Source: Xanthobacteraceae bacterium | GTDB lineage: Bacteria; Pseudomonadota; Alphaproteobacteria; Rhizobiales; Xanthobacteraceae | DNA: 64,000 bases | Direction: 5' to 3' | Assembly: GCA_019635585.1 (NCBI GenBank) | Contig: JAHBZE010000001.1 | Span: 806,001-870,000 of the forward strand | In this document: positions 1 to 64,000 of the stretch, one piece after another | Layout: each line of letters opens with the position of its first letter | How positions within the stretch are numbered: position 1 is the stretch's first letter | Position numbers and translations under genes: made by a program | The notes under the pieces: generated by a model | What the model was told of the DNA's origin: nothing | What the model saw: the letters and a program-made list of their open reading frames with translations, nothing else | Databases searched by the model: none

Positions 1-476
1 GACTTCTGGTAGTCGAGCTGGCCCAATGCCGCCTGCCAGCTTTTTTGGCTCGAATAAACGACGAGTTTGCCGGTCCGCCGATAGGAAAAGGCGAGCGCTT
101 CCTTGCCCGCGATCTCCTGATAGAGCTGGCGGCTATAGAACGAAAGCCTGAGCAATCGTTCGGTCGTGACGCGGCTCTGCTTCTTTGTGCAGGCGCGCAG
201 GAACGACATGAACCAGCGCCATTGATGCAGATGGAACTGGGGCCGCAAGCGGACCGGCGCATCGCGGCTGAAAAGCAGCGACGGCAGTTCGGAGAAAACC
301 GAAGGGCTCGCGAGCGGCGCGACATAGCTGTAACTGAGCTGGCTGCCGTTGGCGCGGCTCGCACCGGACGCGAGATCGCGCTCGCGTTCGAGCATGACGA
401 CTTCGTGCCCCTGCTTCACCAGAAAATAGCTGGTGCTGAGGCCGATGACGCCGCCGCCGATGACGATAACCTTCAT
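1..476 (-). CDS. FAD-dependent D-amino-acid dehydrogenase-like oxidoreductase (C-terminus outside window)
   Basis: Only the N-terminal ~158 residues are present; the gene runs off the left edge. Reading leftward from the ATG at 476, the protein opens with a Rossmann FAD-binding motif (VIVIGGGVIG, residues 3-12) followed by an acidic residue at the end of the second strand (MLERE). Then comes an ASGASRANGSQLSYSYVAP segment that resembles the DadA family signature. Such enzymes oxidise D-amino acids or related secondary amines to the imino/oxo acid, usually passing electrons to the respiratory chain. It starts 39 bases after the aminotransferase gene on the same strand, so the two are probably cotranscribed. 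An oxidase of another amine (glycine/sarcosine oxidase group) is the main alternative. Confidence 0.8.
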   Translation of the reverse strand, partial: MKVIVIGGGVIGLSTSYFLVKQGHEVVMLERERDLASGASRANGSQLSYSYVAPLASPSVFSELPSLLFSRDAPVRLRPQFHLHQWRWFMSFLRACTKKQSRVTTERLLRLSFYSRQLYQEIAGKEALAFSYRRTGKLVVYSSQKSWQAALGQLDYQK

Positions 477-515
477 GACGGGAACCGGGCCTTCGCTGCG
501 ACGGACAGCATGCGC

Positions 516-1841
516 TTACGCCCGGCCTACCAGCCCGTCGCGCATTAGATCCCGAAGCGTGTCCTCGAACGCGCCGAGGAAGAATTCCACGTCCTTGTCC
601 GTATGGGCGAGCGAAGTAACGCCGCCCATGTACGACATCAGTTCGACGCCCCGATTGCGCAATCCAAGCTGATAGCCGCGGACCAGATCTTTCGACAGGC
701 CGCGAATCTGCGCGGGGTCGAGTTTCCCTACGCCGCCATCCTTGTCGGTTTTACCGAAGAAGACATGAAACGTCGAAGCATCGCCATAAGCGGTGCCCGC
801 GATCTGGTGCGTTTCCAGCACCGATTTCATTCCTTTACGGATGCGCGAAGCCATTTCATTTGCGTGCTTCTGCGCTTCGCCGGTACGAACGACTTTCATT
901 GCAGCAACCGCGCCAGCCGCGATGATGGAGCAGCCGTTGAAAGTTCCTTTATGCGTGACACCGGGCTTGCGGCCGTTGAAGGCGAACGCGGGGTCGAGCA
1001 ACCGCATGATCTCCTCGCGCCCGCCGACTGCGCCGCCCGGCAAACCGCCGGTCAGAATTTTTGCGAAGGTCGACAGGTCGGGCCGAATGCCTACGACCTG
1101 CTGCATGCCGCCAGGACTCCAGCGAAAGCCGGTAATCACCTCGTCGAAAATGAGCACGACACCGTATTTGTCCGCGAGCGAACGCAGCGAATGGAGAAAT
1201 TCTTTTACGAGCGGTACCGAGCCCCAGTTCGGGCCGGACACTTCGCAGATGATCGCGGCGACGTCGTTGTTCGTTTTCAGGATGCTTTCAACCGCATCCG
1301 CTTCCGGCTTGCTGACGATCGTAAGTTCTCGCATCGCGTCGGGAATGCCGCACGACGCCGAGCGATCGTAAGGCGCGACCATTCCGTACATCAGGTAATC
1401 GTGCCAGCCGTGATAGTGCTGCTCGAAGCGGATGACTTTGGGCTTGCCGGTGAAGGCGCGCGCCAGACGGAGTGCGAGCATCGTCGCCTCGGTCCCGGAC
1501 GCCGTAAAACGTAGCCGCTCGACCGAAGGATACATTTCCTTGACGAGTTCGCCCCACTCGACTTCGAGCGGATGGCAATTCGCGTAATAGCTGCCGAGCG
1601 GCATCTGCTGCTGCACCGCCGCCACCACGTCCGGGTGCGCGTGTCCCAGCAGAAGCGACGCGCTTCCCATCGAGAAGTCGAGATATTCCTTTCCTTCAAC
1701 ATCCCACTTCTTCGAACCCTGCGCACGACTGACGTAGATCGGATACGGCTCGGTGTAGCGGTTCTCGTGGGAAATACCGCCGGCGAGCACTTCCCTCGCG
1801 CGCTTGAAATACGCAGACGAACTCGCGGCTTCGATGGACAT
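516..1841 (-). CDS. Class III PLP aminotransferase, glutamate-1-semialdehyde 2,1-aminomutase-like
   Basis: A 441-residue PLP enzyme of the GSA aminomutase/class III aminotransferase group. Visible motifs are SGTEAT (115-120, phosphate contact), HYHGWHD (142-148), IFDEVITGFR (231-240, the Asp pairing with the PLP nitrogen) and FAKILTGGLPGG with the predicted Schiff-base Lys at 261. The frame stays open upstream to a TTG at 1940, but the ATG at 1841 follows a clear AGGAG and matches the family N-terminus, so I chose it. Context (amino-acid oxidase downstream, hydantoinase genes upstream, operator at about 1944-1959) argues for a catabolic aminotransferase rather than the housekeeping tetrapyrrole enzyme. 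Substrate unknown. Confidence 0.88.
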   Translation of the reverse strand: MSIEAASSSAYFKRAREVLAGGISHENRYTEPYPIYVSRAQGSKKWDVEGKEYLDFSMGSASLLLGHAHPDVVAAVQQQMPLGSYYANCHPLEVEWGELVKEMYPSVERLRFTASGTEATMLALRLARAFTGKPKVIRFEQHYHGWHDYLMYGMVAPYDRSASCGIPDAMRELTIVSKPEADAVESILKTNNDVAAIICEVSGPNWGSVPLVKEFLHSLRSLADKYGVVLIFDEVITGFRWSPGGMQQVVGIRPDLSTFAKILTGGLPGGAVGGREEIMRLLDPAFAFNGRKPGVTHKGTFNGCSIIAAGAVAAMKVVRTGEAQKHANEMASRIRKGMKSVLETHQIAGTAYGDASTFHVFFGKTDKDGGVGKLDPAQIRGLSKDLVRGYQLGLRNRGVELMSYMGGVTSLAHTDKDVEFFLGAFEDTLRDLMRDGLVGRA

Positions 1842-1935
1842 TAGGAGCAACTCCTGGGCGGCTGACAGGCCACCGGTGGGAATGGGGGCACGGGAAACGA
1901 GAACGCGTCGAACTGTGTAGCAGCCATCCAATATC

Positions 1936-1959
1936 GTCAACTATTTTGTCGACATTTTT
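1936..1959. promoter_or_regulatory. Putative GntR operator before the aminotransferase gene
   Basis: TTTTGTCGACA at 1944-1954, containing the palindrome TGTCGACA (1947-1954), with a GTCAAC half-site at 1936-1941. The same elements occur at 6165-6187 and, with variation, at 8826-8850. It lies about 100 bases upstream of the aminotransferase start. Assignment to the GntR/FCD protein encoded at 6262-6933 is inference. Confidence 0.5.
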
Positions 1960-2021
1960 AGCGGGAAAGCTGCTTTCATATTGATTTCATTTAGATTTCC
2001 TGAGTTTTCAGCGGGTGTGGG

Positions 2022-4082
2022 TCAGGCGTCCCGAAGGCTGACGCAGTCCAGCGCCGAGGACGGCAACACCGTCACACGCCACTTCGGCGGGACGACCGAA
2101 GTGCATCCGGGCTCTTCAATGATGGCCGGACCTTCGAGAACGTATCCAGCGTTCATCCTGGTGCGGTCATACACTTTGCACTCGTGTTTTTCGCCGTCGA
2201 ACCAGACCGGCCGCGTTTCGACGACCACGTTCTTGCCGTCACCCAGCGGAAACGCGATGTCGATTTTATCGACGAGACCGAGCGCAACCAAACGGATCGC
2301 CGTCACCTGAACGTCGTTGGTGGTGTCGGCATAGCCGAAGGTCTCTTCGTGACGTCCAAGGAAAGCCGCGACCAGCGGCTCCCAGGAACGGTTTGTGTCG
2401 CGCCACGGAATCGACAGTGTGAAAGACTGGCCCGCATACCGCATGTCGATGCTGAAAGTGAAATGTTGCTTTGACGCTGCGAAGCCGTCTTCCTTCAGCT
2501 GCTCCGCTGCTTGCGCGCGCAACTCCTTGATACGCTTCTCAAGATCGGAAAACGGGCTCTTGCTCGCCGCTCCTTCCCATACCGCGACATAGTCGCGCCG
2601 ATGGTCGGCAAGCATTTGCCCGAACGCAGACAGATGACCTGGCATCGGCGGAATCATCGCACGCGGCACATAGAGTTCGTCGGCGACTGGCAAGAGATGC
2701 ATAGGGCCGGCGCCGCCGAAGCCGAACAGAACGAAATCGCGCGGGTCATGCCCGCGATGCACCGATACCTCGCGCACCGCACCCGCCATTTTGGCGACCG
2801 CAATCCGCAACGCGCTTTCCGCGAGTTCCTGGACATCGGCTTCGCTTCGGCCGATCTGCCGTGCGAGCGCGGTCATCGCTTCCCGCGCGGCGTCGATCGA
2901 AAGCTTCAGCCCTCCGCTGATCGCGCGTTCGGAAGGAAGCCGGCCGAGAAGCAGGTTCGCGTCCGAAATCGTCGGAAGCTTGCCGCCGCGCAGGTAACAG
3001 GCCGGGCCAGGAATCGCGCCCGCGCTCTGCGGACCCACTTCGAGGGTGCCGTCCGGTTGCGCCGAGATGATGCTACCGCCGCCCGCGCCGATGGTATGAA
3101 TATCGAGTTGCGGCCAGGCGAGCGGAAACGCTTCGTGCTGATTGTCATGCGAAGTGCGCGCCATGCGATTATGAATTAATGCGACGTCGGTGCTAGTGCC
3201 GCCCATATCGAAAGTGATGCAGTTCGGCGTATCCGCCATTTCGCAAATGCGGATGGTGCCGTTCACGCCCCCGACGGGGCCGGAAAGAAAGGTCGATACC
3301 GCGGTCTTCGACGCGCGATCGAGCGTCATGGCGCCGCCGTTCGACGTCATGATACTGACTGGCGCGTTCACACCACGATCGGACAGCGCAGCGGTGAGCG
3401 TTTTCAGGTAATCTACAATCCGCGGCGTCAGATAGGCGTTCAGCACGCAGGTCGAGAAGCGGCCGAACTCTCCCTTCTCGGGCAGCAGAATCGCAGACTC
3501 CGTGACGGGTACGCCGGGCAATAATTTGCGCAGCGCTTCGCCGGCTTTCGCTTCGTTCGAGTCGTTCTTGTAGGAGTTGATGAAGCAGACCGCGACCGCT
3601 CCGACGCTCGCGTCCTTGAAAGTCTTTGCGACTTCCGAATAGTCGAACCCATTGATGTCGTGCAGCACGCTTCCGTCAGCAGCTACCCGTTCGGGCGCCT
3701 CCAGACGCAGCGAGCGCTCGATCAGCGGCGCCTGCCGAACAAATTTGATGTCGAACAGGCCGCCGACGAGGCGCCGCGTCAATCCGATCTCGATGACGTC
3801 GCGAAATCCTTCGGTCGTCAGCAACCCGGTTTTAGCGCCCTTCTGCTCGAGTACCGTATTGGTCGCGATCGTCGTGCCATGCACGAAAGCCATGATCGAG
3901 CCGAGATCAATGCCAAGAGCATCGAGCGCCTCGAGCACGCCGCGCCACTGACTTCCCGGAACGGACGGCACTTTCGCCGAAAGCAGGGCATGGTTTGCAA
4001 CGTTGTAGCAGAGGATGTCGGTAAAGGTGCCGCCGACATCGATGCCGACAATGTGCGTTCCGGTTGTCATGGGGTCCGTCAT
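2022..4082 (-). CDS. hyuA: Hydantoinase/oxoprolinase A subunit (HyuA family)
   Basis: A 686-residue HyuA-family protein, the ATP-binding half of ATP-dependent hydantoinases, 5-oxoprolinase and acetone/acetophenone carboxylases. The N-terminus carries VGIDVGGTFTDILCY (ASKHA-type phosphate loop) and HGTTIATNTVLEQKGA. A central FDMGGTSTDVAL repeats the nucleotide-binding signature, and GGGSI and FGFGGAGPMH are typical of the family. The frame can be extended to a TTG at 4097 overlapping the upstream stop; I prefer the ATG at 4082. It is the second gene of a two-gene operon after hyuB. The pair hydrolyses cyclic amides with ATP, but substrate cannot be read from sequence; N-methylhydantoin, 5-oxoproline and related lactams are candidates. 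Confidence 0.93.
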   Translation of the reverse strand: MTDPMTTGTHIVGIDVGGTFTDILCYNVANHALLSAKVPSVPGSQWRGVLEALDALGIDLGSIMAFVHGTTIATNTVLEQKGAKTGLLTTEGFRDVIEIGLTRRLVGGLFDIKFVRQAPLIERSLRLEAPERVAADGSVLHDINGFDYSEVAKTFKDASVGAVAVCFINSYKNDSNEAKAGEALRKLLPGVPVTESAILLPEKGEFGRFSTCVLNAYLTPRIVDYLKTLTAALSDRGVNAPVSIMTSNGGAMTLDRASKTAVSTFLSGPVGGVNGTIRICEMADTPNCITFDMGGTSTDVALIHNRMARTSHDNQHEAFPLAWPQLDIHTIGAGGGSIISAQPDGTLEVGPQSAGAIPGPACYLRGGKLPTISDANLLLGRLPSERAISGGLKLSIDAAREAMTALARQIGRSEADVQELAESALRIAVAKMAGAVREVSVHRGHDPRDFVLFGFGGAGPMHLLPVADELYVPRAMIPPMPGHLSAFGQMLADHRRDYVAVWEGAASKSPFSDLEKRIKELRAQAAEQLKEDGFAASKQHFTFSIDMRYAGQSFTLSIPWRDTNRSWEPLVAAFLGRHEETFGYADTTNDVQVTAIRLVALGLVDKIDIAFPLGDGKNVVVETRPVWFDGEKHECKVYDRTRMNAGYVLEGPAIIEEPGCTSVVPPKWRVTVLPSSALDCVSLRDA

Positions 4083-4093
4083 TGCTGTTTGTT

Positions 4094-6130
4094 TCAATGG
4101 GCGGTGCGAACGGGACGGACTTCGACCCGATCGCCGACCTCGCCGGCAACGAGCGCCAGGGTCGCAGCATCGACACGCAATACATCGCCGCCACCATCGA
4201 CGACGCGTACCCAGGCGCGCGGCGAGGCGTGTTCGCGGGTAACGATTTCAATGAGCGCGCCGTCCGCCACGGACAGGCGCGCAGCTGCAGCGCGCGGCAA
4301 TTCAACGATACGCCGGAAACCTTCCAGAAGTTCGGCATTTACGAGCTGGAGCGACAAGAAAACACGCGACGACCTGATTTCTTCACGCTTCTTCTGCGTT
4401 GCTTGTGCGTCGACATTTCCGTCCGGCGTTATCGCGACGCCATAGCGGCGCAACGCTTCACCAGCGCCGAGATACCCGAGGGAAACATCCCTGCGCACTT
4501 TCTCGATATCGCGTTCCAGCGGATCGCCGTAGCCACCGCCGCCCGAAGTTTCCACCATGACGATATCGCCGTCGTTCAACGGAAAGCCTGCCACTTTTCC
4601 GGGATGCGCGGAGGGTTGAACCAGGCTATCACCGCGCTTCACCACGAAATGATTAGGCTCGCCGTACATCCCTCCCATTACGCCGTAAGGCGGGATGACG
4701 TTCCTGTCCGAAAGGATCGAAAGCGAAGCGCTATCACTAAGCACACGAATGCAGCGGCGCATTCCAAACCCGCCACGGTTTTTCCCGTCGCCGCAGGAGT
4801 TTTCGCGAATGCCGTAGCTCTCGATACGAAGCGGAAGCGAACTCTCCACCACCTCGATAGATTGAACCGAATTGAAGTCGCCGTCGCTGAACGCGCGAAC
4901 CACGGTGCCTCCATCGAGATCCTTCGAAGCCCCCGTGCCGCCGGCGGGATACTCATAAAACAGGAACGATCCCCATTTCGGATCGTTGCCGCCGATCAGC
5001 GTGTGGTTGGCCCCGCCTTTTAAAGCGCCAGAGATCATCTCCGGCATGGCCTGACCGAGCGCCGCAACCATCAGCGAATCGAGCAGCGCCTTGACCTCGA
5101 CCATACCGCCGCACGGCGCCGGCCAGCGCGCGTTGATGAAGCTGCCGACAGGCGCGATGACTTCGATCGGCTCGAACGAGCCGTGATTGATCGAGGTTTT
5201 CGGGTCGAGGAACGCTTTCGCAATCGTGCAGACTGCATTCGGCGCCATGGATGGTCCGACATTTGTCGGGCCTTTCGTTTGCGGTGCCGTGCCGGTGAAA
5301 TCGGCGATCATCCGGTCGCCGTCGATGGTGAGCTTCAGGCGTGCAACGATCGGCTCGTGATCGTTACCATTGGATTCGATATAGCCTTCGGCATAGTACA
5401 CGCCGTCCGGACAGGCTTTGATCCGTTCTCGCATCACCTGTTCGGAGCGGTGCATTAATTCGTCGATCGAGGAAAGCATTTTCTCCGCGCCGAAACGCGT
5501 AATCAGCCGTTTCACATGCTCCGCAGCTTTCCTCGACGTGCCGAGCATCGTCTTGAAGTCGCCCTTGCGCTCCGCCGGATTGCGCATGTTCTGGAAAAGC
5601 AATTCGAGAAATGCCTCGTTGAGCTTTCCCTTCTCGCTAATTCGCGTGGGCACAATCCGTATGCCCTCTTGCAGAATTTCCGTGACTCGTCCCGACAGAC
5701 TGCCCGGCGTCGAACCGCCGACATCACCCCAATGGCAGCGGGCCGCGGCGAACAGCACCAGCTTGTTTTCCGAGAATACCGGATAAAGCATCAGCACGTC
5801 GTTGAGATGCGTGCCTCCGGTGTAGGGATCGTTATGAAGAAAGACGTCGCCTTCGCGGATATCGCCGCCGAACACGCGGATGATTTCTCGCGCGGAGTGC
5901 GGAACAGCAAAGATATGCAACGGATTGTCGTCTAGCGATTGCGCGAGAAGCCGGCCATCCGCGCTGACAAGCGCGCAGGAGAAATCGTGTCCTTCGTAGA
6001 TGATCGACGAATATGACGAGTGAATGATGTTGGCGCGCATCTCCTTGACGACCGCGACAAGGGACTCGCGCACCAGTTCGAGAACACCGATATCCCTGTT
6101 CTTGCCGCTCACGGCTGATTGTTCGGACAC
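4094..6130 (-). CDS. hyuB: Hydantoinase/oxoprolinase B subunit (HyuB family)
   Basis: A 678-residue HyuB-family protein that pairs with HyuA. Recognisable segments include HSSYSSIIYEGHDFSCALV, HNDPYTGGTHLNDVLM (conserved metal/active-site region) and the C-terminal TSGGGGYGDPLERD. The start is set at GTG 6130 because AAGGGGAAGG lies 3-6 bases before it; a TTG at 6151 would place that sequence inside the gene. The palindrome TTTTGTCGACAAAA is 35 bases upstream of the GTG, so this is the first gene of a regulated hyuB-hyuA unit. The family also includes acetone carboxylase subunits, but no third (gamma) subunit is seen, favouring a hydantoinase/oxoprolinase-type reaction. Confidence 0.93.
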   Translation of the reverse strand: MSEQSAVSGKNRDIGVLELVRESLVAVVKEMRANIIHSSYSSIIYEGHDFSCALVSADGRLLAQSLDDNPLHIFAVPHSAREIIRVFGGDIREGDVFLHNDPYTGGTHLNDVLMLYPVFSENKLVLFAAARCHWGDVGGSTPGSLSGRVTEILQEGIRIVPTRISEKGKLNEAFLELLFQNMRNPAERKGDFKTMLGTSRKAAEHVKRLITRFGAEKMLSSIDELMHRSEQVMRERIKACPDGVYYAEGYIESNGNDHEPIVARLKLTIDGDRMIADFTGTAPQTKGPTNVGPSMAPNAVCTIAKAFLDPKTSINHGSFEPIEVIAPVGSFINARWPAPCGGMVEVKALLDSLMVAALGQAMPEMISGALKGGANHTLIGGNDPKWGSFLFYEYPAGGTGASKDLDGGTVVRAFSDGDFNSVQSIEVVESSLPLRIESYGIRENSCGDGKNRGGFGMRRCIRVLSDSASLSILSDRNVIPPYGVMGGMYGEPNHFVVKRGDSLVQPSAHPGKVAGFPLNDGDIVMVETSGGGGYGDPLERDIEKVRRDVSLGYLGAGEALRRYGVAITPDGNVDAQATQKKREEIRSSRVFLSLQLVNAELLEGFRRIVELPRAAAARLSVADGALIEIVTREHASPRAWVRVVDGGGDVLRVDAATLALVAGEVGDRVEVRPVRTAH

Positions 6131-6164
6131 TGACCTTCCCCTTGGCGTCAAAAAGATTTTGCTA

Positions 6165-6187
6165 TTTTGTCGACAAAAAAGTCAACA
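6165..6187. promoter_or_regulatory. Putative GntR operator upstream of hyuBA
   Basis: Perfect 14-base palindrome TTTTGTCGACAAAA (6165-6178), followed by a GTCAAC half-site at 6181-6186. It lies between the end of the GntR gene and the start of hyuB. The same core recurs at 1944-1954 and 8826-8850. Confidence 0.6.
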
Positions 6188-6261
6188 CTATATTTGCGGC
6201 AGGGGCGACTCCTGCGCATTTTCCGGCGCGAGAAAATCAGCGGCTGCCGGCTCAGGCTTCC

Positions 6262-6933
6262 TTAGAAGATGAAGTCGCGATAGCGGTCGATCGATTCTCT
6301 CGCAGTCGCAATAATTTTGGATTTGATGCTCGCAGCGGCATCGGCCTCGCGCGCCGCGAGCGCCTTCGTCAATTTGCGGTGCAGATCAAATCCTAGTTCC
6401 GCCCGACCCTGCAACACCACAACGCGGCGGGCCATCACCTGAGTCCGGTCATGAATGCGATCCAGCATATCGGCGAGGATCGGGTTATTCGCGTACTTGA
6501 TAATGCGGCGGTTGAGATCGCCGAGCAGCGCTTCGTAGGCCGTATATTCCCCATTACGCAACTGCGTTTCGATTGCCGGGCTGAAGCGCTTGAGCAGATC
6601 GTCCCATGCGCCCTTCGGCGACTCCGTCGCTGCGAGCTTCGCTGCCAGCGCCTCCAGCACTTCGCGCACGTGATACAGGCTGATCGCTTGTGCTGCGTCC
6701 AAATATGCGACCATCGCCCCGCGATTGGGGACGCGAACGATCAACCCACGCTGTTCGAGCGCACCAAAGATCTCGCGCACATGCGCGCGGGAAAGGCCGA
6801 ACTCGGCGGCCATTTCCTGTTCGCGAAGCTTGCTCCCGGGAAGCAACTGGTGCTCCGAAATCCGGTTGCGGATGGTTTCGAACGCATCCTTTCGGCTTTT
6901 GGCGGCTTTTGCCCTCTGCGGCTTCTTCGACAT
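6262..6933 (-). CDS. GntR-family transcriptional regulator, FCD (FadR) subfamily
   Basis: A 223-residue regulator with an N-terminal winged helix-turn-helix (IRNRISEHQLLPGSKLREQEMAAEFGLSRAHVREI region; the second half is the classic GntR recognition region) and a C-terminal all-helical FCD ligand domain. The FCD domain includes the acidic and His positions typical of a metal-binding effector pocket (LGDLNRRIIKYANN, DLHRKLTKAL). It starts from ATG 6933, 102 bases after the TPP enzyme gene, and hyuB starts 131 bases downstream. TTGTCgACAA-type sites at three nearby promoters make it the obvious local regulator, likely a repressor released by a pathway carboxylate. Confidence 0.9.
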   Translation of the reverse strand: MSKKPQRAKAAKSRKDAFETIRNRISEHQLLPGSKLREQEMAAEFGLSRAHVREIFGALEQRGLIVRVPNRGAMVAYLDAAQAISLYHVREVLEALAAKLAATESPKGAWDDLLKRFSPAIETQLRNGEYTAYEALLGDLNRRIIKYANNPILADMLDRIHDRTQVMARRVVVLQGRAELGFDLHRKLTKALAAREADAAASIKSKIIATARESIDRYRDFIF

Positions 6934-7035
6934 CTTGCATCCCGGCTACGCGACGATTCATAGCAAAAACACAAGTCCGTTGCCATGTTTCGCCGCGCGG
7001 CACCGAAATACACCGAGCAGCGAAGCAGAAGGCGA

Positions 7036-8739
7036 TCAGCTCTTTTGAACCCCTGCACGATGCGCGAACGAATCGCGGCGGAAACTGTAAAGCGCATTGG
7101 GGTCCATCTGGATATCGACCACCGCCGGTTTGCCGCACTGAAGCGCGGCTTCGACCGTCGAGCCTATGTCCTGCGGACGCTCCACGCGAAAGCCTTTCGC
7201 GCCGTAAAGCTCCGCGAGCTTGTCGTAAGGCGGGTTCTTGACATCCGCGCCGATGTAGCGGCCATCGAAGAAGTCGCGTTGATACGCTTTCTCCGCGCCC
7301 CAGCAATGATTGTTCATGACGATCGTCACGGTGTTGAGTCCGCAGGAAACGGCCGTGCTCAATTCTGATGACGTCATGCCGAAGCCGCCATCCCCCATGA
7401 GACTGACGACCGGGCGATCGGGAGCCGCCGCCTTCGCGCCGAGACCAGCCGCGAAGGAGAAGCCGACCAGTCCGAAATCGAGCGGGCTCAGGAAGGACGG
7501 CGGCTCGAGGTGATAGAGCGCATCGGTCGCCTGCAAACATAATGTGCCGGCATCGATCGTGACGATAGAATTGGCAGGCAGAACTCCGCGCAGAACCTTG
7601 AATAGCGTTTGCGGCTGGATCGGCGATGTCATCGCAGCGCCCTTCTCGTCGCGCTCCTCCAGCATTTTCTTACGCTTCGCCTGGAAGTCCTTCTTCCACT
7701 GCTCGGCCTTCGCGTTTCGCTTCATCCCCTGAATTTCGCGGGTGAGTTGCGCGGAAACCTTCGCGGCGTCGCCCCAGATGCCGATCGATACCGGAAAATG
7801 CCGGCCGATCGCGGTCGGCTCGATCTCCACCTGGATGATCTTCGCATTACGATTGAGGTTGTCGTAGGAATAGAACGTGGAATTGAAGCCGAGCCGCGTG
7901 CCGAGCGCAAGAATGACATCCGCTTCGCGCGCGAGATCCGACGCTACAGGATTACCGCGCGGACCTACGCCGCCTGCGAACAGCGGATGATCATTCGGGA
8001 TCGCATCGCTGTGACCCGCGGCTGCGGCAACCGGCGCGTTCAGAAGTTCACCGAGCGCAAGCGCCGCCTTGTGTCCCCTGCTCCATTTCACGCCAGCGCC
8101 CGCAACGATGAGCGGCCGTTCGGCGTTGGCGAGAAGATTCGCGGCTTCCGAGATCTGGTCGGCGTCGCCCTGCGGCGAAACCTGCACGCGGTACGCGCCC
8201 GGCTCTCCCGGCGCCTCGAACTCCGCGCTTTCCGAGAGCACGTCGCGCGGAAGATTCAGTTGAACCGGACCCATGCGCGGCGTCATCGCAGTGCGGAACG
8301 CTTCGCGAAACATTTCCGGAATCCGCTCGGTGCGATTGACGGTCCAGGTCTTCTTGGTGATCGGGGTCGCGAGTGCCTGCTGGTCGACTTCCTGAAACGC
8401 TCCGCGATACTGATGCGCCGAGGAGAGCATGCCGGCAATCGCGATCACCGGCGAGAACGCAGCCGACGCCTGCGCGAGACCCGTCACGAGATTGGTAACG
8501 CCCGGACCGTTTTGCCCCGCGAGCACGACGCCCGCCTTGCCGGACACGCGCGCATAGGCGTCGGCCATATGCGTGCCGGTGCGCTCGTCGCGGATACCGA
8601 TGAAGCGGACGTCATTCGCATCATAGAGTGCGTCGAAGACCTCCATAGTCGCGGAGCCGATGAGTCCGAATACGCAACGCACGTCCTCGGCACGAAGCGA
8701 TTCAACGACCGCCCTTCCGCCCGTCATGGATTTTTTCAA
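7036..8739 (-). CDS. TPP-dependent enzyme of the acetolactate synthase/sulfoacetaldehyde acetyltransferase type
   Basis: A 567-residue three-domain TPP enzyme. The N-terminal PYR domain has VFGLIGSATMEVF and the activating Glu in RDERTGTHMADAYAR (Glu52). QNGPGVTN and FQEVDQQALA follow. The C-terminal PP domain has the TPP motif GDGGFGMTSSEL ... IVMNN. FGLIGSA, QNGPGVTN and FQEVDQ resemble sulfoacetaldehyde acetyltransferase (Xsc) more than biosynthetic IlvB, but no phosphotransacetylase or sulfonate gene is adjacent, so the reaction is open. The start is TTG 8739, five bases after GGAGG; the in-frame ATG at 8727 is 17 bases from it. Operator-like repeats lie ~90 bases upstream. GntR follows downstream. 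Confidence 0.85.
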   Translation of the reverse strand: MKKSMTGGRAVVESLRAEDVRCVFGLIGSATMEVFDALYDANDVRFIGIRDERTGTHMADAYARVSGKAGVVLAGQNGPGVTNLVTGLAQASAAFSPVIAIAGMLSSAHQYRGAFQEVDQQALATPITKKTWTVNRTERIPEMFREAFRTAMTPRMGPVQLNLPRDVLSESAEFEAPGEPGAYRVQVSPQGDADQISEAANLLANAERPLIVAGAGVKWSRGHKAALALGELLNAPVAAAAGHSDAIPNDHPLFAGGVGPRGNPVASDLAREADVILALGTRLGFNSTFYSYDNLNRNAKIIQVEIEPTAIGRHFPVSIGIWGDAAKVSAQLTREIQGMKRNAKAEQWKKDFQAKRKKMLEERDEKGAAMTSPIQPQTLFKVLRGVLPANSIVTIDAGTLCLQATDALYHLEPPSFLSPLDFGLVGFSFAAGLGAKAAAPDRPVVSLMGDGGFGMTSSELSTAVSCGLNTVTIVMNNHCWGAEKAYQRDFFDGRYIGADVKNPPYDKLAELYGAKGFRVERPQDIGSTVEAALQCGKPAVVDIQMDPNALYSFRRDSFAHRAGVQKS

Positions 8740-8825
8740 AACGTCCTCCCTCTCATCCGGCCCATGCCACGGGCCACGGCCCTGCGGTATGGCTTTAGAA
8801 TATCAGGATGATGCATTAGTCAATA

Positions 8826-8850
8826 TTGTCAACAAAAATGTTGTCAATAA
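8826..8850. promoter_or_regulatory. Tandem GntR-type half palindromes upstream of the TPP enzyme
   Basis: TTGTCAACAA (8826-8835) and TTGTCAATAA (8841-8850) are spaced 15 bases apart. Each is a one- or two-base variant of the TTGTCGACAA palindrome found at 6165-6178. They sit 87-113 bases upstream of the TTG start at 8739. Confidence 0.5.
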
Positions 8851-8890
8851 TTTTCGAAGAGGAGGCCACTGTGAATGGTGCTGCTCCAAC

Positions 8891-8927
8891 AAAAAACGCC
8901 GGCAGCCACTTCGGGCAGCCGGCGTTT
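8891..8927 (-). terminator. Rho-independent terminator of the acyl-CoA carboxylase operon
   Basis: Read on the minus strand, AACGCCGGC and GCCGGCGTT form a strong GC-rich stem closed by a short loop and followed by a run of six T residues. It lies 26 bases beyond the stop of the CMD gene at 8953. Confidence 0.85.
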
Positions 8928-8952
8928 CGCGATTTTCGGGGGATTGGCTGGA

Positions 8953-9288
8953 TCAGGAACCGGCAGCGTACTCAGCCGCCACTTCGTCGAGCCAGGTGAG
9001 CGCCTTCGTGACCTCGGCGAGCGGCGACGCGGCACCCATCGGAATCATCACCACCTGTTCGAGCACTTCCTTCGACATGCCTGCCTTGAGGCCGCGCAAG
9101 GCGTGCACGCGAAAGGAGCGCTCGCAGCCGCGCGCCGCGAAACAGCCGATCAGAATGAGTTCGCAGGTGTTCGCGTCGAGCGGACCCGATTGCATGATCG
9201 CGTCGCGCATCCCGCGGTAATGGATACCCGCCTGTTCGTTGACTTTGCGCAGTTGTATCGATGGAAGGTTGACGAGATCGGTCGGCAT
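8953..9288 (-). CDS. Carboxymuconolactone decarboxylase (CMD/AhpD-like) family protein
   Basis: A 111-residue all-alpha protein of the CMD superfamily. The core CFAARGCERSFRVHALRGLK keeps the family Cys and His, but where AhpD-type oxidoreductases have CxxC it has CERS, so a thiol-disulfide role is unlikely. It starts at ATG 9288; its ribosome site (TAGGAG) overlaps the stop of the upstream CoA-binding gene, so translation is probably coupled. It is the last gene of the six-gene carboxylase/acyl-CoA synthetase operon, just before the terminator. Function is unknown; a gamma-lactone decarboxylase-like or structural role is possible. Confidence 0.8.
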   Translation of the reverse strand: MPTDLVNLPSIQLRKVNEQAGIHYRGMRDAIMQSGPLDANTCELILIGCFAARGCERSFRVHALRGLKAGMSKEVLEQVVMIPMGAASPLAEVTKALTWLDEVAAEYAAGS

Positions 9289-9297
9289 CGTTCGCTC

Positions 9298-10758
9298 CTA
9301 AATTAGTGCAGGCTTCGCGAGGCGCTCGCGGAACGTTTCAAAGTGACGGACGGCGGCCAATGCTCTGGCCGCGGCGTTTAGTTCGTCGAAGACAGGAAGG
9401 CTCGCCGCGACCGCGCGGCTGCGATATTCGCGCTTGGGGCCTTCGATATCGGGATCGCCGTCCGAACGCAGCACCAGTACGACATGCATGCCGGAGCGGT
9501 CCCGCGATTTCACCCGCAGCACTGCGTTCATCAGATTGCCGAGCATGTCGACGTGCCGGAACGACAGTACGACCGTCATGTTAACGTGGATAACGAGAGC
9601 GTCAGTGCCGCCGCCTTCGGAGAGCGCGTCGAAGATCGTCTCCGCCGCCCTGCCCTCGTCTTGTTGCAGCGCCCCGGCGGGCAAGTCGATGGGGTTCAGT
9701 ACGCTCGAACCCGCGGGCAACTTCAGCGCCTGAAGCTTTGCCGCGACGCCCGGCGCAAGTGGCGCGACATCGAAACCGGACCGTGCGAGCGCATCCGTAC
9801 CGAGGACGCTCGCGCCCCCGCCGTTACCAAAAAGCACCGCGCGCCGCGCAGGCAGGCTGCGTGGCCCCAGACACTGAAACGCGAGCAGCGCGTCGAGGAA
9901 TGAATCAAGCTCATCGACCAGTACGGCGCCGGTCTGTGCTGCGAGTGCCTTCCAGCCTTCGTCATTGCCGGCCAGCGCCCCGGTATGCGAAGCAGCGGCG
10001 CGGCGGCCTTGACCCGTGCGGCCACCTTTCAGAATCACGACCGGCTTTCGCCCTTCGGCTGCGCGCAGCGCTTCGAACAGATGCCGGCCGTCGCCCGCGC
10101 CTTCGAGATAAAGACCAATCACTTTCGTTTCGGGAGAGGCGAGAAAATACTTCAGCAATTCGTGTGGACGAACATCCGCGCAATTGCCGACCGTCACCAG
10201 ACCGCTGAAGCGCACGCCGCGATTTTGGCCGCGCCGGATAATGTCGACGCCGAGGCCGCCACTCTGACAGATAATGCCAACCGAACCGGCCTCGTCCGTC
10301 GTGCGCTCGGTGAATGTCACACGCGCGCGCGGCGAATAGACGCCGAGGCAGTTCGGACCGATCACTCGGATCTTGGCGTCATGCGCGGCGCGGACGAGTT
10401 CGTCCTCGAGGTCATGACCGCCGGCGGATTCGCTGAACCCGCTCGACATCACCTGCGCGACACGCACGCGGCCCGCGAATGAGCGCAACAACTTCGGCAC
10501 CTGCTGTGCTGCGACCGCTACATAAGCGTAGTCGATCGGCGCGGGCGTCTCGCTCACCGACGAAAACGCCGGCATTCCTTCAATTTCGGCCGCGGAGGGA
10601 TGGATCGGGAAAATTTTTCCCGGGTAGCCGAATGCTTTCAGGTGACGAATGAAACGGTTGCCACCCGCTACGGAAGTGGCCGACGCACCAACAACGGCGA
10701 TGGTCGAAGGGGCAAAGAGCGCGTCGAACGAGTCGGCGCTTCGCGTAGAAACAGACAA
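9298..10758 (-). CDS. NDP-forming acyl-CoA synthetase, alpha (CoA-binding/phosphohistidine) subunit
   Basis: A 486-residue protein with a CoA-binding Rossmann domain (STIAVVGASATSVAGGNRFI) and two succinyl-CoA ligase-like domains (GPNCLGVYSPRARVTFT; IICQSGGLGVDI). AAASHTGALAGND carries the His expected to be phosphorylated in ADP/GDP-forming acyl-CoA synthetases. The frame is open to 10863, which would overlap the upstream gene by 100 bases. Instead, GAGGTGA lies four bases before a TTG at 10758, itself four bases after the upstream stop, so I call TTG as start. With the separate ATP-grasp subunit upstream it should convert acyl-CoA + NDP + Pi to acid + CoA + NTP or the reverse. Substrate unknown. 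Confidence 0.87.
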   Translation of the reverse strand: MSVSTRSADSFDALFAPSTIAVVGASATSVAGGNRFIRHLKAFGYPGKIFPIHPSAAEIEGMPAFSSVSETPAPIDYAYVAVAAQQVPKLLRSFAGRVRVAQVMSSGFSESAGGHDLEDELVRAAHDAKIRVIGPNCLGVYSPRARVTFTERTTDEAGSVGIICQSGGLGVDIIRRGQNRGVRFSGLVTVGNCADVRPHELLKYFLASPETKVIGLYLEGAGDGRHLFEALRAAEGRKPVVILKGGRTGQGRRAAASHTGALAGNDEGWKALAAQTGAVLVDELDSFLDALLAFQCLGPRSLPARRAVLFGNGGGASVLGTDALARSGFDVAPLAPGVAAKLQALKLPAGSSVLNPIDLPAGALQQDEGRAAETIFDALSEGGGTDALVIHVNMTVVLSFRHVDMLGNLMNAVLRVKSRDRSGMHVVLVLRSDGDPDIEGPKREYRSRAVAASLPVFDELNAAARALAAVRHFETFRERLAKPALI

Positions 10759-10762
10759 GACG

Positions 10763-11482
10763 TCACCTCTTCGCGGTTTTCTGCAAGATGAACCGCGCAT
10801 CGACCGCGGTCGCCGCATCGCTCGTAACGAGCAACGGATTGATGTCGATCTCCGCGATTTCATCCGCGCTGTTGGTCAGAAGCCCGTTTTCGCCGCCGAT
10901 TTTCAGAAGAACGTCGATTACAGCGTCGGTCGAAACCGGCGCGCGGCCGCGCGCGCCATGCAGCAACGCTGCGCCACGCAATTCGGAGAGCATTTCGGCC
11001 GCGTCCGCGCGCGTAATCGGGCAAATGCGGAAAGCGACGTCCTTCATGACCTCGACGAATACGCCGCCCAGCCCCGTCATGATCATCGGGCCGAATTCCG
11101 GATCGACCACGCCGCCGACGACGACTTCGATACCAGGCGCCGCCATTTCTTCAATCAGCCAGCGGCGCGCGCCAATTCTCTTGGCGTCGAGCGCCGCATT
11201 GATCTCGGTAAGCGCCCGCTCGACGGCAGCAAGGTCTTTCAGACCGACCTTCACCGCGCCGAAGTCGCTCTTATGAACGACTTCGTCCGAGACGACTTTC
11301 AAAACATAAGGTGGCTTTAGTGCAGCGACCGCGGAAGGCAATTCCTCCGGAGAGGTGACGACGCGCGACGCGGGCACGCGAATGCCGAAAGACGCGAGCA
11401 GCTCTTTGCCCACCGGCTCGTCGAGCGAATTGCTGCCGCGACCGCGTGCGGCGCGGATTATTTCCTTCACGTCGGCGGCCAT
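10763..11482 (-). CDS. NDP-forming acyl-CoA synthetase, beta (ATP-grasp) subunit
   Basis: A 239-residue ATP-grasp protein. LLASFGIRVPASRVV is the typical opening of the ATP-grasp_5 domain, VLKVVSDEVVHKSDFGAV contains the His region that relays phosphate in these enzymes, and EIDINPLLV is the metal-binding end of the grasp fold. It starts at ATG 11482, six bases after the biotin-carrier gene, and ends four bases before the alpha subunit. In many bacteria the two subunits are fused with alpha first; here they are separate and beta precedes alpha. Together they would activate or release the acid handled by the neighbouring carboxylase. Confidence 0.88.
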   Translation of the reverse strand: MAADVKEIIRAARGRGSNSLDEPVGKELLASFGIRVPASRVVTSPEELPSAVAALKPPYVLKVVSDEVVHKSDFGAVKVGLKDLAAVERALTEINAALDAKRIGARRWLIEEMAAPGIEVVVGGVVDPEFGPMIMTGLGGVFVEVMKDVAFRICPITRADAAEMLSELRGAALLHGARGRAPVSTDAVIDVLLKIGGENGLLTNSADEIAEIDINPLLVTSDAATAVDARFILQKTAKR

Positions 11483-11488
11483 TGGAGA

Positions 11489-11710
11489 CTACGTCCCGAG
11501 CGCGACGACCGCCTGGCCTTCGCTGACAGGATCGCCTACCGCAACCAGAATTTTCGTGACCACACCAGCATCAGGCGCGAGTACCGGAATCTCCATCTTC
11601 ATGGATTCGATCAAGACGACCGGCGTGTCGGCCTCGACCGAATCGCCAACGGCCACCAGAATTTTCCAGACCGAGCCTGTTACCTCGGAAACAACATCAG
11701 TATCCGCCAC
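11489..11710 (-). CDS. Small biotin carrier protein (biotinyl domain only)
   Basis: At 73 residues this is a bare biotinyl/lipoyl domain. ESMKMEIPV has the canonical MKM biotinylation site with Lys38; hydrophobic repeats on both sides form the half-barrels, and GDPVSEGQ is the C-terminal hairpin. The start is GTG 11710 preceded by AGGA; an upstream ATG is out of frame. It sits 19 bases after the carboxyltransferase gene and six bases before the ATP-grasp gene. It should carry CO2 between the biotin carboxylase (13297-14670) and the carboxyltransferase (11730-13265). Confidence 0.92.
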   Translation of the reverse strand: MADTDVVSEVTGSVWKILVAVGDSVEADTPVVLIESMKMEIPVLAPDAGVVTKILVAVGDPVSEGQAVVALGT

Positions 11711-11729
11711 TGTTCATATCCTCTCTCGC

Positions 11730-13265
11730 TTAGTAGCTGGTCGGCCAATTGCTTAAGAGATGACGGCCCACTTCGCTTCCCATTCTCTTGCGATGCACAT
11801 CCAGCATCGAGATCAGGCAACTGCGCGTATCGCTCGGGTCGATAACGTCCTGCGTTTCGTAAAGCGCGGCCAGATTCCATGCCGACGTGTCGCGCGTCAC
11901 CTGTTGCAGCAATTCTTCGTAACGCGCCGGGTCTTCTTCCTTCTTCACGCCGAAGAGAACATTGACGCTCACCTCCGGCGCCATAAAGCCGAGATCGGCG
12001 GTCGGCCAGCAAATCACCTCGTCAGAATTCCGGCCGCCACCCATGTTCAGGTAGGCCTGACCGTAGCTCTTGCGCATGATGACCGAAATCTTCGGCACCG
12101 TAACGAGCGAAAGCGCGTTCATCCAGTTGATGATCTTGCTTGGCGCGGCGCGGCGCTCGCCTTCCAGACCGATCAGGAACCCGGGTTGATCGACCAGGAA
12201 CACGATCGGGATATTGAAGCTGTCGCAGAAAACGAGGAATGACGTCGCCTTGTTGCAGGCATCGACGTCGATCGCGCCGCCCTTGAACATCGGGTTGTTC
12301 GCGAGAACGCCGACCGTGCGGCCGTTCAGCCGGATCAGCGACGTGGAAAGCGACTTGCCGAAGCGCGCTTTGAGTTCGAAAACGCTGCCGGGGTCGGCGA
12401 TCGCCTCGACCACCTTGCGCACATCATAGACCTTGCTGCCGTCGGCCGGAACGATGTCCAGAATACGCTTGCCGGCTTCGTCTGCGCCCGCGGGAACGTC
12501 ATGTACGGGGGCCGCTTCATTATTATGGCTCGGAAGATAGCTGAGGTAGCGCTTGATCGTTTCAATCGCCTTCTCGTCGCTGTCCACGACGACATCGACA
12601 AGGCCGGTGGTTTCGGAATGCAGCTTCCATCCGCCAAGCTCTTCGGCATCGACCGGCTGATTGATCGCCATCGACGTGACGCGGCTGCTTGCGACAGCCA
12701 TCTGCGCACCCTTGCGCATGACGACGAAATCCGACATGCACGCATACCAGGTCGAGGAGCCGTAGCAAGAACCGAGCAGCGCGGAAACCCACGGCGACTG
12801 GCGCATCCGCTGATACTCCGCAGGATCCTGTCCGAGAATTGCGCGACCCTGCGCGCCCATCCGGTCGGGCATGCGCGCTCCGGTCGATTCGCCAAGAAAG
12901 ACGAGCGGCATGCCGCTGCGGGTCGCCACTTCCCGCATGTGCCGGATCTTCTTGCCGTTCACGACCGAACTCGATGCGCCCATCACGGTCATGTCGTTCG
13001 ACACGAGCGCAACCGGACGGCCCTCGATCTTCCCGAAGCCGGCGATCTTGCCGTCGGCCGGCGTTTTTTCCCTGGCTTCCGGCAGATGCGACGTCGCGAA
13101 AAGACCGCTTTCGACGTAAGTGCCTGCGTCGAGAAGCTTGTCGATGCGCTCGCGCGCGTTCAGATTTCCTTCGGCGCGGCGGCGGCTCAGCTTTTCCGGC
13201 CCGCCCATAGCAAGCGCTTTTGCCTTGCGCGTTTCAAGTTCGTTCAGCTTGGCTTTAATCGTCAT
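11730..13265 (-). CDS. Acyl-CoA carboxylase carboxyltransferase (beta) subunit
   Basis: A 511-residue carboxyltransferase of the propionyl/methylcrotonyl-CoA carboxylase beta family with two crotonase-like halves. The N-half has LLDAGTYVESGLF and FLGESTGARMPDRM; the C-half has GVLANNPMFKGGAIDVDA, VDQPGFLIGLEGE and MGGGRNSDEVICWP. GTG 13268 and ATG 13265 are adjacent; I use the ATG, with GGGG as ribosome site. It lies 31 bases after the biotin carboxylase gene and before the biotin carrier, giving all three functional parts in one operon. The acyl-CoA substrate is not evident; pairing with an NDP-forming acyl-CoA synthetase suggests carboxylation of a catabolic acyl-CoA. Confidence 0.92.
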   Translation of the reverse strand: MTIKAKLNELETRKAKALAMGGPEKLSRRRAEGNLNARERIDKLLDAGTYVESGLFATSHLPEAREKTPADGKIAGFGKIEGRPVALVSNDMTVMGASSSVVNGKKIRHMREVATRSGMPLVFLGESTGARMPDRMGAQGRAILGQDPAEYQRMRQSPWVSALLGSCYGSSTWYACMSDFVVMRKGAQMAVASSRVTSMAINQPVDAEELGGWKLHSETTGLVDVVVDSDEKAIETIKRYLSYLPSHNNEAAPVHDVPAGADEAGKRILDIVPADGSKVYDVRKVVEAIADPGSVFELKARFGKSLSTSLIRLNGRTVGVLANNPMFKGGAIDVDACNKATSFLVFCDSFNIPIVFLVDQPGFLIGLEGERRAAPSKIINWMNALSLVTVPKISVIMRKSYGQAYLNMGGGRNSDEVICWPTADLGFMAPEVSVNVLFGVKKEEDPARYEELLQQVTRDTSAWNLAALYETQDVIDPSDTRSCLISMLDVHRKRMGSEVGRHLLSNWPTSY

Positions 13266-13296
13266 CACTACCCCAAGTCGTCGCTAAGCCAGAAGA

Positions 13297-14670
13297 TCAC
13301 AGCATGTGCTGGGTAGGATGACCCGCCCACATCTGCTCCTTCACGTAGCGCGTATGGACGTCGCCGGAGACGAAGTCCTTTTCGCCCATAAGGCGCTTAT
13401 GAAATTCGATGGTCGTCGGCACGCCGGCAATCTTGAATTCGCCGAGTGCGCGTTGCATGCGCGACAGCGCTTCGTCACGATCGGCTCCCCACACCAGGAG
13501 CTTTGCGATCAACGAATCGTAATGCGGCGGCAGCTTATAGCCGGGATAGGCGTGGCTATCGAGCCGCACACCGGGGCCCGACGGTGTGACGTACTCGCCG
13601 AGCACGCCAGGACGCGGCATGAATCCCTTCTCGGGATCCTCGGCGTTGATCCGGCACTCGATTACATGCCCGCACGTACGCACATCCGATTGTGTAACGC
13701 TCAGCAGCTCACCGTCGGCGATGCGAATCTGCATTTTCACGAGATCGAGCCCGGTCAGCATTTCCGTCACCGGATGCTCGACCTGAATGCGCGTATTCAT
13801 CTCGATGAAATAGAATTCCTGCTTCGCCGCATCGACGATGTATTCAAGCGTTCCCGCGCTGCGGTATCCTACTCGCTGCGCCATCGCGACCGCCGACGCG
13901 GTCAATCGTTCCCGCAACGCGGGTGTAAGCGCGGGCGAAGGACCCTCTTCGACAAGTTTCTGATGCCGGCGCTGGATGGTACAATCGCGCTCGCCGAGAT
14001 GAATGACGTTCTTGCCGTCGCCCATCACCTGCACTTCGACGTGACGCACGGGCGAAAGATACTTTTCGATATACAATGAGCCGTCGCCGAATGCCGCCGA
14101 TGCTTCGGCAGCCGCGCGCTCCAGACTCTCACGCAACTCGCTTTCCTGGTTGACGACCCGCATACCACGGCCGCCACCGCCGGCCGCCGCTTTCACCAGC
14201 AGCGGATAGCCGATGCGGCGGCCGATCTCGATCGCCTCTTCCGCGGACGTGATCGGATCGGGCGATCCCATCGTAATCGGCACGCCGGCTTCATGCGCGA
14301 GTTTTCGCGCAGCCGCCTTGTCACCCATCATACGAATGACCGACGCTTGCGGGCCTACATAAATGAGGCCCGCCTTCTCGCATTCCTCCGCGAACTCCGC
14401 GTTTTCGGAAAGGAAACCGTATCCCGGATGAATTGCATCGGCTCCCGAGGACATCGCCGCCTCGATGAGAACCTTCTGGTTAAGATAACTTTCTTTCGAA
14501 GGTGCCGCGCCGACACAAACAGATTTGTCCGCCAATTTCACGGCGAGCGAGTCCTGATCCGCCTCCGAGTAAGCCTGAACGGAAACGATGCCCAGTTCGC
14601 GGCACGCGCGAATAATGCGGACTGCGATCTCTCCGCGATTGGCAATAAAAAGGCTTTTGATCCGCTGCAT
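13297..14670 (-). CDS. Biotin carboxylase subunit of an acyl-CoA carboxylase
   Basis: A 457-residue biotin carboxylase, the usual length for a stand-alone AccC-type subunit. LFIANRGEIAVRII (7-20) opens the N-terminal domain, HPGYGFLSEN is at 81-90, the glycine-rich lid GGGGRGM at 164-170, HQKLVEEGPSPAL at 236-248 and EMNTRIQVEHP at 290-300, the catalytic bicarbonate/biotin region. It starts at ATG 14670 and is the first gene of the operon. The GntR/UTRA regulator ends 121 bases upstream. It is the only biotin carboxylase in the window, so it might also charge the second biotin carrier (22528-23031). Confidence 0.95.
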   Translation of the reverse strand: MQRIKSLFIANRGEIAVRIIRACRELGIVSVQAYSEADQDSLAVKLADKSVCVGAAPSKESYLNQKVLIEAAMSSGADAIHPGYGFLSENAEFAEECEKAGLIYVGPQASVIRMMGDKAAARKLAHEAGVPITMGSPDPITSAEEAIEIGRRIGYPLLVKAAAGGGGRGMRVVNQESELRESLERAAAEASAAFGDGSLYIEKYLSPVRHVEVQVMGDGKNVIHLGERDCTIQRRHQKLVEEGPSPALTPALRERLTASAVAMAQRVGYRSAGTLEYIVDAAKQEFYFIEMNTRIQVEHPVTEMLTGLDLVKMQIRIADGELLSVTQSDVRTCGHVIECRINAEDPEKGFMPRPGVLGEYVTPSGPGVRLDSHAYPGYKLPPHYDSLIAKLLVWGADRDEALSRMQRALGEFKIAGVPTTIEFHKRLMGEKDFVSGDVHTRYVKEQMWAGHPTQHML

Positions 14671-14703
14671 GACCGGCGCATTTCCACCGAAATGGAGCGT
14701 ATT

Positions 14704-14726
14704 AAGCCCTTGTAAAAACAGGGCTT
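14704..14726. promoter_or_regulatory. Inverted repeat in the leader of the carboxylase operon
   Basis: AAGCCCT (14704-14710) and AGGGCTT (14720-14726) are perfectly complementary around a 9-base AT-rich spacer. There is no T-tract after it in either direction, so an operator or leader hairpin is more likely than a terminator. It lies 34 bases before the biotin carboxylase start. Confidence 0.4.
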
Positions 14727-14741
14727 TACGCTCTCTAAATT

Positions 14742-14760
14742 CATCTATATGTTTTATATA
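14742..14760. promoter_or_regulatory. AT-rich dyad between GntR/UTRA gene and carboxylase operon
   Basis: TATAT (14746-14750), GTTTT, ATATA (14756-14760) form an inverted repeat preceded by CATCTATAT (14742-14750). The nonamer CATCTATAT recurs at 24470-24478 in front of the second biotin-enzyme operon. GntR/HutC regulators often bind AT-rich dyads next to their own genes; this assignment is inference. Confidence 0.3.
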
Positions 14761-14791
14761 CGTTGTCGGCGGTCACGACAAGCAAATTCGC

Positions 14792-15592
14792 TCAGTCGAC
14801 GCGAATCTCTCCGCCGATCGCGTTGCGGTATTCGTATGCATCGGTGCGTATCAATGACTTGCGGAATTCGACGGGCCGATTGCCAAATGCGTAAGCAATG
14901 CGAACGACAGACAAGAGCGGCGTGTTCAACTCGACGCCGAGCCTTTCGGCGCTCCATTCGTTCGCAAGGGCGCCATGCATCCGGTCCAGAACGCGAAATA
15001 CGTTGATGCCGAAATGACTCTGATAGAAGCCGTACATCGTGGTTTCGCGCGCAACGAGATCTTCCTCGTTCAGACCGGAGTATGTCTTCTTCGCGAGGTT
15101 GATCTCGTCGAGGATCACGGGATTACCGCTCATCAGCAACACGTTGACGATGCGGTAGGTCGGGTCGCCCTTGCGCAGTCCGAGCGCCTCGGCGGTCTCT
15201 GCATCGGCGCGAGTCTCTTCGAACGAAAGCGTCTGCACGATCGGGATGACGCGAACGCCGTCCTGTCTGAAGTACGGCCAGAAGCGATTGAGCATACGCT
15301 CCGGACTCAAGGCGGCGAGAAAAGTACCGCGCCCCTGTTGACGAACGACGATATGCTCAGCCACCAGATCGTCCATCGCACGGCGCACGGTACCGATGCT
15401 GACTTCGAAACGGGCCGCGAGTTGTTTTTCCGTCGGGAGAGGATCTTGAGGACTGATGTCTCCGCTGCTGAGCATGCGAGTTACATCGATCTTGATGCGT
15501 TTATAAAGCGAGACGCCGTCTTCCTTTCCCGGGTGGGAGGTTTTGCGGCCGCGTCCGTTGGCCCGGCTTTTCTTGCGTGACTTGGCTTTCAT
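14792..15592 (-). CDS. GntR-family transcriptional regulator, HutC/UTRA subfamily
   Basis: A 266-residue regulator: a basic N-terminal tail (MKAKSRKKSRANGRGRK), a GntR winged HTH at about 28-95 (PLPTEKQLAARFEVSIGTVR; QQGRGTFLA is the wing), and a C-terminal UTRA effector domain (RKGDPTYRIVNVLLM; SLIRTDAYEYRNAIGGE). Start ATG 15592, 39 bases from the divergent PRISE-like reductase start at 15632. It precedes the carboxylase operon on the same strand with 121 bases between, so it probably regulates that operon and perhaps the divergent gene. UTRA domains usually bind small organic acids, sugars or amino acids; the ligand is unknown. Confidence 0.9.
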   Translation of the reverse strand: MKAKSRKKSRANGRGRKTSHPGKEDGVSLYKRIKIDVTRMLSSGDISPQDPLPTEKQLAARFEVSIGTVRRAMDDLVAEHIVVRQQGRGTFLAALSPERMLNRFWPYFRQDGVRVIPIVQTLSFEETRADAETAEALGLRKGDPTYRIVNVLLMSGNPVILDEINLAKKTYSGLNEEDLVARETTMYGFYQSHFGINVFRVLDRMHGALANEWSAERLGVELNTPLLSVVRIAYAFGNRPVEFRKSLIRTDAYEYRNAIGGEIRVD

Positions 15593-15631
15593 TGTGTGGG
15601 CGCAATCCCGAATGAAATTGGAGTTCTGAAA

Positions 15632-16684
15632 ATGAAAAAGTTTCGTTGCATCGTTGCCGGCGCGCTCGGCGTTGGCGGCCGCGCGTTGTTAGACGAACTC
15701 GAGAGCCGCGGCGAATGGGAAGTATTCGCCCTCTCCCGCCGCAAGCCAGATTTCGCGAGCCGCGCACAATTCATTTCGGTGGATCTCGGCGATCTTGAGC
15801 AGACAAAACGCGCTGCGAAAGAAATGAGCGGCGCGACGCATGTGTTCTTCGCGGCATATACGCCCCAGCCGACACTCGCGGAAGAAGTCGCACCCAATCT
15901 ATGCATGCTCAAAAATCTCGTTACATCGGTAGAATCGGCGTCGCCGCAATTGCGACACGTCGCGATTGTGCAGGGAAGCAAGTGGTATGGCAATCACTTG
16001 GGGCCTTATAAGACGCCTGCGAGGGAAGATGATCCTCGCCACATGCCGCCGAATTTTTATTACGACCAGCAAGACTGGATCCAAGCCTATCAGCGCGGAA
16101 AATCGTGGAACTGGTCCTCGTGGCGGCCGCACGGTTTTTGCGGCACTTCCGTCGGAAGCGCGATGAACCAACTGACGGGACTCGCCATTTATGCGACCAT
16201 CTCGCGAGAACTCGGCCTTCCGCTGCGCTTCCCCGGCTCGCCGATAGCTTTCAAGTCGATCTACCAATTCACCGATGCCTCGCTCCTCGCCCGCGCGTTG
16301 CTGTGGGGCAGCGAGAACCCCGCATGCGCAAACCAGGCGTTTAACCTGACGAACGGCGAATACGACCGCTGGGAAAACATCTGGCCCGCGATCGCGGACT
16401 GCTTCGGCATGAATCCGGGCCCGGTTCAGACCATCAGTCTCGCGCGCTTCATGGCCGACAAGGAACCGTTGTGGGCGCATATTTGCGAAAAGCACGGCCT
16501 TAAGTCCTATCGGATTCAAGATCTCGTCAAATGGGATTTCGTCGACTGGGTGTACGGCGCGACGTTCGACCAGATGTCCAACCTGTCGAAAGTACGCCGC
16601 GCGGGCTGGAACGAAACGCTCGATGCGGAAACGATGTTTCGCAGACTGTTCGCAAAACTCCGCACCGAGCGCATTATTCCATGA
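15632..16684 (+). CDS. SDR-family reductase, PRISE (progesterone 5-beta-reductase/iridoid synthase)-like
   Basis: A 350-residue NAD(P)-dependent reductase. IVAGALGVGGRALLDEL is the nucleotide-binding turn, VFALSRRKP ends the second strand, and QGSKWYGNHLGPYKTP plus NFYYDQQDW match the Lys and the FYYxxxD motif diagnostic of PRISE proteins, which reduce activated C=C bonds of enones. The frame is open to GTG 15596, but GGAG eight bases before ATG 15632 and the start of the conserved fold favour 15632. It is divergent from the GntR/UTRA regulator and convergent with the amidohydrolase gene. An enoyl or enone reduction in the same pathway is plausible; substrate unknown. Confidence 0.82.
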   Translation: MKKFRCIVAGALGVGGRALLDELESRGEWEVFALSRRKPDFASRAQFISVDLGDLEQTKRAAKEMSGATHVFFAAYTPQPTLAEEVAPNLCMLKNLVTSVESASPQLRHVAIVQGSKWYGNHLGPYKTPAREDDPRHMPPNFYYDQQDWIQAYQRGKSWNWSSWRPHGFCGTSVGSAMNQLTGLAIYATISRELGLPLRFPGSPIAFKSIYQFTDASLLARALLWGSENPACANQAFNLTNGEYDRWENIWPAIADCFGMNPGPVQTISLARFMADKEPLWAHICEKHGLKSYRIQDLVKWDFVDWVYGATFDQMSNLSKVRRAGWNETLDAETMFRRLFAKLRTERIIP

Positions 16685-16692
16685 CGGCGGCG

Positions 16693-17562
16693 CTAGCTCT
16701 TGATTTTCAGGAGCTTGGCGGCGTTGTCCCACATGAGTTTCGGGATGATGTCCTGCCGGTAACCGAGTGCCAGGAAATCGCGTACCGCTTCCTGAATATC
16801 CTTTGTCGGATAAGCCGAACCGAACAGCGTCCGGTCCTCAAGAAACATGTTCGCACCCTTCACATAGGTGTCCGCGCAAATCATGCCCATCGTAGCGCCA
16901 TAGAGATCCGGCGAGACGTAAATATTCGGGCATGCCAGGGCGACGACCACCATCTCTTCCGCGTAAGGCCAAGCGGCATGAGAGACGATGAATTTCACCT
17001 TCGGATATTTCTGCGCGGCGCGCTGGATCGAAACGGGACGCGACCAACTGATGTCATGGCCGCCGAGCGCGGAGAGCAAGCCGGAGAGCGAGATCGAAAC
17101 CGGAAGATCGTATTCCTGCGCGATCTCGTAAATCGGATCGAGGCTCTCGTCATCCGACCAGCGCGGGCGAATGCCAGAGCCCGGTTCGATCGAAATGCCC
17201 TTAATGTTGGTGGCGCGCGCAAACTCGCGCACTTCCGCGAGGCCCTGCGGAATCGCCTCGAGATCGATGCCGAGGAAGCCAAGAAAACGATCCGGCCATT
17301 TCGCGACCGCTTCGACGATGTCACGGTTCGCGACACCACCGAGGTTGCCGGCCCCAGACGCGGCACGGCCCATCAGCACGCCGTATTTAATGCCGGCCGA
17401 GTCCATCTCCTCGAACAGAAGATCGACCGACTCGAGCCACGCAGAGCGCGGTCCCTTGAAGCTCACCAGATTGCGCGGATAGTGCATCGCCGTGCGAAAC
17501 ACGGAGCCCTTCGTCCAAGCCGGAATCGGCGGACGCAAACGCATGTCGATAATCGGCATCAT
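16693..17562 (-). CDS. Amidohydrolase-2 superfamily protein lacking the N-terminal HxH
   Basis: A 289-residue TIM-barrel protein of the amidohydrolase-related (ACMSD/TIM-like) family. After strand 1, where active relatives have DxHxH, this protein has IIDMRLRPP, so two metal ligands are missing. IVSHAAWPYAEEM retains the later strand His, and LFGSAYPTKD and MWDNAAKLL match the family C-terminus. It starts at tandem ATGs 17562/17559 behind GGGAGG. It ends eight bases from the convergent reductase stop. It could be a metal-independent hydrolase/decarboxylase or a binding protein; I would not assign a reaction. Confidence 0.8.
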   Translation of the reverse strand: MMPIIDMRLRPPIPAWTKGSVFRTAMHYPRNLVSFKGPRSAWLESVDLLFEEMDSAGIKYGVLMGRAASGAGNLGGVANRDIVEAVAKWPDRFLGFLGIDLEAIPQGLAEVREFARATNIKGISIEPGSGIRPRWSDDESLDPIYEIAQEYDLPVSISLSGLLSALGGHDISWSRPVSIQRAAQKYPKVKFIVSHAAWPYAEEMVVVALACPNIYVSPDLYGATMGMICADTYVKGANMFLEDRTLFGSAYPTKDIQEAVRDFLALGYRQDIIPKLMWDNAAKLLKIKS

Positions 17563-17666
17563 ATTCGGCTAAACCTCCCTATTTCCGATATTCATATTCT
17601 TGTTCTTGTTCTTGCGCGTGCGTCGCGCGTGTTCTTCAAGACGTATTCGAACCAAAGGAGCGCCCG

Positions 17667-17993
17667 ATGGCACAGAGACACATGATTCTTGTGATGTACG
17701 ACGGCCCGGCGAGCGCCGATTTCATCGAATGGATGAACGGCCCGCACTACGACGAGGTCAAAGCAACGCCGGGAATCGTCTCCGCGCGCCGTTTCGAGGT
17801 TGAGTCCGGCCCGGACGGTCACCGGCGCTACGTCGCAATTCTTGAAACCGACGATCTCGAGCAGACACTCGCGTGGCGAAACAGCCCCGAAGGTCAGCGC
17901 TCTCAGAAAGAGGCCAACGATCGGGGCGTTACGAACCGCTACTCGCTCGTGTGCAAACTTGCGCACTCGACTGTTCCCGGAGAAACTTCTTGA
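17667..17993 (+). CDS. Small dimeric alpha/beta-barrel-like protein of unknown function
   Basis: A 108-residue protein with a clear AAGGAG ribosome site before ATG 17667. The order MILVMYDGPASADFIEWMNGPHYDEV ... PGIVSARRFEVES ... RRYVAILETDD has the strand-helix-strand pattern of ferredoxin-like dimeric barrels (ABM/EthD/DUF4286-type); the WMNGPHYDEV helix followed by a PGI turn is typical of that group. No catalytic residue can be assigned. It ends at 17993, directly abutting the convergent dctM stop. It is alone on the plus strand, close to the amidohydrolase, so a role in the same pathway is possible. Confidence 0.7.
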   Translation: MAQRHMILVMYDGPASADFIEWMNGPHYDEVKATPGIVSARRFEVESGPDGHRRYVAILETDDLEQTLAWRNSPEGQRSQKEANDRGVTNRYSLVCKLAHSTVPGETS

Positions 17994-19280
17994 TCAGTAA
18001 GGCAGATCGAGAAGCTGCGGCACGATCGTCGTGATCGACGGGAAGAAGATCAGGATGAGCAAGCCGAGGATCAGTACCGCCAGGAATGGAAGCAGCGGCG
18101 AAAGCAGCTCTTCCATTTTTATCTTGCCGATACTGCAAGCCATCAGCACGCCGATACCCGCCGGCGGGATGAACAGGCCGATGCCCGATGCCAGCACCAC
18201 GATCGTCAGCCAGTGGACCATGTCGATGCCAAGCGCGCGGATTAGCGGCAAGAGAATGGGTACGAAGATCAGAACCGCAGGCGCGCCTTCGAGGATCGAG
18301 CCCACGAATATGAAGATCAGCGATGTGATGATGAGCACGCCCCAGGCCGGAATTTCCGCGGCTTTCATCCAGCCCGCAATCGCCTGCGGAACTCCCGCTG
18401 TCGCGAGCAGGTAGCCGAAAATCATCGCGAAGCCCATGAGGATCGAAATCAATCCGGTGGCGACACCAGTTTGAATGAGCGCGTCGAGCAGATTCTTCCA
18501 GGTCAGGTTGCGATACACGAGACCGCCGACGAGCAGCGAATAGACGACGATAATCGCCGCCATTTCCGTGATCGTCGCGATGCCGAGGCGGATTCCGATG
18601 AAGATGATCAGCGGAACGCCGAGCGCAAGTGACGCGTCTTTCAAGCCCGCGAACATCTGGGCGCGCGTATGCGCGGTGTCGCGCGGCATTTTGTAAATAC
18701 GGGCCTGAACGTAAATCAAACCGAACACGAGCGCGCCCACGAGCAGCGACGGCAGCAAACCGGCTGCGAACACTGCTACGACGGAAGTATTCGCGACCGC
18801 CGCCACCACGACCATGAGAATGCACGGCGGAATCAGAATCGCGAAAGCGGAGGACGCGCTAATGAGCGAAAGGCTGTACGCCCTCGGATATCCCGCCTTC
18901 TCAAGCGGCTTCAGCGTCATGGCCGAAACGGCCGAAACGTCGGCGACGGTCGATCCGGAGACGCCCGATTGCAGCATCGTGCCCAGTACGACGCCCATCG
19001 GCAGGCCGCCACGGAAGCGGCCGACAAGCGTGCGGGCAAAGTTAATCAACCGCTCCGAGATTCCACCCTGCTCCATCACCGTTCCGGCAAAAATAAAGAG
19101 CGGGATCGCAAGCAGCACGAAGGAGTCGACGCCCATAACGGTGCGATGAACGATCAGGTTAAGCGGAATCGTACTCTGCAAACCCAGGACCAGAACCGAG
19201 GAAAGACCCATCGCGAAGCTGATGGGCAAGCCGATCGCGACAAGGATCGCAAATGCACCGAGAAGAATTAAGATACTCAT
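17994..19280 (-). CDS. dctM: TRAP transporter large permease (DctM family)
   Basis: A 428-residue, very hydrophobic inner-membrane protein with about a dozen transmembrane segments and family segments GLPISFAMGLSS, LLAIPLFIFAGTVME and IPPAGIGVLMA. The frame opens upstream at 19361, but ATG 19280 lies eight bases after the dctQ stop with GGTGA before it, so it is the start. It is the last gene of the MmgE/PrpD-BCCP-carboxyltransferase-TRAP operon. TRAP importers use an ion gradient and a periplasmic binding protein to bring in organic acids; the attached carboxyltransferase suggests a di- or tricarboxylate. Confidence 0.95.
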   Translation of the reverse strand: MSILILLGAFAILVAIGLPISFAMGLSSVLVLGLQSTIPLNLIVHRTVMGVDSFVLLAIPLFIFAGTVMEQGGISERLINFARTLVGRFRGGLPMGVVLGTMLQSGVSGSTVADVSAVSAMTLKPLEKAGYPRAYSLSLISASSAFAILIPPCILMVVVAAVANTSVVAVFAAGLLPSLLVGALVFGLIYVQARIYKMPRDTAHTRAQMFAGLKDASLALGVPLIIFIGIRLGIATITEMAAIIVVYSLLVGGLVYRNLTWKNLLDALIQTGVATGLISILMGFAMIFGYLLATAGVPQAIAGWMKAAEIPAWGVLIITSLIFIFVGSILEGAPAVLIFVPILLPLIRALGIDMVHWLTIVVLASGIGLFIPPAGIGVLMACSIGKIKMEELLSPLLPFLAVLILGLLILIFFPSITTIVPQLLDLPY

Positions 19281-19288
19281 GATGTCAC

Positions 19289-19846
19289 CTACTCGCTCAG
19301 CCGCACGGCATCCGTGCCGAGGTGGTCGATGCGCTTTCGTTTGCCGCGCATCGTGTCCCACAGATTAAAGATTGCGTAGATCGTCATCAGCACACCGGCG
19401 ACCAGCACGGCGAAATAGAGCCAGGCAATGCTGATATCGAGTCCGGGAAGGCGCTGCAGGAAAGAGTAGCGAACGGTGATCCAGGCTTCCCACGTAAAGA
19501 GTACGGAGAAGAACAGAATGGCGGCGTCCTGGATAATTTCAACGATCCAGCGCTTCTGCGGCGACATCCGGTCGACCGCGAAGTCAACGCCGATATGCGC
19601 GCGATGGCGGACACCTACGGCGAAGCCAAGAAACACGATCCAGATGAACAGCAAGCGGGATGCTTCGTCGGACCATGAAAGCCCGATATCAAAAGCATAT
19701 CTGCCGATCACCGAAGCGGTGAGAAAAATAACCAGCACCGCGATCAACGCAGCCAAAAGCAACTCGGGAATCTTCAGGACAACCGTCCAGAAGATTCGTT
19801 CGCCGAACGATTGCGGCTTTTCGGCCTGTGCGGACTCTTGAAGCAT
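19289..19846 (-). CDS. dctQ: TRAP transporter small permease (DctQ family)
   Basis: A 185-residue protein with four predicted transmembrane segments. ASVIGRYAFDIGLSWSDE and EASRLLFIWIVFLG are the conserved DctQ core, followed by RHRAHIGVDF. A TTG at 19861 opens the same frame, but ATG 19846 has GGGGGAGA just before it and is preferred. It sits between dctP and dctM, separated from dctP by 66 bases that contain a stem-loop. It couples the binding protein to the large permease. Confidence 0.93.
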   Translation of the reverse strand: MLQESAQAEKPQSFGERIFWTVVLKIPELLLAALIAVLVIFLTASVIGRYAFDIGLSWSDEASRLLFIWIVFLGFAVGVRHRAHIGVDFAVDRMSPQKRWIVEIIQDAAILFFSVLFTWEAWITVRYSFLQRLPGLDISIAWLYFAVLVAGVLMTIYAIFNLWDTMRGKRKRIDHLGTDAVRLSE

Positions 19847-19876
19847 GAAACTCTCCCCCAAACTGGCGCGAGACTT

Positions 19877-19902
19877 GTGAGAGGGCTGTTAAGCCCCCTC
19901 AC
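19877..19902. other. Intercistronic stem-loop between dctP and dctQ
   Basis: GTGAGAGGGCT (19877-19887) and AGCCCCCTCAC (19892-19902) pair with one mismatch around a 4-base loop. No T-run follows on the minus strand. Such hairpins after a binding-protein gene often protect the upstream mRNA and lower expression of the permease genes; that role is inferred. Confidence 0.65.
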
Positions 19903-19912
19903 ATTCTACGCC

Positions 19913-20929
19913 TCAGTTCGTTTTCTGCGATTCGAGCACGAGGTCGAGCAATTCCTTGTCGACGTTCTTCTCGAACTGCTTCCAGATCTGGCGGCCAGTT
20001 TCGCGCCAGATTTTCATTTCGGCTTCGGTCGGCTGGTAGCTTTTTACGCCAAGTTTCTTCGCATGAGCGCGGGCGGCTTCGACGCCTTCCTGATCCAGCT
20101 TGTTCGCATAGACTTCCGCTTCTTTCGCTGCTTCCAGAATGACCTTCTGAACATCCGGGGAGAGCTTATCAAAACGCTCCGAACGGATCGCGAGAGTCTG
20201 AATGCCGATCACGGCCTTGTTCTCGGTGGAGTACTTGAGCACTTCATACTGTTTGGCGGTCGAGAGCCAGGTCGACATCACGAACTCGCCATCGACCACG
20301 CCAGAGCCGAGCGCGTTGTACACTTCAGCCCAGTCGATCGCGGTCGCGATACCGCCCCAGTTACGGAACATCGCGATTTCGACCGGCGACGCCGTCGTGC
20401 GGAATTTCAGGCCCTTGACGTCGGCCGGCACGCGTACTTCGCGCCGGTTGTTGACGATGTCACGAAAGCCGCCGTTGTCGAGCCGCATGAGAAGTTTGAA
20501 GCCCGCTTTCTCGAAGCGTTGTGCAATCGCCTGACCGGCCTTGCCGTCGAGCGCCTTGCGGAAAGACGCTTCGTCGTTAAATACATATGGCAGATCCATG
20601 AACAACAGAGCGTTCGTGAATGCCGCCCAGTTCGCGTTGGAAGCACCGGCGAAATCGACCGAGCCGTTGACCATCGCTTCAAGTGCCGTGCGTTCACTGT
20701 AGAGCGAACCGGCGAGATATGTCTCGACCTTGACTTTCCCGCCCGATTTCTGGGCGACCAATTCGGCGAACTTCAGCATGCCCTTGCCGATCGCCTGATC
20801 CGTCGTCGCACCGTGCGCAAGCTTCAGCACGATCGGTGCCTGCTGCGCGAGAGCGCTTCCGCCAGCAAACGTTACTGCCATGATCGCAGCGGCAACTCCC
20901 CCCGCAATCTTCGATTTAATCGTTGTCAT
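19913..20929 (-). CDS. dctP: TRAP transporter periplasmic substrate-binding protein (DctP family)
   Basis: A 338-residue exported protein. The signal peptide has a Lys-containing N-region, a hydrophobic core (AGGVAAAIMAVTFAGG) and a SALA-QQ cleavage site near residue 29. The mature part has LKLAHG near its start and RTTASPVEIAMFRNWGG, the region holding the conserved substrate Arg of DctP proteins. Two tandem ATGs (20932, 20929) follow GGGAGG; the second has the better spacing. It is downstream of the PycB-like carboxyltransferase (60-base gap). Likely ligand is an organic acid; identity unknown. Confidence 0.94.
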   Translation of the reverse strand: MTTIKSKIAGGVAAAIMAVTFAGGSALAQQAPIVLKLAHGATTDQAIGKGMLKFAELVAQKSGGKVKVETYLAGSLYSERTALEAMVNGSVDFAGASNANWAAFTNALLFMDLPYVFNDEASFRKALDGKAGQAIAQRFEKAGFKLLMRLDNGGFRDIVNNRREVRVPADVKGLKFRTTASPVEIAMFRNWGGIATAIDWAEVYNALGSGVVDGEFVMSTWLSTAKQYEVLKYSTENKAVIGIQTLAIRSERFDKLSPDVQKVILEAAKEAEVYANKLDQEGVEAARAHAKKLGVKSYQPTEAEMKIWRETGRQIWKQFEKNVDKELLDLVLESQKTN

Positions 20930-20989
20930 CATATCCTCCCACTGGGACTTTACGTTGGTTAAGATGGACACTCGAGTGCCTCTTCTTAT

Positions 20990-22516
20990 TTACAAACCTC
21001 GCGAATAAACGAGCCGCGCATCCTTCTTTTGCACATCCACGTAACGGACTTGCGGCCGCTTCGAGAGTTCGTCGATGAGCCGCGCAACCGGACTGAAGCG
21101 CGGCGAAGAAAGATCAAGCGGGCCGGCGGCGAACATTTCGTTCACCTCGTTGCCCGCGAACATGTAGCGAAGAATGAGCTCGTCATCGTCCGCGCCCGGA
21201 TAAGCTTTGCGCAGCCCTGGCAACGCCGGCTCAAGCGGCTGCGGTTTCAGCGGAATCTTCGGTGATCCGTTCGCAATGATCCGGTCGAGAACGTTCGGGT
21301 CGACAGGCGCCAGCAACTTGCCGAAGTGGCCGAGCGCGTACATTTTCACTTCGTCCGGAACGGTACGATAGCGTTCGCCGCCGACGACGTTCAGCATCGC
21401 CTGCACGCCGATGATTTGCGAGAACGGCGTGACCATGATCGGCCAGCCGAGATCGGCGCGGATCTGCACGATTTCCTGAAGAATCTCCTCGAAACGGCTT
21501 TCGAGTCCTGCCTGCTGCAACTGGAATTTCCAGTTCGCGAACATGCCGCCGGGCATCTGGTGCTGGTAATGGAACGAGTCGTATTCCATCGGCGCGCCCT
21601 TTGCGAAACCCTCTTGCTCGGCGAGTTTCGTAAGGTAGTCGCTGACATGGTCGATTTTTGTTCGGTCGATCTTCGCGTCGAAACCGTTCAGCTTCAGATT
21701 TTGAAGCGTCGACTGGACCGACGGCTGGGCCGGTCCGCTCGCCAGGGGGGCAATCGACGTATGCAACTGATCGACGCCGAGCTTGATCGCTTCTAGATAA
21801 ACGAGCGGCGCTAGGCCGGTGTTGCAATGGCTATGCAATTCCAGCGGACGGCCGCCCATGACGGCTTTCAGCGCCGGCACGAGCGTGCGGATGCGGTCCG
21901 GCGTCAGCAGCGCGCCGGAGTCCTTAATCATGATCGCGTCGATATTCCCGCGCTCGATAAGCGCGCGTGCGGTTCGTGCATAGACTTCATCGGTATGGAC
22001 GGGGCTTTCGCAGAACACCAAAGCGCCGACCGAATACATCCCGAGACGTTTGGCGTGCCTCACACTCACCAGCATGTTCTCAACGTCGAACAAGGCATCG
22101 AGCGTGCCGACGACGCGGAAGCCATTGGCGTGCAGGCGTTCGATCCACAGTTCCACGATATCGTCCGGAACCATACTGAAGCCGACGAGGCTTTTGCTGC
22201 GGCAGTAACCGCGCAACGGGGTATTGCGGAATTTCTCGCGGAACAACCGCGCTTTCTCCCAGGGATTTTCCTTGAGATAGCGAACGCAGACGTCGAATTG
22301 CACCGGAGCCATGAAGTCGATCATCGCGAAGCCGGCTTGGTCCATCGCTTCCGCAATCGGGAGCATCATGCCCGCGGTCATTCGCGTGGCCCAGAGACAC
22401 TGCTGCGCATCGCGGAGCGTCGTGTCGATAATTTCGATCGTGCGCTTGGACCGCGCAGCAGCCTTGGCGCTTGCGCCGCCTGTTACTGCCTTTGGAGACC
22501 GTTCTGCGATGTTCAT
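20990..22516 (-). CDS. Biotin-dependent carboxyltransferase, pyruvate carboxylase/oxaloacetate decarboxylase (PycB/OadA) type
   Basis: A 508-residue TIM-barrel carboxyltransferase of the PycB/OadA/transcarboxylase 5S family without its own biotinyl domain. IIDTTLRDAQQCLWATRM is the strand-1 metal Asp region (relatives have RDAHQS, here RDAQQC). FDVCVRYLKENPWEK is conserved, IMIKDSGALLTP contains the Lys carbamylated in relatives, and LELHSHCNTG supplies the two metal-binding His. It lies 11 bases after the biotin-carrier gene. The reaction could be carboxylation, decarboxylation or transcarboxylation of a 2-oxo acid. No sodium-pump beta/gamma subunits are present, so a membrane oxaloacetate decarboxylase is unlikely. 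Confidence 0.9.
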   Translation of the reverse strand: MNIAERSPKAVTGGASAKAAARSKRTIEIIDTTLRDAQQCLWATRMTAGMMLPIAEAMDQAGFAMIDFMAPVQFDVCVRYLKENPWEKARLFREKFRNTPLRGYCRSKSLVGFSMVPDDIVELWIERLHANGFRVVGTLDALFDVENMLVSVRHAKRLGMYSVGALVFCESPVHTDEVYARTARALIERGNIDAIMIKDSGALLTPDRIRTLVPALKAVMGGRPLELHSHCNTGLAPLVYLEAIKLGVDQLHTSIAPLASGPAQPSVQSTLQNLKLNGFDAKIDRTKIDHVSDYLTKLAEQEGFAKGAPMEYDSFHYQHQMPGGMFANWKFQLQQAGLESRFEEILQEIVQIRADLGWPIMVTPFSQIIGVQAMLNVVGGERYRTVPDEVKMYALGHFGKLLAPVDPNVLDRIIANGSPKIPLKPQPLEPALPGLRKAYPGADDDELILRYMFAGNEVNEMFAAGPLDLSSPRFSPVARLIDELSKRPQVRYVDVQKKDARLVYSRGL

Positions 22517-22527
22517 GCGACGATCCG

Positions 22528-23031
22528 TCAGTCCGGTTTCACGAAGAAAAGTGGCTGGTCGTCTTCGACCATGTCACCGTCGTTTACCGCGATCGAAACG
22601 ATCGTGCCGGATACGCCGGCGTTGACGGTCTTGAAGAGCTTCATCACCTCGATCATGCAGACCGTATCGTCCGGTCCGACGCGGCTACCGACCTCGACGT
22701 AAGCCGGCTCAGACGGCGACGGCGCGCGATAGAAACGACCGAGCATCGGTGCCTTGATCGCAGCGGTTCCGGCCTCAGCCTTCGCAGAGGCAACCGCATG
22801 CGCCGCCGGCTTCTTGACCTCGGGCGGTGGTGGCGTCTCTCCATCCGTGCTCAACGAGCGTTGCTGCACGCTGACCGAGGGTTCGGACGCGACGGCCGCG
22901 CCGCCCACGCCTTTACGCACGTGCAGCTTCAACTCGGCGGTCTCGAGCTTCACCTCGACATCGGTAAGCCGATCGACGACCCGCAGGATTTCTTCGACGT
23001 CGTCATTCGTGAAGACAGGCGAATTGGACAT
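22528..23031 (-). CDS. Biotin carboxyl carrier protein (AccB-like)
   Basis: A 167-residue protein with an N-terminal helical segment, a Pro/Ala/Lys-rich linker (about 60-90) and a C-terminal biotinyl domain. IEVMKLFKTV carries Lys131 in the AccB-type EVMK context, and APMLGRFYRAPSPSEPAYVEVG is the typical AccB protruding-thumb region. It starts at ATG 23031, 27 bases after the MmgE/PrpD gene, and is followed after 11 bases by the PycB-type carboxyltransferase, which lacks a biotinyl domain. A biotin carboxylase is absent from this operon, so carboxylated biotin must come from elsewhere or from the substrate itself (transcarboxylation/decarboxylation). Confidence 0.93.
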   Translation of the reverse strand: MSNSPVFTNDDVEEILRVVDRLTDVEVKLETAELKLHVRKGVGGAAVASEPSVSVQQRSLSTDGETPPPPEVKKPAAHAVASAKAEAGTAAIKAPMLGRFYRAPSPSEPAYVEVGSRVGPDDTVCMIEVMKLFKTVNAGVSGTIVSIAVNDGDMVEDDQPLFFVKPD

Positions 23032-23058
23032 GATACTGAACTTGGCCTTCTTGTATTT

Positions 23059-24429
23059 CTAAGCTTGCGGCGATACGTCGACGGCGTTCACGAGTTCGGC
23101 GATGTCGTTGCACGACTCCAGCGAACGCATGATTTCGACCGAACGAAGAATACGGTCTTCCGGAAGCAATCCCTCGACGCAGCCGCGATACTTTTCGATG
23201 CACTGATCGAAATTAAAAAGATGCGGAGGCTGCCCCTTGGACAGTTGCGGTTCGATCGACACTTCCTTGCCATTCTTCAGCCGGTAGACGATGCGCGGCG
23301 TCCATCCGGTCGGAGCCCAGCCCCAGTCTTCGCGGATGGTCATGCGTACCTTCGAGCGCAGCGTCCGGAATTCCGCGCTATCGATCTTCGCCTTCGAGAA
23401 ACTCGCGGGCAGAACGCGCGGTTCGAGCAAAGCGGCAGCGATGGCGTGCGGGAGGCTGAACTGCGCTTCGATCTCGTTCTTCGGCTCAAGATACTGCACG
23501 ACCGTCGGGAAGAATGCGTTCACCTCCACCTCGATCTCCGAGATAGCGTCGGCCGATACCTTGCCCGCGTCGCGCTGCTCGACGGTCGACTCGATCATGC
23601 GCTGCAGGTGGTAGCAGCAGGGGAACTGCTTGATGCCGACCTCGAGCACGCGATAAGGCCGGCCCCAATCGTTCAGGATGCCGCCTATATTCTCGACCTT
23701 GCCAGCCGTAATCAGATTCAAGAGACCACGTGGGGCCTCGAGCACATCCAGCTGACCGGTAAATCCATCTTTCGCGAGCAATGCCGCCGTCAGGCCGTTA
23801 CGCGCTGCGAAGCCCATCTCGGCAATGTGCGCCATCGAGCCGGTCTGATAGCCGACGCCGCTGCCCTGCGAAGCGGCGATACTCAGCGCATGCGCGGTGC
23901 CTTTCTCGTCGAGGCCCAGCAACTTGGCCGCGGCAGCCGCGCAACCCAAGGCACCCGCGAGCGCGAGCACCATATAACCGAGCCTGCGCGCCTCGCGGCA
24001 TGCGATTCCGATTCTGGCCTGCGTCTCATAGGCGAGCACGAATGCCTCGATCGCCGTGCGTCCATCGGAGTGCAGATGCTGTCCGAGCGCGAAGATTGCC
24101 GGAAACAGCGTGTAACTTGATACCGCTTCCGGAAAGCTGTCGTCCTCATATTCCGTTGCGTGAGCGAACGTCGCATTCGCAAGCGCGGCCCACTCGACCG
24201 ACGTCTTGCCGCGCATGCCAAACACCGTCGCCTCCGGCGTGCCGCCCGCTCTCTTTACATAGCGCGTGACAATATCCGATCCCGCGCTTTGCGGTCCGGC
24301 GAGCATCGCGCCGAGCGCACTCATCGCAAGCGTCTTGCTATAGTCCGCGACGTTCTCCGGAATCTGCTCGTAACGCGTAGTCGCGATGCGTTGCGCGATC
24401 TCTCGCGTAATGGGCGGCGTTGGCGTCAT
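23059..24429 (-). CDS. MmgE/PrpD family protein
   Basis: A 456-residue MmgE/PrpD protein. Family features are ALGAMLAGPQSAG near residue 40, a segment with the conserved HATEYEDDSF region, LGLDEKGTAHALSIAAS and RNGLTAALLAKDGFTG. The family includes 2-methylcitrate dehydratase, cis-aconitate decarboxylase and aconitate/dicarboxylate dehydratases. The frame opens at 24486, but ATG 24429 starts at the usual family N-terminus. It is the first gene of the operon followed by biotin carrier, carboxyltransferase and TRAP importer. The combination suggests a tri- or dicarboxylic acid that is dehydrated and then (de)carboxylated; this is inference. Confidence 0.9.
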   Translation of the reverse strand: MTPTPPITREIAQRIATTRYEQIPENVADYSKTLAMSALGAMLAGPQSAGSDIVTRYVKRAGGTPEATVFGMRGKTSVEWAALANATFAHATEYEDDSFPEAVSSYTLFPAIFALGQHLHSDGRTAIEAFVLAYETQARIGIACREARRLGYMVLALAGALGCAAAAAKLLGLDEKGTAHALSIAASQGSGVGYQTGSMAHIAEMGFAARNGLTAALLAKDGFTGQLDVLEAPRGLLNLITAGKVENIGGILNDWGRPYRVLEVGIKQFPCCYHLQRMIESTVEQRDAGKVSADAISEIEVEVNAFFPTVVQYLEPKNEIEAQFSLPHAIAAALLEPRVLPASFSKAKIDSAEFRTLRSKVRMTIREDWGWAPTGWTPRIVYRLKNGKEVSIEPQLSKGQPPHLFNFDQCIEKYRGCVEGLLPEDRILRSVEIMRSLESCNDIAELVNAVDVSPQA

Positions 24430-24459
24430 CGTTATTCTTTCTTGTTCTGCTGACGAGAT

Positions 24460-24485
24460 GATATGGAAACATCTATATCTTTCCA
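24460..24485. promoter_or_regulatory. Dyad symmetry upstream of the MmgE/PrpD operon
   Basis: GATAT (24460-24464) pairs with ATATC (24475-24479), and TGGAAA (24464-24469) pairs with TTTCCA (24480-24485). The site contains CATCTATAT (24470-24478), also present at 14742-14750. It is 31 bases upstream of the MmgE/PrpD start, a position suitable for an operator. Confidence 0.4.
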
Positions 24486-24514
24486 ACCGGTTTTTGAAAT
24501 CTTGCCAGAAAAAA

Positions 24515-24555
24515 TGTTTACAATCATAACTCTTATAAGTTATTGTTTTTAAACA
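24515..24555. promoter_or_regulatory. Nested dyad in the bioY / MmgE-PrpD divergent region
   Basis: An inner repeat ATAACT-CTTATA-AGTTAT (24526-24543) is flanked by TGTTTA (24515-24520) and TAAACA (24550-24555), both pairs centred at about 24535. It resembles an operator for a dimeric or tetrameric regulator. It does not match the alphaproteobacterial BioR box (TTATAGATAA-like) well, so I do not assign a regulator. Confidence 0.45.
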
Positions 24556-24820
24556 CTTTTATCGCCAGTCGCACTACCGTGGAACGCCTCGGCATAAAAT
24601 TCAATCATATCTTTTCTTGGGTGCAGTGCGGTGTTTGCCGTCTTTCGCAGCAGGCGGGGCGTAGACCGGCGGCGACCAGAAAATCAACAATCAGTGCGAG
24701 CTTTTTGCCAGACGTCGCCAGCCATGTGCCTTGAGCATGCATGAGACGTTGCAACCTACTGGCATCGCATTGCTGCGCATGTTTAGTGTAACCGAGCGCT
24801 TTCAGTAACAAGGAAAGAAG

Positions 24821-25417
24821 ATGTCTATCGTCACGCAAAACAAGCCTCTCATCGAAGCGTTTTGGCCCTCGTTGTCAAAGCAGGACACGCAAGGGTTCAT
24901 TCGCAAGGCGCTTCTCGTCATCGGCGGCAGTTTGCTTCTGACGATGTCTGCGAAGATCAACGTACCGTTCTATCCCGTGCCGATGACGATGCAGACTTTC
25001 GCGGTAATCGTGATCGGCGCCGCTTTCGGCTGGCGCCTCGGCGTCGCGACCGTGCTGCTTTATCTTGCGCAAGGTGCATACGGCCTTCCGGTTTTTGCCG
25101 GCACGCCGGAGAAAGGTATCGGCCTCGCCTATATGGCAGGACCGACCGGCGGCTATCTCCTGGGCTTTGTCGCCGGCGCGGCGGTCGCGGGATGGCTTGC
25201 CGAACACGGATGGAATCGTTCGGTGCTGCGTCTCACGGCGACGATGCTGCTCGCGCACGCGACGATCTTTCTGTTCGGCACGGCTTGGCTCGGCGCGCTG
25301 ATAGGCTTCGAGAAAGCCTGGCTTGCAGGCGTAGCGCCCTTCTATCTCGCTACAGTCTTCAAGACGCTGCTCGCCGTCGCTTTCATCAAGGCGGGCTGGT
25401 CGCTGACCAAAGACTGA
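24821..25417 (+). CDS. bioY: Biotin transporter BioY
   Basis: A 198-residue six-helix S-component of the ECF biotin importer. The conserved segments are SAKINVPFYPVPMTMQTFAVI (near 43-63), GWRLGVATVLLYLAQGAYGLPVFAG and AGPTGGYLLGF, all hallmark BioY motifs. It starts at ATG 24821 after AAGGAAAG. BioY is divergent from an operon encoding a biotin carrier and a biotin-dependent carboxyltransferase, and about 10 kb from a second biotin-dependent carboxylase. bioM/bioN are not in the window; BioY alone can import biotin in some bacteria. A terminator follows. Confidence 0.95.
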   Translation: MSIVTQNKPLIEAFWPSLSKQDTQGFIRKALLVIGGSLLLTMSAKINVPFYPVPMTMQTFAVIVIGAAFGWRLGVATVLLYLAQGAYGLPVFAGTPEKGIGLAYMAGPTGGYLLGFVAGAAVAGWLAEHGWNRSVLRLTATMLLAHATIFLFGTAWLGALIGFEKAWLAGVAPFYLATVFKTLLAVAFIKAGWSLTKD

Positions 25418-25448
25418 TGAACCGATCGAAAACGAATGCAAATAGAAT

Positions 25449-25475
25449 ACAAAGGCGCCCCCAGGGCGCCTTTGT
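25449..25475 (+). terminator. Terminator hairpin after bioY
   Basis: ACAAAGGCGCCC and GGGCGCCTTTGT form a perfect 12-base stem with a 3-base loop, 31 bases past the bioY stop. The stem ends in TTTGT rather than a long T-run; it may also act on minus-strand transcripts. Confidence 0.8.
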
Positions 25476-25668
25476 CGTTCAGGCAGCAACACTTTCGACA
25501 TATTGAAATCCCGCCAAATACCAGGGCTTCGGGATATCCGCGGCTCGACGAAAATGGCTGGCTGAGCACGCAGTCCAATCGAGGCTGATCTGCGTTAAAA
25601 AGTACACTACAATAGGGAAATTTAGGGAGTTCTTGCCACCTAACAAGGACCTATTACTAAGTCCTCGC

Positions 25669-26340
25669 TTATTCTCCACCGACGCCGGTAATTTTGATTC
25701 CCGCGTCGGGAATTTTATACTTGCGATTAATCCAGATAAGCACCGACGTAAGGCTCTCCGCAACAACAGAGTTTGCGAGTGGTCCGACATCGATTCCTTT
25801 CAATCCAGCGTCGCCTGCCAACGATAAGCCGACCTGTCTTGCGTTGACGTCGTCGCTCGCGACCAGAACGTCGCATTCAATCTCGTAGTTCAGATCCTTC
25901 AACTTGTGCGCCGACACATTCTGAAATGCGGAAACGACCTTCGTTTGTTCGCCCAAGAATTTCTGAACGGCAACGACGCAGGAGTCCGACTCCGGAAGTT
26001 GCACCGTGGATACCTTCGGCGGGACCAACGGCACGGTGACGTCGATCAGCACCTTACCCGCGAGAACATCCTTCAAGCTTTCGACGGTCGAGCGCTGCGC
26101 CGAGAACGGAACGGTCAGCACGACAACATCGGCCTGTTGCACGCCGGCACGGCTTTCCATGCCCTCGACATTCTTTTTCCCGGTGAGCGCATTTATTGCG
26201 TCCACCGTGCTCCGCGCCTTCGATGCATCGCGCGAGCCGATGATCACGCGATGGCCATGAGCGGCCCAGCGCGCAGCGAGGCCGCTGCCTTCGGCGCCGG
26301 TGCCGCCGACGATGCAGATGGTTTTCTTATCTAAACTCAC
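25669..26340 (-). CDS. npdG: NADPH-dependent F420 reductase (F420H2:NADP+ oxidoreductase)
   Basis: A 223-residue protein of the FNO/NpdG family. The N-terminus KTICIVGGTGAEGSGLAARWA and HRVIIGSRD is the NADP-binding Rossmann unit in the form specific to F420-dependent NADP reductases. ADVVVLTVPFSAQ, VLIDVTVPLVPP and VSAFQNVSAHKL follow the same family. The frame opens at 26463, but a GTG at 26340 overlaps the fbiC stop in a GTGA and is preceded by GGGGGA, so I take GTG. Being translationally coupled to FO synthase supports the F420 role: it supplies F420H2 from NADPH. It is the last gene of the 12-gene operon. Confidence 0.9.
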   Translation of the reverse strand: MSLDKKTICIVGGTGAEGSGLAARWAAHGHRVIIGSRDASKARSTVDAINALTGKKNVEGMESRAGVQQADVVVLTVPFSAQRSTVESLKDVLAGKVLIDVTVPLVPPKVSTVQLPESDSCVVAVQKFLGEQTKVVSAFQNVSAHKLKDLNYEIECDVLVASDDVNARQVGLSLAGDAGLKGIDVGPLANSVVAESLTSVLIWINRKYKIPDAGIKITGVGGE

Positions 26341-28760
26341 AATTGTCCCCCAACTTCCAAACTGGTTTTGGCCGCACTGCTTTTTCTTTTGCCTACGAAC
26401 GGATCGAGAATGAGATCCGTCAACGGCGCTGCCTGATAGCTCTTTGCCTGCTGTCCCGGCCACGGCCTTGCGTAAAGAGTACTGCGCTGCTGCGGCGTCC
26501 TGCCCGCGCTTTCGATGAGTTCGTCCATGCTTTTCGGATCGAGTTCCTGCCCATGCTCGGTGCCGGCGGCGCGTGAAATGCTCTCGTTCATCAGCGTGCC
26601 GCCAAGATCATTGGCTCCGCCTTGCAGCAAGGCGCGTGCGCCGGCGGGGCCGACTTTCACCCATGATGCCTGAATGTTCGTAACAAGCGGATGCAGCGTC
26701 AGCCGGGCGATCGCATGCATCAGCCGCACCTCGCGCCATGTCGGACCTTTCCGCGCCTGCCCGCGAAGCGACATCGGCGCTTCCATATGTACGAAAGGAA
26801 GTGCCACGAATTCGGTGAGACCTCCCGTCTCGGCTTGCAAGTTGCGCAACGTCAATAGATGCTTCGCCCAGCTCACCGGCGTCTCCATGTGGCCGAACAT
26901 GATGGTCGACGTCGTCGGCAGGCCGCAGCGATGCGCCGTTCCGATCACCGACAGCCATTGCTGCGTATTGATCTTGTCGGCACAGATCACGCGGCGAACG
27001 TCATCGTGGAGGATTTCCGCCGCCGTACCCGGTAAGGAACCAAGCCCTTCGTCACGCAGCATCCGCAGGAACCGCTCGACCGGAATATTAAGCGTCGCCG
27101 CTCCCTGCGTTACCTCGAGCGGCGAGAACGCGTGAACGTGCATCTCGGGCACTTCGCACTTCACCGCTCTTACGAGATCGAGATAGGTCTGGCCGGTATA
27201 GTGCGGATTGATGCCGCCCTGCATGCAGACTTCGGTGGCGCCCCGCTCCCACGCTTCGCGCGCGCGTCGGGCCACTTCCGAGAGCGAAATATCGTACGGC
27301 TTACCGCGCAGGTGATCGTGGCTTTTACCCTTCGAGAAGGCGCAGAAGCTGCAACGATAGAGGCAGACGTTGGTGTAGTTGATATTCCGGTTGACGACAT
27401 AGCGGACGACATCGCCGCTCATCTTTCGACGCAATTCATCAGCGGCCGCAGCGATTTCCTCGACGGCTGCGTCCCGCGCGCCGAACAGCCTGACGACATC
27501 TTTCTCCGCAAGACGCTCGCCAGCTGAAGCGCGGTTCAGGAGATCGTCGAACCGGTGCGACGGATTTCGGGAGATCGAAGACGCCGGAATCGAAACCAGC
27601 GCGCCCGGCGCCCAATCGTCCTCTCGTGCGATGCCATTGCTATCCACCAGATGAAGCGCGCGGCGATGAACTTCAGGGTTCAGCCATTCGGGGCAAATAT
27701 ATTCCGGGTAAGCCGCGAGGCGCGGTACGAGCGAAAAGCCTGCCTTCTCGGTTTCGTTGCGAAGCATCGCGATCGCGGGCCAGGCCGCTTCGGGATTGAC
27801 GTGATCGACCGTCACCGGAGAAACGCCGCCCCAATCGTTGATGCCGGCCTCCAACAGCGCCGGATAATTCGAGTAACTCAGGTTCGGCGGAACCTGAATG
27901 TTCATTTCACCGCCGAGCACGATGCGCGCCGCTGCCGCCGTCCAGAGCAGATCGTCGAGATCTGGCTCATCGTTACCGGCGAAGCGCGTCGCGGCTTTGG
28001 CACGGAAGTTCTGGACGATGATTTCCTGAATGTGCCCATATTGACGGTGGAGATCGCGTAGCACGAGCAGCGACTGAATGCGCTCGAGCCGCGTCTCACC
28101 GATGCCGATCAGAATGCCGCTGGTGAACGGTACTTTGTGCCGTCCGGCCGCGGCAATCATGTCCAGCCGGACCGCCGGGTCTTTATCCGGCGATCCGAAA
28201 TGCGCGCCGCCACGCTCGCACAGGCGTTGCGAGATCGACTCCAGCATGATCCCTTGCGAAACGCTGACGTCCCGGAAGCCCGCGATTTCGTCTTCCGTCA
28301 TGACGCCCGCGTTCACATGCGGCAGCAGCGTCGTCTCCTTCAGGACAAGCTCGCACATCGCGCGCAGATATTCGTGCGTGGTCGCGTAACCGAGCGCCGC
28401 CAGCACCTCGCGCGCCGCCGCGTAACGCAATTCGGGCTTGTCGCCGAGCGTGAACAACGCTTCCGTGCATCCCGCGCGCTCGCCGGCTTTTGCGATTCTC
28501 AGCACTTCGTCCGGCGAAAGGTACGCGGATTTCAGGTGGCGCGGTGTCTTCGCAAAGGTGCAATAGCCGCAAGTGTCGCGGCAAAGCTGCGTCAGCGGGA
28601 TGAACACCTTGCGCGAATAGGAAATGTTGTGGCCGTGATGTTCGCGGGCAAGGTGCGACGCCTCACCAAGAAGATTAGCGAGCGGTACGGCTTCGAACCG
28701 CGAAAGCAGCGCTCTTGCTTCGCCGATCGCGTAGTCCTGCAATTTCGCCTTCTCGAACAT
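26337..28760 (-). CDS. fbiC: Bifunctional FO synthase (CofG-CofH fusion, FbiC)
   Basis: An 807-residue fusion of two radical-SAM enzymes that make FO (7,8-didemethyl-8-hydroxy-5-deazariboflavin), the chromophore of coenzyme F420. The N-terminal CofG half has its 4Fe-4S motif CRDTCGYC (Cys60, 64, 67); the C-terminal CofH half has CLYRCSFC (Cys466, 470, 473). Other conserved pieces are YGHIQEIIVQNFRAK and INDWGGVSPVT in CofG, and CMQGGINPHYTGQTYLDL and MFGHMETP in CofH. Length and domain order match actinobacterial FbiC. It starts at ATG 28760, ten bases after the aspartase gene, and its stop overlaps npdG. F420 genes are uncommon in proteobacteria. Confidence 0.97.
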   Translation of the reverse strand: MFEKAKLQDYAIGEARALLSRFEAVPLANLLGEASHLAREHHGHNISYSRKVFIPLTQLCRDTCGYCTFAKTPRHLKSAYLSPDEVLRIAKAGERAGCTEALFTLGDKPELRYAAAREVLAALGYATTHEYLRAMCELVLKETTLLPHVNAGVMTEDEIAGFRDVSVSQGIMLESISQRLCERGGAHFGSPDKDPAVRLDMIAAAGRHKVPFTSGILIGIGETRLERIQSLLVLRDLHRQYGHIQEIIVQNFRAKAATRFAGNDEPDLDDLLWTAAAARIVLGGEMNIQVPPNLSYSNYPALLEAGINDWGGVSPVTVDHVNPEAAWPAIAMLRNETEKAGFSLVPRLAAYPEYICPEWLNPEVHRRALHLVDSNGIAREDDWAPGALVSIPASSISRNPSHRFDDLLNRASAGERLAEKDVVRLFGARDAAVEEIAAAADELRRKMSGDVVRYVVNRNINYTNVCLYRCSFCAFSKGKSHDHLRGKPYDISLSEVARRAREAWERGATEVCMQGGINPHYTGQTYLDLVRAVKCEVPEMHVHAFSPLEVTQGAATLNIPVERFLRMLRDEGLGSLPGTAAEILHDDVRRVICADKINTQQWLSVIGTAHRCGLPTTSTIMFGHMETPVSWAKHLLTLRNLQAETGGLTEFVALPFVHMEAPMSLRGQARKGPTWREVRLMHAIARLTLHPLVTNIQASWVKVGPAGARALLQGGANDLGGTLMNESISRAAGTEHGQELDPKSMDELIESAGRTPQQRSTLYARPWPGQQAKSYQAAPLTDLILDPFVGKRKSSAAKTSLEVGGQL

Positions 28761-28770
28761 CGTCGACCTC

Positions 28771-30216
28771 TTATTCCGCGCGCGCCGGCTTTGTCATCGC
28801 ATCCGCCGAAAGCACCTGCCTGATTACCTCAGGACTCAGTAGCCCCTCTTCCAGAACGAGTTCCGCGATCCGCCGCCGCTCGGTCAACGCTCGCTTTGCG
28901 ATCCTTGCCGAAGTTTCATAGCCGATTAAAGGCGCAAGCGCCGTCGCCAATCCTACGCTCGTTTCCGCAACTTCCCTGCAACGGGCTTCGTCGGCCTCGA
29001 TCCCCGTGATGCAGCGGTCTGTCAGCGTCGTTGCGCCCGCTGTGAGGTATCGAAGCGACGACAAGATGCAATAGCCGATTGTGGGCTCGAATGCGTTCAG
29101 CTGTAGCTGTCCGCTCTCGGCGCACATTGTCACGGTGACGTCATGACCGATAACCAGATACGCGATCTGGCTCACGACTTCGGGAATCACCGGGTTCACT
29201 TTTCCCGGCATAATCGAGGAACCTGCCTGCACCGCCGGGAGTCTGATCTCCGCGAAGCCCGCGCGCGGACCGCTCGCGAGCAAGCGCAGATCGTTGCAAA
29301 CCTTGGAAAGTTTCACAGCGACGCGCTTCAGCACGCCGGAAAACAGTACGAAGGCGCCCATGTCTGAGGTCGCCTCGATTAGGTCGCTTGCCTGAATGAT
29401 CGCGTAGCCGCTCAATGTCGAAAGCTCCACGATCGCAACTTCGGCATAGCGCGCACGTGCATTCAGACCGGTCCCGATTGCCGTACCTCCGAGATTGACC
29501 TCCTGAAAGAGCCGCGAGGCCTCGCGAAGACGATCGATGTCTTCGCGGATTGTTACAGCGAACGCCTTAAACTCCTGCCCGAGCGTCATCGGCACCGCTT
29601 CCTGAAGCTGGGTGCGCCCGATTTTCAGGATATGCGCGAATTCAACGCCCTTACGCTCCATCGACATGGCCAGACGCTCGAGCGCCGTAAGCAATGGCTC
29701 TGCCGCAAAAAGGATCGCGAGCCGGAGCGCGGTCGGATAGGCGTCGTTTGTCGATTGCGACATGTTCACGTCGTCGTGCGGAGAGACGATGCCGTAGTCG
29801 CCTCTCGCACCGCCCAGCGCCTCGATCGCGAGGTTTGCTATGACCTCGTTCGCATTCATGTTCGTGGATGTGCCGGCGCCGCCCTGAATCATGTCGACGG
29901 AGAACTGTGTCTTCAGCGCTGGCTCCGCAATGATCCGGTTGCAGGCCAGTTCGATGGCCTCGGCTTTCGTGGTCGTGAGCGCGCCCACTTTCTCGTTCGC
30001 GCGGCCCGCCGCAAGTTTAACGAGCACTAGCGCACGGACCAGCTCGGGAAAACTGCCGACCGGAACTCCAGTGATCGGAAAATTATGAAGCGCGCGCTCG
30101 GTATGAATTCCCCAATACTGGCTTGCATTAATGTCAAGTTCGCCGAGCGAGTCCTGCTCGCGCCTTAACGATCTAGGTGTGGCGTCCAGCTGCCCAACAT
30201 TCTTGACATCGCTCAT
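28771..30216 (-). CDS. aspA: Aspartate ammonia-lyase (aspartase)
   Basis: A 481-residue member of the fumarase/aspartase superfamily. AGTSTNMNANEV (114-125), SQSTNDAYPTA (153-163) and the flexible SS loop AGSSIMPGKVNPVIPE (331-346, catalytic Ser333/334) are present. The overall sequence reads as AspA rather than class II fumarase, although the two are hard to separate. It would deaminate aspartate to fumarate and ammonia. It lies five bases after the MoaD/ThiS-like gene and ten bases before fbiC in one operon. With peptidase E upstream it suggests that an aspartyl compound is a product of the pathway. Confidence 0.87.
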   Translation of the reverse strand: MSDVKNVGQLDATPRSLRREQDSLGELDINASQYWGIHTERALHNFPITGVPVGSFPELVRALVLVKLAAGRANEKVGALTTTKAEAIELACNRIIAEPALKTQFSVDMIQGGAGTSTNMNANEVIANLAIEALGGARGDYGIVSPHDDVNMSQSTNDAYPTALRLAILFAAEPLLTALERLAMSMERKGVEFAHILKIGRTQLQEAVPMTLGQEFKAFAVTIREDIDRLREASRLFQEVNLGGTAIGTGLNARARYAEVAIVELSTLSGYAIIQASDLIEATSDMGAFVLFSGVLKRVAVKLSKVCNDLRLLASGPRAGFAEIRLPAVQAGSSIMPGKVNPVIPEVVSQIAYLVIGHDVTVTMCAESGQLQLNAFEPTIGYCILSSLRYLTAGATTLTDRCITGIEADEARCREVAETSVGLATALAPLIGYETSARIAKRALTERRRIAELVLEEGLLSPEVIRQVLSADAMTKPARAE

Positions 30217-30221
30217 TGCTT

Positions 30222-30458
30222 CTAGCCGCCTGAAAGTTGCGAGTAGCAGTCGATCTCGTCGCCGTCCTGCAGTTTATGTTCGCCTAGGCGCAGCGTGCCG
30301 TTGACGGAAACGATCCACGCTTTGTTTTTGGCGCCGATAGAATTGAGAAATTCATTCACGTCCGCGCCCGGCGCGAGCTGCACGTCGCACTTGCCTTCCG
30401 GGTCGTCTACGATGAGACGAAGAAGGCCGTGCAATCTTCCATGAACCAGAATGTTCAT
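30222..30458 (-). CDS. MoaD/ThiS-like ubiquitin-fold protein
   Basis: A 78-residue beta-grasp protein ending in Gly-Gly (QLSGG), the C-terminus that is adenylated and thiocarboxylated in MoaD and ThiS. EFLNSIGAKNKAWIVSVNGTL and LQDGDEIDCYSQLSGG match this fold. It overlaps the Mo-hydroxylase large subunit by ATGA and precedes aspA. No MoeB/ThiF-type activator or MoaE is nearby. It may feed sulfur to the molybdopterin cofactor or to a specific modification for the adjacent hydroxylase; that is inference from position. Confidence 0.82.
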   Translation of the reverse strand: MNILVHGRLHGLLRLIVDDPEGKCDVQLAPGADVNEFLNSIGAKNKAWIVSVNGTLRLGEHKLQDGDEIDCYSQLSGG

Positions 30459-32737
30459 TTCCCCGTTTCGGAAACCTCCGTCAGGGTTCGTACGATCTTT
30501 TCGGCCGTAATCGGCAGCGTCTGTATGCGCGCCGATACTGCCGACGCAATCGCGTTCGCGATCGTCGCCGGCGGGTGGATAACCGGCGGCTCGCCTACGC
30601 CTTTGGCACCGTATGGTCCGACCTTGCTCGGCGACTCGACGATAAAAGAGCGGATGTTCGGCGCGTCCATCGCCGTCGGCATCTTGTAATCGGTAAGACC
30701 CGGATTGCGGACGATACCGTTCTCGTAAACGATCTCCTCGCTCAGCGCCTGACCGATGCCCTGCACGACGCCGCCTTCGATCTGCCCTTCGATGTAGGTC
30801 GGGTTGATCGCGCGCCCGACGTCCTGCACCACGACGTAATCGTGGATCTTGACCTCACCAGTTTCCGCGTCGACCGACAGGTCAACCGCATGAGCGTGGA
30901 AGCTCGGCGAGTTGATCGCGGTAATTACCATATTTTCCGTCCGCTCCTTGTCGTGAAGCGTCGGCGGAGCGATGAAAGTGCCGTGCGCGATCAGACCGCC
31001 CTGGCTCGTCTGTGCGATCGCGGCTATTTCCTTCAGCGTAAGCGATTTGTCGCCGAATTTCGCGACGCCGTTCTCGATCTCGATTTCTTCGGGCTTGGCG
31101 GACAACTGCTTCGCCGCGATCTCCTTCATCCGCTGATGAAGTTTGCCGACCGCGTCGATACAAGCATTGCCGACGGCGAATGCCGTTCTGCTGCCCTGCG
31201 CGCCGTAGTCAAACGGCGTCGAGGCGGTATCGCCGCTGACGATCTGGATGCTGCCGAGTTCGACACCGAGCGCTTCGGCGAGAACCTGCGCGGCTCCCGT
31301 CAAAGCAGCGGTTCCGATTTCCGCACAACCGGTATTGAGAAATACCTGCCCGTCCGGCCCGACCTTTACGTACACGCCGGAAGAACCCGATGTAGTCGTC
31401 CACCACGCGCAGGCAATGCCCTTGCCGCGCCCCGGCTCCGGTCTGCGATCCTTCCAGCCGATCGCATCGGCCGCTTTCAGGAGACACTCCTCGAGGCTCA
31501 CGCTTTCAAGCTTCTGCCCGTTCGGCGCCAGATCGCCTTCGCGAACGATGTTGCGCAGACGGAATTCCAGCGGATCGATGCCAAGCGCATCGGCGATGAT
31601 GTCCATCTGCGACTCGACCGCGAAGTTGCCTTGCGGCCCGGCGGGCGCGCGGAACGAACCGGTCGGAGTCTTGTTCGTGTAAACCGAACGGCTTTCCAGA
31701 CGCAGGTTCGGAATCTTATACGGGCCTGCAAGCATCAGCATCACGCTCGACGCGACACCAACGCCCGAACCAGATGTCGCGCCGGTATCGACCAAGATGC
31801 TCGCGGCCTTCGCGAGAATCTTGCCCTCCTTGGTAACGCCGGTCGTAAGATCGATGACCAACGGCTGACGAGGTAACGCCGCAGTCATTTCCTCCTCGCA
31901 GGACGAGACGAATTTCACCGGCCTCCCGACTTTCAGCGCGGCGGCAGCGGCATAATGTTCGACGCCGAGCCGCAACTTCCCGCCGAAGCCTCCGCCAATC
32001 ACAGTTACGTTCACACGTACCTGTGACGGTGTGATCTTGAAAATCTCCGCGAGGGTCGCCTGCGCTTCGAACGGCAATTGTGTATTCGACCAGACATGGA
32101 GCTGTTTTCCGTCCGCCCAATGCGCGATCGCCGCACGCGGCTCGGTGTAGCCGGGATGAACGATGTTTGTGACGAAACGATGCGTGAAGACGCGATCGGA
32201 TTTCTTCAAGGCTTTATCGACGTCGCCGAGGACCAGACGCGCCTGGTTCGTGATGTTGCCCTGCCGCTTCACCGTCGGAACGGCTTTGTATTCCTGCCAA
32301 CCCGGATGAACCAACGGCGCGTCGGCCTTCACGGCGTCTTCGGTCGTGAAGACAGCCGCTTGTTCCTTATATTCGACCCTGACGGCTTTCGCCGCAGCCT
32401 CAGCTTCCTCGGCAGTACGCGCGACGACGGCGGCAACCGGTTGGCCGACAAAGTTGACGCGCTTCGACGCGAAGACTTCCATGTCCTTCACGAACGAACC
32501 GTAGCGCTGCGCGGGAATATCGGCCGCCGTCACGACTTCATAGACGCCGGGCATGGCTAGCGCTTCTTCGATCTCGACCGAAAGAATTTCTCCGCTGGCG
32601 ATCGTGCTGTGCACAAGCTTGCCGTGCAGCATCCCCTGCATTGCGAAATCAGTGCCGTAGATAGCCTTTCCGCTTACCTTGCCGCGTGCATCGAGCCGCG
32701 GAAAGGATTTTCCGATGACGCGAAACGGAGAGTTCAT
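30455..32737 (-). CDS. Mo-hydroxylase (xanthine dehydrogenase family) molybdopterin-binding large subunit
   Basis: A 760-residue CoxL/XdhB-type catalytic subunit. GKSFPRLDARGKVSGKAIY is the family N-terminus, IGGGFGGKLRLGVEHYAA and TGSFRAPAGPQGNFAVESQMD are molybdopterin-contact regions, and YGAKGVGEPPVIHP near the C-terminus carries the catalytic Glu. The AYxCSFR selenium/copper loop of true CO dehydrogenase is not seen, so this is a hydroxylase of an aromatic or N-heterocyclic substrate rather than CODH. It overlaps the 2Fe-2S subunit upstream and the MoaD-like gene downstream by 4 bases each. Confidence 0.94.
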   Translation of the reverse strand: MNSPFRVIGKSFPRLDARGKVSGKAIYGTDFAMQGMLHGKLVHSTIASGEILSVEIEEALAMPGVYEVVTAADIPAQRYGSFVKDMEVFASKRVNFVGQPVAAVVARTAEEAEAAAKAVRVEYKEQAAVFTTEDAVKADAPLVHPGWQEYKAVPTVKRQGNITNQARLVLGDVDKALKKSDRVFTHRFVTNIVHPGYTEPRAAIAHWADGKQLHVWSNTQLPFEAQATLAEIFKITPSQVRVNVTVIGGGFGGKLRLGVEHYAAAAALKVGRPVKFVSSCEEEMTAALPRQPLVIDLTTGVTKEGKILAKAASILVDTGATSGSGVGVASSVMLMLAGPYKIPNLRLESRSVYTNKTPTGSFRAPAGPQGNFAVESQMDIIADALGIDPLEFRLRNIVREGDLAPNGQKLESVSLEECLLKAADAIGWKDRRPEPGRGKGIACAWWTTTSGSSGVYVKVGPDGQVFLNTGCAEIGTAALTGAAQVLAEALGVELGSIQIVSGDTASTPFDYGAQGSRTAFAVGNACIDAVGKLHQRMKEIAAKQLSAKPEEIEIENGVAKFGDKSLTLKEIAAIAQTSQGGLIAHGTFIAPPTLHDKERTENMVITAINSPSFHAHAVDLSVDAETGEVKIHDYVVVQDVGRAINPTYIEGQIEGGVVQGIGQALSEEIVYENGIVRNPGLTDYKMPTAMDAPNIRSFIVESPSKVGPYGAKGVGEPPVIHPPATIANAIASAVSARIQTLPITAEKIVRTLTEVSETGK

Positions 32738-33222
32738 GCGCGCTCTCCCTGTTGCGAAAGGCGCTGTGCGGCGGCCATAATCGCATCCACGATCTTCTGA
32801 TAACCTGTGCAGCGGCAGAGCGTGCCCGCGATCGCCTCGCGCACGGATTCGCGCGTCGGGCGCGGGTTCTCATCCAGAAACGCTTTCGCCGTCATGATCA
32901 TGCCGGGAATGCAGTAGCCACATTGTACCGCGCCGAATTCGATGAATGCTTCCTGCAGAGGATGCAGCGCGGCACCCTCGGCTAGACCCTCTACCGTTGC
33001 TACCTGCCGGCCCTGACATTGCGCCGCCAACACGGTGCAGGACGCTACCGACTTGCCGTCGAGCACGACCGTGCATACGCCGCACTCGGCTTCAAGGCAG
33101 TTGGTCTTCGTTCCGGTCAACTCGAGTTCGTCGCGCAGAACGTCGAGCAGCGAATAATGAGCGGGAATGGAAAGCCGGTGCCGGCGTCCGTTCACGGTAA
33201 GATCAAGCTGCACTTCTGTCAT
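32734..33222 (-). CDS. Mo-hydroxylase 2Fe-2S subunit
   Basis: A 162-residue two-cluster ferredoxin-like subunit (CoxS type). The plant-ferredoxin cluster uses NCLEAECGVC (Cys42, 47, 50) plus Cys62 in ASC; the second, helical cluster uses QCGYCIPGM and LCRCTGY. It passes electrons from the molybdenum centre to the FAD subunit. It overlaps the FAD subunit by 20 bases upstream and the large subunit by 4 bases downstream, giving the order M-S-L typical of Cox-type operons. Confidence 0.95.
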   Translation of the reverse strand: MTEVQLDLTVNGRRHRLSIPAHYSLLDVLRDELELTGTKTNCLEAECGVCTVVLDGKSVASCTVLAAQCQGRQVATVEGLAEGAALHPLQEAFIEFGAVQCGYCIPGMIMTAKAFLDENPRPTRESVREAIAGTLCRCTGYQKIVDAIMAAAQRLSQQGERA

Positions 33223-34090
33223 CGTTCAGTTCCGAAATTCGATTCCAACTCAGTTCGACAACACGGCGCGCATAGACGCCGGCGAGATGGCGGCGAAAAC
33301 TTGCTGATGCGCGCACGTCATCGATCGGCGAAGCCGCAGCGGCGGCAAGCATGCCTGTCTCCTCCAGAACGTCTTTCGAGAGCACTTTGCCCTCCAGAAA
33401 CTTTTCCGCTTCCGTCAAGCGGATCGCTTTGGGACCGGCCGCACCCATCGCGAGCCGCACATCCGTCATCTTGCCGTCGGGCGACGCCGAGACGACACCG
33501 GCCATCGCTACGATCGAAATCTCCATCGCGCGGCGGCGTCCGCCCTTGAGAAACGTGGACGAAAATTTTTGCGCGGGCGCCGCGAATGCGATTTCGGTCA
33601 TTACTTCATCACTTGCCCGCACCGTCTTGCGGGGGCCTTCAATGAAGTTCGCAAGCGGAACGACGCGGCGGCCTTCGCTGCCGGCTAGCGCGACTTCCGC
33701 ATTGAGACAAAGCAGAATCGGCACCATGTCGGCGGCGGGCGAGGCATTGCAGAGGTTGCCGCCGACCGTCGCGACGTTGCGCACCTGATGGCCGCCGATC
33801 ACGCAAGCGCTTTCGCGCAGCGCTTCCAGCGCCCCTGCGAACCGGATTTCCCTTTCGATCTGACGGTGCGTGACTAGCGAACCGAGAGAAAAGTTCGGCC
33901 CAGTTCCCTTGATCTCGCCAAATCCGGGAATCTGCTGCAGGTTGATGACTGCTTCGGGCCAGGCTCCCGATTTGCGTGCCTGAATGATGAGATCGGTGCC
34001 GCCTGCGATAAACCGCGCAGCACCGCCTCTGGCTTTCGCCATTGTCACTGCATCCTGCAACGTTTGCGGCGCCAGAAATTCCAGTTTCAT
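33203..34090 (-). CDS. Mo-hydroxylase FAD-binding medium subunit
   Basis: A 295-residue CoxM-type FAD protein. ARFIAGGTDLIIQAR (residues ~25-39) and NVATVGGNLCNASPAADMVP are the two FAD pyrophosphate-binding motifs. VVPLANFIEGPRKT and the C-terminal CO_deh_flav_C domain follow. It starts at ATG 34090, 23 bases after the peptidase E gene, so it continues the same operon. No extra cysteine-rich loop is present here, unlike the FAD part of the fused enzyme at 41849-45226. Confidence 0.93.
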   Translation of the reverse strand: MKLEFLAPQTLQDAVTMAKARGGAARFIAGGTDLIIQARKSGAWPEAVINLQQIPGFGEIKGTGPNFSLGSLVTHRQIEREIRFAGALEALRESACVIGGHQVRNVATVGGNLCNASPAADMVPILLCLNAEVALAGSEGRRVVPLANFIEGPRKTVRASDEVMTEIAFAAPAQKFSSTFLKGGRRRAMEISIVAMAGVVSASPDGKMTDVRLAMGAAGPKAIRLTEAEKFLEGKVLSKDVLEETGMLAAAAASPIDDVRASASFRRHLAGVYARRVVELSWNRISELNDDRSAA

Positions 34091-34113
34091 TTATTGTCTA
34101 CTCCTCGCTGCGT

Positions 34114-34803
34114 TTAATTCAGCGAAAACTCCGTGCCTGCCGGCAGCCATTGCGGTTTGCCGCCGCGCACGAACATCCGCGCGCGGCCCTGTCCGACTAC
34201 CGTTGCCTTGCCGCCCTCGACTTGGATCGCCGTCTGCTCCTCGATTCCGAGCACCGGAATGAAGTTACAATTCAGGTATTCAGCGATGCGTTGGTCGCGC
34301 GTTTCACTGCCCGGCGCCATCGCGGGATCCGCCTCCTGATAATGCGGGTTGATCGCCCAGGGCACGAGCGCCATGCCGGTGAATTCGGTCGCGCCGACGA
34401 CATTCCAGTCGTTCGTCGCGAGAATGTTCGGCGCGGCGATGTTCGTGCCCGCGCTCGTCCCGATATAGGGCATGCCGTTACGAACACGCTCGGCAAGTCT
34501 TTGCAGCAGTCCGTGCTGGCGAAGGCGGCTGATAAGCGCATAGGTATTTCCGCCGCCGACGAAAATAGCTTCCGCCTGATCGAGTTTGCGGAACGCGTCA
34601 ATGTCGAGCTTCAGATGATCGGTCGCAAGCCCCTTGCCGGCGAGCGCTTTCGCCGCGTGGCCATAGCGCTCGTCTTCGTCGCCGAGTCGCGCAGCTGTGA
34701 CATAGGTTACCCGCGCACATCCGGCGAGGAATGAGCGGATCATCTCGCCGCAATGCTCGAGGAACGGCGTCCCCGAATTGCTGATGAGAAGCATACGGCT
34801 CAT
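34114..34803 (-). CDS. pepE: Peptidase E (aspartyl dipeptidase, family S51)-like
   Basis: A 229-residue member of family S51. IFVGGGNTYALISRL (80-94) and IGTSAGTNIAAP (114-125) with nucleophile Ser117 are the hallmark motifs, and MALVPWAINPHYQEAD contains the catalytic His region. S51 enzymes cleave Asp-X dipeptides or related isoaspartyl bonds. The start is ATG 34803, overlapping the ABC ATPase stop by ATGA. Together with aspartase in the same operon it suggests release of aspartate from an N-aspartyl compound followed by deamination to fumarate. Confidence 0.9.
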   Translation of the reverse strand: MSRMLLISNSGTPFLEHCGEMIRSFLAGCARVTYVTAARLGDEDERYGHAAKALAGKGLATDHLKLDIDAFRKLDQAEAIFVGGGNTYALISRLRQHGLLQRLAERVRNGMPYIGTSAGTNIAAPNILATNDWNVVGATEFTGMALVPWAINPHYQEADPAMAPGSETRDQRIAEYLNCNFIPVLGIEEQTAIQVEGGKATVVGQGRARMFVRGGKPQWLPAGTEFSLN

Positions 34804-35873
34804 GGCTCGAGCCTTCCGTCGCGATAAATGCGCATGTCGCTGAGCCGCCACGAGATCGTGGCTTGCTCGCCGGTCGCCGGACGGACGGACTGCACACCGG
34901 AAACGTCGACGCGCACCACCTGCCGCGAAGCGGTCGTCACCTGATAGCGGGTCGCTACGCCGACGAAAACCGTGCTCTGCACGCGAACCGGCAGAGAAAC
35001 CGATGCTTCGTTACCAAACTCGATCTGTTCGGGCCGCAGCATGACCTCTACTTCGCCCGCCTTTAACTCGCGGTCGAGTTGTATCGAGACGTTTAGGCCG
35101 TCGAGCTCGATCCGGCTTTTGCCGCCTACGTTTGATACCTTTGCCTTGAACAGATTAGCGGTGCCGACGAACTCCGCGACGAAGCGCGTCGCCGGGAACT
35201 GATAAAGCGTATCGGGCTTGTCGATCTGAAGAATCTTCCCGTCATGCATTACCGCGATGCGGTCCGAGAGCGAAAGCGCCTCCTCCTGGTCATGCGTGAC
35301 GAAAACCGTGGTGATGCCGACCGACTTCTGCAAATCCTTCAGTTCGAACTGCATGTCTGAGCGGAGCTGCTTGTCGAGTGCAGCCATCGGCTCGTCGAGC
35401 AAGAGCACGTCGGGCCGTACTACAAGAGCGCGCGCGAGCGCTACGCGCTGCTGCTGGCCGCCCGAAAGCTGTTGCGGATAGCGGTCGAGAAAGCCAGACA
35501 GCCGGAGCTGTTCGGCCGCAGCGAATGCTCTTTGCCGGATTTCGTCAGCGGACACATTGCGCATGCGCAGGCCGAAGCCGATGTTTTTTTCGACGCTCAT
35601 GTGTGGGAATAGCGCGTAGTCCTGATAGACCATCCCGATATTGCGCTTGTTCGCGGGCACATCGCGCACGGACACGCCACCGATGCGAATGTCGCCTTCG
35701 GCGATGTCGCTGAAGCCCGCGATTGAGCGCAGCGTCGTGGTCTTGCCGCAACCGCTCGGGCCCAGCAGCGAAACGAATTCACCAGGCTTTACGTCAAGCG
35801 ACAGCGCCCGCACCGGCACCGAATTGCCGTAGCGTACCGTGATCTTCTCGATTTCGATGCCGGCCTGCTTCAT
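34800..35873 (-). CDS. Spermidine/putrescine (PotA-like) ABC transporter ATP-binding protein
   Basis: A 357-residue ABC ATPase with Walker A GPSGCGKTT (38-46), signature LSGGQQQRVALARAL, Walker B VLLLDEPMAALD, H-loop VFVTHDQEEAL and a C-terminal TOBE domain (about 260-357). These features place it in the PotA/FbpC group that energises importers of polyamines, opines and other small organic molecules. It follows the two permease genes (7-base gap) and overlaps pepE by four bases. Confidence 0.94.
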   Translation of the reverse strand: MKQAGIEIEKITVRYGNSVPVRALSLDVKPGEFVSLLGPSGCGKTTTLRSIAGFSDIAEGDIRIGGVSVRDVPANKRNIGMVYQDYALFPHMSVEKNIGFGLRMRNVSADEIRQRAFAAAEQLRLSGFLDRYPQQLSGGQQQRVALARALVVRPDVLLLDEPMAALDKQLRSDMQFELKDLQKSVGITTVFVTHDQEEALSLSDRIAVMHDGKILQIDKPDTLYQFPATRFVAEFVGTANLFKAKVSNVGGKSRIELDGLNVSIQLDRELKAGEVEVMLRPEQIEFGNEASVSLPVRVQSTVFVGVATRYQVTTASRQVVRVDVSGVQSVRPATGEQATISWRLSDMRIYRDGRLEP

Positions 35874-35880
35874 TTCATTC

Positions 35881-36678
35881 TCACACGATCTTCTCGACGC
35901 CCACGACCCGGTCGGCGACGATCACAAAGAACGCCGAACTGACGATCAGCAGTGCGCTGATTGCCGAGATGGTCGGGTCGAGGCTCGATTCGATGTTAAA
36001 GTAAATCTGCACCGGCAGCGTCGCGCCGGACACGGTGAGAAATGCGGACGCCGTGAAGTTGTCGAACGACACGACGAAACAGAAAAAGATCGCCACGAAC
36101 AGGCTCGGCCGCATCTGCGGAAAGGTCACCAGAAAAAAGCTTTTCAAGCTCGACGCGCCGAGACCGACCGCAGCCTCCTCCAGCTTGGGATTCATCCGGA
36201 TCAGGCTCGAGCGAATGACGCGCAAGGCATAGGGGAAGGTCAGCACCACGTGCAGCAACAGGAGATTGAGAAACGGCTGCTTCGAGCCAATGCGGACGAA
36301 GAACACGAGAAACGAAAGGCCCAGAATGACCTGCGGCACCAGGAGCGGTGACATCAGGAACGCGTCGATCAGATCCCGCCCCGGAAACTTCTTTCGCGTA
36401 AGCGCGACCGCACTCACGACGCCAAGCGAAATCGAAATCGCCGAGCTGATGACCGCCAGCACCAAACTGAACGCCGCCGCCTCCACCAGCTCGGGCTGCG
36501 CGACGATGTTCCAGAACCAGCGCAGCGACCAGCCGTTCGGTGGAAATACGGTTTCGTTGGTCGCGTTAAATGCAGTAATCGTGGTCACGAACAAGGGAAA
36601 CGTCGCAGCGAACAGCGTGACGAAGGCGATCGCAGTCGCCGCGATGGTAAGCGGATCTCGCGCTGCGCCGGCTTTCAT
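35881..36678 (-). CDS. ABC transporter permease (PotC-like)
   Basis: A 265-residue inner-membrane protein with six predicted helices. The EAA cytoplasmic loop is visible as LEEAAVGLGASSLKSFFLVTFPQMRP, the site that contacts the ATPase. It starts at ATG 36678, overlapping the preceding permease gene by four bases, and pairs with it as a PotB/PotC-type heterodimer. Confidence 0.93.
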   Translation of the reverse strand: MKAGAARDPLTIAATAIAFVTLFAATFPLFVTTITAFNATNETVFPPNGWSLRWFWNIVAQPELVEAAAFSLVLAVISSAISISLGVVSAVALTRKKFPGRDLIDAFLMSPLLVPQVILGLSFLVFFVRIGSKQPFLNLLLLHVVLTFPYALRVIRSSLIRMNPKLEEAAVGLGASSLKSFFLVTFPQMRPSLFVAIFFCFVVSFDNFTASAFLTVSGATLPVQIYFNIESSLDPTISAISALLIVSSAFFVIVADRVVGVEKIV

Positions 36679-37505
36679 TGGCGCCCTCCCGCGAGGACCT
36701 GGCTTGCCTTGTTCACGCCGACGATCGCAATAAGGCTGATAAGGAGCGTGATGACTGCCGCCGCGGCGGCGAACGAATAGTTGAAGCGCGCGACCGCCTG
36801 TTCGTAAATGACGTTACCGATCATCTTGAAAAAGCCGCCGCCGAGCAGGCCCGGTGTCAGATAAGCCGCGAAGCAGAAAACGAACGTAAGAATGACGCCG
36901 CTCAAGATCCCGGGAACGCTCAAGGGAAGCGTGATCGACAGAAGAGCGCGCAAGCGCCCGGCACCAAGACCGAGTGCCGCCTCCTCGTAGCGAAGGCTGA
37001 TGGTCTGCAGCACGGCGTTGATCGGAAACACCATCAGCGGCAGGGCCGCGGCCGTCAGCCCGATTGCAACGCCGAGTTCGTTATACATCAGCTTCACGGG
37101 CGCACTGACGATGCCGCTTCCGAGCAGCATACGATTGATAACGCCATTGTTTCCGAGAATAAGCATCCAGCCGTACATCTTCACGACATAGATCGAGAAA
37201 AACTGGATCGCGAGCGCGAGCGTGATCAGCGACGCAACCGTGCGCGACGAGCGGCTCATGGCGATTGCGATCGGATAGCCCAGTAATAGGCAGATTACGG
37301 TGACGTATAAGGCGATCCATATCGACTGCAACAGGATCGTCAAATTGCGCTCGTCGCCGAGGAAAGAGCGGTAGGATTCCAGCGACAGCGCGCCACTGGA
37401 ATCCATCACGCTCATGACAAGCACCGACGTCAGCGCGATCAAGAATCCTGCGATCAGCCCCAACGCGGGCAGAAGCAACAGCAGAACACCCAGTTTCGCT
37501 TTCAT
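36675..37505 (-). CDS. ABC transporter permease (PotB-like)
   Basis: A 276-residue six-helix permease. The EAA loop reads YEEAALGLGAGRLRALLSITLPLSVPG. It starts at ATG 37505, 18 bases after the binding-protein gene, and overlaps the second permease by ATGA. The unit is a complete importer: binding protein, two permeases, ATPase. Confidence 0.93.
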   Translation of the reverse strand: MKAKLGVLLLLLPALGLIAGFLIALTSVLVMSVMDSSGALSLESYRSFLGDERNLTILLQSIWIALYVTVICLLLGYPIAIAMSRSSRTVASLITLALAIQFFSIYVVKMYGWMLILGNNGVINRMLLGSGIVSAPVKLMYNELGVAIGLTAAALPLMVFPINAVLQTISLRYEEAALGLGAGRLRALLSITLPLSVPGILSGVILTFVFCFAAYLTPGLLGGGFFKMIGNVIYEQAVARFNYSFAAAAAVITLLISLIAIVGVNKASQVLAGGRQ

Positions 37506-37523
37506 CGGCGCCTTGCTTGGCCC

Positions 37524-38537
37524 TTAGCGGGCCATGACCTCGCGGTCGTAACGGTCGATGATCTTGCTGAGATCGTCGCGAAGAACGCGATAATCGACAA
37601 CGTAGTTGTTCGACACGTCTTTCAGGATTGGCTTGATCGAAGCTGGAGGCTGCGCCTTCGAATTCGCCGGCGCGGAACCGAGCGCCTTAGAGAGCACTTC
37701 CTGCACCTCGACCGAAAGGACGAAATTGATAAACTCAAGCGCCTCTTTCTTCTTCGTGGTGCCGGCGACCACCGTAATCGGCGTTTCGGCGACAAATGCG
37801 GGCTTCGGAATTACGAAGCCGTACTTGCTGTCCGGTCCGAGATGCTGAACGACGTTCGGCATGATGCCCCAAGCCACCAGCGCTACCTCGCCTGCCTCGA
37901 GCAAGCGGATCGATTGCACGTTGTTCGTATAGAAGGATGCAACCGAGCCTTTGAGCTTCGCAAGGTTGGCAAAACCCGGATCGAGATTCTTCTCGTTGCC
38001 GCCGTTGATGACCGCCGCCATCAGCGGGAAATAGCCCGGGTCGAACGTGGCGGCGGGAGCTGCAATCTTGCCCTTCAGACGCGGGTCCCAGAGGTCTTTC
38101 CATTCCTTCGGCTCGAAGGGAACAAGATCCTTGCGATAAAAGATGCCGCGCTGGGAAACCCATGCGGTGATGGCGTGTGAGAAGACAAGCTTCTTGTCCA
38201 CATCCGCCGCGTTCGGAATCTCCTTGATATCGAGCGGCTCAAGCAGCTTCGCGTCCAGCGCGCGGATGTAGTTGATCATGTTGGTCGTCCAGAGATCGAC
38301 CTCGGGCTTATCCTTTTGCGCGATAAGACGCGCAATGCCCGCGTCGCCGCCGCCCTGTGCGATGACCGTCACTTCCTTGCCGGTCTTCTCTTTATATTTG
38401 GCCGCCAATTCCTGGAACGTCTTCTGCCAGACCCCGCCCCAAGTCATCAGAACGAGCGGTTCCGCGCGCGCCGCCCCGCTCGCAAGCATGGCAACACCGG
38501 CGATGCCGGCTGCGATCCACTTCATCTTCCTCATCAT
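37524..38537 (-). CDS. ABC transporter periplasmic substrate-binding protein (PotD-like)
   Basis: A 337-residue exported binding protein. The signal peptide has MRKMKW, a hydrophobic core (IAAGIAGVAMLASGA) and an ARA-EP cleavage site. The mature protein starts EPLVLMTWGGVWQKTF, typical of the PotD/spermidine-putrescine-like (SBP_bac_8) group. Three ATGs in a row (38540, 38537, 38534) follow GGGAGGGG; the middle one has good spacing. It is the first gene of the 12-gene operon ending with fbiC-npdG and is divergent from a GntR regulator. The imported compound is presumably the pathway substrate; polyamine specificity cannot be assumed. Confidence 0.93.
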   Translation of the reverse strand: MMRKMKWIAAGIAGVAMLASGAARAEPLVLMTWGGVWQKTFQELAAKYKEKTGKEVTVIAQGGGDAGIARLIAQKDKPEVDLWTTNMINYIRALDAKLLEPLDIKEIPNAADVDKKLVFSHAITAWVSQRGIFYRKDLVPFEPKEWKDLWDPRLKGKIAAPAATFDPGYFPLMAAVINGGNEKNLDPGFANLAKLKGSVASFYTNNVQSIRLLEAGEVALVAWGIMPNVVQHLGPDSKYGFVIPKPAFVAETPITVVAGTTKKKEALEFINFVLSVEVQEVLSKALGSAPANSKAQPPASIKPILKDVSNNYVVDYRVLRDDLSKIIDRYDREVMAR

Positions 38538-38576
38538 CATACCCCTCCCGAGTGCAGAAAACGCCGCCTCTGTATT

Positions 38577-38596
38577 AAATTCTGCATACATAATTT
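38577..38596. promoter_or_regulatory. Near-palindrome upstream of the ABC/F420 operon
   Basis: AAATTCTGCA-TACATAATTT is an imperfect 20-base palindrome (8 of 10 pairs), containing TGTATGCA on the minus strand. It is 37 bases before the binding-protein gene, in the divergent region shared with a GntR/FCD regulator, whose related sites are at 38711-38729. Confidence 0.45.
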
Positions 38597-38710
38597 GCCC
38601 AGTCAAACAGGATTAACAATACTGCGGCGCAACATTTGTGCAGCTTAGCACAACAAACGCCTATATTATTCACTCCCGCAGCATTTAGAGGATAGAAGCG
38701 CTCAAGGATG

Positions 38711-38729
38711 TTGTATACTGTGTATCAAA
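38711..38729. promoter_or_regulatory. GntR-type operator upstream of the GntR/FCD gene
   Basis: TTGTATAC-TGT-GTATCAAA (38711-38729) has inner symmetry ATAC/GTAT and 6 of 8 matches over the full arms. TGTATAC-type palindromes are common targets of FCD-type GntR regulators. TGTATGCA recurs at the start of the gene (38743-38750) and on the other strand at 38577-38596. Confidence 0.5.
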
Positions 38730-38745
38730 CACGGGGCTATTCTGT

Positions 38746-39435
38746 ATGCAATCTATTACTGACGCTCTCGGTAACGGCCGGCCCGAGCCGGCATGGCGCA
38801 ATGCCTATCGCCAGCTGCGCATGGCGATCATCAACCGCGAACTCGCACCGCGGCTTCGCCTGATCGAAACCGATCTCGCGCAGACACTTGGCATCAGTCG
38901 CACTCCGCTTCGCGAAGCGCTCGCGCGTCTGGAAGTCGACGGGCTTGTGACGACGGCAAAAAGCGGCGGCTACGCCGTCTCCGACATGCGGGAAGATCTC
39001 TTCGACGCTTACGATCTTCGCGCCGCGATCGAAGGCTATGGCGCGCGGCTCGCCGCCGAACGCGTAACCGACGGCGAAATCAAGCGGCTGCGCGAGAACG
39101 TCACGATCAGCCAGCGGGTTGCCCTCTCGGACCGCAATCAACGCGCGCGACTCAACATCGAGTTCCACGAAATCGTCGTATCGGCCACACGCTCGCCGAA
39201 GATCATCCACGCCTTCACAAATATTCGCGATCTCATCCTGACGGACGAGGATATGACCCTGCATTCCGAGGAGGCGCATCAGCGCTTCATCCGCGAGCAC
39301 GATCTGATTACCTCGGCCATCGAAATGCGCGACGGCGATATTGCCGATCGCCTGATGCGAAAGCATCTGCTCAGTGCGCGCGAACTTCTGTTGCAGCGCC
39401 CGGACGCCGACAACGCAAGTTCTGGAGAATACTGA
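38746..39435 (+). CDS. GntR-family transcriptional regulator, FCD subfamily
   Basis: A 229-residue regulator with winged HTH (RLIETDLAQTLGISRTPLRE and VDGLVTTAKSGGYAV) and a C-terminal FCD helical bundle (LNIEFHEIV, the metal/effector region). The ATG at 38746 follows only a weak GGGG and overlaps a TGTATGCA element, suggesting autoregulation. It is divergent from the ABC-pepE-Mo-hydroxylase-fbiC operon and is followed two bases later by the LLM oxidoreductase gene, so it is the natural regulator of both directions. Confidence 0.92.
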   Translation: MQSITDALGNGRPEPAWRNAYRQLRMAIINRELAPRLRLIETDLAQTLGISRTPLREALARLEVDGLVTTAKSGGYAVSDMREDLFDAYDLRAAIEGYGARLAAERVTDGEIKRLRENVTISQRVALSDRNQRARLNIEFHEIVVSATRSPKIIHAFTNIRDLILTDEDMTLHSEEAHQRFIREHDLITSAIEMRDGDIADRLMRKHLLSARELLLQRPDADNASSGEY

Positions 39436-39437
39436 AA

Positions 39438-40442
39438 ATGAAGCTCGGCATTGCGATGCCATCGCGTCTGCCTATCCGTGAGCAGATGAAACTCGCGCAG
39501 ACCTGCGACCAGAGCGACATTTCGGTCTGGGTGCCGGACGAGCGCTTTTATCGCGACGTTTTCGTTACCATGGCCGGGATCGCCACAGCGACGTCGAAAA
39601 CTACCATCGGCACCGGCGTCACCGATCCCTTGATCCGCCACCCGCTTCTCACTGCGACGGCAATGGCGAGCGTTCACGAGTTATCCGGCGGACGCGCGAT
39701 CATGGGGATCGGCGCCGGCATCAGCGGCTTCGACGCGCTCGGTATCAAGCGGATCAGTCCGGCAACCGCGTTGCGCGACGCAGTAAGAGTTTGCCGCCAG
39801 TTCTGGAACGACGAAGCCGTCACGTTTGAAGGCAATAACTTCACAGCGAAGAATGCACACATGCATTTCAAGTCAAAGCAGGTTCCCGTCTATATCGCCG
39901 GGCGTGGCCCGCAGATTCTCGCTGCCGGAGGCGAGATGGGCGATGGCGTGATCATCGGTCACTTCACGTCCAAATCCGGCATCAGCTTCTGCCAGGAAAA
40001 CATCGGTAAGGGTTTGCAGAAGCGCGACACGACCATGGCGAAGCCCGAGATTGCGCTGTGGGCCTATACCTCGGTTTGCGAGGATGGAACGCTCGCACGA
40101 AATGCCGTAAAACCGGCAATCGGCCGCACGCTGAAGTCCACGCCGGAAGTGCTCGAGCTATTCGGCGTCAAGGCACCGGGGCTTCTCGAAGAGATCAATC
40201 GCTTCGGCTATGCCCGCTCGCGCGAATACGACGAGGCGATGTGGGCCGCCGTCCCCGACGAGCTGACGCTTCATCTTTCGATCTCCGGAACGCCGAAGGA
40301 ATGCGTAGAGCAATTGCAGCGCATCGCCGCGTGCGGTGTTACCCATATCATTGCGCTGCCCTACCCTGCCGAAGGCATGGGGCCGGTCGAAATGGCGGAT
40401 CTCTTGCGCAAGGAAGTCTTCCCGCAGGCACGCGACTTCTGA
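39438..40442 (+). CDS. Luciferase-like (LLM class) oxidoreductase, probably F420-dependent, Mer-like
   Basis: A 334-residue TIM-barrel protein of the bacterial luciferase superfamily. ISVWVPDERFYRDVFVTMAGIA, IGTGVTDPLIRHPLLTATAMASVHELSGGRAIMGIGAG and VPVYIAGRGPQILAAGGEMGDGVI closely follow the pattern of F420-dependent methylenetetrahydromethanopterin reductase-like (Mer) enzymes. ATG 39438 follows a GGAG, two bases after the GntR stop. Given fbiC and npdG in the divergent operon, F420 is the likely cofactor; FMN cannot be excluded from sequence alone. It would transfer hydride to, or from, a pathway intermediate. Confidence 0.88.
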   Translation: MKLGIAMPSRLPIREQMKLAQTCDQSDISVWVPDERFYRDVFVTMAGIATATSKTTIGTGVTDPLIRHPLLTATAMASVHELSGGRAIMGIGAGISGFDALGIKRISPATALRDAVRVCRQFWNDEAVTFEGNNFTAKNAHMHFKSKQVPVYIAGRGPQILAAGGEMGDGVIIGHFTSKSGISFCQENIGKGLQKRDTTMAKPEIALWAYTSVCEDGTLARNAVKPAIGRTLKSTPEVLELFGVKAPGLLEEINRFGYARSREYDEAMWAAVPDELTLHLSISGTPKECVEQLQRIAACGVTHIIALPYPAEGMGPVEMADLLRKEVFPQARDF

Positions 40443-40451
40443 GGACGGACG

Positions 40452-41363
40452 ATGCCGCTCAAACAGGTCATTGATAGCTACGAACTCCTCGACAGCGCGC
40501 ATGTTGACGGCGAGAAAGTTTCTCGATTTCTGACGAGCGCGGGCGTCGAAAACATCGCGGTTCGGCGTATCACGTCTGACGCACACCACACCGATTTCAT
40601 GCAGATCGTCTGCAAGGGCCGTGACAGCACGGCGCCAAAACTCGGCATTATCGGCAAGCTCGGCGGCATCGGCGCGCGCCCAACCCAGATCGGCATCGTA
40701 TCAGACGCGGATGGGGCAATCGCAGTCGTCGCGCTCGCGCTCAAGATCGCGGCAATGGCCAAGGCCGGCGACCACTTGTCTGGGGATGTAATTCTCTCCA
40801 CGCATATCTGTCCGGCAGCGCCGACGCGGCCGCATCATCCGGTTCCGTTCATGTCCTCGCCGGTCGATCGCGATACGCTGTGCAAGGCGGAAATCCACGC
40901 GGAAATGAACGCCATTCTCAGCATCGACACCTCGCGCGGCAACAGGCTCGTGAACGCCAAGGGCGTCGCGATCACGCCGACCGTGCTGGACGGCTACATT
41001 CTCCCGGTCAGCTACGATCTCGTCGACATTCTGGAACGCGTCACCGCGCGGCACGCGCTTACGTTTCCGTTGTCGACGCAGGACATCACGCCCTACGCCA
41101 ACAATCTTTTCCATATCAATTCGATCATGCAGCCGGCGGCCTATGCCAGCGTGCCGGTCGTCGGTGTCGCAATCACCGCCGAAACCGCAGTGCCCGGCTG
41201 TGCGACCGGGGCAACGCAACTCGACGATATTGAAGCCGCCTGCCGCTTCTCGCTCGAGGTTGCGAAGACCTATGGCGCGAAGCAATGCTCGTTTTATAAC
41301 GCCGAAGAGTTTGCGAAGCTCAAGCAACTCTACGGCCCGATGACGCATCTGAAAGCGAAATAG
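40452..41363 (+). CDS. DUF1177 family protein
   Basis: A 303-residue protein I recognise as DUF1177. HTDFMQIVCKG, LGIIGKLGGIGARPTQIG, SDADGAI and GDVILSTHICPAAPTRPHHP are likely conserved blocks; several His, Asp and Cys in them could bind metal. The pattern HxD ... DADG ... GDVILSTH faintly recalls M20/M42-type metallohydrolases, but I would not assign a reaction. It starts at ATG 40452, nine bases after the LLM gene, and is followed nine bases later by a 2Fe-2S subunit, so it belongs to the F420/Mo-hydroxylase pathway. A hydrolase acting on the ring-opened product is one guess. Confidence 0.75.
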   Translation: MPLKQVIDSYELLDSAHVDGEKVSRFLTSAGVENIAVRRITSDAHHTDFMQIVCKGRDSTAPKLGIIGKLGGIGARPTQIGIVSDADGAIAVVALALKIAAMAKAGDHLSGDVILSTHICPAAPTRPHHPVPFMSSPVDRDTLCKAEIHAEMNAILSIDTSRGNRLVNAKGVAITPTVLDGYILPVSYDLVDILERVTARHALTFPLSTQDITPYANNLFHINSIMQPAAYASVPVVGVAITAETAVPGCATGATQLDDIEAACRFSLEVAKTYGAKQCSFYNAEEFAKLKQLYGPMTHLKAK

Positions 41364-41372
41364 CCGGGCACC

Positions 41373-41852
41373 ATGCGGATCGACTTTCGGATCAACGGAA
41401 TTGACCGATCGTTGCAGTTGTCGGGCGACGAGATGCTCGTGAACGTGATCCGTGAGCGGCTCGGACTCAGAGGCACCAAGGTCGGCTGCGGCAACGGCGA
41501 ATGCGGTGCCTGCACCGTTCACGTCGATGGCGAGGCGGTCTGCTCCTGCCTTTATCCGGCACATCGCGTGGCCGGACGTTCCGTGACGACGATCGAAGGG
41601 CTCGCTCCGGAAAATGCACTCTCCCCGGTTCAGGCAGCATTCGTTCGTCACGGCGCAGTGCAATGCGGTTTCTGCACCGGCGGCATGATCATGAGCGCGA
41701 GCGCGCTGCTCGCGCAAAACGCAAAACCCAGCGAGGCCGAAATCTCGCATGCGCTTGCCGGCAATATCTGCCGTTGCACCGGCTACCGTCAGATCATCGA
41801 CGCCGTGCTCGACGCAAGCGGACAAGGCAACGCGGATAGCGAACGGCCATGA
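41373..41852 (+). CDS. Mo-hydroxylase 2Fe-2S subunit
   Basis: A 159-residue two-cluster subunit. [10 protein letters not shown] supplies Cys39, 44 and 47 of the first cluster, with CSC at 57-59; the second cluster is in QCGFCTGGM and ICRCTGYRQ. It overlaps the fused Mo/FAD subunit by four bases (ATGA) and presumably forms a two-polypeptide enzyme with it. Confidence 0.95.
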
Positions 41853-44800
41853 GCCTCCACGAGGTCGGAAAGCGCCGTCATCAAGCCGGCATCGAGATGC
41901 GGGTTCGCGGCGGCGCGGTTTACACGCATGACATCGCCCTTCCCGGCATGCTGTTCGGTGCGATTCTGCGCAGCCCGCATCCGCACGCGAAAATCCTTTC
42001 GATCGATACTTCCGCAGCGCGCGCATTACGCGGCGTCCATGCCGTCATCACCAGCAAGGATTTCGGCGACCGCCGCTATTATCAACTTGGCGGCAGTTAT
42101 TCCGATCGTCCGCCGCTCGCGAATGAGAAAGTCCGCTATTGGGGCGAGGAAGTCGCGGCCGTCGCCGCGGAGACGCTTGCAGTCGCGGAACAGGCCTGTG
42201 CGCTGATTTCGGTCGAGTATGAGGCGCTCGCGCCGGTGTTTGCACCCGACGATGCGCTCGGCGCACAAGCGCCCGAAATCCACGGGCGTGAAAACGCACC
42301 CGGCGGCAAGAATCTCGCAATCCGCTTTTCCGCAAACTACGGCGATGTGGATGGCGCGGTCGCCCAAGCTGCATTCGTGCTCGAGGACGAGTTCCGGCAC
42401 GGGATTGTCGCCCCATCCTGCCTTGAGACAAACGGAACGGTCGCAAGTTACGACGCGGGTCAAGGCAAGCTCGACCTGTGGACCGCTACGCAGGCGCCCT
42501 ACTTCATCCGCAAGGAGGTCGCGCAGGCCGTCGGGCTCGACGAGAAACAGGTGCGCATTCGGTCGGTCGAAGTGGGCGGCGGCTTCGGCGGAAAATCTAA
42601 AATCTGCGAGCAGGAAGCGCTCGCGGCGATGCTGTCGATCAAGGCGAAGCGGCCGGTCAAGATCACGCTGAACCGGCGCGAGGAATTCGTCAGTGGCAAG
42701 ACCGATCACGCCAAGCGCGTCCGCATCAGGACCGCGGTCGCCGAGGACGGGCGCATCCTCAATCGCAACGTGTCCGTGCAGATCGACAACGGCGCCTACA
42801 CTGCCTACGCTCCGACTTATGTTGGCGCATCGCGGCAGCGAACCACCTGTCTCTATCGCGTCGAGACCGCGCATTACGACTGCGATCTGGTTTACACCAA
42901 CAAGGTTCCGGGCGGTCAGTATCGCGGCATGGGCGCGCCGCATACGATCTGGGCGATCGAAAGCCACATGGACGAGATCGCGTCCCGGCTGAAACGCGAC
43001 CCGCTCGAGTATCGCATCGCGCAAGCGAACCAGCCCGGCGACGTCACTCCCCTGAAGTGGCGGATCAGCACTTGCGGACTGACCGAATGCCTCGAAGCTG
43101 CCGGACGAATGATCGGCTGGGACGAGAAGCGAAAATCTTCCGCGCCGTTACGCGGCGTGGGCGTCGCCTCGATGATCCATCCGAGCGGCGGCGTGATCTA
43201 TCAGGAAGGAAACTTTGCGAATACCCGCATCGAACTGACTGCCGAAGGCCGCGTCATAGTCCATACCCAGACGGCGGATACCGGTACCTGGCAGAATACG
43301 ACGCTCGCGCAGGTCGCGGCCGAAGCGCTCGGCGTCGGCACCGACGACGTTTTCGTCTCGCACATGGATACCGAGGACGCGCCGCCGGATCTCGGCAGTG
43401 CTGCGTCGCGCGTGACCTTCGTCACGGGCAACGCAACGCTTCGCGCCGGTGAAAACCTGAAGGCAAAGATTCTTTCCGCGCTATCGCGCCAATGGAACTG
43501 CGGCGTGGAGGACATCGCGATCGAGAGCGGTGTCGCACGTCATATCTACGAGCCGAACCGCACAGCCGATCTTCTCGAAATTGCGCGGCTCGCGGGACCG
43601 CTGGATGCGGAAGGCTACTTCAGCACCCCCGGCGAACGGCCCGATCCGAAGACCGGCGAAGGCAACTATGCCGCGACTTACGTCTTCGGCGCGCAGGCGG
43701 CAGAGGTCGAAGTCGACCGCAATACCGGACGCATTACGGTGCTCCGCATGGCGGTCGCGCAGGATGTCGGCCGCGCGCTCAACCCGACCGCGGTCGAAGG
43801 CCAGATTTATGGCGGCGTGCTGCAGGGCATCGGCATGGCGCTGCAAGAGGAAATGGTTTTCGAGGAAGGCCGTCCGGTCAACGCTTCGTTCCTCGATTAC
43901 GCCGTGCCTCGTATTGGCAGCGCACCCAAGATCGATATTGCACTCGTCGAAACCGACGATCCGCTCGGTCCGTACGGCGCGAAGGCCGGCGCTGAACCGA
44001 CGATCAACGCAACAATCGCTGCGATCGCCAACGCTGTTTTCCATGCGACGGGCATTCGCTTCAAGGAATTGCCGATGTCGCCGGATCGCGTGCTTTCGGC
44101 ACTCGAAGCCAAAGACGGCAACAAGCCTGCGCTGAAACCTTGGAAGCGCGTATATAATGCCGAGGTTGCGACCGTGCGCGCGATGTATCCGAATGTCGTG
44201 TTTCCAGCGCTGCGTAGCGTTGGCACCAAATTCGCGCGTTTGCCGAAGAAGTCGAAACAGCCGCGCACCCTTGTGCCCGGCAACGCGAACGAACTCGTCG
44301 AGTTTCTTTCGAACAAAAATACGAAAAGCCGGATTGTTGCCGGCGGCACCGACATCTTCGTCGGCCTGAAACAGGGTATCTACGATCTCGACCAGTTGGT
44401 CGACGTCAGCAGGCTTCCGGAATTGCAAGGAATTTCGTTCGCGGAGAACGATCTCTCCACGCTTCGTATTGGCGCGGCGATGACGCTCGACAAGATTGCG
44501 CGCAACGAACTGGTTGCCCGCTTCTTCCCGTCGCTCGCGTCCTGCATAAGCCTGATCGCGACACCGCAGATCCGCCGCGTTGCCACCATCGCCGGCGATC
44601 TTTGCCAGGAAAAGCGCTGCTGGTTCTTCCGCAGCGCCTTTCCCTGCTACAAGCTCGGCGGACCCACCTGCCCGTGTTTCGCGGTGCTCGGCGACAACCG
44701 TCATCATTCGATCAACGGCGCGAAGCGCTGCGCCGCGCCCAATCCTTCCGACCTCGCGCCATTGCTTTCGTCGCTGAGCGCATGCGCCGTCGTAGTCGGC

Positions 44801-45226
44801 CGTTCAGGCAAGCGATCCATTCCGATCGAGGAGCTTTATCTCTGGTCCGGACTTACCAAAGTCGGGAGCGACGAGGTCATCGAAGCGATCGAAATTCCGC
44901 TCGCGCCGAATACCACGGCCTCGTTCGAGAAATTCGGATTGCGGCAAGGCGACTTCGCCGAGGCCTCGGTCGCCGTTCGGGCCCAATGGGCGAACGATTC
45001 CGTGTCCACGCTTCGCATATTTGCAGGCGCTGTTTCACCCTTGCCGCTGCGCGCTGCCAAGGCCGAAGCGCTGCTTACCGGTACCCGGCTTGAGCCGGAT
45101 GCCGTTGCCGAAGCTGCCGCCACCATCGTCGAAGGCAGCCTCCCGCTCGAAGACAATCAATACAAGGTTCCGCTTCTCATCAATCTGACGAAGCAGGCGT
45201 TGCTTGCCGCACGCAGGCGCAACTAG
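41849..45226 (+). CDS. Fused Mo-hydroxylase: molybdopterin subunit plus FAD subunit with cysteine-rich (HcrB-like) loop
   Basis: An 1125-residue fusion. Residues 1-~760 are a CoxL-type molybdopterin subunit: VEVGGGFGGKSKICEQEA, GGQYRGMGAPHTIWAIESHMDEI and GAKAGAEPTINATIAA with the predicted catalytic Glu. Residues ~790-1125 are a CoxM-type FAD subunit (IVAGGTDIFVGLK; RRVATIAGDLCQ; C-terminal flavoprotein domain). Between the second FAD motif and NPSDLAPLL there is an insertion with Cys919, 924, 933, 941, 943 and 961. An insertion at this place in the beta subunit of 4-hydroxybenzoyl-CoA reductase binds a [4Fe-4S] cluster. The usual separate M gene is absent here. The enzyme may therefore work reductively or at low potential; the substrate is unknown. 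Confidence 0.9.
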   Translation: MSLHEVGKRRHQAGIEMRVRGGAVYTHDIALPGMLFGAILRSPHPHAKILSIDTSAARALRGVHAVITSKDFGDRRYYQLGGSYSDRPPLANEKVRYWGEEVAAVAAETLAVAEQACALISVEYEALAPVFAPDDALGAQAPEIHGRENAPGGKNLAIRFSANYGDVDGAVAQAAFVLEDEFRHGIVAPSCLETNGTVASYDAGQGKLDLWTATQAPYFIRKEVAQAVGLDEKQVRIRSVEVGGGFGGKSKICEQEALAAMLSIKAKRPVKITLNRREEFVSGKTDHAKRVRIRTAVAEDGRILNRNVSVQIDNGAYTAYAPTYVGASRQRTTCLYRVETAHYDCDLVYTNKVPGGQYRGMGAPHTIWAIESHMDEIASRLKRDPLEYRIAQANQPGDVTPLKWRISTCGLTECLEAAGRMIGWDEKRKSSAPLRGVGVASMIHPSGGVIYQEGNFANTRIELTAEGRVIVHTQTADTGTWQNTTLAQVAAEALGVGTDDVFVSHMDTEDAPPDLGSAASRVTFVTGNATLRAGENLKAKILSALSRQWNCGVEDIAIESGVARHIYEPNRTADLLEIARLAGPLDAEGYFSTPGERPDPKTGEGNYAATYVFGAQAAEVEVDRNTGRITVLRMAVAQDVGRALNPTAVEGQIYGGVLQGIGMALQEEMVFEEGRPVNASFLDYAVPRIGSAPKIDIALVETDDPLGPYGAKAGAEPTINATIAAIANAVFHATGIRFKELPMSPDRVLSALEAKDGNKPALKPWKRVYNAEVATVRAMYPNVVFPALRSVGTKFARLPKKSKQPRTLVPGNANELVEFLSNKNTKSRIVAGGTDIFVGLKQGIYDLDQLVDVSRLPELQGISFAENDLSTLRIGAAMTLDKIARNELVARFFPSLASCISLIATPQIRRVATIAGDLCQEKRCWFFRSAFPCYKLGGPTCPCFAVLGDNRHHSINGAKRCAAPNPSDLAPLLSSLSACAVVVGRSGKRSIPIEELYLWSGLTKVGSDEVIEAIEIPLAPNTTASFEKFGLRQGDFAEASVAVRAQWANDSVSTLRIFAGAVSPLPLRAAKAEALLTGTRLEPDAVAEAAATIVEGSLPLEDNQYKVPLLINLTKQALLAARRRN

Positions 45227-45255
45227 ATATCAGTCGATCTACAAGAAGGTGTACC

Positions 45256-45966
45256 ATGACAGACAAGAGCCCAGCCGCCGCGACCTATGCCGAGCAGTTC
45301 CGGAGCGATCCGGACTGGATTAATGCTTTCGATAGCCGGATGAAACGCCTCGAGTCCGGAGAACTCGACGAGAAATCGCGGGAGCTCGTCTTCGTGGTCG
45401 GACATCTGATCAATAACTACGGCGAAGCGGCGAAGTATCACCAGCAACGCGCGCGCCGTGCTGGCGCCAACGACGACGACTTCCGCTTGATTCTGAAGAT
45501 TCTCGACTTCTATCGCGGCCTTCGCATCTTTCAGGACGCGCAGAAACTCGTTTCGATCTGGCGAACCGGCAACTTTCCCGAATTGAAAGCGCCTATCAAA
45601 GGCTCCACGGCCGAGATTTATCAGAAGATCATCGAGAGCCGCACCTATATCGCGAATGGCTTTCGCGTCTATGGCGCGGACGGCGAATGGCTTAAGCTCT
45701 ATCTCCAGCGCTCGGACGCGGTGAAAAAATCGCCGAAGACGCTCGACGAGCGGCTGGTGCAATTGATCTCGATGGCGATCACGCTCAAAAATCACCGCTA
45801 TTCCAACAACTGGAATGACGGCTGCATTCAGGTTCACGAAGACAAGTCGCGCGCGCTCGGCACGACGCCGCAGCAAATCCTAGAAGTCGTCCAGATTCTA
45901 GAAATCTGCGACTCGCTCTTTACCGCTTATCAGGGACAAACCCTGCTCGAACTGAATACAAACTGA
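45256..45966 (+). CDS. Double carboxymuconolactone-decarboxylase-like protein
   Basis: A 236-residue protein with two CMD-type helical repeats: SRELVFVVGHLINNYGEAA ... HQQRARRAGANDDD (about 40-75) and DERLVQLISMAI ... VHEDKSRALGTTPQQILEV (about 165-220). The CxxC of AhpD is absent in both; one Cys precedes the second His (CIQVHED). It starts at ATG 45256, 29 bases after the fused enzyme, following AAGAAGG, and is the last gene of the plus-strand unit before a terminator. Related proteins occur in degradation clusters, but the reaction here is not known. Confidence 0.78.
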   Translation: MTDKSPAAATYAEQFRSDPDWINAFDSRMKRLESGELDEKSRELVFVVGHLINNYGEAAKYHQQRARRAGANDDDFRLILKILDFYRGLRIFQDAQKLVSIWRTGNFPELKAPIKGSTAEIYQKIIESRTYIANGFRVYGADGEWLKLYLQRSDAVKKSPKTLDERLVQLISMAITLKNHRYSNNWNDGCIQVHEDKSRALGTTPQQILEVVQILEICDSLFTAYQGQTLLELNTN

Positions 45967-45992
45967 CGTTCCATCATGCTCCGGCAAAACAG

Positions 45993-46024
45993 AACGGGAG
46001 CCTTGCGTAAGCGAGGCTCCCGTT
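45993..46024. terminator. Bidirectional terminator hairpin between convergent units
   Basis: AACGGGAGCCT and AGGCTCCCGTT form an 11-base perfect stem around a 10-base loop, followed on the plus strand by TTCGC after CGTTTT. It lies 26 bases past the double-CMD gene and 16 bases past the tctA stop, so it can serve both directions. Confidence 0.88.
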
Positions 46025-46040
46025 TTCGCTTGCGAACGGC

Positions 46041-47558
46041 CTACGAGTTGTCGGGCCGCTCGTATTTCTTCGCCCTGCCCGCCTTGAAGTAGGAATAGAC
46101 CGTATAGATCACGACCACGGCAGTAACGCCGATGATCGACGCGGAAAGCGGCCGGGACACGATGATCGCGATGTTTCCATCGCCCATCAGGAGCGCCTGC
46201 CGCAAGGATGTATCCATGATGTTCGCGAGAATGAATGCCATCGCGAACGGTCCGGCGTCGAGTGCCGCCTTGCGCAGGACATAACCCGCGCCACCCGCGA
46301 TCATGAGCAAGCTCACGTCGGTCCAGTTGCTGCGCAGGCTATAGGTACCGAAAATTGCAACCAGCAGGACCGCGGGGCCGAGAATCCACACCGGAACGCG
46401 GAGCAACTGCACCCACAATCCGACTAGCGGCAGGTTCAGGATCAAAAGCATGACGTTGCCGACATACATCGACGCGATCACACCCCAGAAGATGTCCGGG
46501 TTCTTCACCAGCATCAACGGGCCGGGCTGCACGTTCTGAATCAGAAGTCCGGCGAAGAGAACGGCGGTAACCGCGTTGCCGGGCAAGCCCAGCGTCAACA
46601 GCGGCACGAAGGACGATGAGGCCGCCGCGTTATTCGCAGACTCAGGCCCGGCCACGCCGGCAATCGCGCCGCGGCCGAACTTTTCCGGCGTCTTCGAGAG
46701 CTTCTTTTCGACCGAGTAGCTCAGGAGCGAGCCGATGATCGCGCCGCCGCCCGGTATCAATCCGACCAGAAAGCCGAGCACCGAACCGCGGCCGATTGCG
46801 CCCGCGGATTCTTTCCATTCTTCCCGATTGGGAAGCAGGCGGCCGATCTTCGAGGTCAGGACCGAGAGTTCGCCCTTTTGCTCGAGGTTGTAGAGAATCT
46901 CGCCGAGCCCGAACAATCCCATCAGCAGCGGCACGAGATCAATGCCGTCGGCGAGCGCGGGCACGCCCATGGCAAATCGTTCGACGCCGGTGACGGTATC
47001 GGTACCGACAAGACCGAAGAGAATGCCGAGCAGCACCATGCAGAAGCCGCGCGCAGGCGAGCCGCCCCCGATCGTGGCGCTCAGGACAAGGCCGAAGATC
47101 GCGAGCGCGAAGTATTCGGGCGGACCGAACGAAACCGCGAACTTTGCGAAGGCAGGACCCACGAAGCTGAGAGCAATCACCGAGCCCGTACCGGCGATGA
47201 AAGAGCCGATTGCGGCGATCGAAAGCGCGGGACCGGCCCTGCCCTGCTTCGCCATTTCGTATCCGTCGATACAGGTAATCACCGACGCCGCTTCGCCGGG
47301 AACGCGCAGCAGGATCGAAGTGGTCGAGCCGCCGTACATCGCACCGTAATAGATCGATGCGAGCATGATGATCGCGCCGAGCGGATCGCTGGCCTGGAAT
47401 GTCAGCGGCAGGAGCACCGCGATGGTCGTAATCGGCCCGAGTCCCGGCAACACGCCGACTAGGGTGCCGAGGACGCATCCCATGAATGCGTACAGGAGAT
47501 TCTGCGGCAGGACAGCGAGCGAAAGTCCGTAGAATATTTGCTCCAGCGAATTCAACAT
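46041..47558 (-). CDS. tctA: Tripartite tricarboxylate transporter large permease (TctA family)
   Basis: A 505-residue polytopic membrane protein. [20 protein letters not shown] near the N-terminus, [19 protein letters not shown] and [22 protein letters not shown] are hallmark TctA segments. ATG 47558 overlaps the tctB stop (TGATG). Third gene of the tctC-tctB-tctA importer, which brings in carboxylated compounds using a high-affinity binding protein. Confidence 0.95.
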
Positions 47559-47992
47559 CACCACACCGGAAGCAAGGGCATCGGCACGCGCAGCAGATAG
47601 ACGAATATCACCCAGCCGCAGGCGACGAGAAAGCCGCTAAGCACGATGCCACGTACGATGTTCTGCCGCTCGAAGATTGTCGTCCAAGCAACGATTAAAG
47701 CAACAGTCGGAACCAAGAACCCCAGATAAGGCAGCGTGGCCGCGTAAACACATAGCATGATGATCGCGACCAGCGGGTCGGCTTTGAACCGCTCTTCGTC
47801 GTCGAACTTCTCGCGGACGATAAGAAAAAGGATCGGGAACAGGAGGCAGACCGTGACGAAGGGCAGCAGGCCCGGCCCCGGACCGTCGTCGGTCCAGAAG
47901 CCGAGCCGCCACGAAGCAATGCCGAACGCAACGGCGACGGCCGCAATCAATATGGCCGCTACATTGACGGGCCGTTCGAGCGCTCGGAACAT
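47558..47992 (-). CDS. tctB: Tripartite tricarboxylate transporter small permease (TctB family)
   Basis: A 144-residue protein with four predicted transmembrane helices; WTDDGPGPGLLPFVTVCLLF is the conserved TctB segment after the first helix. It starts five bases after the tctC stop and overlaps tctA by one base. Confidence 0.92.
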   Translation of the reverse strand: MFRALERPVNVAAILIAAVAVAFGIASWRLGFWTDDGPGPGLLPFVTVCLLFPILFLIVREKFDDEERFKADPLVAIIMLCVYAATLPYLGFLVPTVALIVAWTTIFERQNIVRGIVLSGFLVACGWVIFVYLLRVPMPLLPVW

Positions 47993-47997
47993 CTTTC

Positions 47998-48945
47998 TTA
48001 CTTCTTCGTGCTTTCGATCAGTTCCTTGGCAAGAGCATATTCACTCTCGACCAGCTTCTTCACGTCCGCGCCCGGCAGATCGACGACCTGCATCGCAAGC
48101 TTCTGCATCGTCGCCTGGAACGCCTTGTCACTGAGCGCCTTGCGGAACGCGATTTCAAGTTTTACCCGGATCTCCTCGGGAAGTCCCTTCGGCGCGATGA
48201 TCGCCTGCACCGAACGCAGCGACTTGAAGCCGAGTTCACCGAAGGTCGGCACATCCGGATAAACGTCCGAACGCTTCGTCGCCGAAACGGCGAGCAAACG
48301 CATCTGCTTGCTCTCGATGAACGGCGCCCAGACCGAAGTTTCCATGATGAAGTCGACGTGGCCGCCGAGCAGCGCCGGCGCGGATGCGGCCGAGCCCTGC
48401 TGCGGCACGTGAACGAACTTGGCGCCGGAATCGCGCTGTAGCGCTTCGATCGTCAGGTGCTGCGTGGTGCCGACGCCCGCGGTGCCGTATTTAAGCTTGC
48501 CGGGATTGGCTTTGCCGAAAGCGACGAGCTCCTTCAGCGTCTTGTAGGGCGAGTCCGTCAGCACCGCGATGCCGATCAGGTTGTCGCCGTAGTAGCTGAT
48601 GTAGGAGAAGTCTTCGATCGGATCGAACGAAAGCTGACGTCCCTGCAGCTTCACGAGATAGCCGGTGCTCGAAAGCGTGCCGATGGTGTAGCCGTCGGGC
48701 GCCGCCTTCGCGAGTTCAGCCATGCCGATCGTGGTCGACGCGCCGGGGCGATTGACCACGATGATCGGCTGACCCAGATAGTTTTCCGCAGCCTTCGCGA
48801 GAACGCGCGCGGTCTGGTCGGTGCTGCCGCCCGGCGCCCAGGGGACGATAAGCGTGATCGGCTTGTCCGGATATTGCGCGTTGGCGGGCTGCGCGAATAA
48901 CGCGCAAGCCGCGGTCAGTGCGAGTATCAGTCGTTTCAGTTTCAT
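47998..48945 (-). CDS. tctC: Tripartite tricarboxylate transporter substrate-binding protein (TctC/Bug family)
   Basis: A 315-residue exported protein. The signal peptide MKLKRLILALTAACALFAQ ends at ANA-QYP. The mature N-terminus YPDKPITLIVPWAPGGSTDQ and LTGDSPYKTLKEL-like and YGTAGVGTTQHL regions are classic Bug-family features. The start is ATG 48945 after GGGGG; an upstream GTG-type extension to 49050 would overlap ridA. It lies 64 bases after ridA in the same operon. Ligand unknown; Bug proteins typically bind a carboxylate. Confidence 0.93.
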   Translation of the reverse strand: MKLKRLILALTAACALFAQPANAQYPDKPITLIVPWAPGGSTDQTARVLAKAAENYLGQPIIVVNRPGASTTIGMAELAKAAPDGYTIGTLSSTGYLVKLQGRQLSFDPIEDFSYISYYGDNLIGIAVLTDSPYKTLKELVAFGKANPGKLKYGTAGVGTTQHLTIEALQRDSGAKFVHVPQQGSAASAPALLGGHVDFIMETSVWAPFIESKQMRLLAVSATKRSDVYPDVPTFGELGFKSLRSVQAIIAPKGLPEEIRVKLEIAFRKALSDKAFQATMQKLAMQVVDLPGADVKKLVESEYALAKELIESTKK

Positions 48946-49009
48946 TTTTGACCCCCTGTCTGCTTTCGGTTCGAGTGATTGGGCACTGTGGAACTTTCTT
49001 TCGACTTGC

Positions 49010-49471
49010 CTATCTGAGTGAGAAGATCGCTTCGATTTCCGTTGCTGCATTCATCGGCAACGCGCTGCAGCCGACCGCGGCGCGCGTGTGCCGCCCGGCA
49101 TCGCCGAGCGCGGCCACGATCAAGTCCGATGCGCCGTTCACGACGGCCGGTTGTTGATGGAAGCCGGCGCTGCAGCTCACAAAGCCGCCGATACGCACGC
49201 AGCCCTTGAGGCGATCCAAGTCGCCGAGCGCGGCTTTCGCCTGACCGAGCACGTTCAGCGCGCAAAGCTGCGCCGAGAGCTTGCCGTCGTCGACGCTCAC
49301 TTCGTCACCGACACGGCCCTGATAGCGAATCTTTCCCGACTCGAACGGAAGCTGGCCGGAGACGAAAAGCATATCGCCCTGCACGAGCGCAGCCACGTAA
49401 TTCGCGACGCTCGGCTGCGCCACCGGAATTTCGAAGCCTGCTTCGCGCAGACGCCGTTCGATCATCGCCAT
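49010..49471 (-). CDS. ridA: RidA/YjgF-YER057c-UK114 family protein
   Basis: A 153-residue RidA-family protein, of the longer atypical subgroup (FEIPVAQPSVANYVAALVQGDMLFVSGQLPF). The highly conserved Arg of canonical RidA (near the C-terminus) is not evident; GCSALPMNAATEIEAIFSL closes the protein where archetypal members have RSAV and EIE. It may deaminate or hydrolyse an enamine/imine intermediate or have another role. It is the first gene of the ridA-tctCBA unit; the operator-like element is 8-33 bases upstream of its ATG 49471. Confidence 0.87.
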   Translation of the reverse strand: MAMIERRLREAGFEIPVAQPSVANYVAALVQGDMLFVSGQLPFESGKIRYQGRVGDEVSVDDGKLSAQLCALNVLGQAKAALGDLDRLKGCVRIGGFVSCSAGFHQQPAVVNGASDLIVAALGDAGRHTRAAVGCSALPMNAATEIEAIFSLR

Positions 49472-49478
49472 TTGCTAC

Positions 49479-49504
49479 GTTCCTTTAATCGGAACATCGT
49501 TCTA
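49479..49504. promoter_or_regulatory. Putative IclR operator upstream of ridA-tctCBA
   Basis: GTTCC (49479-49483), seven bases, GGAAC (49491-49495), three bases, GTTCT (49499-49503). The pattern, including CGGAACATCGTTCTA (49490-49504), recurs with one substitution in that 15-mer at 61354-61379. Its two overlapping dyads suit a tetrameric IclR-type regulator such as the one encoded immediately upstream. Confidence 0.6.
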
Positions 49505-49603
49505 ACTTCGTTACATTTTCCTACCCGTTCGTTCGCTCGATTGCAAACGCCGAGATCGGGTTCGCGAGACACGAATTTGCTGTGGGCGATGCAGGAATTG
49601 ACA

Positions 49604-50383
49604 CTATTTATACTGTGCAGGCGGCGCGCCGAGACGTTGCGACACCCGATTTGCCGACTCTCTAATCAATCTGCACAATTCATTGATCGTTTTTGCCGAG
49701 AGTTTTTGCCGCGGCACTGCGCCGCTGATCGCGCCAATCGTCTCGCCCTGCGAATTGAAGATCGGCGATCCGACCGCGAAAACATTCTCGATGTTTTCCT
49801 CGTCGCTCATCGCATAGCCGACGCGCCTGCACTCTTCGAGATCCTTGGCGAGTGCCGTGAACGTGCGCCGCGTCTTCTTCGTCAATCCAAGATAAGGCGA
49901 CGGGCCTAGCAGCTCGATCGCCTCCTTGTCGGATTTTCCCGAGAGGATCGCTTTGCCGAGCGCCGTCGAATGAAGATAGGTCGTCGAGCCCGGCGAATTC
50001 GTGATCTTGATCGGCGCTCCGCTCTGCACAGCCGCGAGATAAACGACCGACCGCTCGCGCAATACGCCGAGAAAACTGTTGATGTGATTCTGATCGGCAA
50101 GCCAGCGCAACTCCGGAGAAGCCGCAGCGTTCAGATCGATATTGGAGATGAAGGTCGACCCGATCTGGAAGGTCTTGTAGCCGATCTTCCAGCGCGAAGA
50201 CTCGACGGATTTCTCGATAAAGCCGGCTTCCGAAAGCGAATTGATGAGGCGCTGCGCCATGCTGGGCGAGACCTTCAACTGCCGGGCGATATCGCGCACG
50301 CCGACCTCTCCCTGCTTACCAAGAAGCTCAAGAATACTGAGTGCACGCGTCACTGTCTGGCTGGATTTTCCTGCCTGTGGCAT
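49604..50383 (-). CDS. IclR-family transcriptional regulator
   Basis: A 259-residue regulator with N-terminal winged HTH (ALSILELLGKQGEVGVRDIARQLKVSPSMAQRLI region; the recognition helix is VSPSMAQRLINSL) and C-terminal IclR effector domain (STALGKAILSG, GYAMSDEENIENVFAVGSPIFN). It starts at ATG 50383, 18 bases after cofC, and is the last gene of the M24-to-cofC operon. It probably senses a pathway intermediate and acts at the two GTTCC/GGAAC elements before ridA and before the M24 gene. Confidence 0.93.
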   Translation of the reverse strand: MPQAGKSSQTVTRALSILELLGKQGEVGVRDIARQLKVSPSMAQRLINSLSEAGFIEKSVESSRWKIGYKTFQIGSTFISNIDLNAAASPELRWLADQNHINSFLGVLRERSVVYLAAVQSGAPIKITNSPGSTTYLHSTALGKAILSGKSDKEAIELLGPSPYLGLTKKTRRTFTALAKDLEECRRVGYAMSDEENIENVFAVGSPIFNSQGETIGAISGAVPRQKLSAKTINELCRLIRESANRVSQRLGAPPAQYK

Positions 50384-50401
50384 CTGTCCACCATCGCCTT
50401 G

Positions 50402-51037
50402 CTAGCGAGAGTCTCCCTGCGCCTTTTCGCGCGGAAGCTCCCGATGTTTTTTCCATTCAAGATAATCGTCCGGTTCGTCGATATCGAAGGCGAGTTCGCG
50501 CACGCGCCGGATGTCGAGCGACAAACCGCGCTGCCTTGCTTCTCGGCAATGCGCTTCAAAACTCGCCTCGCCGTAGGCAAAACGCCACTCGGGCAGCGCC
50601 TTGCCGCGCAACATCAGGATGTTGGTGCCCGCCTCGCCACGATCCGGAACGATCGTGACATCCGCGCCGTTCGCGATGATCGAGAGCAGCGACGTTTTCG
50701 TCGCGAGCGGAAGATCAATCGGCAGAACGAGACAAGACTGCCAACGGCTGAGGGTAATAATGTCATCGCGTGCACCCGCGATCGCCGTGTTCAAGTCCGG
50801 CCAGTCCTTCGCAAAAATCTGAATGCCTGCGTCTCGCGCAATCCGTCCCGCTTCCGCGTCGGCAGTTAGGAGACAGACATTTTCCTGCCCCGCGGTGTCG
50901 GCGGCAAGACGAAGCGTATTGATGAGCAGTTCACGGCAAAGACGTTCGCGCTCACCGGCGTCGAGCAATTCCGCGAGCCGCGACTTGCCATAAGCCAGCG
51001 ACTTGCAAGGTACCAGCACGAGCGGCATCGCACTCAT
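50402..51037 (-). CDS. cofC: 2-phospho-L-lactate (or related) guanylyltransferase CofC/FbiD
   Basis: A 211-residue nucleotidyltransferase of F420 synthesis. VLVPCKSLAYGKSRLA (residues 7-22) is the GTP-binding signature, LVLPIDLPLATK is the metal-Asp region and TIVPDRGEAGTNIL is the CofC-specific motif. It transfers GMP to 2-phospholactate, phosphoenolpyruvate or 3-phosphoglycerate depending on lineage; the substrate used here cannot be read off. ATG 51037 overlaps the cofD stop by ATGA. Confidence 0.94.
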   Translation of the reverse strand: MSAMPLVLVPCKSLAYGKSRLAELLDAGERERLCRELLINTLRLAADTAGQENVCLLTADAEAGRIARDAGIQIFAKDWPDLNTAIAGARDDIITLSRWQSCLVLPIDLPLATKTSLLSIIANGADVTIVPDRGEAGTNILMLRGKALPEWRFAYGEASFEAHCREARQRGLSLDIRRVRELAFDIDEPDDYLEWKKHRELPREKAQGDSR

Positions 51038-51990
51038 CGCTTCGCCACCTCGCGCGCGAACCGTAACGATTCTTCCGCAAGCGTAATGCGATCGGCATCG
51101 GACTTCATGACGGTATTGGTGACGCGAACCTTGATGCCGAGCGCTTGGATCTCGCTCTGCAGTTCGGAATCAGAACTATCGATCAACAGCCCGTCGATAA
51201 TGCCGCGATAATGCGCAGCGACGGTCTTCGCCGACGGCTCGTGCCCCAGCTCGCGCATGATTTTCGCAGCCGGTCCCTTGATCGCCGTGCCGGCGACAAT
51301 CGGCGAAACGGCAACCACAGGCGCGCCGAGCCTTCGCAGCCACTCGCTAAATCCGGAAATACTCAGGATTGGATCGATGCTGAGATATGGATTGGACGGG
51401 CAGAACACCACGGCATTGAGCGAACCGGGCGCGATGCTCCCGAGCAGTTCATTCATTCTTGCAGTATCCGCGCCCCGAAACTCGAGCCGGTCGACGCGCG
51501 GGCCGCATTGCAACTTGACGAAATATTCCTGAAACGGAATCGCAAGCTTGCCGCTATGAACGATCGTCCGCACCGGATCGTCCGACATCGGCAGCAGCTT
51601 CGCCCTGACGCCATATGCGGCACAGAGTTCTTTCGTGACGCGCGACAGTGAGTGACCATCGGCAAGACGCGACGTCCGCAGCACGTGGTTTGCGATATCC
51701 TTGTCGCCGAGCCTGAACCAAGCCGGTCCATCGAGCCGCTCGAGCTGCGCAATGAAATTCCAGGTTTCGCCCTCGAGTCCCCAGCCTTGTGATTTGTTCG
51801 CAACACCTCCGAGTGTGAACATCACGGTGTCGAGATCGGGCGAGATATGCAGGCCGAGATGTTCGAAATCGTCGCCGGTATTCACGACTACGGTAAGCGC
51901 GTCACCGACCGCATGCTGAAGGCCGGCGGCGAGTTTCGCGCCGCCAACACCGCCCGCCAACGCCAGTACACCTCTATGTGCGCTGTTCAC
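51034..51990 (-). CDS. cofD: 2-phospho-L-lactate transferase CofD/FbiA
   Basis: A 318-residue transferase that joins the activated phospholactate-type unit to FO, giving F420-0 (or dehydro form). VLALAGGVGGAKLAAGLQ, NTGDDFEHLGLHISPDLDTVMFTL and FCPSNPYLSIDPIL are definitive CofD motifs. The frame is open to 52140, but GTG 51990 forms a GTGA overlap with the cofE stop, has AAGGA upstream and starts right before the conserved fold. It lies between cofE and cofC in one operon. Confidence 0.95.
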   Translation of the reverse strand: MNSAHRGVLALAGGVGGAKLAAGLQHAVGDALTVVVNTGDDFEHLGLHISPDLDTVMFTLGGVANKSQGWGLEGETWNFIAQLERLDGPAWFRLGDKDIANHVLRTSRLADGHSLSRVTKELCAAYGVRAKLLPMSDDPVRTIVHSGKLAIPFQEYFVKLQCGPRVDRLEFRGADTARMNELLGSIAPGSLNAVVFCPSNPYLSIDPILSISGFSEWLRRLGAPVVAVSPIVAGTAIKGPAAKIMRELGHEPSAKTVAAHYRGIIDGLLIDSSDSELQSEIQALGIKVRVTNTVMKSDADRITLAEESLRFAREVAKR

Positions 51991-52742
51991 CGGAACAAAT
52001 CCTTGTTCTTCGGGCGAAGCAGCGCGCCGCTCTGCGCATCCCTGCGGAGTAGCGAGGCGCCCGCCGCGTGAACGATCGGCCAGCCCTCCGACGCTTGCCC
52101 CATGACGAGCGAAGCGGCGGATGCGAGTTCGTCGCCCCATCCGACTTCCGTGGTTTCGAGACGGCGGCCGAACAGATCGGGTTTTCCCCGCAGATCGAGC
52201 AGCGTCTCAACACCGCTCGAACCGATTAGCGTGCCGACGGTGCCATTGCGCCACGCGCGGCCGATGCTGTCGATCACCATGATGCCGGCGTCGATGCCTG
52301 CAAGCCTCTGGATGTCATTCCGGATTCGCTGCGCAGAAGCATCGGGGTCAAGTGGCAAAAGCAGCGCGTGCTCCTCGCCGCCGATGTTCGAGCGGTCGAT
52401 CCCAGCATTCGCAAGAACAAACCCTAGCCGGTGCTGGACGATGATAACGCCGGGGAGCGCGCGCAGAACCTCGTTCGACTCCGAAAGCACAAGCTCGATG
52501 ATCCGCGGATCCTTCTCGGTAGTCTTTCCAAGCTCGACGGCCTTTGCCGATGGCGCGACGGAGTCGAGCCGCACGAGACGGCCTTCGGCCTTCGACACGA
52601 CCTTCTGCGCGAAGACCAACACGTCGCCATTCCGCAACGTGACGCCGGACGCCGAGATGGCATCGAGTACGACTGCCGCAAGATCGTCGCCTTCCGCGAT
52701 CATCGGCACGCCCGCGAGGGGGGTCAACGTCAGGCCACTCAT
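51987..52742 (-). CDS. cofE: Coenzyme F420-0:L-glutamate ligase CofE
   Basis: A 251-residue gamma-glutamyl ligase that adds glutamate to F420-0. GDVLVFAQKVVSKAEGR, HRLGFVLANAGIDRSNIG and GLVDSIGRAW-like IDSIGRAWRNGT segments match the CofE family, and DELASAASLVMGQ is the C-terminal conserved block. The actinobacterial FbiB C-terminal FMN-reductase domain is absent, so the protein is the stand-alone archaeal/proteobacterial type. GTG 52754 opens the frame, but ATG 52742 follows GAGGTGA with normal spacing. It starts 44 bases after the LLM gene. Confidence 0.95.
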   Translation of the reverse strand: MSGLTLTPLAGVPMIAEGDDLAAVVLDAISASGVTLRNGDVLVFAQKVVSKAEGRLVRLDSVAPSAKAVELGKTTEKDPRIIELVLSESNEVLRALPGVIIVQHRLGFVLANAGIDRSNIGGEEHALLLPLDPDASAQRIRNDIQRLAGIDAGIMVIDSIGRAWRNGTVGTLIGSSGVETLLDLRGKPDLFGRRLETTEVGWGDELASAASLVMGQASEGWPIVHAAGASLLRRDAQSGALLRPKNKDLFR

Positions 52743-52786
52743 TAGCCCCTTCACCTCGGACGCATGGAAATAACGTCCGGCTTAAA

Positions 52787-53791
52787 CTAACTCGCCTTCG
52801 CCATCACGTCCTTCGCGAACCACTCGATCTGGTCGTTCATTTCGCTGACGCTATTGGCCGGGAACATCAGCGCGCTGCAATGATCGATCCCGATCGATTT
52901 CAGCTTTGCGACCTTCTCCAGAATGACGTCCGGCGACCCGACCAGATTCGCTACTACCTGATGGCTGAGATCGCGGCCAGTATAGGCGAGCGAAACGCGA
53001 TGCGCGACCAAGCCGCTTTCCATGTAGCGCTTTTCCGCAGCTTCCATGGTTTTGTCGATCGTCACCGAGAACTGCGGCGCGATCTCGATTTCGGCGGGGT
53101 CGCGGCCCAGCTCGGCCGCGCGCTCTTTGAGCTTTACGATGCGTTCGGCAAGCTCGTTCAGGGGGCGCCAGCCGGGCAACCAGCCCTGTCCGTAACGTGC
53201 CGCGCGCTCGAGCGCCTCCAGATTGTGTCCACCGATATAGAGTGGGAACGGTTGCTTCCGGCTCTTCGGAAACATTTCGACGTCCTTGAACGAGTAATAC
53301 TTTCCTTCGAAGCTCGCGCTCTTCTCGGTGAAGAGCATGTCGAGCGACTTCAGCCCCTCATCCATCATGTCGCCGCGGCGTGACTTCGCTGCGCGCGAGC
53401 CGGCCCAGGCTTGAAACTCCTCGCGGTAGGCGCCGAGGCCGACCGCCAGAATGAAGCGGCCGTTCGACATCTGGTCGAGCGAAATCACCTGCTTGGCGAG
53501 ATAAACCGGGTCACGCATCGGCAACACGCAGAGCGCGGTGCCGAGCTTGAGCTTCGTCGTGACCGCGCCGATCGCAGCAAGCACGATGAGAGGTTCGTAG
53601 AAATTCGGCGGCGTATCGGGAAACAGGTTTCGCACATAATCCTGCGTGGTGACGTGGTCGTTACCCCATACCGAGTCATAGCCGAGGCGCTCGCAGAGCT
53701 TGCCCTGCTCGATAAAGTCTTCCGGCCCCGCAAACGGGATCGGATACATCACGCCTTCAAATCCCGTCGAAAGGCATACGCTGAATTTCAT
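52787..53791 (-). CDS. Luciferase-like (LLM class) oxidoreductase, probably F420-dependent
   Basis: A 334-residue luciferase-superfamily TIM barrel. MKFSVCLSTGFEG, GYDSVWGNDHV, LIVLAAIGAVTTKLKLGTALCVLPMRDPVYLAKQVISLDQMSNGRFILAVG and PLYIGGHNLEALERAARYGQGWLPG show the cofactor-binding barrel of F420/FMN LLM enzymes. ATG 53791 overlaps the next LLM gene's stop (ATGA), and cofE follows. Direct linkage to cofEDC argues for F420 as cofactor. Confidence 0.9.
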   Translation of the reverse strand: MKFSVCLSTGFEGVMYPIPFAGPEDFIEQGKLCERLGYDSVWGNDHVTTQDYVRNLFPDTPPNFYEPLIVLAAIGAVTTKLKLGTALCVLPMRDPVYLAKQVISLDQMSNGRFILAVGLGAYREEFQAWAGSRAAKSRRGDMMDEGLKSLDMLFTEKSASFEGKYYSFKDVEMFPKSRKQPFPLYIGGHNLEALERAARYGQGWLPGWRPLNELAERIVKLKERAAELGRDPAEIEIAPQFSVTIDKTMEAAEKRYMESGLVAHRVSLAYTGRDLSHQVVANLVGSPDVILEKVAKLKSIGIDHCSALMFPANSVSEMNDQIEWFAKDVMAKAS

Positions 53792-54753
53792 GGTTCACTC
53801 CCACCAATCTTGAGAAGCCTGGATATTTGCGCAGCGTCACGAACGCCGGCGATGACGACATCGTCGAGACCCGCAGCCCGATACATCTCGAAACGTTCCG
53901 CGACCTGTGACGGAGTTCCGCTGGCGGTGTGCTGCCGGACGATATCGTCCGTAATCAGCGACTCCGCGGTCTGCCAATCATCGTCGAGCACAGCGCGATT
54001 GAGTTTTTCCTGATCGAGCCGACTTCCCGCCGCATCGAGATTTGCGCGGTGGTGCGGTCCGCGCAGCAGGATCGAGAGCACGCGCCGCAGCCGGTCGTTC
54101 GCCGTCCGCTCATTGTCATCGATAGAGGAATACACGAGGCCATGCGTCTGCACGCGCCTTCCCTTGGCGCCGCGCCGCACGTGTTCAAGCGTCTGTTTCA
54201 CGAACGGCACCGATGCGCCGGCGCTGATCAAGACGCCATCCGCCTCGGCCCCGGCAAGTTCGAGCATTCCGGGACCGGACGCGGCAAGCACAATCGGCAC
54301 GTTGCGCGCGCCGACCACCAGCGATCGGGACGAAATCGAAAAGTGCTCGCCCTCGTATCGAACCGTTTCGCCCTGCAACAGCGCTTTTGCGATCTTCAAC
54401 GTTTCGCGCATCATCCTGAGCGGCTTCGTGCCGTCGATCGACAATGCATTGAGGTCGGCGGGCGCACCGGCACCGAAACAGAGCGTGACACGGCCATGAA
54501 ACATTTCGTCGAGCGTAGCTGCCGCCATAACTGCCTGCACCGGATGCACCGTGAACGGGCTTACAGCCATCAGCGCGACGCTCATCGAAGAGGCGCGGCT
54601 TAATGCGACGGCGGAGAGCGTGATCGGATCGCGAAGGAACAGATGGTTCGCGATCCAAAGCGATCTCGCCCGCCCTCGGTCGGCGGCTTCGACCTTTTCC
54701 AAGAATTGTTGCGCGGTATCGCGACCGTCGCAGGAAACCGAAAGCTCAAACAA
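53788..54753 (-). CDS. Luciferase-like (LLM class) oxidoreductase, probably F420-dependent
   Basis: A 321-residue LLM protein, shorter and divergent from its neighbour. ARSLWIANHLFLRDPIT, VALMAVSPFTVHPVQAVMAAATLDEMFHGRVTLCFGAGAP and NVPIVLAASGPGMLELAGAEADGVLIS match Mer-like F420 enzymes. The start is a TTG at 54753, preceded by GGTGA six bases before and overlapping the 2Fe-2S gene's stop by eight bases; no ATG/GTG is available near the fold start. It sits between the Mo-hydroxylase subunits and the second LLM gene. Confidence 0.87.
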   Translation of the reverse strand: MFELSVSCDGRDTAQQFLEKVEAADRGRARSLWIANHLFLRDPITLSAVALSRASSMSVALMAVSPFTVHPVQAVMAAATLDEMFHGRVTLCFGAGAPADLNALSIDGTKPLRMMRETLKIAKALLQGETVRYEGEHFSISSRSLVVGARNVPIVLAASGPGMLELAGAEADGVLISAGASVPFVKQTLEHVRRGAKGRRVQTHGLVYSSIDDNERTANDRLRRVLSILLRGPHHRANLDAAGSRLDQEKLNRAVLDDDWQTAESLITDDIVRQHTASGTPSQVAERFEMYRAAGLDDVVIAGVRDAAQISRLLKIGGSEP

Positions 54754-55207
54754 GGCTTTTCACCGCTTCGAGAATCTTGACGTAACCCGTGCAGCGGCAA
54801 ATGTTGCCGTGCAGGAAATGCCGGATTTCGGCTTCGCTCGCGTGAGGCTTCTGTTCAAGGAGCGCCGTGGTCGCGAGCACCATACCGGACGTACAGAAGC
54901 CGCATTGCATCGCCGCGTGATCGAGAAAAGCCTGCTGCACTTTGCTCAGCTTTCCGTTTTGGGAGAGACCCTCGATCGTCGTTACCTTCTTTCCGTCGAT
55001 GTCGATCGCAAGCGTCGTGCAACTGCTGACCGGAAGTCCGTCGACAAGCACGGTGCAGGCACCACACACTTCGACGTCGCAGGAGCGCTTAGTTCCCTTG
55101 AGCTTACAAGGGCCGCGTAGCATATCCACCAGCAATTCGGCTGCATCGACCGTCAGTTCGGTCTCGGCGCCATTCAGCACGAAACGAATATGCGTGGGAT
55201 CAAGCAT
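54746..55207 (-). CDS. Mo-hydroxylase 2Fe-2S subunit
   Basis: A 153-residue CoxS-type protein. SCDVEVCGAC gives Cys43, 48 and 51 of the plant-type cluster with SSC shortly after; the second cluster is in QCGFCTSGM and ICRCTGY. Transcribed after the FAD subunit (8-base overlap) and before the LLM gene. Confidence 0.95.
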   Translation of the reverse strand: MLDPTHIRFVLNGAETELTVDAAELLVDMLRGPCKLKGTKRSCDVEVCGACTVLVDGLPVSSCTTLAIDIDGKKVTTIEGLSQNGKLSKVQQAFLDHAAMQCGFCTSGMVLATTALLEQKPHASEAEIRHFLHGNICRCTGYVKILEAVKSLV

Positions 55208-56081
55208 TCGCCCCTCCCTTGTTTTGCGCAGCCTCGCAAGCCGCCGCGAGCGCGCGCTGGATCAGCACGGACGCAAGATGCTGCTTGTAGTCGGCGCTGC
55301 CGTGCAGATCGCTCGCAGTCGAAATGCCCGCGGCGCAGTCGCGGGCAGCCCGAGGCAAGACGTCCGGGAGCGATGTTGCCGGGACGCCTGCGATTGCGTC
55401 CTCGATTTCCGTCGCCTGAAGCGGATGATCGCCGATTGCGCCGAACCAGAGCCGGTAGGACGGCTTGCCTTCGCGCATGATGCAGCCTGCGGAAGCGCCG
55501 ACTGCCGGTCGTTCGAGATGCCCGAATTTGCGGTAGGCGAACCCCTCACCCGCCGCCGTTACCGGAATACGGATTTCTGCGATCAGTTCGTTCTCCTCGC
55601 GCGCGGTCGTAAATTCGCTCAATATGAACGCGCGCATCGGCACCGCGCGTTTTCCGCCGGGCGATACCAGTACTAACGTCGCATCCATCGCCGAAAGCAG
55701 CGACGGCGGATCGGAATGCGGCTCGGCAAAGGCGAGATTTCCCGCAAGCGTTCCGGCAGCGCGGACACGGATGTTGGCAACTTCTTCGCTCAACGCGGCA
55801 TAGGCTGGAACATGCGCCTTCACCACATCGCTGTTCGCAATCTGGTGATGGGTCGCGAGCGCTCCGATTACGAGCTCTTTGCCTTCGACGCGAATGCCGG
55901 AGAGCTCTTTCACCTGCTTTAGGTCGATCAGGTGTTCGTAGCGCAACACGCGCGCCTTCAACGCAAGCAGCAGTTCCGTACCGCCTGCATAGACCGCGGC
56001 ATCGTCTCCGTGCCTGCCGAGGGTTTCGAACACCTCGTCAAGGCTCGCCGGACGGTGATGCGTGAACGGAACCAGAAACAC
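55200..56081 (-). CDS. Mo-hydroxylase FAD-binding medium subunit
   Basis: A 293-residue CoxM-type FAD protein with AAVYAGGTELLLALK and RVRAAGTLAGNLAFAEPHSDPPSLL as FAD-binding motifs. No Fe-S loop. The start is GTG 56081, one base after the CoxG stop, with AGG as ribosome site. It belongs to the L-G-M-S unit at 54.7-58.8 kb. Confidence 0.92.
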   Translation of the reverse strand: MFLVPFTHHRPASLDEVFETLGRHGDDAAVYAGGTELLLALKARVLRYEHLIDLKQVKELSGIRVEGKELVIGALATHHQIANSDVVKAHVPAYAALSEEVANIRVRAAGTLAGNLAFAEPHSDPPSLLSAMDATLVLVSPGGKRAVPMRAFILSEFTTAREENELIAEIRIPVTAAGEGFAYRKFGHLERPAVGASAGCIMREGKPSYRLWFGAIGDHPLQATEIEDAIAGVPATSLPDVLPRAARDCAAGISTASDLHGSADYKQHLASVLIQRALAAACEAAQNKGGANA

Positions 56082-56082
56082 G

Positions 56083-56535
56083 TCAGACCTGCGCCAGTTG
56101 TTCTTTGATACGCCGCTCGAACTCGACGAAATTCTCTTCTGCTTTCTTTTTGATTACGGAATAGCCGAGCGAAGCGAGCCGGCCAGCGACTGCGAGTTGT
56201 GCGTTCACCGAGAACTTGCTCGCGCCGTCACCTTCAGGCGCGACATTCACCTTCAGCCTGACGGTCAAGGTCGTCCCGGTGAACTTGTCCTTTCCGGCCG
56301 CAGCCGCGTTCACGAAGGACGGCTCTTCGTAGCTCTCGACGTTGATCTGCGCGGGAACTTCGAGCTTGAACGGCCCGATCTTTTGCTTCATCACCGCGCT
56401 GTAGAGCTTGAGCTTCTCCTGCTCCTCGATTTTATCGCAGCCGGGAATGCAGGCCGCCATGCGCTCAATATCGATCATGAGCGTCCAGATGCGATCCGGC
56501 GTGGTCGGGAGCACTGCTTCAAAGCTGAAATCCAT
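56083..56535 (-). CDS. CoxG-like SRPBCC protein
   Basis: A 150-residue CO-dehydrogenase-subunit-G-like (SRPBCC fold) protein. FSFEAVLPTTPDRIWTLMIDIERMAACIPGCDKIE is the characteristic CoxG start. Such proteins accompany Mo-hydroxylases and are thought to help maturation or membrane recruitment. It starts at ATG 56535, three bases after the large-subunit stop. Confidence 0.92.
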   Translation of the reverse strand: MDFSFEAVLPTTPDRIWTLMIDIERMAACIPGCDKIEEQEKLKLYSAVMKQKIGPFKLEVPAQINVESYEEPSFVNAAAAGKDKFTGTTLTVRLKVNVAPEGDGASKFSVNAQLAVAGRLASLGYSVIKKKAEENFVEFERRIKEQLAQV

Positions 56536-56538
56536 CGC

Positions 56539-58806
56539 TCAGCGCTCCTTCCTGTCGCGGATCGCGCGCCACACACGCTCCGGCGTGAGCGGCAATTCGC
56601 GAATACGTGCGCCGTAGCCTGCCGCGAGCGCGTTTGCGACCGCGGGCGCAACCGGAAGGATCGCGCCCTCGCCCATACCGCGCATCCCGCCGAGACCGGG
56701 GCCGGTTCCGCTTTCGATCAGCACCGTGACAAAATTCTCGGGCACTTCATCGATCGTCGGCACGTGATAGTCGATCATGGTGGCATTGATCGGCTGGCCG
56801 TCTTGATAGACGAGTTCTTCGCTCAGCGTATGGCCGAGCCCCATCACGGTGGCGCCTTCGTCCTGCCCTTCTGCCGCCGCGCGATTCACCACGCGGCCGA
56901 CATCGGCAACGCTTACATAATGACGTACACTGATTTCGCCGGTGTCCTCGTCGACCGCGACCGCGCACTGACCCGCTGCCGTTTCCCAGAACAGCGGCGC
57001 TTGCGCGAGCTTGCCGGCGTTCGAATACGGCGAGACGCGCCCGATGCTAACGAGTTCGCCGCTGTCGATTCCGAAATAGGCATGCAGCAATTCGCCGAAC
57101 GTCTTCTTCCGGTTGCCGATTGCGATTCCGCCTTCGCAGAGTTCCACTGACTGCGGGTCAACTTCGAGCACGATCGCCGCGATATCCGCGATCTGCCGCC
57201 TGATGTCCGCAGCCGCGTCGGCAATTGCGAGCCCCATCATCAACGATGAACGGCTCGCGCCTGTGCCCCAGTCGAACGGCGCGATCGCCGTATCTGGGGT
57301 CAGCACTTCGACCACATCCACCGGCTGCTTCAACTGTTCAGCGGTGAGCCTGCGCAATACCTCGCGCACGCCCTGCCCGATCTCGACGCTGTTCGAAACG
57401 ACCGCGACCGAGCCGTCGATCTTCAGGCGGAGCAATACCGAAGACACCGCCATGATGCCGGGATCGGAAATTCCGAGCGCGGTGCCGCGATGCGTTTTGC
57501 TGCCGCTATCCGAAGCGCGAAGCTGCGTCATTTCGCGGGTCGCTATATCCATCGCCTCGCCCATCTCGACATCGATCGGGCGAAGGTCCGGACGCACGTG
57601 CTCGCCGCGGCGAAGCAGATTGCGGTTTCGAATTTCGAGCGGATCGAGACGTAGCGCTTCGGCGATCTCGTCCATCTGCGACTCGGATGCCCATACCGCC
57701 TGCGGCCCGCCGATGGAGCGAAACGCGGCACCCGGTACAGTGTTCGTGTATGCCGCCATGCTTTCCAGTTTCAGGTTCGGAATCCGGTACGGCCCGATGG
57801 CGCGGTTCGCAGCCTTTACCGCGACGGCCGGGCCGGTATCGGCGTATGCGCCGCCGTTCATCAGGACGCTGACCGACTTCGCGAGAATGGTGCCGTCGTT
57901 GCGAACGCCCGTCTTCACGCGGATCGAGGCGCTGAGCCGTCGCGCGGTCAGCATCGATTCCGAAACCGAGAGGCAGACACGAACTGGCCGGCGCGCTTTC
58001 CATGCAAGCGCTGCGACCAGCGGGTCGATCTTTACAGACGCCTTGCCGCCGAAGCCGCCGCCTACATTCGGCGAAATGATCCGGATGCGCGCAAGCGGCA
58101 TCCCGAAGACGCGGGAGAGAACCTTCTGGATCGCGGTCGGCGACTGGCCGCAACTCCACAGCGTAAGGCCGTCGCTCTGAAACGAGGCAATGACGCAATG
58201 GGGTTCCATCGCGTAATGGAAGATCATCGGAAATTCGTACTTCGCCTCGAAGCAACGGTCGGCCTGCGCAAACGCCTTTTCGACGTCGCCGTGTTCGTAG
58301 TTGTAGCGCTGGAAGATGTTGGTTCCGGCGACCGGCTTTGCCTCGCCCTTGAAATAGAAATCCTTGACGGTGTCGTGCGTTTCGTGAACCAGCGGTGCGG
58401 ATGCCTCGATCGCTTCCGTCGCGTCGGTGACGAAGGGAAGCGGCTCGTAGTCGACTGAAATCGCCTCGAGCGCCTCTTCCGCAATACGTTCGTCAGCGGC
58501 TGCCACCATCGCTACCGGCTCGCCGACATAACGCACGCGGTCGATCGCGATCACCGGCCTGTCCTTGAGATAGAGACCCCAGTGATTGTTCAGCGCGGCG
58601 ACGTCGGCACCAGTCAGCACGGCAATGACGCCCGGCATCTCGAGTGCTGCCGAAGCATCTATACCTTTTATTACCGCGTGCGGATGCGGGCTGCGCAGGA
58701 TCTTGCCGTGGACCATGCCCGGCACTTCGACATCGGTGATGTATTCCGTGCGGCCCGTGACCTTGTCGACGTGGTCCGGATGCGGGCTCGGTGCGCGGCT
58801 AGACAT
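56539..58806 (-). CDS. Mo-hydroxylase molybdopterin-binding large subunit
   Basis: A 755-residue CoxL-type subunit: VDKVTGRTEYITDVEVPGM, NVGGGFGGKASVKIDPLVA, GAAFRSIGGPQAVWASESQMDEI and GGMRGMGEGAILPVAPAVANAL with the catalytic Glu. The frame extends upstream to 59412, but that part is antisense-like; ATG 58806 follows GGAG and coincides with the family N-terminus. It lies 56 bases after the threonine-synthase-like gene. The three large subunits in the window are clearly different from each other, so they likely act on different substrates or steps. Confidence 0.93.
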   Translation of the reverse strand: MSSRAPSPHPDHVDKVTGRTEYITDVEVPGMVHGKILRSPHPHAVIKGIDASAALEMPGVIAVLTGADVAALNNHWGLYLKDRPVIAIDRVRYVGEPVAMVAAADERIAEEALEAISVDYEPLPFVTDATEAIEASAPLVHETHDTVKDFYFKGEAKPVAGTNIFQRYNYEHGDVEKAFAQADRCFEAKYEFPMIFHYAMEPHCVIASFQSDGLTLWSCGQSPTAIQKVLSRVFGMPLARIRIISPNVGGGFGGKASVKIDPLVAALAWKARRPVRVCLSVSESMLTARRLSASIRVKTGVRNDGTILAKSVSVLMNGGAYADTGPAVAVKAANRAIGPYRIPNLKLESMAAYTNTVPGAAFRSIGGPQAVWASESQMDEIAEALRLDPLEIRNRNLLRRGEHVRPDLRPIDVEMGEAMDIATREMTQLRASDSGSKTHRGTALGISDPGIMAVSSVLLRLKIDGSVAVVSNSVEIGQGVREVLRRLTAEQLKQPVDVVEVLTPDTAIAPFDWGTGASRSSLMMGLAIADAAADIRRQIADIAAIVLEVDPQSVELCEGGIAIGNRKKTFGELLHAYFGIDSGELVSIGRVSPYSNAGKLAQAPLFWETAAGQCAVAVDEDTGEISVRHYVSVADVGRVVNRAAAEGQDEGATVMGLGHTLSEELVYQDGQPINATMIDYHVPTIDEVPENFVTVLIESGTGPGLGGMRGMGEGAILPVAPAVANALAAGYGARIRELPLTPERVWRAIRDRKER

Positions 58807-58862
58807 CGGCGCTCTCCGCTGTCGCCCGCTGCACGGTATGGAACACGCCGGTCTGCAAGCTG

Positions 58863-60125
58863 CTACCTCGGCGACGGGAAAATGTTGCGTTTGACGAGTT
58901 CGCGTACAGCTTCGTCGAAATCTGCCGACACTACAATTAAGTCGTCCTGATACTTCGCCGTAACCGCGGTATCCTTCAGGCCGCTCGCGGTCAGCAGCGC
59001 GACGACCGTCTCGCCGGCGCCGATTACGCCTCGTTCCTTCAGTTTCTCGACTGCGACGAAAGTCGCCGCCGAAGACGGTTCCACGTAGAGCCCTTCCCGT
59101 CTTGCGAGCCGGCTCTGCCAGCGCATCATGTCGTCGTTTCTGGCGGTCACGGCTACGCCTTTCGAGCGCCGCAGAATATCGAGCGCTTGGTGAGTCGCTT
59201 GGGTCGCACCGATCGAGACCGCGACCGTGTCGTGCGTTTTCGGCATGTCGCTCGGCGCATCCACCTTCTCGGTCATTGCACGCTCGAGCGAACCGTAGAC
59301 CTCCGCGGCAACGAAGCGCGGCATGCGGTCGGTCCAGCCGAACGCCATCATGTCCTCGAAGCCGCGCCACATCCCGACCAGCGCGTCGCCGTAGCAGACC
59401 GGAAGCACGCACCAGTCAGGAACACGCCAGCCGAGTTGCTCTGCGATTTCGTAAGCTAGCGTCTTGTAGCCGTCGATCCCGAGCGGATTGCTGCCGGCGA
59501 CCGGCCCAAAGAACGGAGAAGTCGGAAACCATCCGAAATTGCGGACAGCATGTTCCATCAAAGTCCAGCGGTACTTTTTATTTTCGACCGCGATCACTTG
59601 CGCGCCATAGGCCCGCATCTGGTGCAGCATCGGGCCGCTCGTTCCCTTAAACGTGAACACGACGCAGGGAATGTCCGCCTTTGCGGCATAGGCTGCGGCG
59701 GCTGCACCAGCATTTCCGGACGAGCTCGATACGATCACCTTCGCGCCGAATTTCTTCGCCGAAGATACCGCGAGACAGGCGAGCCGGTCCTTAAAAGACC
59801 AGGTCGGATTTCTGCTTTCGTCTTTTCCGTAAAGGTTTTGCAGACCAAGCTCGGACCCGAGGGCTGCGAGCCTGTGAAGCGAGCTGCCACCCTCACCTAG
59901 ACTGACCGCTTCGCTCTCCGAAACCGGCAAAATGTCGCCATAGCGCCAAAGATTTTGCGGCGCATCCGCCGCCGGCTTCGCACGCTTTACGCGCAGCGAA
60001 TTGTCATAGGCAACGACGAGATTGCTCCGGACTTCCGGCCTGCATACTGGGCAATCCCGGTCGTAGTGATCGAGCGGAAATTGCGTTGCGCATCGTACGC
60101 ATTGAAGCCCGACGACATGCGACAT
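58863..60125 (-). CDS. PLP-dependent threonine-synthase-like enzyme with zinc ribbon
   Basis: A 420-residue fold-type II PLP enzyme. An N-terminal CVRC ... CPVC (Cys9, 12, 25, 28) looks like a zinc ribbon; NPTWSFKDRLA carries the PLP Lys112; SSSSGNAGAAAAAYAA is the phosphate-binding loop. This matches the threonine-synthase-like group that also contains diaminopropionate and cysteate-type lyases. ATG 60125 shares one base with the M24 stop (TGATG). Location within the F420/Mo operon suggests a catabolic lyase or beta-replacement rather than threonine biosynthesis. Confidence 0.85.
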   Translation of the reverse strand: MSHVVGLQCVRCATQFPLDHYDRDCPVCRPEVRSNLVVAYDNSLRVKRAKPAADAPQNLWRYGDILPVSESEAVSLGEGGSSLHRLAALGSELGLQNLYGKDESRNPTWSFKDRLACLAVSSAKKFGAKVIVSSSSGNAGAAAAAYAAKADIPCVVFTFKGTSGPMLHQMRAYGAQVIAVENKKYRWTLMEHAVRNFGWFPTSPFFGPVAGSNPLGIDGYKTLAYEIAEQLGWRVPDWCVLPVCYGDALVGMWRGFEDMMAFGWTDRMPRFVAAEVYGSLERAMTEKVDAPSDMPKTHDTVAVSIGATQATHQALDILRRSKGVAVTARNDDMMRWQSRLARREGLYVEPSSAATFVAVEKLKERGVIGAGETVVALLTASGLKDTAVTAKYQDDLIVVSADFDEAVRELVKRNIFPSPR

Positions 60126-61312
60126 CAAATTACACGCAGCTTGGCATCGGTAAGCATGAAGGTGTCGATGCCGTCGCGCGTGACGACCATCGTGTCCTCG
60201 ACCTGCAATCCCGCGTAGCCCATTTCGTAATACGGGGTTTCGACGCAGATCACCATGCCTTCCTCGAAACTCTCACCATTGGACGGCGCAATGTTCGGCG
60301 CGTCATAACCGTCGAGGCCGATACCGTGACCGATATGGCTGCGCTGATAATGCGGGATGCCCTCGCGGCGTACCGCCTCGACTGCCGCGTCGAATACATC
60401 CGCTACCTTTACGCCCGGCTTGATCATATCGATCGCCTTGTACATGCCGACGCAGATGGCGTTGTGGTAGCGGACGGTCTTTTGATCTGGCTCGCCGATG
60501 ATGCCGTTGCGTGCGATGTCCGCGCGGTAGTGATGATAGCGTCCGCCCACGTCGAAGCGGATCACGGCGCCGCGCTTGATCCTGGTTTCGTTCGGCTGCA
60601 CGTTGGTCATGGCGCCGCGATCACCGACGCCGATGCAGCCGAGCACCGGCAGGCCGCCCTCCTCGATCGTCTTGCAATGGAACGCGCGCGCAAGATCCAT
60701 CTCGGTCTTGCCTTCGCGCGCGATATCAAGCGCCGCGGTGATCGACATATCCGCGATCTGCGCCGACTTGCGAAGACGGCGAATTTCTTCATGCGTCTTG
60801 ATTGCGCGTGCATAACGGAAAACGCTCGACGCCCGTACCAGCTTTGCGTTTGGCAGAAGCTCCGCGAGCTTGTCCCAATATTCCGGAAGAATGCCGATTT
60901 CGTCGACGCCGATGGTGGCCGACTGCAGTCCGCGATCCTTGATTGCTCTAACAAGGCAGCCGACGGCATCGCTATCGTCGTGCTGATCGAGGATTTCCTG
61001 AATGCGCTTGTCCTGCCCAGAAAGCGTTACACCCGGCGTCGCGTCGACGATGAACTTTCCGAAGCGGCGAACGTCCTTGACCCAGACTTCCGGATCGGCG
61101 GCGAGATCGACGAGACCCGTGCTCGTGATGGCGACTGCGTCCTCGAGATTGGCGGCGGGCGTCAGCACATAAGCCTGCGGCCCGCGGCGGATCCATTGGC
61201 TCATCGCCCAAAAGCCGCTCGTATAGGTCACGTTTTCCGGCATTGTCGCGACGACCGCATCCAGACCGGAGCGCTTCATGCCAGCCAGCAGCCGGTCCGC
61301 ATTCATGAGCAT
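60125..61312 (-). CDS. M24-family metallopeptidase (Xaa-Pro/creatinase-like)
   Basis: A 395-residue pita-bread fold enzyme. Metal ligands are visible in FDVGGRYHHYRADIAR (two Asp), SHIGHGIGLDGYD (His), CVETPYYE and QVEDTMVVT (two Glu). The N-terminal creatinase-like domain starts MNADRLLAGMKRSGLDAVVA. TTG 61327 opens the frame; ATG 61312 follows AGGAA with good spacing. It is the first gene of the 61.3-49.6 kb operon and is preceded by the shared GTTCC/GGAAC element. It could cleave a C-N bond in a non-peptide substrate, as creatinase and related enzymes do. Confidence 0.92.
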   Translation of the reverse strand: MLMNADRLLAGMKRSGLDAVVATMPENVTYTSGFWAMSQWIRRGPQAYVLTPAANLEDAVAITSTGLVDLAADPEVWVKDVRRFGKFIVDATPGVTLSGQDKRIQEILDQHDDSDAVGCLVRAIKDRGLQSATIGVDEIGILPEYWDKLAELLPNAKLVRASSVFRYARAIKTHEEIRRLRKSAQIADMSITAALDIAREGKTEMDLARAFHCKTIEEGGLPVLGCIGVGDRGAMTNVQPNETRIKRGAVIRFDVGGRYHHYRADIARNGIIGEPDQKTVRYHNAICVGMYKAIDMIKPGVKVADVFDAAVEAVRREGIPHYQRSHIGHGIGLDGYDAPNIAPSNGESFEEGMVICVETPYYEMGYAGLQVEDTMVVTRDGIDTFMLTDAKLRVI

Positions 61313-61353
61313 GTGCAGTTTCCTCAAGAGGAAGATTCAAGGCTGAACGTCAT

Positions 61354-61379
61354 GTTCCGTTTTTCGGAACGTCGTTCTA
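61354..61379. promoter_or_regulatory. Putative IclR operator upstream of the M24/F420 operon
   Basis: GTTCC (61354-61358), seven bases, GGAAC (61366-61370), GTC, GTTCT (61374-61378). CGGAACGTCGTTCTA (61365-61379) matches 14 of 15 bases of the element at 49490-49504. It is 41 bases upstream of the M24 start. Confidence 0.6.
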
Positions 61380-61472
61380 GATTTTTGATTTATAGGCAAC
61401 GGCTTACGCCGCCGTCAAGAAGCGCAACGGGAAATGCAGGGTTGAAATCTTGTCTCGGCTGAAAGCGGGCAG

Positions 61473-62117
61473 CTATTTCTCGACGCGGTCACTTGGGCCT
61501 GTCGCAACATCCGCGACCTTGCTCATGGAAACAATCTCGCCGAGGCTCGCATAGTTCGGACCGCCGATGCGGCAAACGGGACGAAGCTCGCGCGTATCGA
61601 TCTTGTTGTTCGTGCAAAGGCCATCGCGAATGTGGAAAGCCAATACTTCACCTACCAAAAACTTCGAGCCTGACTTGCCGAAGGCGATATCGTGCCGCAG
61701 GACGCATTCCATGCTCACCGGCACATCCGCAAGACGCGGAACCGGAATGTGATCGCTCGGCGCGGTTTTCAGATCGAGCAACGTGGTTTCGCTGACGTTA
61801 TGAGGATGCGCAACCGCGCTTAGGTGAATCTGCTCGATCATCGAGTCGTCGCCTATATTCACGACGAAAGTCTTTTGCTCGAGAATATTCCGCCCGGTGT
61901 CCTTCTGCTCGCCACTACGTAGCCCGACGTTGATGCCGACCATCGGCGGGTTCGAAGACACGAATGTAAAGCAACTGAATGGCGCCAGATTAATGATCCC
62001 TTCCGCCGACAAAGTCGTCACCCATGCGATCGGGCGCGGCACGACGATGCCGGTAAGCAAACGATAGATGTCCTGAGGCTGCATCGGCGCCGGATCGATT
62101 TTCATCGTGAATTCCAT
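61473..62117 (-). CDS. Flavin reductase domain protein
   Basis: A 214-residue protein of the flavin-reductase-like FMN-binding family. RLLTGIVVPRPIAWVTTLSAEG, NLAPFSCFTFVSSNPPM and ILEQKTFVVNI are typical of the DIM6/NTAB-like branch. It starts at ATG 62117 (or 62105) 31 bases after the IclR gene and ends before the M24 promoter region. Members bind FMN and reduce or transfer electrons; a partner LLM or other oxygenase is possible but not proven. Confidence 0.88.
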   Translation of the reverse strand: MEFTMKIDPAPMQPQDIYRLLTGIVVPRPIAWVTTLSAEGIINLAPFSCFTFVSSNPPMVGINVGLRSGEQKDTGRNILEQKTFVVNIGDDSMIEQIHLSAVAHPHNVSETTLLDLKTAPSDHIPVPRLADVPVSMECVLRHDIAFGKSGSKFLVGEVLAFHIRDGLCTNNKIDTRELRPVCRIGGPNYASLGEIVSMSKVADVATGPSDRVEK

Positions 62118-62148
62118 GTTTCGCGGCGCTCGCCGCCTATTGCACCAA

Positions 62149-62952
62149 TCAGGCGGCAGGAACCTTGCGGCGCCCGTTATCCCCGAAAGCGGGACCCGGC
62201 AGAGCGCCCTGCTTCGAGGAAATTATCGCAGCACAACGCTCGGTTACTTCCTGCATATTCTTGAAAAACGCCTTGTCTTGGCCCTGCTTGTGGATTGCAG
62301 AGCTCATCGCAGCAACGACCGCGCCCGAGGCATCGCGGATCGGGCAGCCGATCGCGAAAATGTCCACGAGATTCTCTTCGTCCGAAATCGAGTATCCGCG
62401 GCTCCGAGTAGCCCGAAGATCGGACATCAACGCCCGGCTGTTCACGATACTGTAGGGCGTAAGACGATTGAGCGAGAGCTTAGGCAGCAGGTCACGTAGC
62501 TCGTCGTCGCTCATCGCTGCGAGCAACACCTTGCCGGCTGCGGTCGTGTGAAGCTGGCCGGTAACGCCGGTATTGATGCGGAAGACGTACGGCTGCGCGC
62601 CTTGAATGGCGTAGAGATAGAGCATCATGGTGTTCGAGCGAACGCCGAGATAGACGTTGAGGTTCTCTTTCTCCGCAAGCAGGTGCAGGTCGTCATGACA
62701 CGCGCTGTAAAGCGGATTGGCGCGGGTATATTTCTGACCAATTTCGAATGTGGTTGCGCCGACGCGATAACGGCGCGTCGCAGGATTCTGCTCCAGAAAT
62801 CCCTCTTCGGCGAGCGTCAGTAGAAGCCGAGACGCCTTGCTCTTGTCGAGCGACAGAAGCCGCGCGACTTCGCGCACGCCCAGTTCCGGACCGTGCTCGG
62901 CAATCGTTCTCAGTATCTTGAGCCCGTGCGAAAGCGACTGATTGATAGCCAT
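62149..62952 (-). CDS. IclR-family transcriptional regulator
   Basis: A 267-residue IclR protein: HTH with LSLDKSKASRLLLTLAEEGF as recognition region and C-terminal effector domain (TTAAGKVLLAA, GYSISDEENLVDIFAIGCPIRD). It resembles the IclR at 49604-50383 in its effector domain. It starts nine bases after the ABC permease gene, so it is cotranscribed with the transporter and the flavin reductase gene. It could act on its own operon, on the element at 61354, or both. Confidence 0.92.
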   Translation of the reverse strand: MAINQSLSHGLKILRTIAEHGPELGVREVARLLSLDKSKASRLLLTLAEEGFLEQNPATRRYRVGATTFEIGQKYTRANPLYSACHDDLHLLAEKENLNVYLGVRSNTMMLYLYAIQGAQPYVFRINTGVTGQLHTTAAGKVLLAAMSDDELRDLLPKLSLNRLTPYSIVNSRALMSDLRATRSRGYSISDEENLVDIFAIGCPIRDASGAVVAAMSSAIHKQGQDKAFFKNMQEVTERCAAIISSKQGALPGPAFGDNGRRKVPAA

Positions 62953-62961
62953 AATCGGCCT

Positions 62962-63744
62962 TTAGTGCCCCGACACCGGAGCGGTAAGAGTTGTCTTTTC
63001 CCAGTAAACTACTTTCCGATAAACGGAACGAACAGCAAAATTGGCAAGCACTCCGATCAAAGACAGCGTGAAAACGGAGGTAAACATTGCGCCGACATCG
63101 AAATTCATCGAGGACGACTGAATCAAATGCCCGAGTCCCTGCCGCGCGGCAAGGAATTCGCCGACAACCGTGCCGATCAGGCCGAGAACGATACTAATTT
63201 GCAGCCCGGCGAAGATCGAATTGGCGGCGCTCGGCAATTTTACATCCCAGAAGATTAACCAGCGCGGCGCGGAAAACGCGCGATACAGATCCACAAGATC
63301 GGGGTTTGCCGAGCGCAGGCCGGTCATCGTGTTGATGAACATCGGGAAGAAGCAGATCAACGCGACGAGCACGACCTTGAAGGTCATGCCGAAGCCGAAC
63401 CACACCAGCAATAGCGGTGCCAGCGCAACCTTCGGCATCGACTGAAAGCCGACGACATATGGAAATAAAATGCGTTCAGCCAACACAAACTCGGCGACCA
63501 GCGCGCCAAGAAGAAATGCGATGATGCAGCCGAGGAAGTATCCGAGCAACATCTGTGTCAACGTTATCCCGATATGCGGGAAAATCAGGCCGGTGGAGTA
63601 AAGAACCCAGGCGGATTTCGCAACTTCGATCGGCCCCGGCAACAGGTAACTGGGGACGCCCGACCATTTTGTGCCGAAGTGCCAGATCAAGAGAAAGCAG
63701 GTGATCGATATTACGGAGACGGAATAGGCCTTGAGCTTCGTCAT
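62962..63744 (-). CDS. ABC transporter permease (SsuC/TauC type)
   Basis: A 260-residue inner-membrane permease with about six helices and the EAA-type loop DLYRAFSAPRWLIFWDVKLPSAANSIFAGL. VVGEFLAARQGLGHLIQSSS near the C-terminus is characteristic of the nitrate/sulfonate/taurine family. It starts at ATG 63744, 12 bases after the ATPase stop. Confidence 0.92.
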   Translation of the reverse strand: MTKLKAYSVSVISITCFLLIWHFGTKWSGVPSYLLPGPIEVAKSAWVLYSTGLIFPHIGITLTQMLLGYFLGCIIAFLLGALVAEFVLAERILFPYVVGFQSMPKVALAPLLLVWFGFGMTFKVVLVALICFFPMFINTMTGLRSANPDLVDLYRAFSAPRWLIFWDVKLPSAANSIFAGLQISIVLGLIGTVVGEFLAARQGLGHLIQSSSMNFDVGAMFTSVFTLSLIGVLANFAVRSVYRKVVYWEKTTLTAPVSGH

Positions 63745-63756
63745 TCCCCCTCTCCG

Positions 63757-64000
63757 TCAATGCATCGCCGAGCTTGCACCCAGCATCTCTCGCAACTGGT
63801 TCGCGATCTTTCCAAATTCCGGGCTTGCCAGTGTCTCCAGCGTACGCGGCCGTGCGATATCGACCGGCACTTCCAGAATCTTCGTGCCCGGCCGCCCGGA
63901 CAGCACCACGATCTTATCCGCGAGAAAAACCGCTTCAGGAATTGAATGCGTGATGAAGACGACGGTCTTGCGCGTATTCAGCCAGATCGATTGCAGTTCC
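63757..64000 (-). CDS. ABC transporter ATP-binding protein (SsuB/TauB type), C-terminal part
   Basis: Only the last ~81 residues are in the window; the gene continues beyond the right edge. The switch H-loop VVFITHSIPEAVFLADKIVVLSG and the end PRTLETLASPEF are typical of nitrate/sulfonate/taurine ABC ATPases. Cotranscribed with the permease; the substrate-binding gene is not in the window. Confidence 0.88.
   Translation of the reverse strand, partial: ELQSIWLNTRKTVVFITHSIPEAVFLADKIVVLSGRPGTKILEVPVDIARPRTLETLASPEFGKIANQLREMLGASSAMH

Follow-up and report, generated by a model that had tools for sequence, protein, structure and literature searches.

A fused Mo-FAD subunit of the xanthine oxidase family with a cysteine-rich loop, probably of PaoB type, in a Xanthobacteraceae bacterium

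Within a window of 64,000 nucleotides (the whole stretch of DNA analysed here) from a Xanthobacteraceae bacterium, one gene appears to encode both the molybdenum (Mo) and the FAD subunit of an enzyme, the latter with a cysteine-rich loop. This raises the questions whether the fusion is genuine and whether the loop marks the enzyme as a reductase similar to 4-hydroxybenzoyl-CoA reductase (HCR), as a preliminary description of this DNA had suggested. The gene and its partner comprise the following features.

41373..41852, + strand: [2Fe-2S] small subunit, 4-base overlap with the fused gene (PF00111, PF01799)
41849..44119, + strand: Mo (molybdopterin) part, residues 1-757 (PF01315, PF02738, PF20256; model matches HcrA, 1rm6_D, over residues 4-758, Z 46.6)
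44120..44263, + strand: conserved linker, residues 758-805, from the row alignment; helix 769-795 predicted by the model
44264..45223, + strand: FAD part, residues 806-1125 (PF00941, PF03450; separate model compared with 5y6q_B, 5g5g_B and 1rm6_B)
44603..44731, + strand: Cys-rich loop, residues 919-961, with the invariant Cys 924, 933, 943 and 961 as probable [4Fe-4S] ligands (50/50 rows; match to PaoB Cys)

In the ORF reading, positions 41849-45226 (+ strand) form a single open frame of 1125 residues, in which the Mo domain is followed by the linker with its predicted helix and then by the FAD domain. Pfam places the Mo domains within residues 21-693 and the FAD domains within 808-1119; Ald_Xan_dh_C, MoCoBD_1, MoCoBD_2 and FAD_binding_5 all score above their cut-offs, and the only domains found are five of the xanthine oxidase family. 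Frame and domains thus confirm that the large and medium subunits are joined in one chain. Near the C-terminus of the Mo domain, Glu716 is present in 45/45 alignment rows, at a position which we take to be that of the catalytic-type Glu of xanthine oxidase family molybdenum hydroxylases. The linker stretch 757-805 is 46-61 residues long in all 45 rows, each of which also keeps R777 and Y780. The predicted model of the whole chain reached a pLDDT of 90.7 and a pTM of 0.92, with a confidence of 80-82 in the loop. Because most of the listed whole-chain VIA rows stop near residue 760, the FAD part was in addition folded alone. An assembly or frameshift artefact as the source of the fusion is ruled out, because a relative from the same genus (L011) is fused in the same way at 93% identity, as is a paralogue in the own genome (L002) at 52%.

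The fusion is also recurrent, with Mo and FAD parts in the same frame at 47 of 50 related loci. These belong to a small family in two bacterial phyla (the proteobacterial and actinobacterial sets; L050 was assigned to the former by its tree position and L063 counted with the latter). In a quick tree, which left out L089 and the short L088, all FAD domains included for the clade (49, from the window and 48 loci) fall on one side of a branch with an SH-aLRT of 95. As to novelty, no paper on these fused proteins was found in a search whose coverage excluded most subscription journals, whereas the arrangement itself is recurrent in the clade and has a counterpart on Salmonella enterica plasmid CP054717. 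The latter fusion has the same Mo-then-FAD order and was aligned over 98% of the query, but it lies outside the clade (27% identity) and lacks the Cys loop; its gene is followed by that of the [2Fe-2S] protein, with a purine permease and ygfT nearby. For the xanthine oxidase family, the clade offers a clean example of two subunits fused through a conserved linker. Two candidates for HcrB-type fusions were rejected, namely L019, where the long frame carrying the FAD part differs from that of the Mo gene, and G190, where the FAD part lies in a 1133-residue frame and the Mo gene in another. In the own genome, the Mo and FAD genes of L008 share a frame but are separated by a stop codon, and the adjacent unfused genes of L033 do not represent a pre-fusion state, as no linker motif occurs at the Mo end or the FAD start.

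The translation bears out the six Cys described at residues 919, 924, 933, 941, 943 and 961; further Cys occur at 899 and 979. When the chain's own residues were shuffled, six Cys within a 43-residue stretch, anywhere in the chain, appeared in 44 of 20000 cases. Conservation was followed in 50 rows, i.e. the window and 49 of the 50 loci (L089, at a contig edge, was dropped with a score under the set limit). Cys 924, 933, 943 and 961 are invariant (50/50), whereas Cys 919 is kept in 21 and Cys 941 in 34 of these rows. This variation rules out all six as ligands, so that of the six Cys noted four positions remain as features of the family. Since the two peptide patterns of the homologue scan contained Cys 924 and Cys 943, the selection-free evidence consists of Cys 933 and Cys 961. 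As had been claimed, the insertion is absent from the other two FAD subunits of the window (33203-34090 and 55200-56081), and in the alignment with HcrB it lies where HCR has its extra [4Fe-4S] cluster.

The pattern of the invariant Cys distinguishes between the known loops. They face Cys 119, 129, 138 and 157 of PaoB (numbers counted off alignments), presumably its [4Fe-4S] ligands, in a 4/4 match; for Cys 122, 138, 146 and 155 of HcrB, likewise assumed to be cluster ligands, the match is 3/4, with Arg951 facing Cys146. Because of this difference the loop does not argue for reduction, and judged from the sequence it probably points to a PaoB-type [4Fe-4S] cluster. Among other loci, 22 FAD subunits that are not fused also show the PaoB spacing. 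Both PaoB of the E. coli aldehyde oxidoreductase PaoABC (5g5g_B) and 5y6q_B, the medium subunit of a Methylobacillus aldehyde oxidase, resemble the fused chain in FAD fold and Cys loop, the former at all four positions and the latter with the alignment one residue off at Cys933; in contrast to the FAD part described here, they are stand-alone subunits. Among solved folds, the FAD-part model comes closest to 5y6q_B (Z 38.2, rmsd 1.9, 318 aligned), followed by 5g5g_B (Z 36.1, rmsd 2.1, 307 aligned) and HcrB, 1rm6_B (Z 34.9, rmsd 2.4, 306 aligned), while Foldseek ranks HcrB first. For the Mo part, HcrA is the solved structure that comes nearest, by sequence and by fold. HcrABC (1rm6) thus resembles the fused enzyme in its Mo part and loop location, but has separate subunits and one different Cys position. 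The fused chain also falls short of the PaoC equivalog model NF041671, reaching 298 bits (cut-off 1180). PaoA bears a Tat leader according to a passage of PMC3958847, whereas on inspection the small subunit in the window shows none.

The fused gene lies in a run of genes on the same strand, and genes for the cofactor F420 occur elsewhere in the window.

38746..39435, + strand: GntR-like regulator, head of the gene run (name assigned by eye from the translated sequence; L040 and L041 have homologues)
39438..40442, + strand: luciferase-like oxidoreductase, a relative of F420-dependent Mer (start deduced by comparison with L040; NF002619, 8qpm_A)
40452..41363, + strand: DUF1177 protein (PF06675, E 1.3e-117), recurring beside alphaproteobacterial loci
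45256..45966, + strand: carboxymuconolactone decarboxylase-family protein (PF02627; homologues in L040 and L041)
25669..26463, - strand: NpdG, NADPH-dependent F420 reductase (TIGR01915, 195 bits, cut-off 150; true start probably further in)
26337..28760, - strand: FbiC (CofGH), F420 biosynthesis (NF006687, 1120 bits, cut-off 1018)
50402..52754, - strand: CofC, CofD and CofE, F420 biosynthesis (TIGR03552 134/105, TIGR01819 285/257, TIGR01916 253/181 bits, score/cut-off)

Alphaproteobacterial fused genes often adjoin genes for DUF1177 and a luciferase-like protein. For the latter (searched with frame 39414-40439), Mer, the F420-dependent methylene-H4MPT reductase, is the best match among models and among solved structures (8qpm_A, E 5e-44), yet the protein stays below the Mer equivalog cut-offs (NF002619, 185 vs 276 bits; TIGR03555, 176 vs 348.7). 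CofD was searched for in 43 genomes (L046 was left out; L054, L055, L065, L084, L088 and L089 share a record series with included loci). It occurs in 12/12 genomes having both neighbours and in 1/9 genomes of the proteobacterial set without both, several of the nine being metagenome bins of untold completeness. The Fisher value of 4e-5 overstates this link, because the number of independent pairs was 1 when restricted to starred branches and 3 when every branch was used, which is not enough for a sign test. That the fusion family as a whole depends on F420 was not borne out: eight of these nine genomes show no CofD, so that the family at large seems not to need this cofactor.

These data bear on three readings that differ from a PaoB-like hydroxylase. 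In an HCR-like reductase, the [4Fe-4S] cluster would take up low-potential electrons and pass them to Mo, where a hydroxyl group is removed. The position of the loop, the closeness of the Mo part to HcrA among solved structures and the Foldseek rank of HcrB speak for such an enzyme, the two latter running counter to an oxidative reading, and according to a passage of PMC12771579 the family has reductive members other than HCR. Against it stand the one ligand position unlike HcrB and the HCR equivalog models, whose cut-offs are missed by far (TIGR03194, 555 vs 994.55 bits; TIGR03195, 154 vs 404.55). The genome contains two heme-copper oxidase matches and no match to PF06050, which tests only enzymes of a family that we take to include class I benzoyl-CoA reductase subunits. 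Together with the PaoB spacing in the unfused subunits, this evidence does not sustain the reductive or low-potential function proposed earlier, and we consider it unlikely.

That the loop is purely structural, its redox cluster lost or replaced by another metal, would agree with the loop's model confidence of 80-82, but four invariant Cys facing those of PaoB make this highly improbable. The FAD part might instead reduce F420, with F420H2 feeding the luciferase-like neighbour, so that Mo hydroxylase and F420 reductase would be united in one enzyme. In favour of this are the neighbouring Mer-like gene, the full F420 gene set within the window, the co-occurrence of CofD with both neighbours and the FbiC gene that Ferrovibrio L041 carries some 2 kb downstream of its fusion. 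However, NpdG of the window can supply F420H2, the chain has no Pfam domains beyond those of its family, and most genomes of the proteobacterial set without both neighbours show no CofD; we regard this reading as quite unlikely.

Our preferred reading, which we hold to be rather probable, is a xanthine-oxidase-family molybdenum hydroxylase of two chains, the small [2Fe-2S] subunit and the Mo-FAD fusion, with a PaoB-like [4Fe-4S] cluster and with DUF1177 and Mer-like proteins as pathway partners. By analogy with its relatives, it is most likely oxidative. At the Mo site, a carbon of N-heteroaromatic or aldehyde type would be hydroxylated with water as the oxygen source; the electrons would leave Mo by way of two [2Fe-2S] clusters, reach FAD and the [4Fe-4S] cluster and go on to an acceptor. 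Cys 924, 933, 943 and 961 would bind the latter cluster near FAD, as in PaoB, while the linker helix may hold the FAD part docked. A reductase is accordingly not recognised merely by an additional Cys cluster site in its FAD part, and HCR-like first readings of such genes need a check of the ligand pattern.

In the alphaproteobacterial gene run, the Mer-like, probably F420-dependent enzyme and DUF1177 would serve the same pathway. Why Proteobacteria make F420 is stated as an open question in a passage of PMC8498797, and this gene neighbourhood makes the question testable. Tentatively, the clade with both neighbours could form a catabolic module, in which Mo hydroxylation precedes or follows an F420-dependent hydride transfer and which would explain alphaproteobacterial F420; the boldest version of this idea has electrons exchanged between F420 and the fused enzyme itself. 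As to substrate, the DUF1177 protein had no match in the PDB at E 1, and no relevant paper with a clue was found for DUF1177 in the literature. In favour of the preferred reading, representatives of three neighbour clusters (one annotated per cluster) show similarity to dihydropyrimidinase, TRZ/ATZ aminohydrolase and RutB, each scoring under its cut-off.

The fused gene is a single open reading frame adjoined by a gene for the [2Fe-2S] subunit.

41373-41852: [2Fe-2S] subunit gene, overlapping the start of the fused gene by 4 bases
41849-45226, + strand: fused Mo-FAD gene, one ORF of 1125 residues

Pfam places xanthine-oxidase-type Mo domains within residues 21-693 and FAD domains within 808-1119, and two of seven relatives in the genus have orthologues with 93% and 84% identity, which bears out the preliminary description of both subunits as one chain. 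The own genome (3.2 Mb, two contigs) harbors a second fused gene just beyond the window (C1:871842-875174; 52% identity), and none of its eight further Mo-subunit matches is fused (frames checked). The fusion clade is real and conserved and lies inside a known enzyme family; the initial interest in this gene was sound.

The FAD part served as query in a pattern-led scan of 84,980 species. The 50 loci obtained, a set that may lack some members, belong to Alphaproteobacteria and Actinobacteria, apart from a single record of a betaproteobacterium and a few with no title other than 'bacterium'. The N-terminal Mo domain shares the frame of the FAD match in 47 of them; the exceptions L066 and L089 start at a contig edge. 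In L078 of Nocardioides alcanivorans (5623-9089), separate but overlapping frames encode the two parts, through either a natural split or a sequence error. Of 289 evenly drawn members of the class, the own genome alone gave matches below E 1e-180, both fused. Matches at 1e-40 or better were found in 33 members including the own genome. One of them, genome G190, was rejected as a fusion carrier after its frame was checked, as its match lies in a long frame, yet is unfused and HcrB-type; the rest have listed lengths of 325-650, below fusion size. A Salmonella enterica conjugative plasmid (L135, 5950-9162) carries a Mo-FAD fusion that lacks the Cys loop, with a purine permease and ygfT nearby.

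A quick maximum-likelihood tree was calculated without bootstrap for 104 FAD domains gathered by similarity to the fused proteins. In it, the 49 domains labelled fused (window and 48 loci, L066 and L078 included) form one side of a branch with SH-aLRT 95. A wider branch (SH-aLRT 95) adds 22 unfused rows of PaoB type and L033. The simplest reading of this tree, short of proof, would be one origin of the fusion.

The FAD part contains Cys 899, 919, 924, 933, 941, 943, 961 and 979, and at least six Cys within 43 residues arose in 44 of 20000 shuffles of the chain. As had been stated, the insertion is absent from the FAD subunits at 33203-34090 and 55200-56081. All six Cys of the loop described earlier are present, but in an alignment of 50 rows (window and 49 of the 50 loci) only 924, 933, 943 and 961 are invariant, while 919 is found in 21 rows and 941 in 34. 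Since the scan patterns held Cys 924 or Cys 943, these two were partly selected; 933 and 961 are free of this bias. Counted along pairwise alignments, these four positions face Cys 119, 129, 138 and 157 of PaoB, whereas in HcrB they face Cys122, Trp130, Cys138 and Cys155, and HcrB Cys146 lies opposite Arg951; in both proteins the Cys named here are the cluster ligands. Another 22 loci (L090-L099, L101-L112) have the PaoB spacing in unfused FAD subunits, and L019 and L020 the HcrB spacing in theirs. The loop of the fused clade is PaoB-type, not HCR-type. The loci L019, L020 and L137, with HcrB-type spacing in unfused FAD subunits, are candidate relatives of true HCR.

The predicted whole-chain model (45 rows) reached pLDDT 90.7 and pTM 0.92, with confidence blocks of 80-82 for residues 921-960. 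Its linker (757-805) includes a predicted helix (769-795), is 46-61 residues long in all 45 rows and keeps Arg777 and Tyr780 throughout; Glu716 is likewise present in 45/45. The FAD part modelled alone (pLDDT 92.5) fits 5y6q_B best (Z 38.2, rmsd 1.9, 318 aligned), followed by 5g5g_B (36.1, 2.1, 307), 1rm6_B (34.9, 2.4, 306), CO dehydrogenase (33.6) and others lower; unlike this Z order, Foldseek ranks 1rm6_B first. The top fit of the modelled Mo part is HcrA (Z 46.6, rmsd 2.1, 749 aligned), tied with CO dehydrogenase 1n63_B (46.3, 2.9, 743).

Kinship to HcrA is the sole point in favor of a reductive enzyme. This likeness is general, because the HcrA model gives 534 bits for the unfused Mo subunit (30455-32737), nearly as much as for the fused chain, which misses the HcrA and HcrB cut-offs by wide margins. 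The loop, from which a reductive enzyme had originally been proposed, lends that reading no backing, being PaoB-type. Reductive members of the xanthine oxidase family besides HCR are described in PMC12771579, and therefore reduction is possible for the fused enzyme. The own genome has two heme-copper oxidase matches and none to PF06050.

The proteobacterial set has 25 loci (L040-L058, L073-L075, L079, L084, L085). In 13 of these (L040-L048, L051, L053, L057, L058), DUF1177 lies near the fused gene, each time accompanied by a luciferase-like gene; DUF1177 is rare in the class (2/289 genomes). The order DUF1177, luciferase-like gene, [2Fe-2S], fusion holds in ten of the 13. The luciferase-like gene stands first in L040, L041 and the window, and both neighbors follow the fusion in L057. 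The window luciferase-like protein shares 96% identity with that of L040, 61% with L041 and 24-30% with those of the other loci. For the two proteins tested (window and L044), the top-scoring model was Mer, below cut-off.

A full F420 gene set, all above equivalog cut-offs, lies in the window.

25669-28760 and 50402-52754: FbiC, NpdG, CofC, CofD, CofE

CofD was detected in 35 of 43 carrier genomes (34 above cut-off) and in 44 of 289 class genomes (43 above cut-off). All 22 genomes of the actinobacterial clade have matches (21 above cut-off), as expected from the wide distribution of F420 in Actinobacteria described in PMC8498797. In the 21 other genomes, CofD occurs in 12/12 with the DUF1177 and luciferase-like neighbors and in 1/9 without (Fisher 4e-5, but 1-3 independent pairs), although some are metagenome bins, where absence may be a gap. 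The tie of the fusion to F420 genes is suggestive, and forms the more novel and a testable part of the results.

Several further observations concern F420. The F420 genes of the window lie amid genes that look catabolic, in an alphaproteobacterium, the own genome has a second CofD, and L041 has FbiC near its fused gene. At 52787-58800, two more luciferase-like genes, one above the TIGR03619 F420 cut-off and one Mer-like, adjoin a third, unfused xanthine-oxidase-type gene set, so that a Mo hydroxylase is seen once more next to a Mer-like gene.

The second tree branch comprises Actinobacteria and six alphaproteobacterial loci. Representatives of its recurrent neighbors resemble dihydropyrimidinase, TRZ/ATZ aminohydrolase, RutB and amidases, others SsuA-type binding proteins and two-subunit sulfopyruvate-decarboxylase-like enzymes; none of those tested reached an NCBIfam cut-off. 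These likenesses hint at a possible breakdown of N-heterocycles in this branch. The fused paralogue of the own genome belongs to a second cluster (window 61473-63744, L032 and L054), whose other members are an unfused Mo enzyme, a luciferase-like gene, an NMT1/SsuC-type transporter, IclR and flavin reductase. Much of it is repeated in the Ferrovibrio locus L056, in whose genome no CofD was found.
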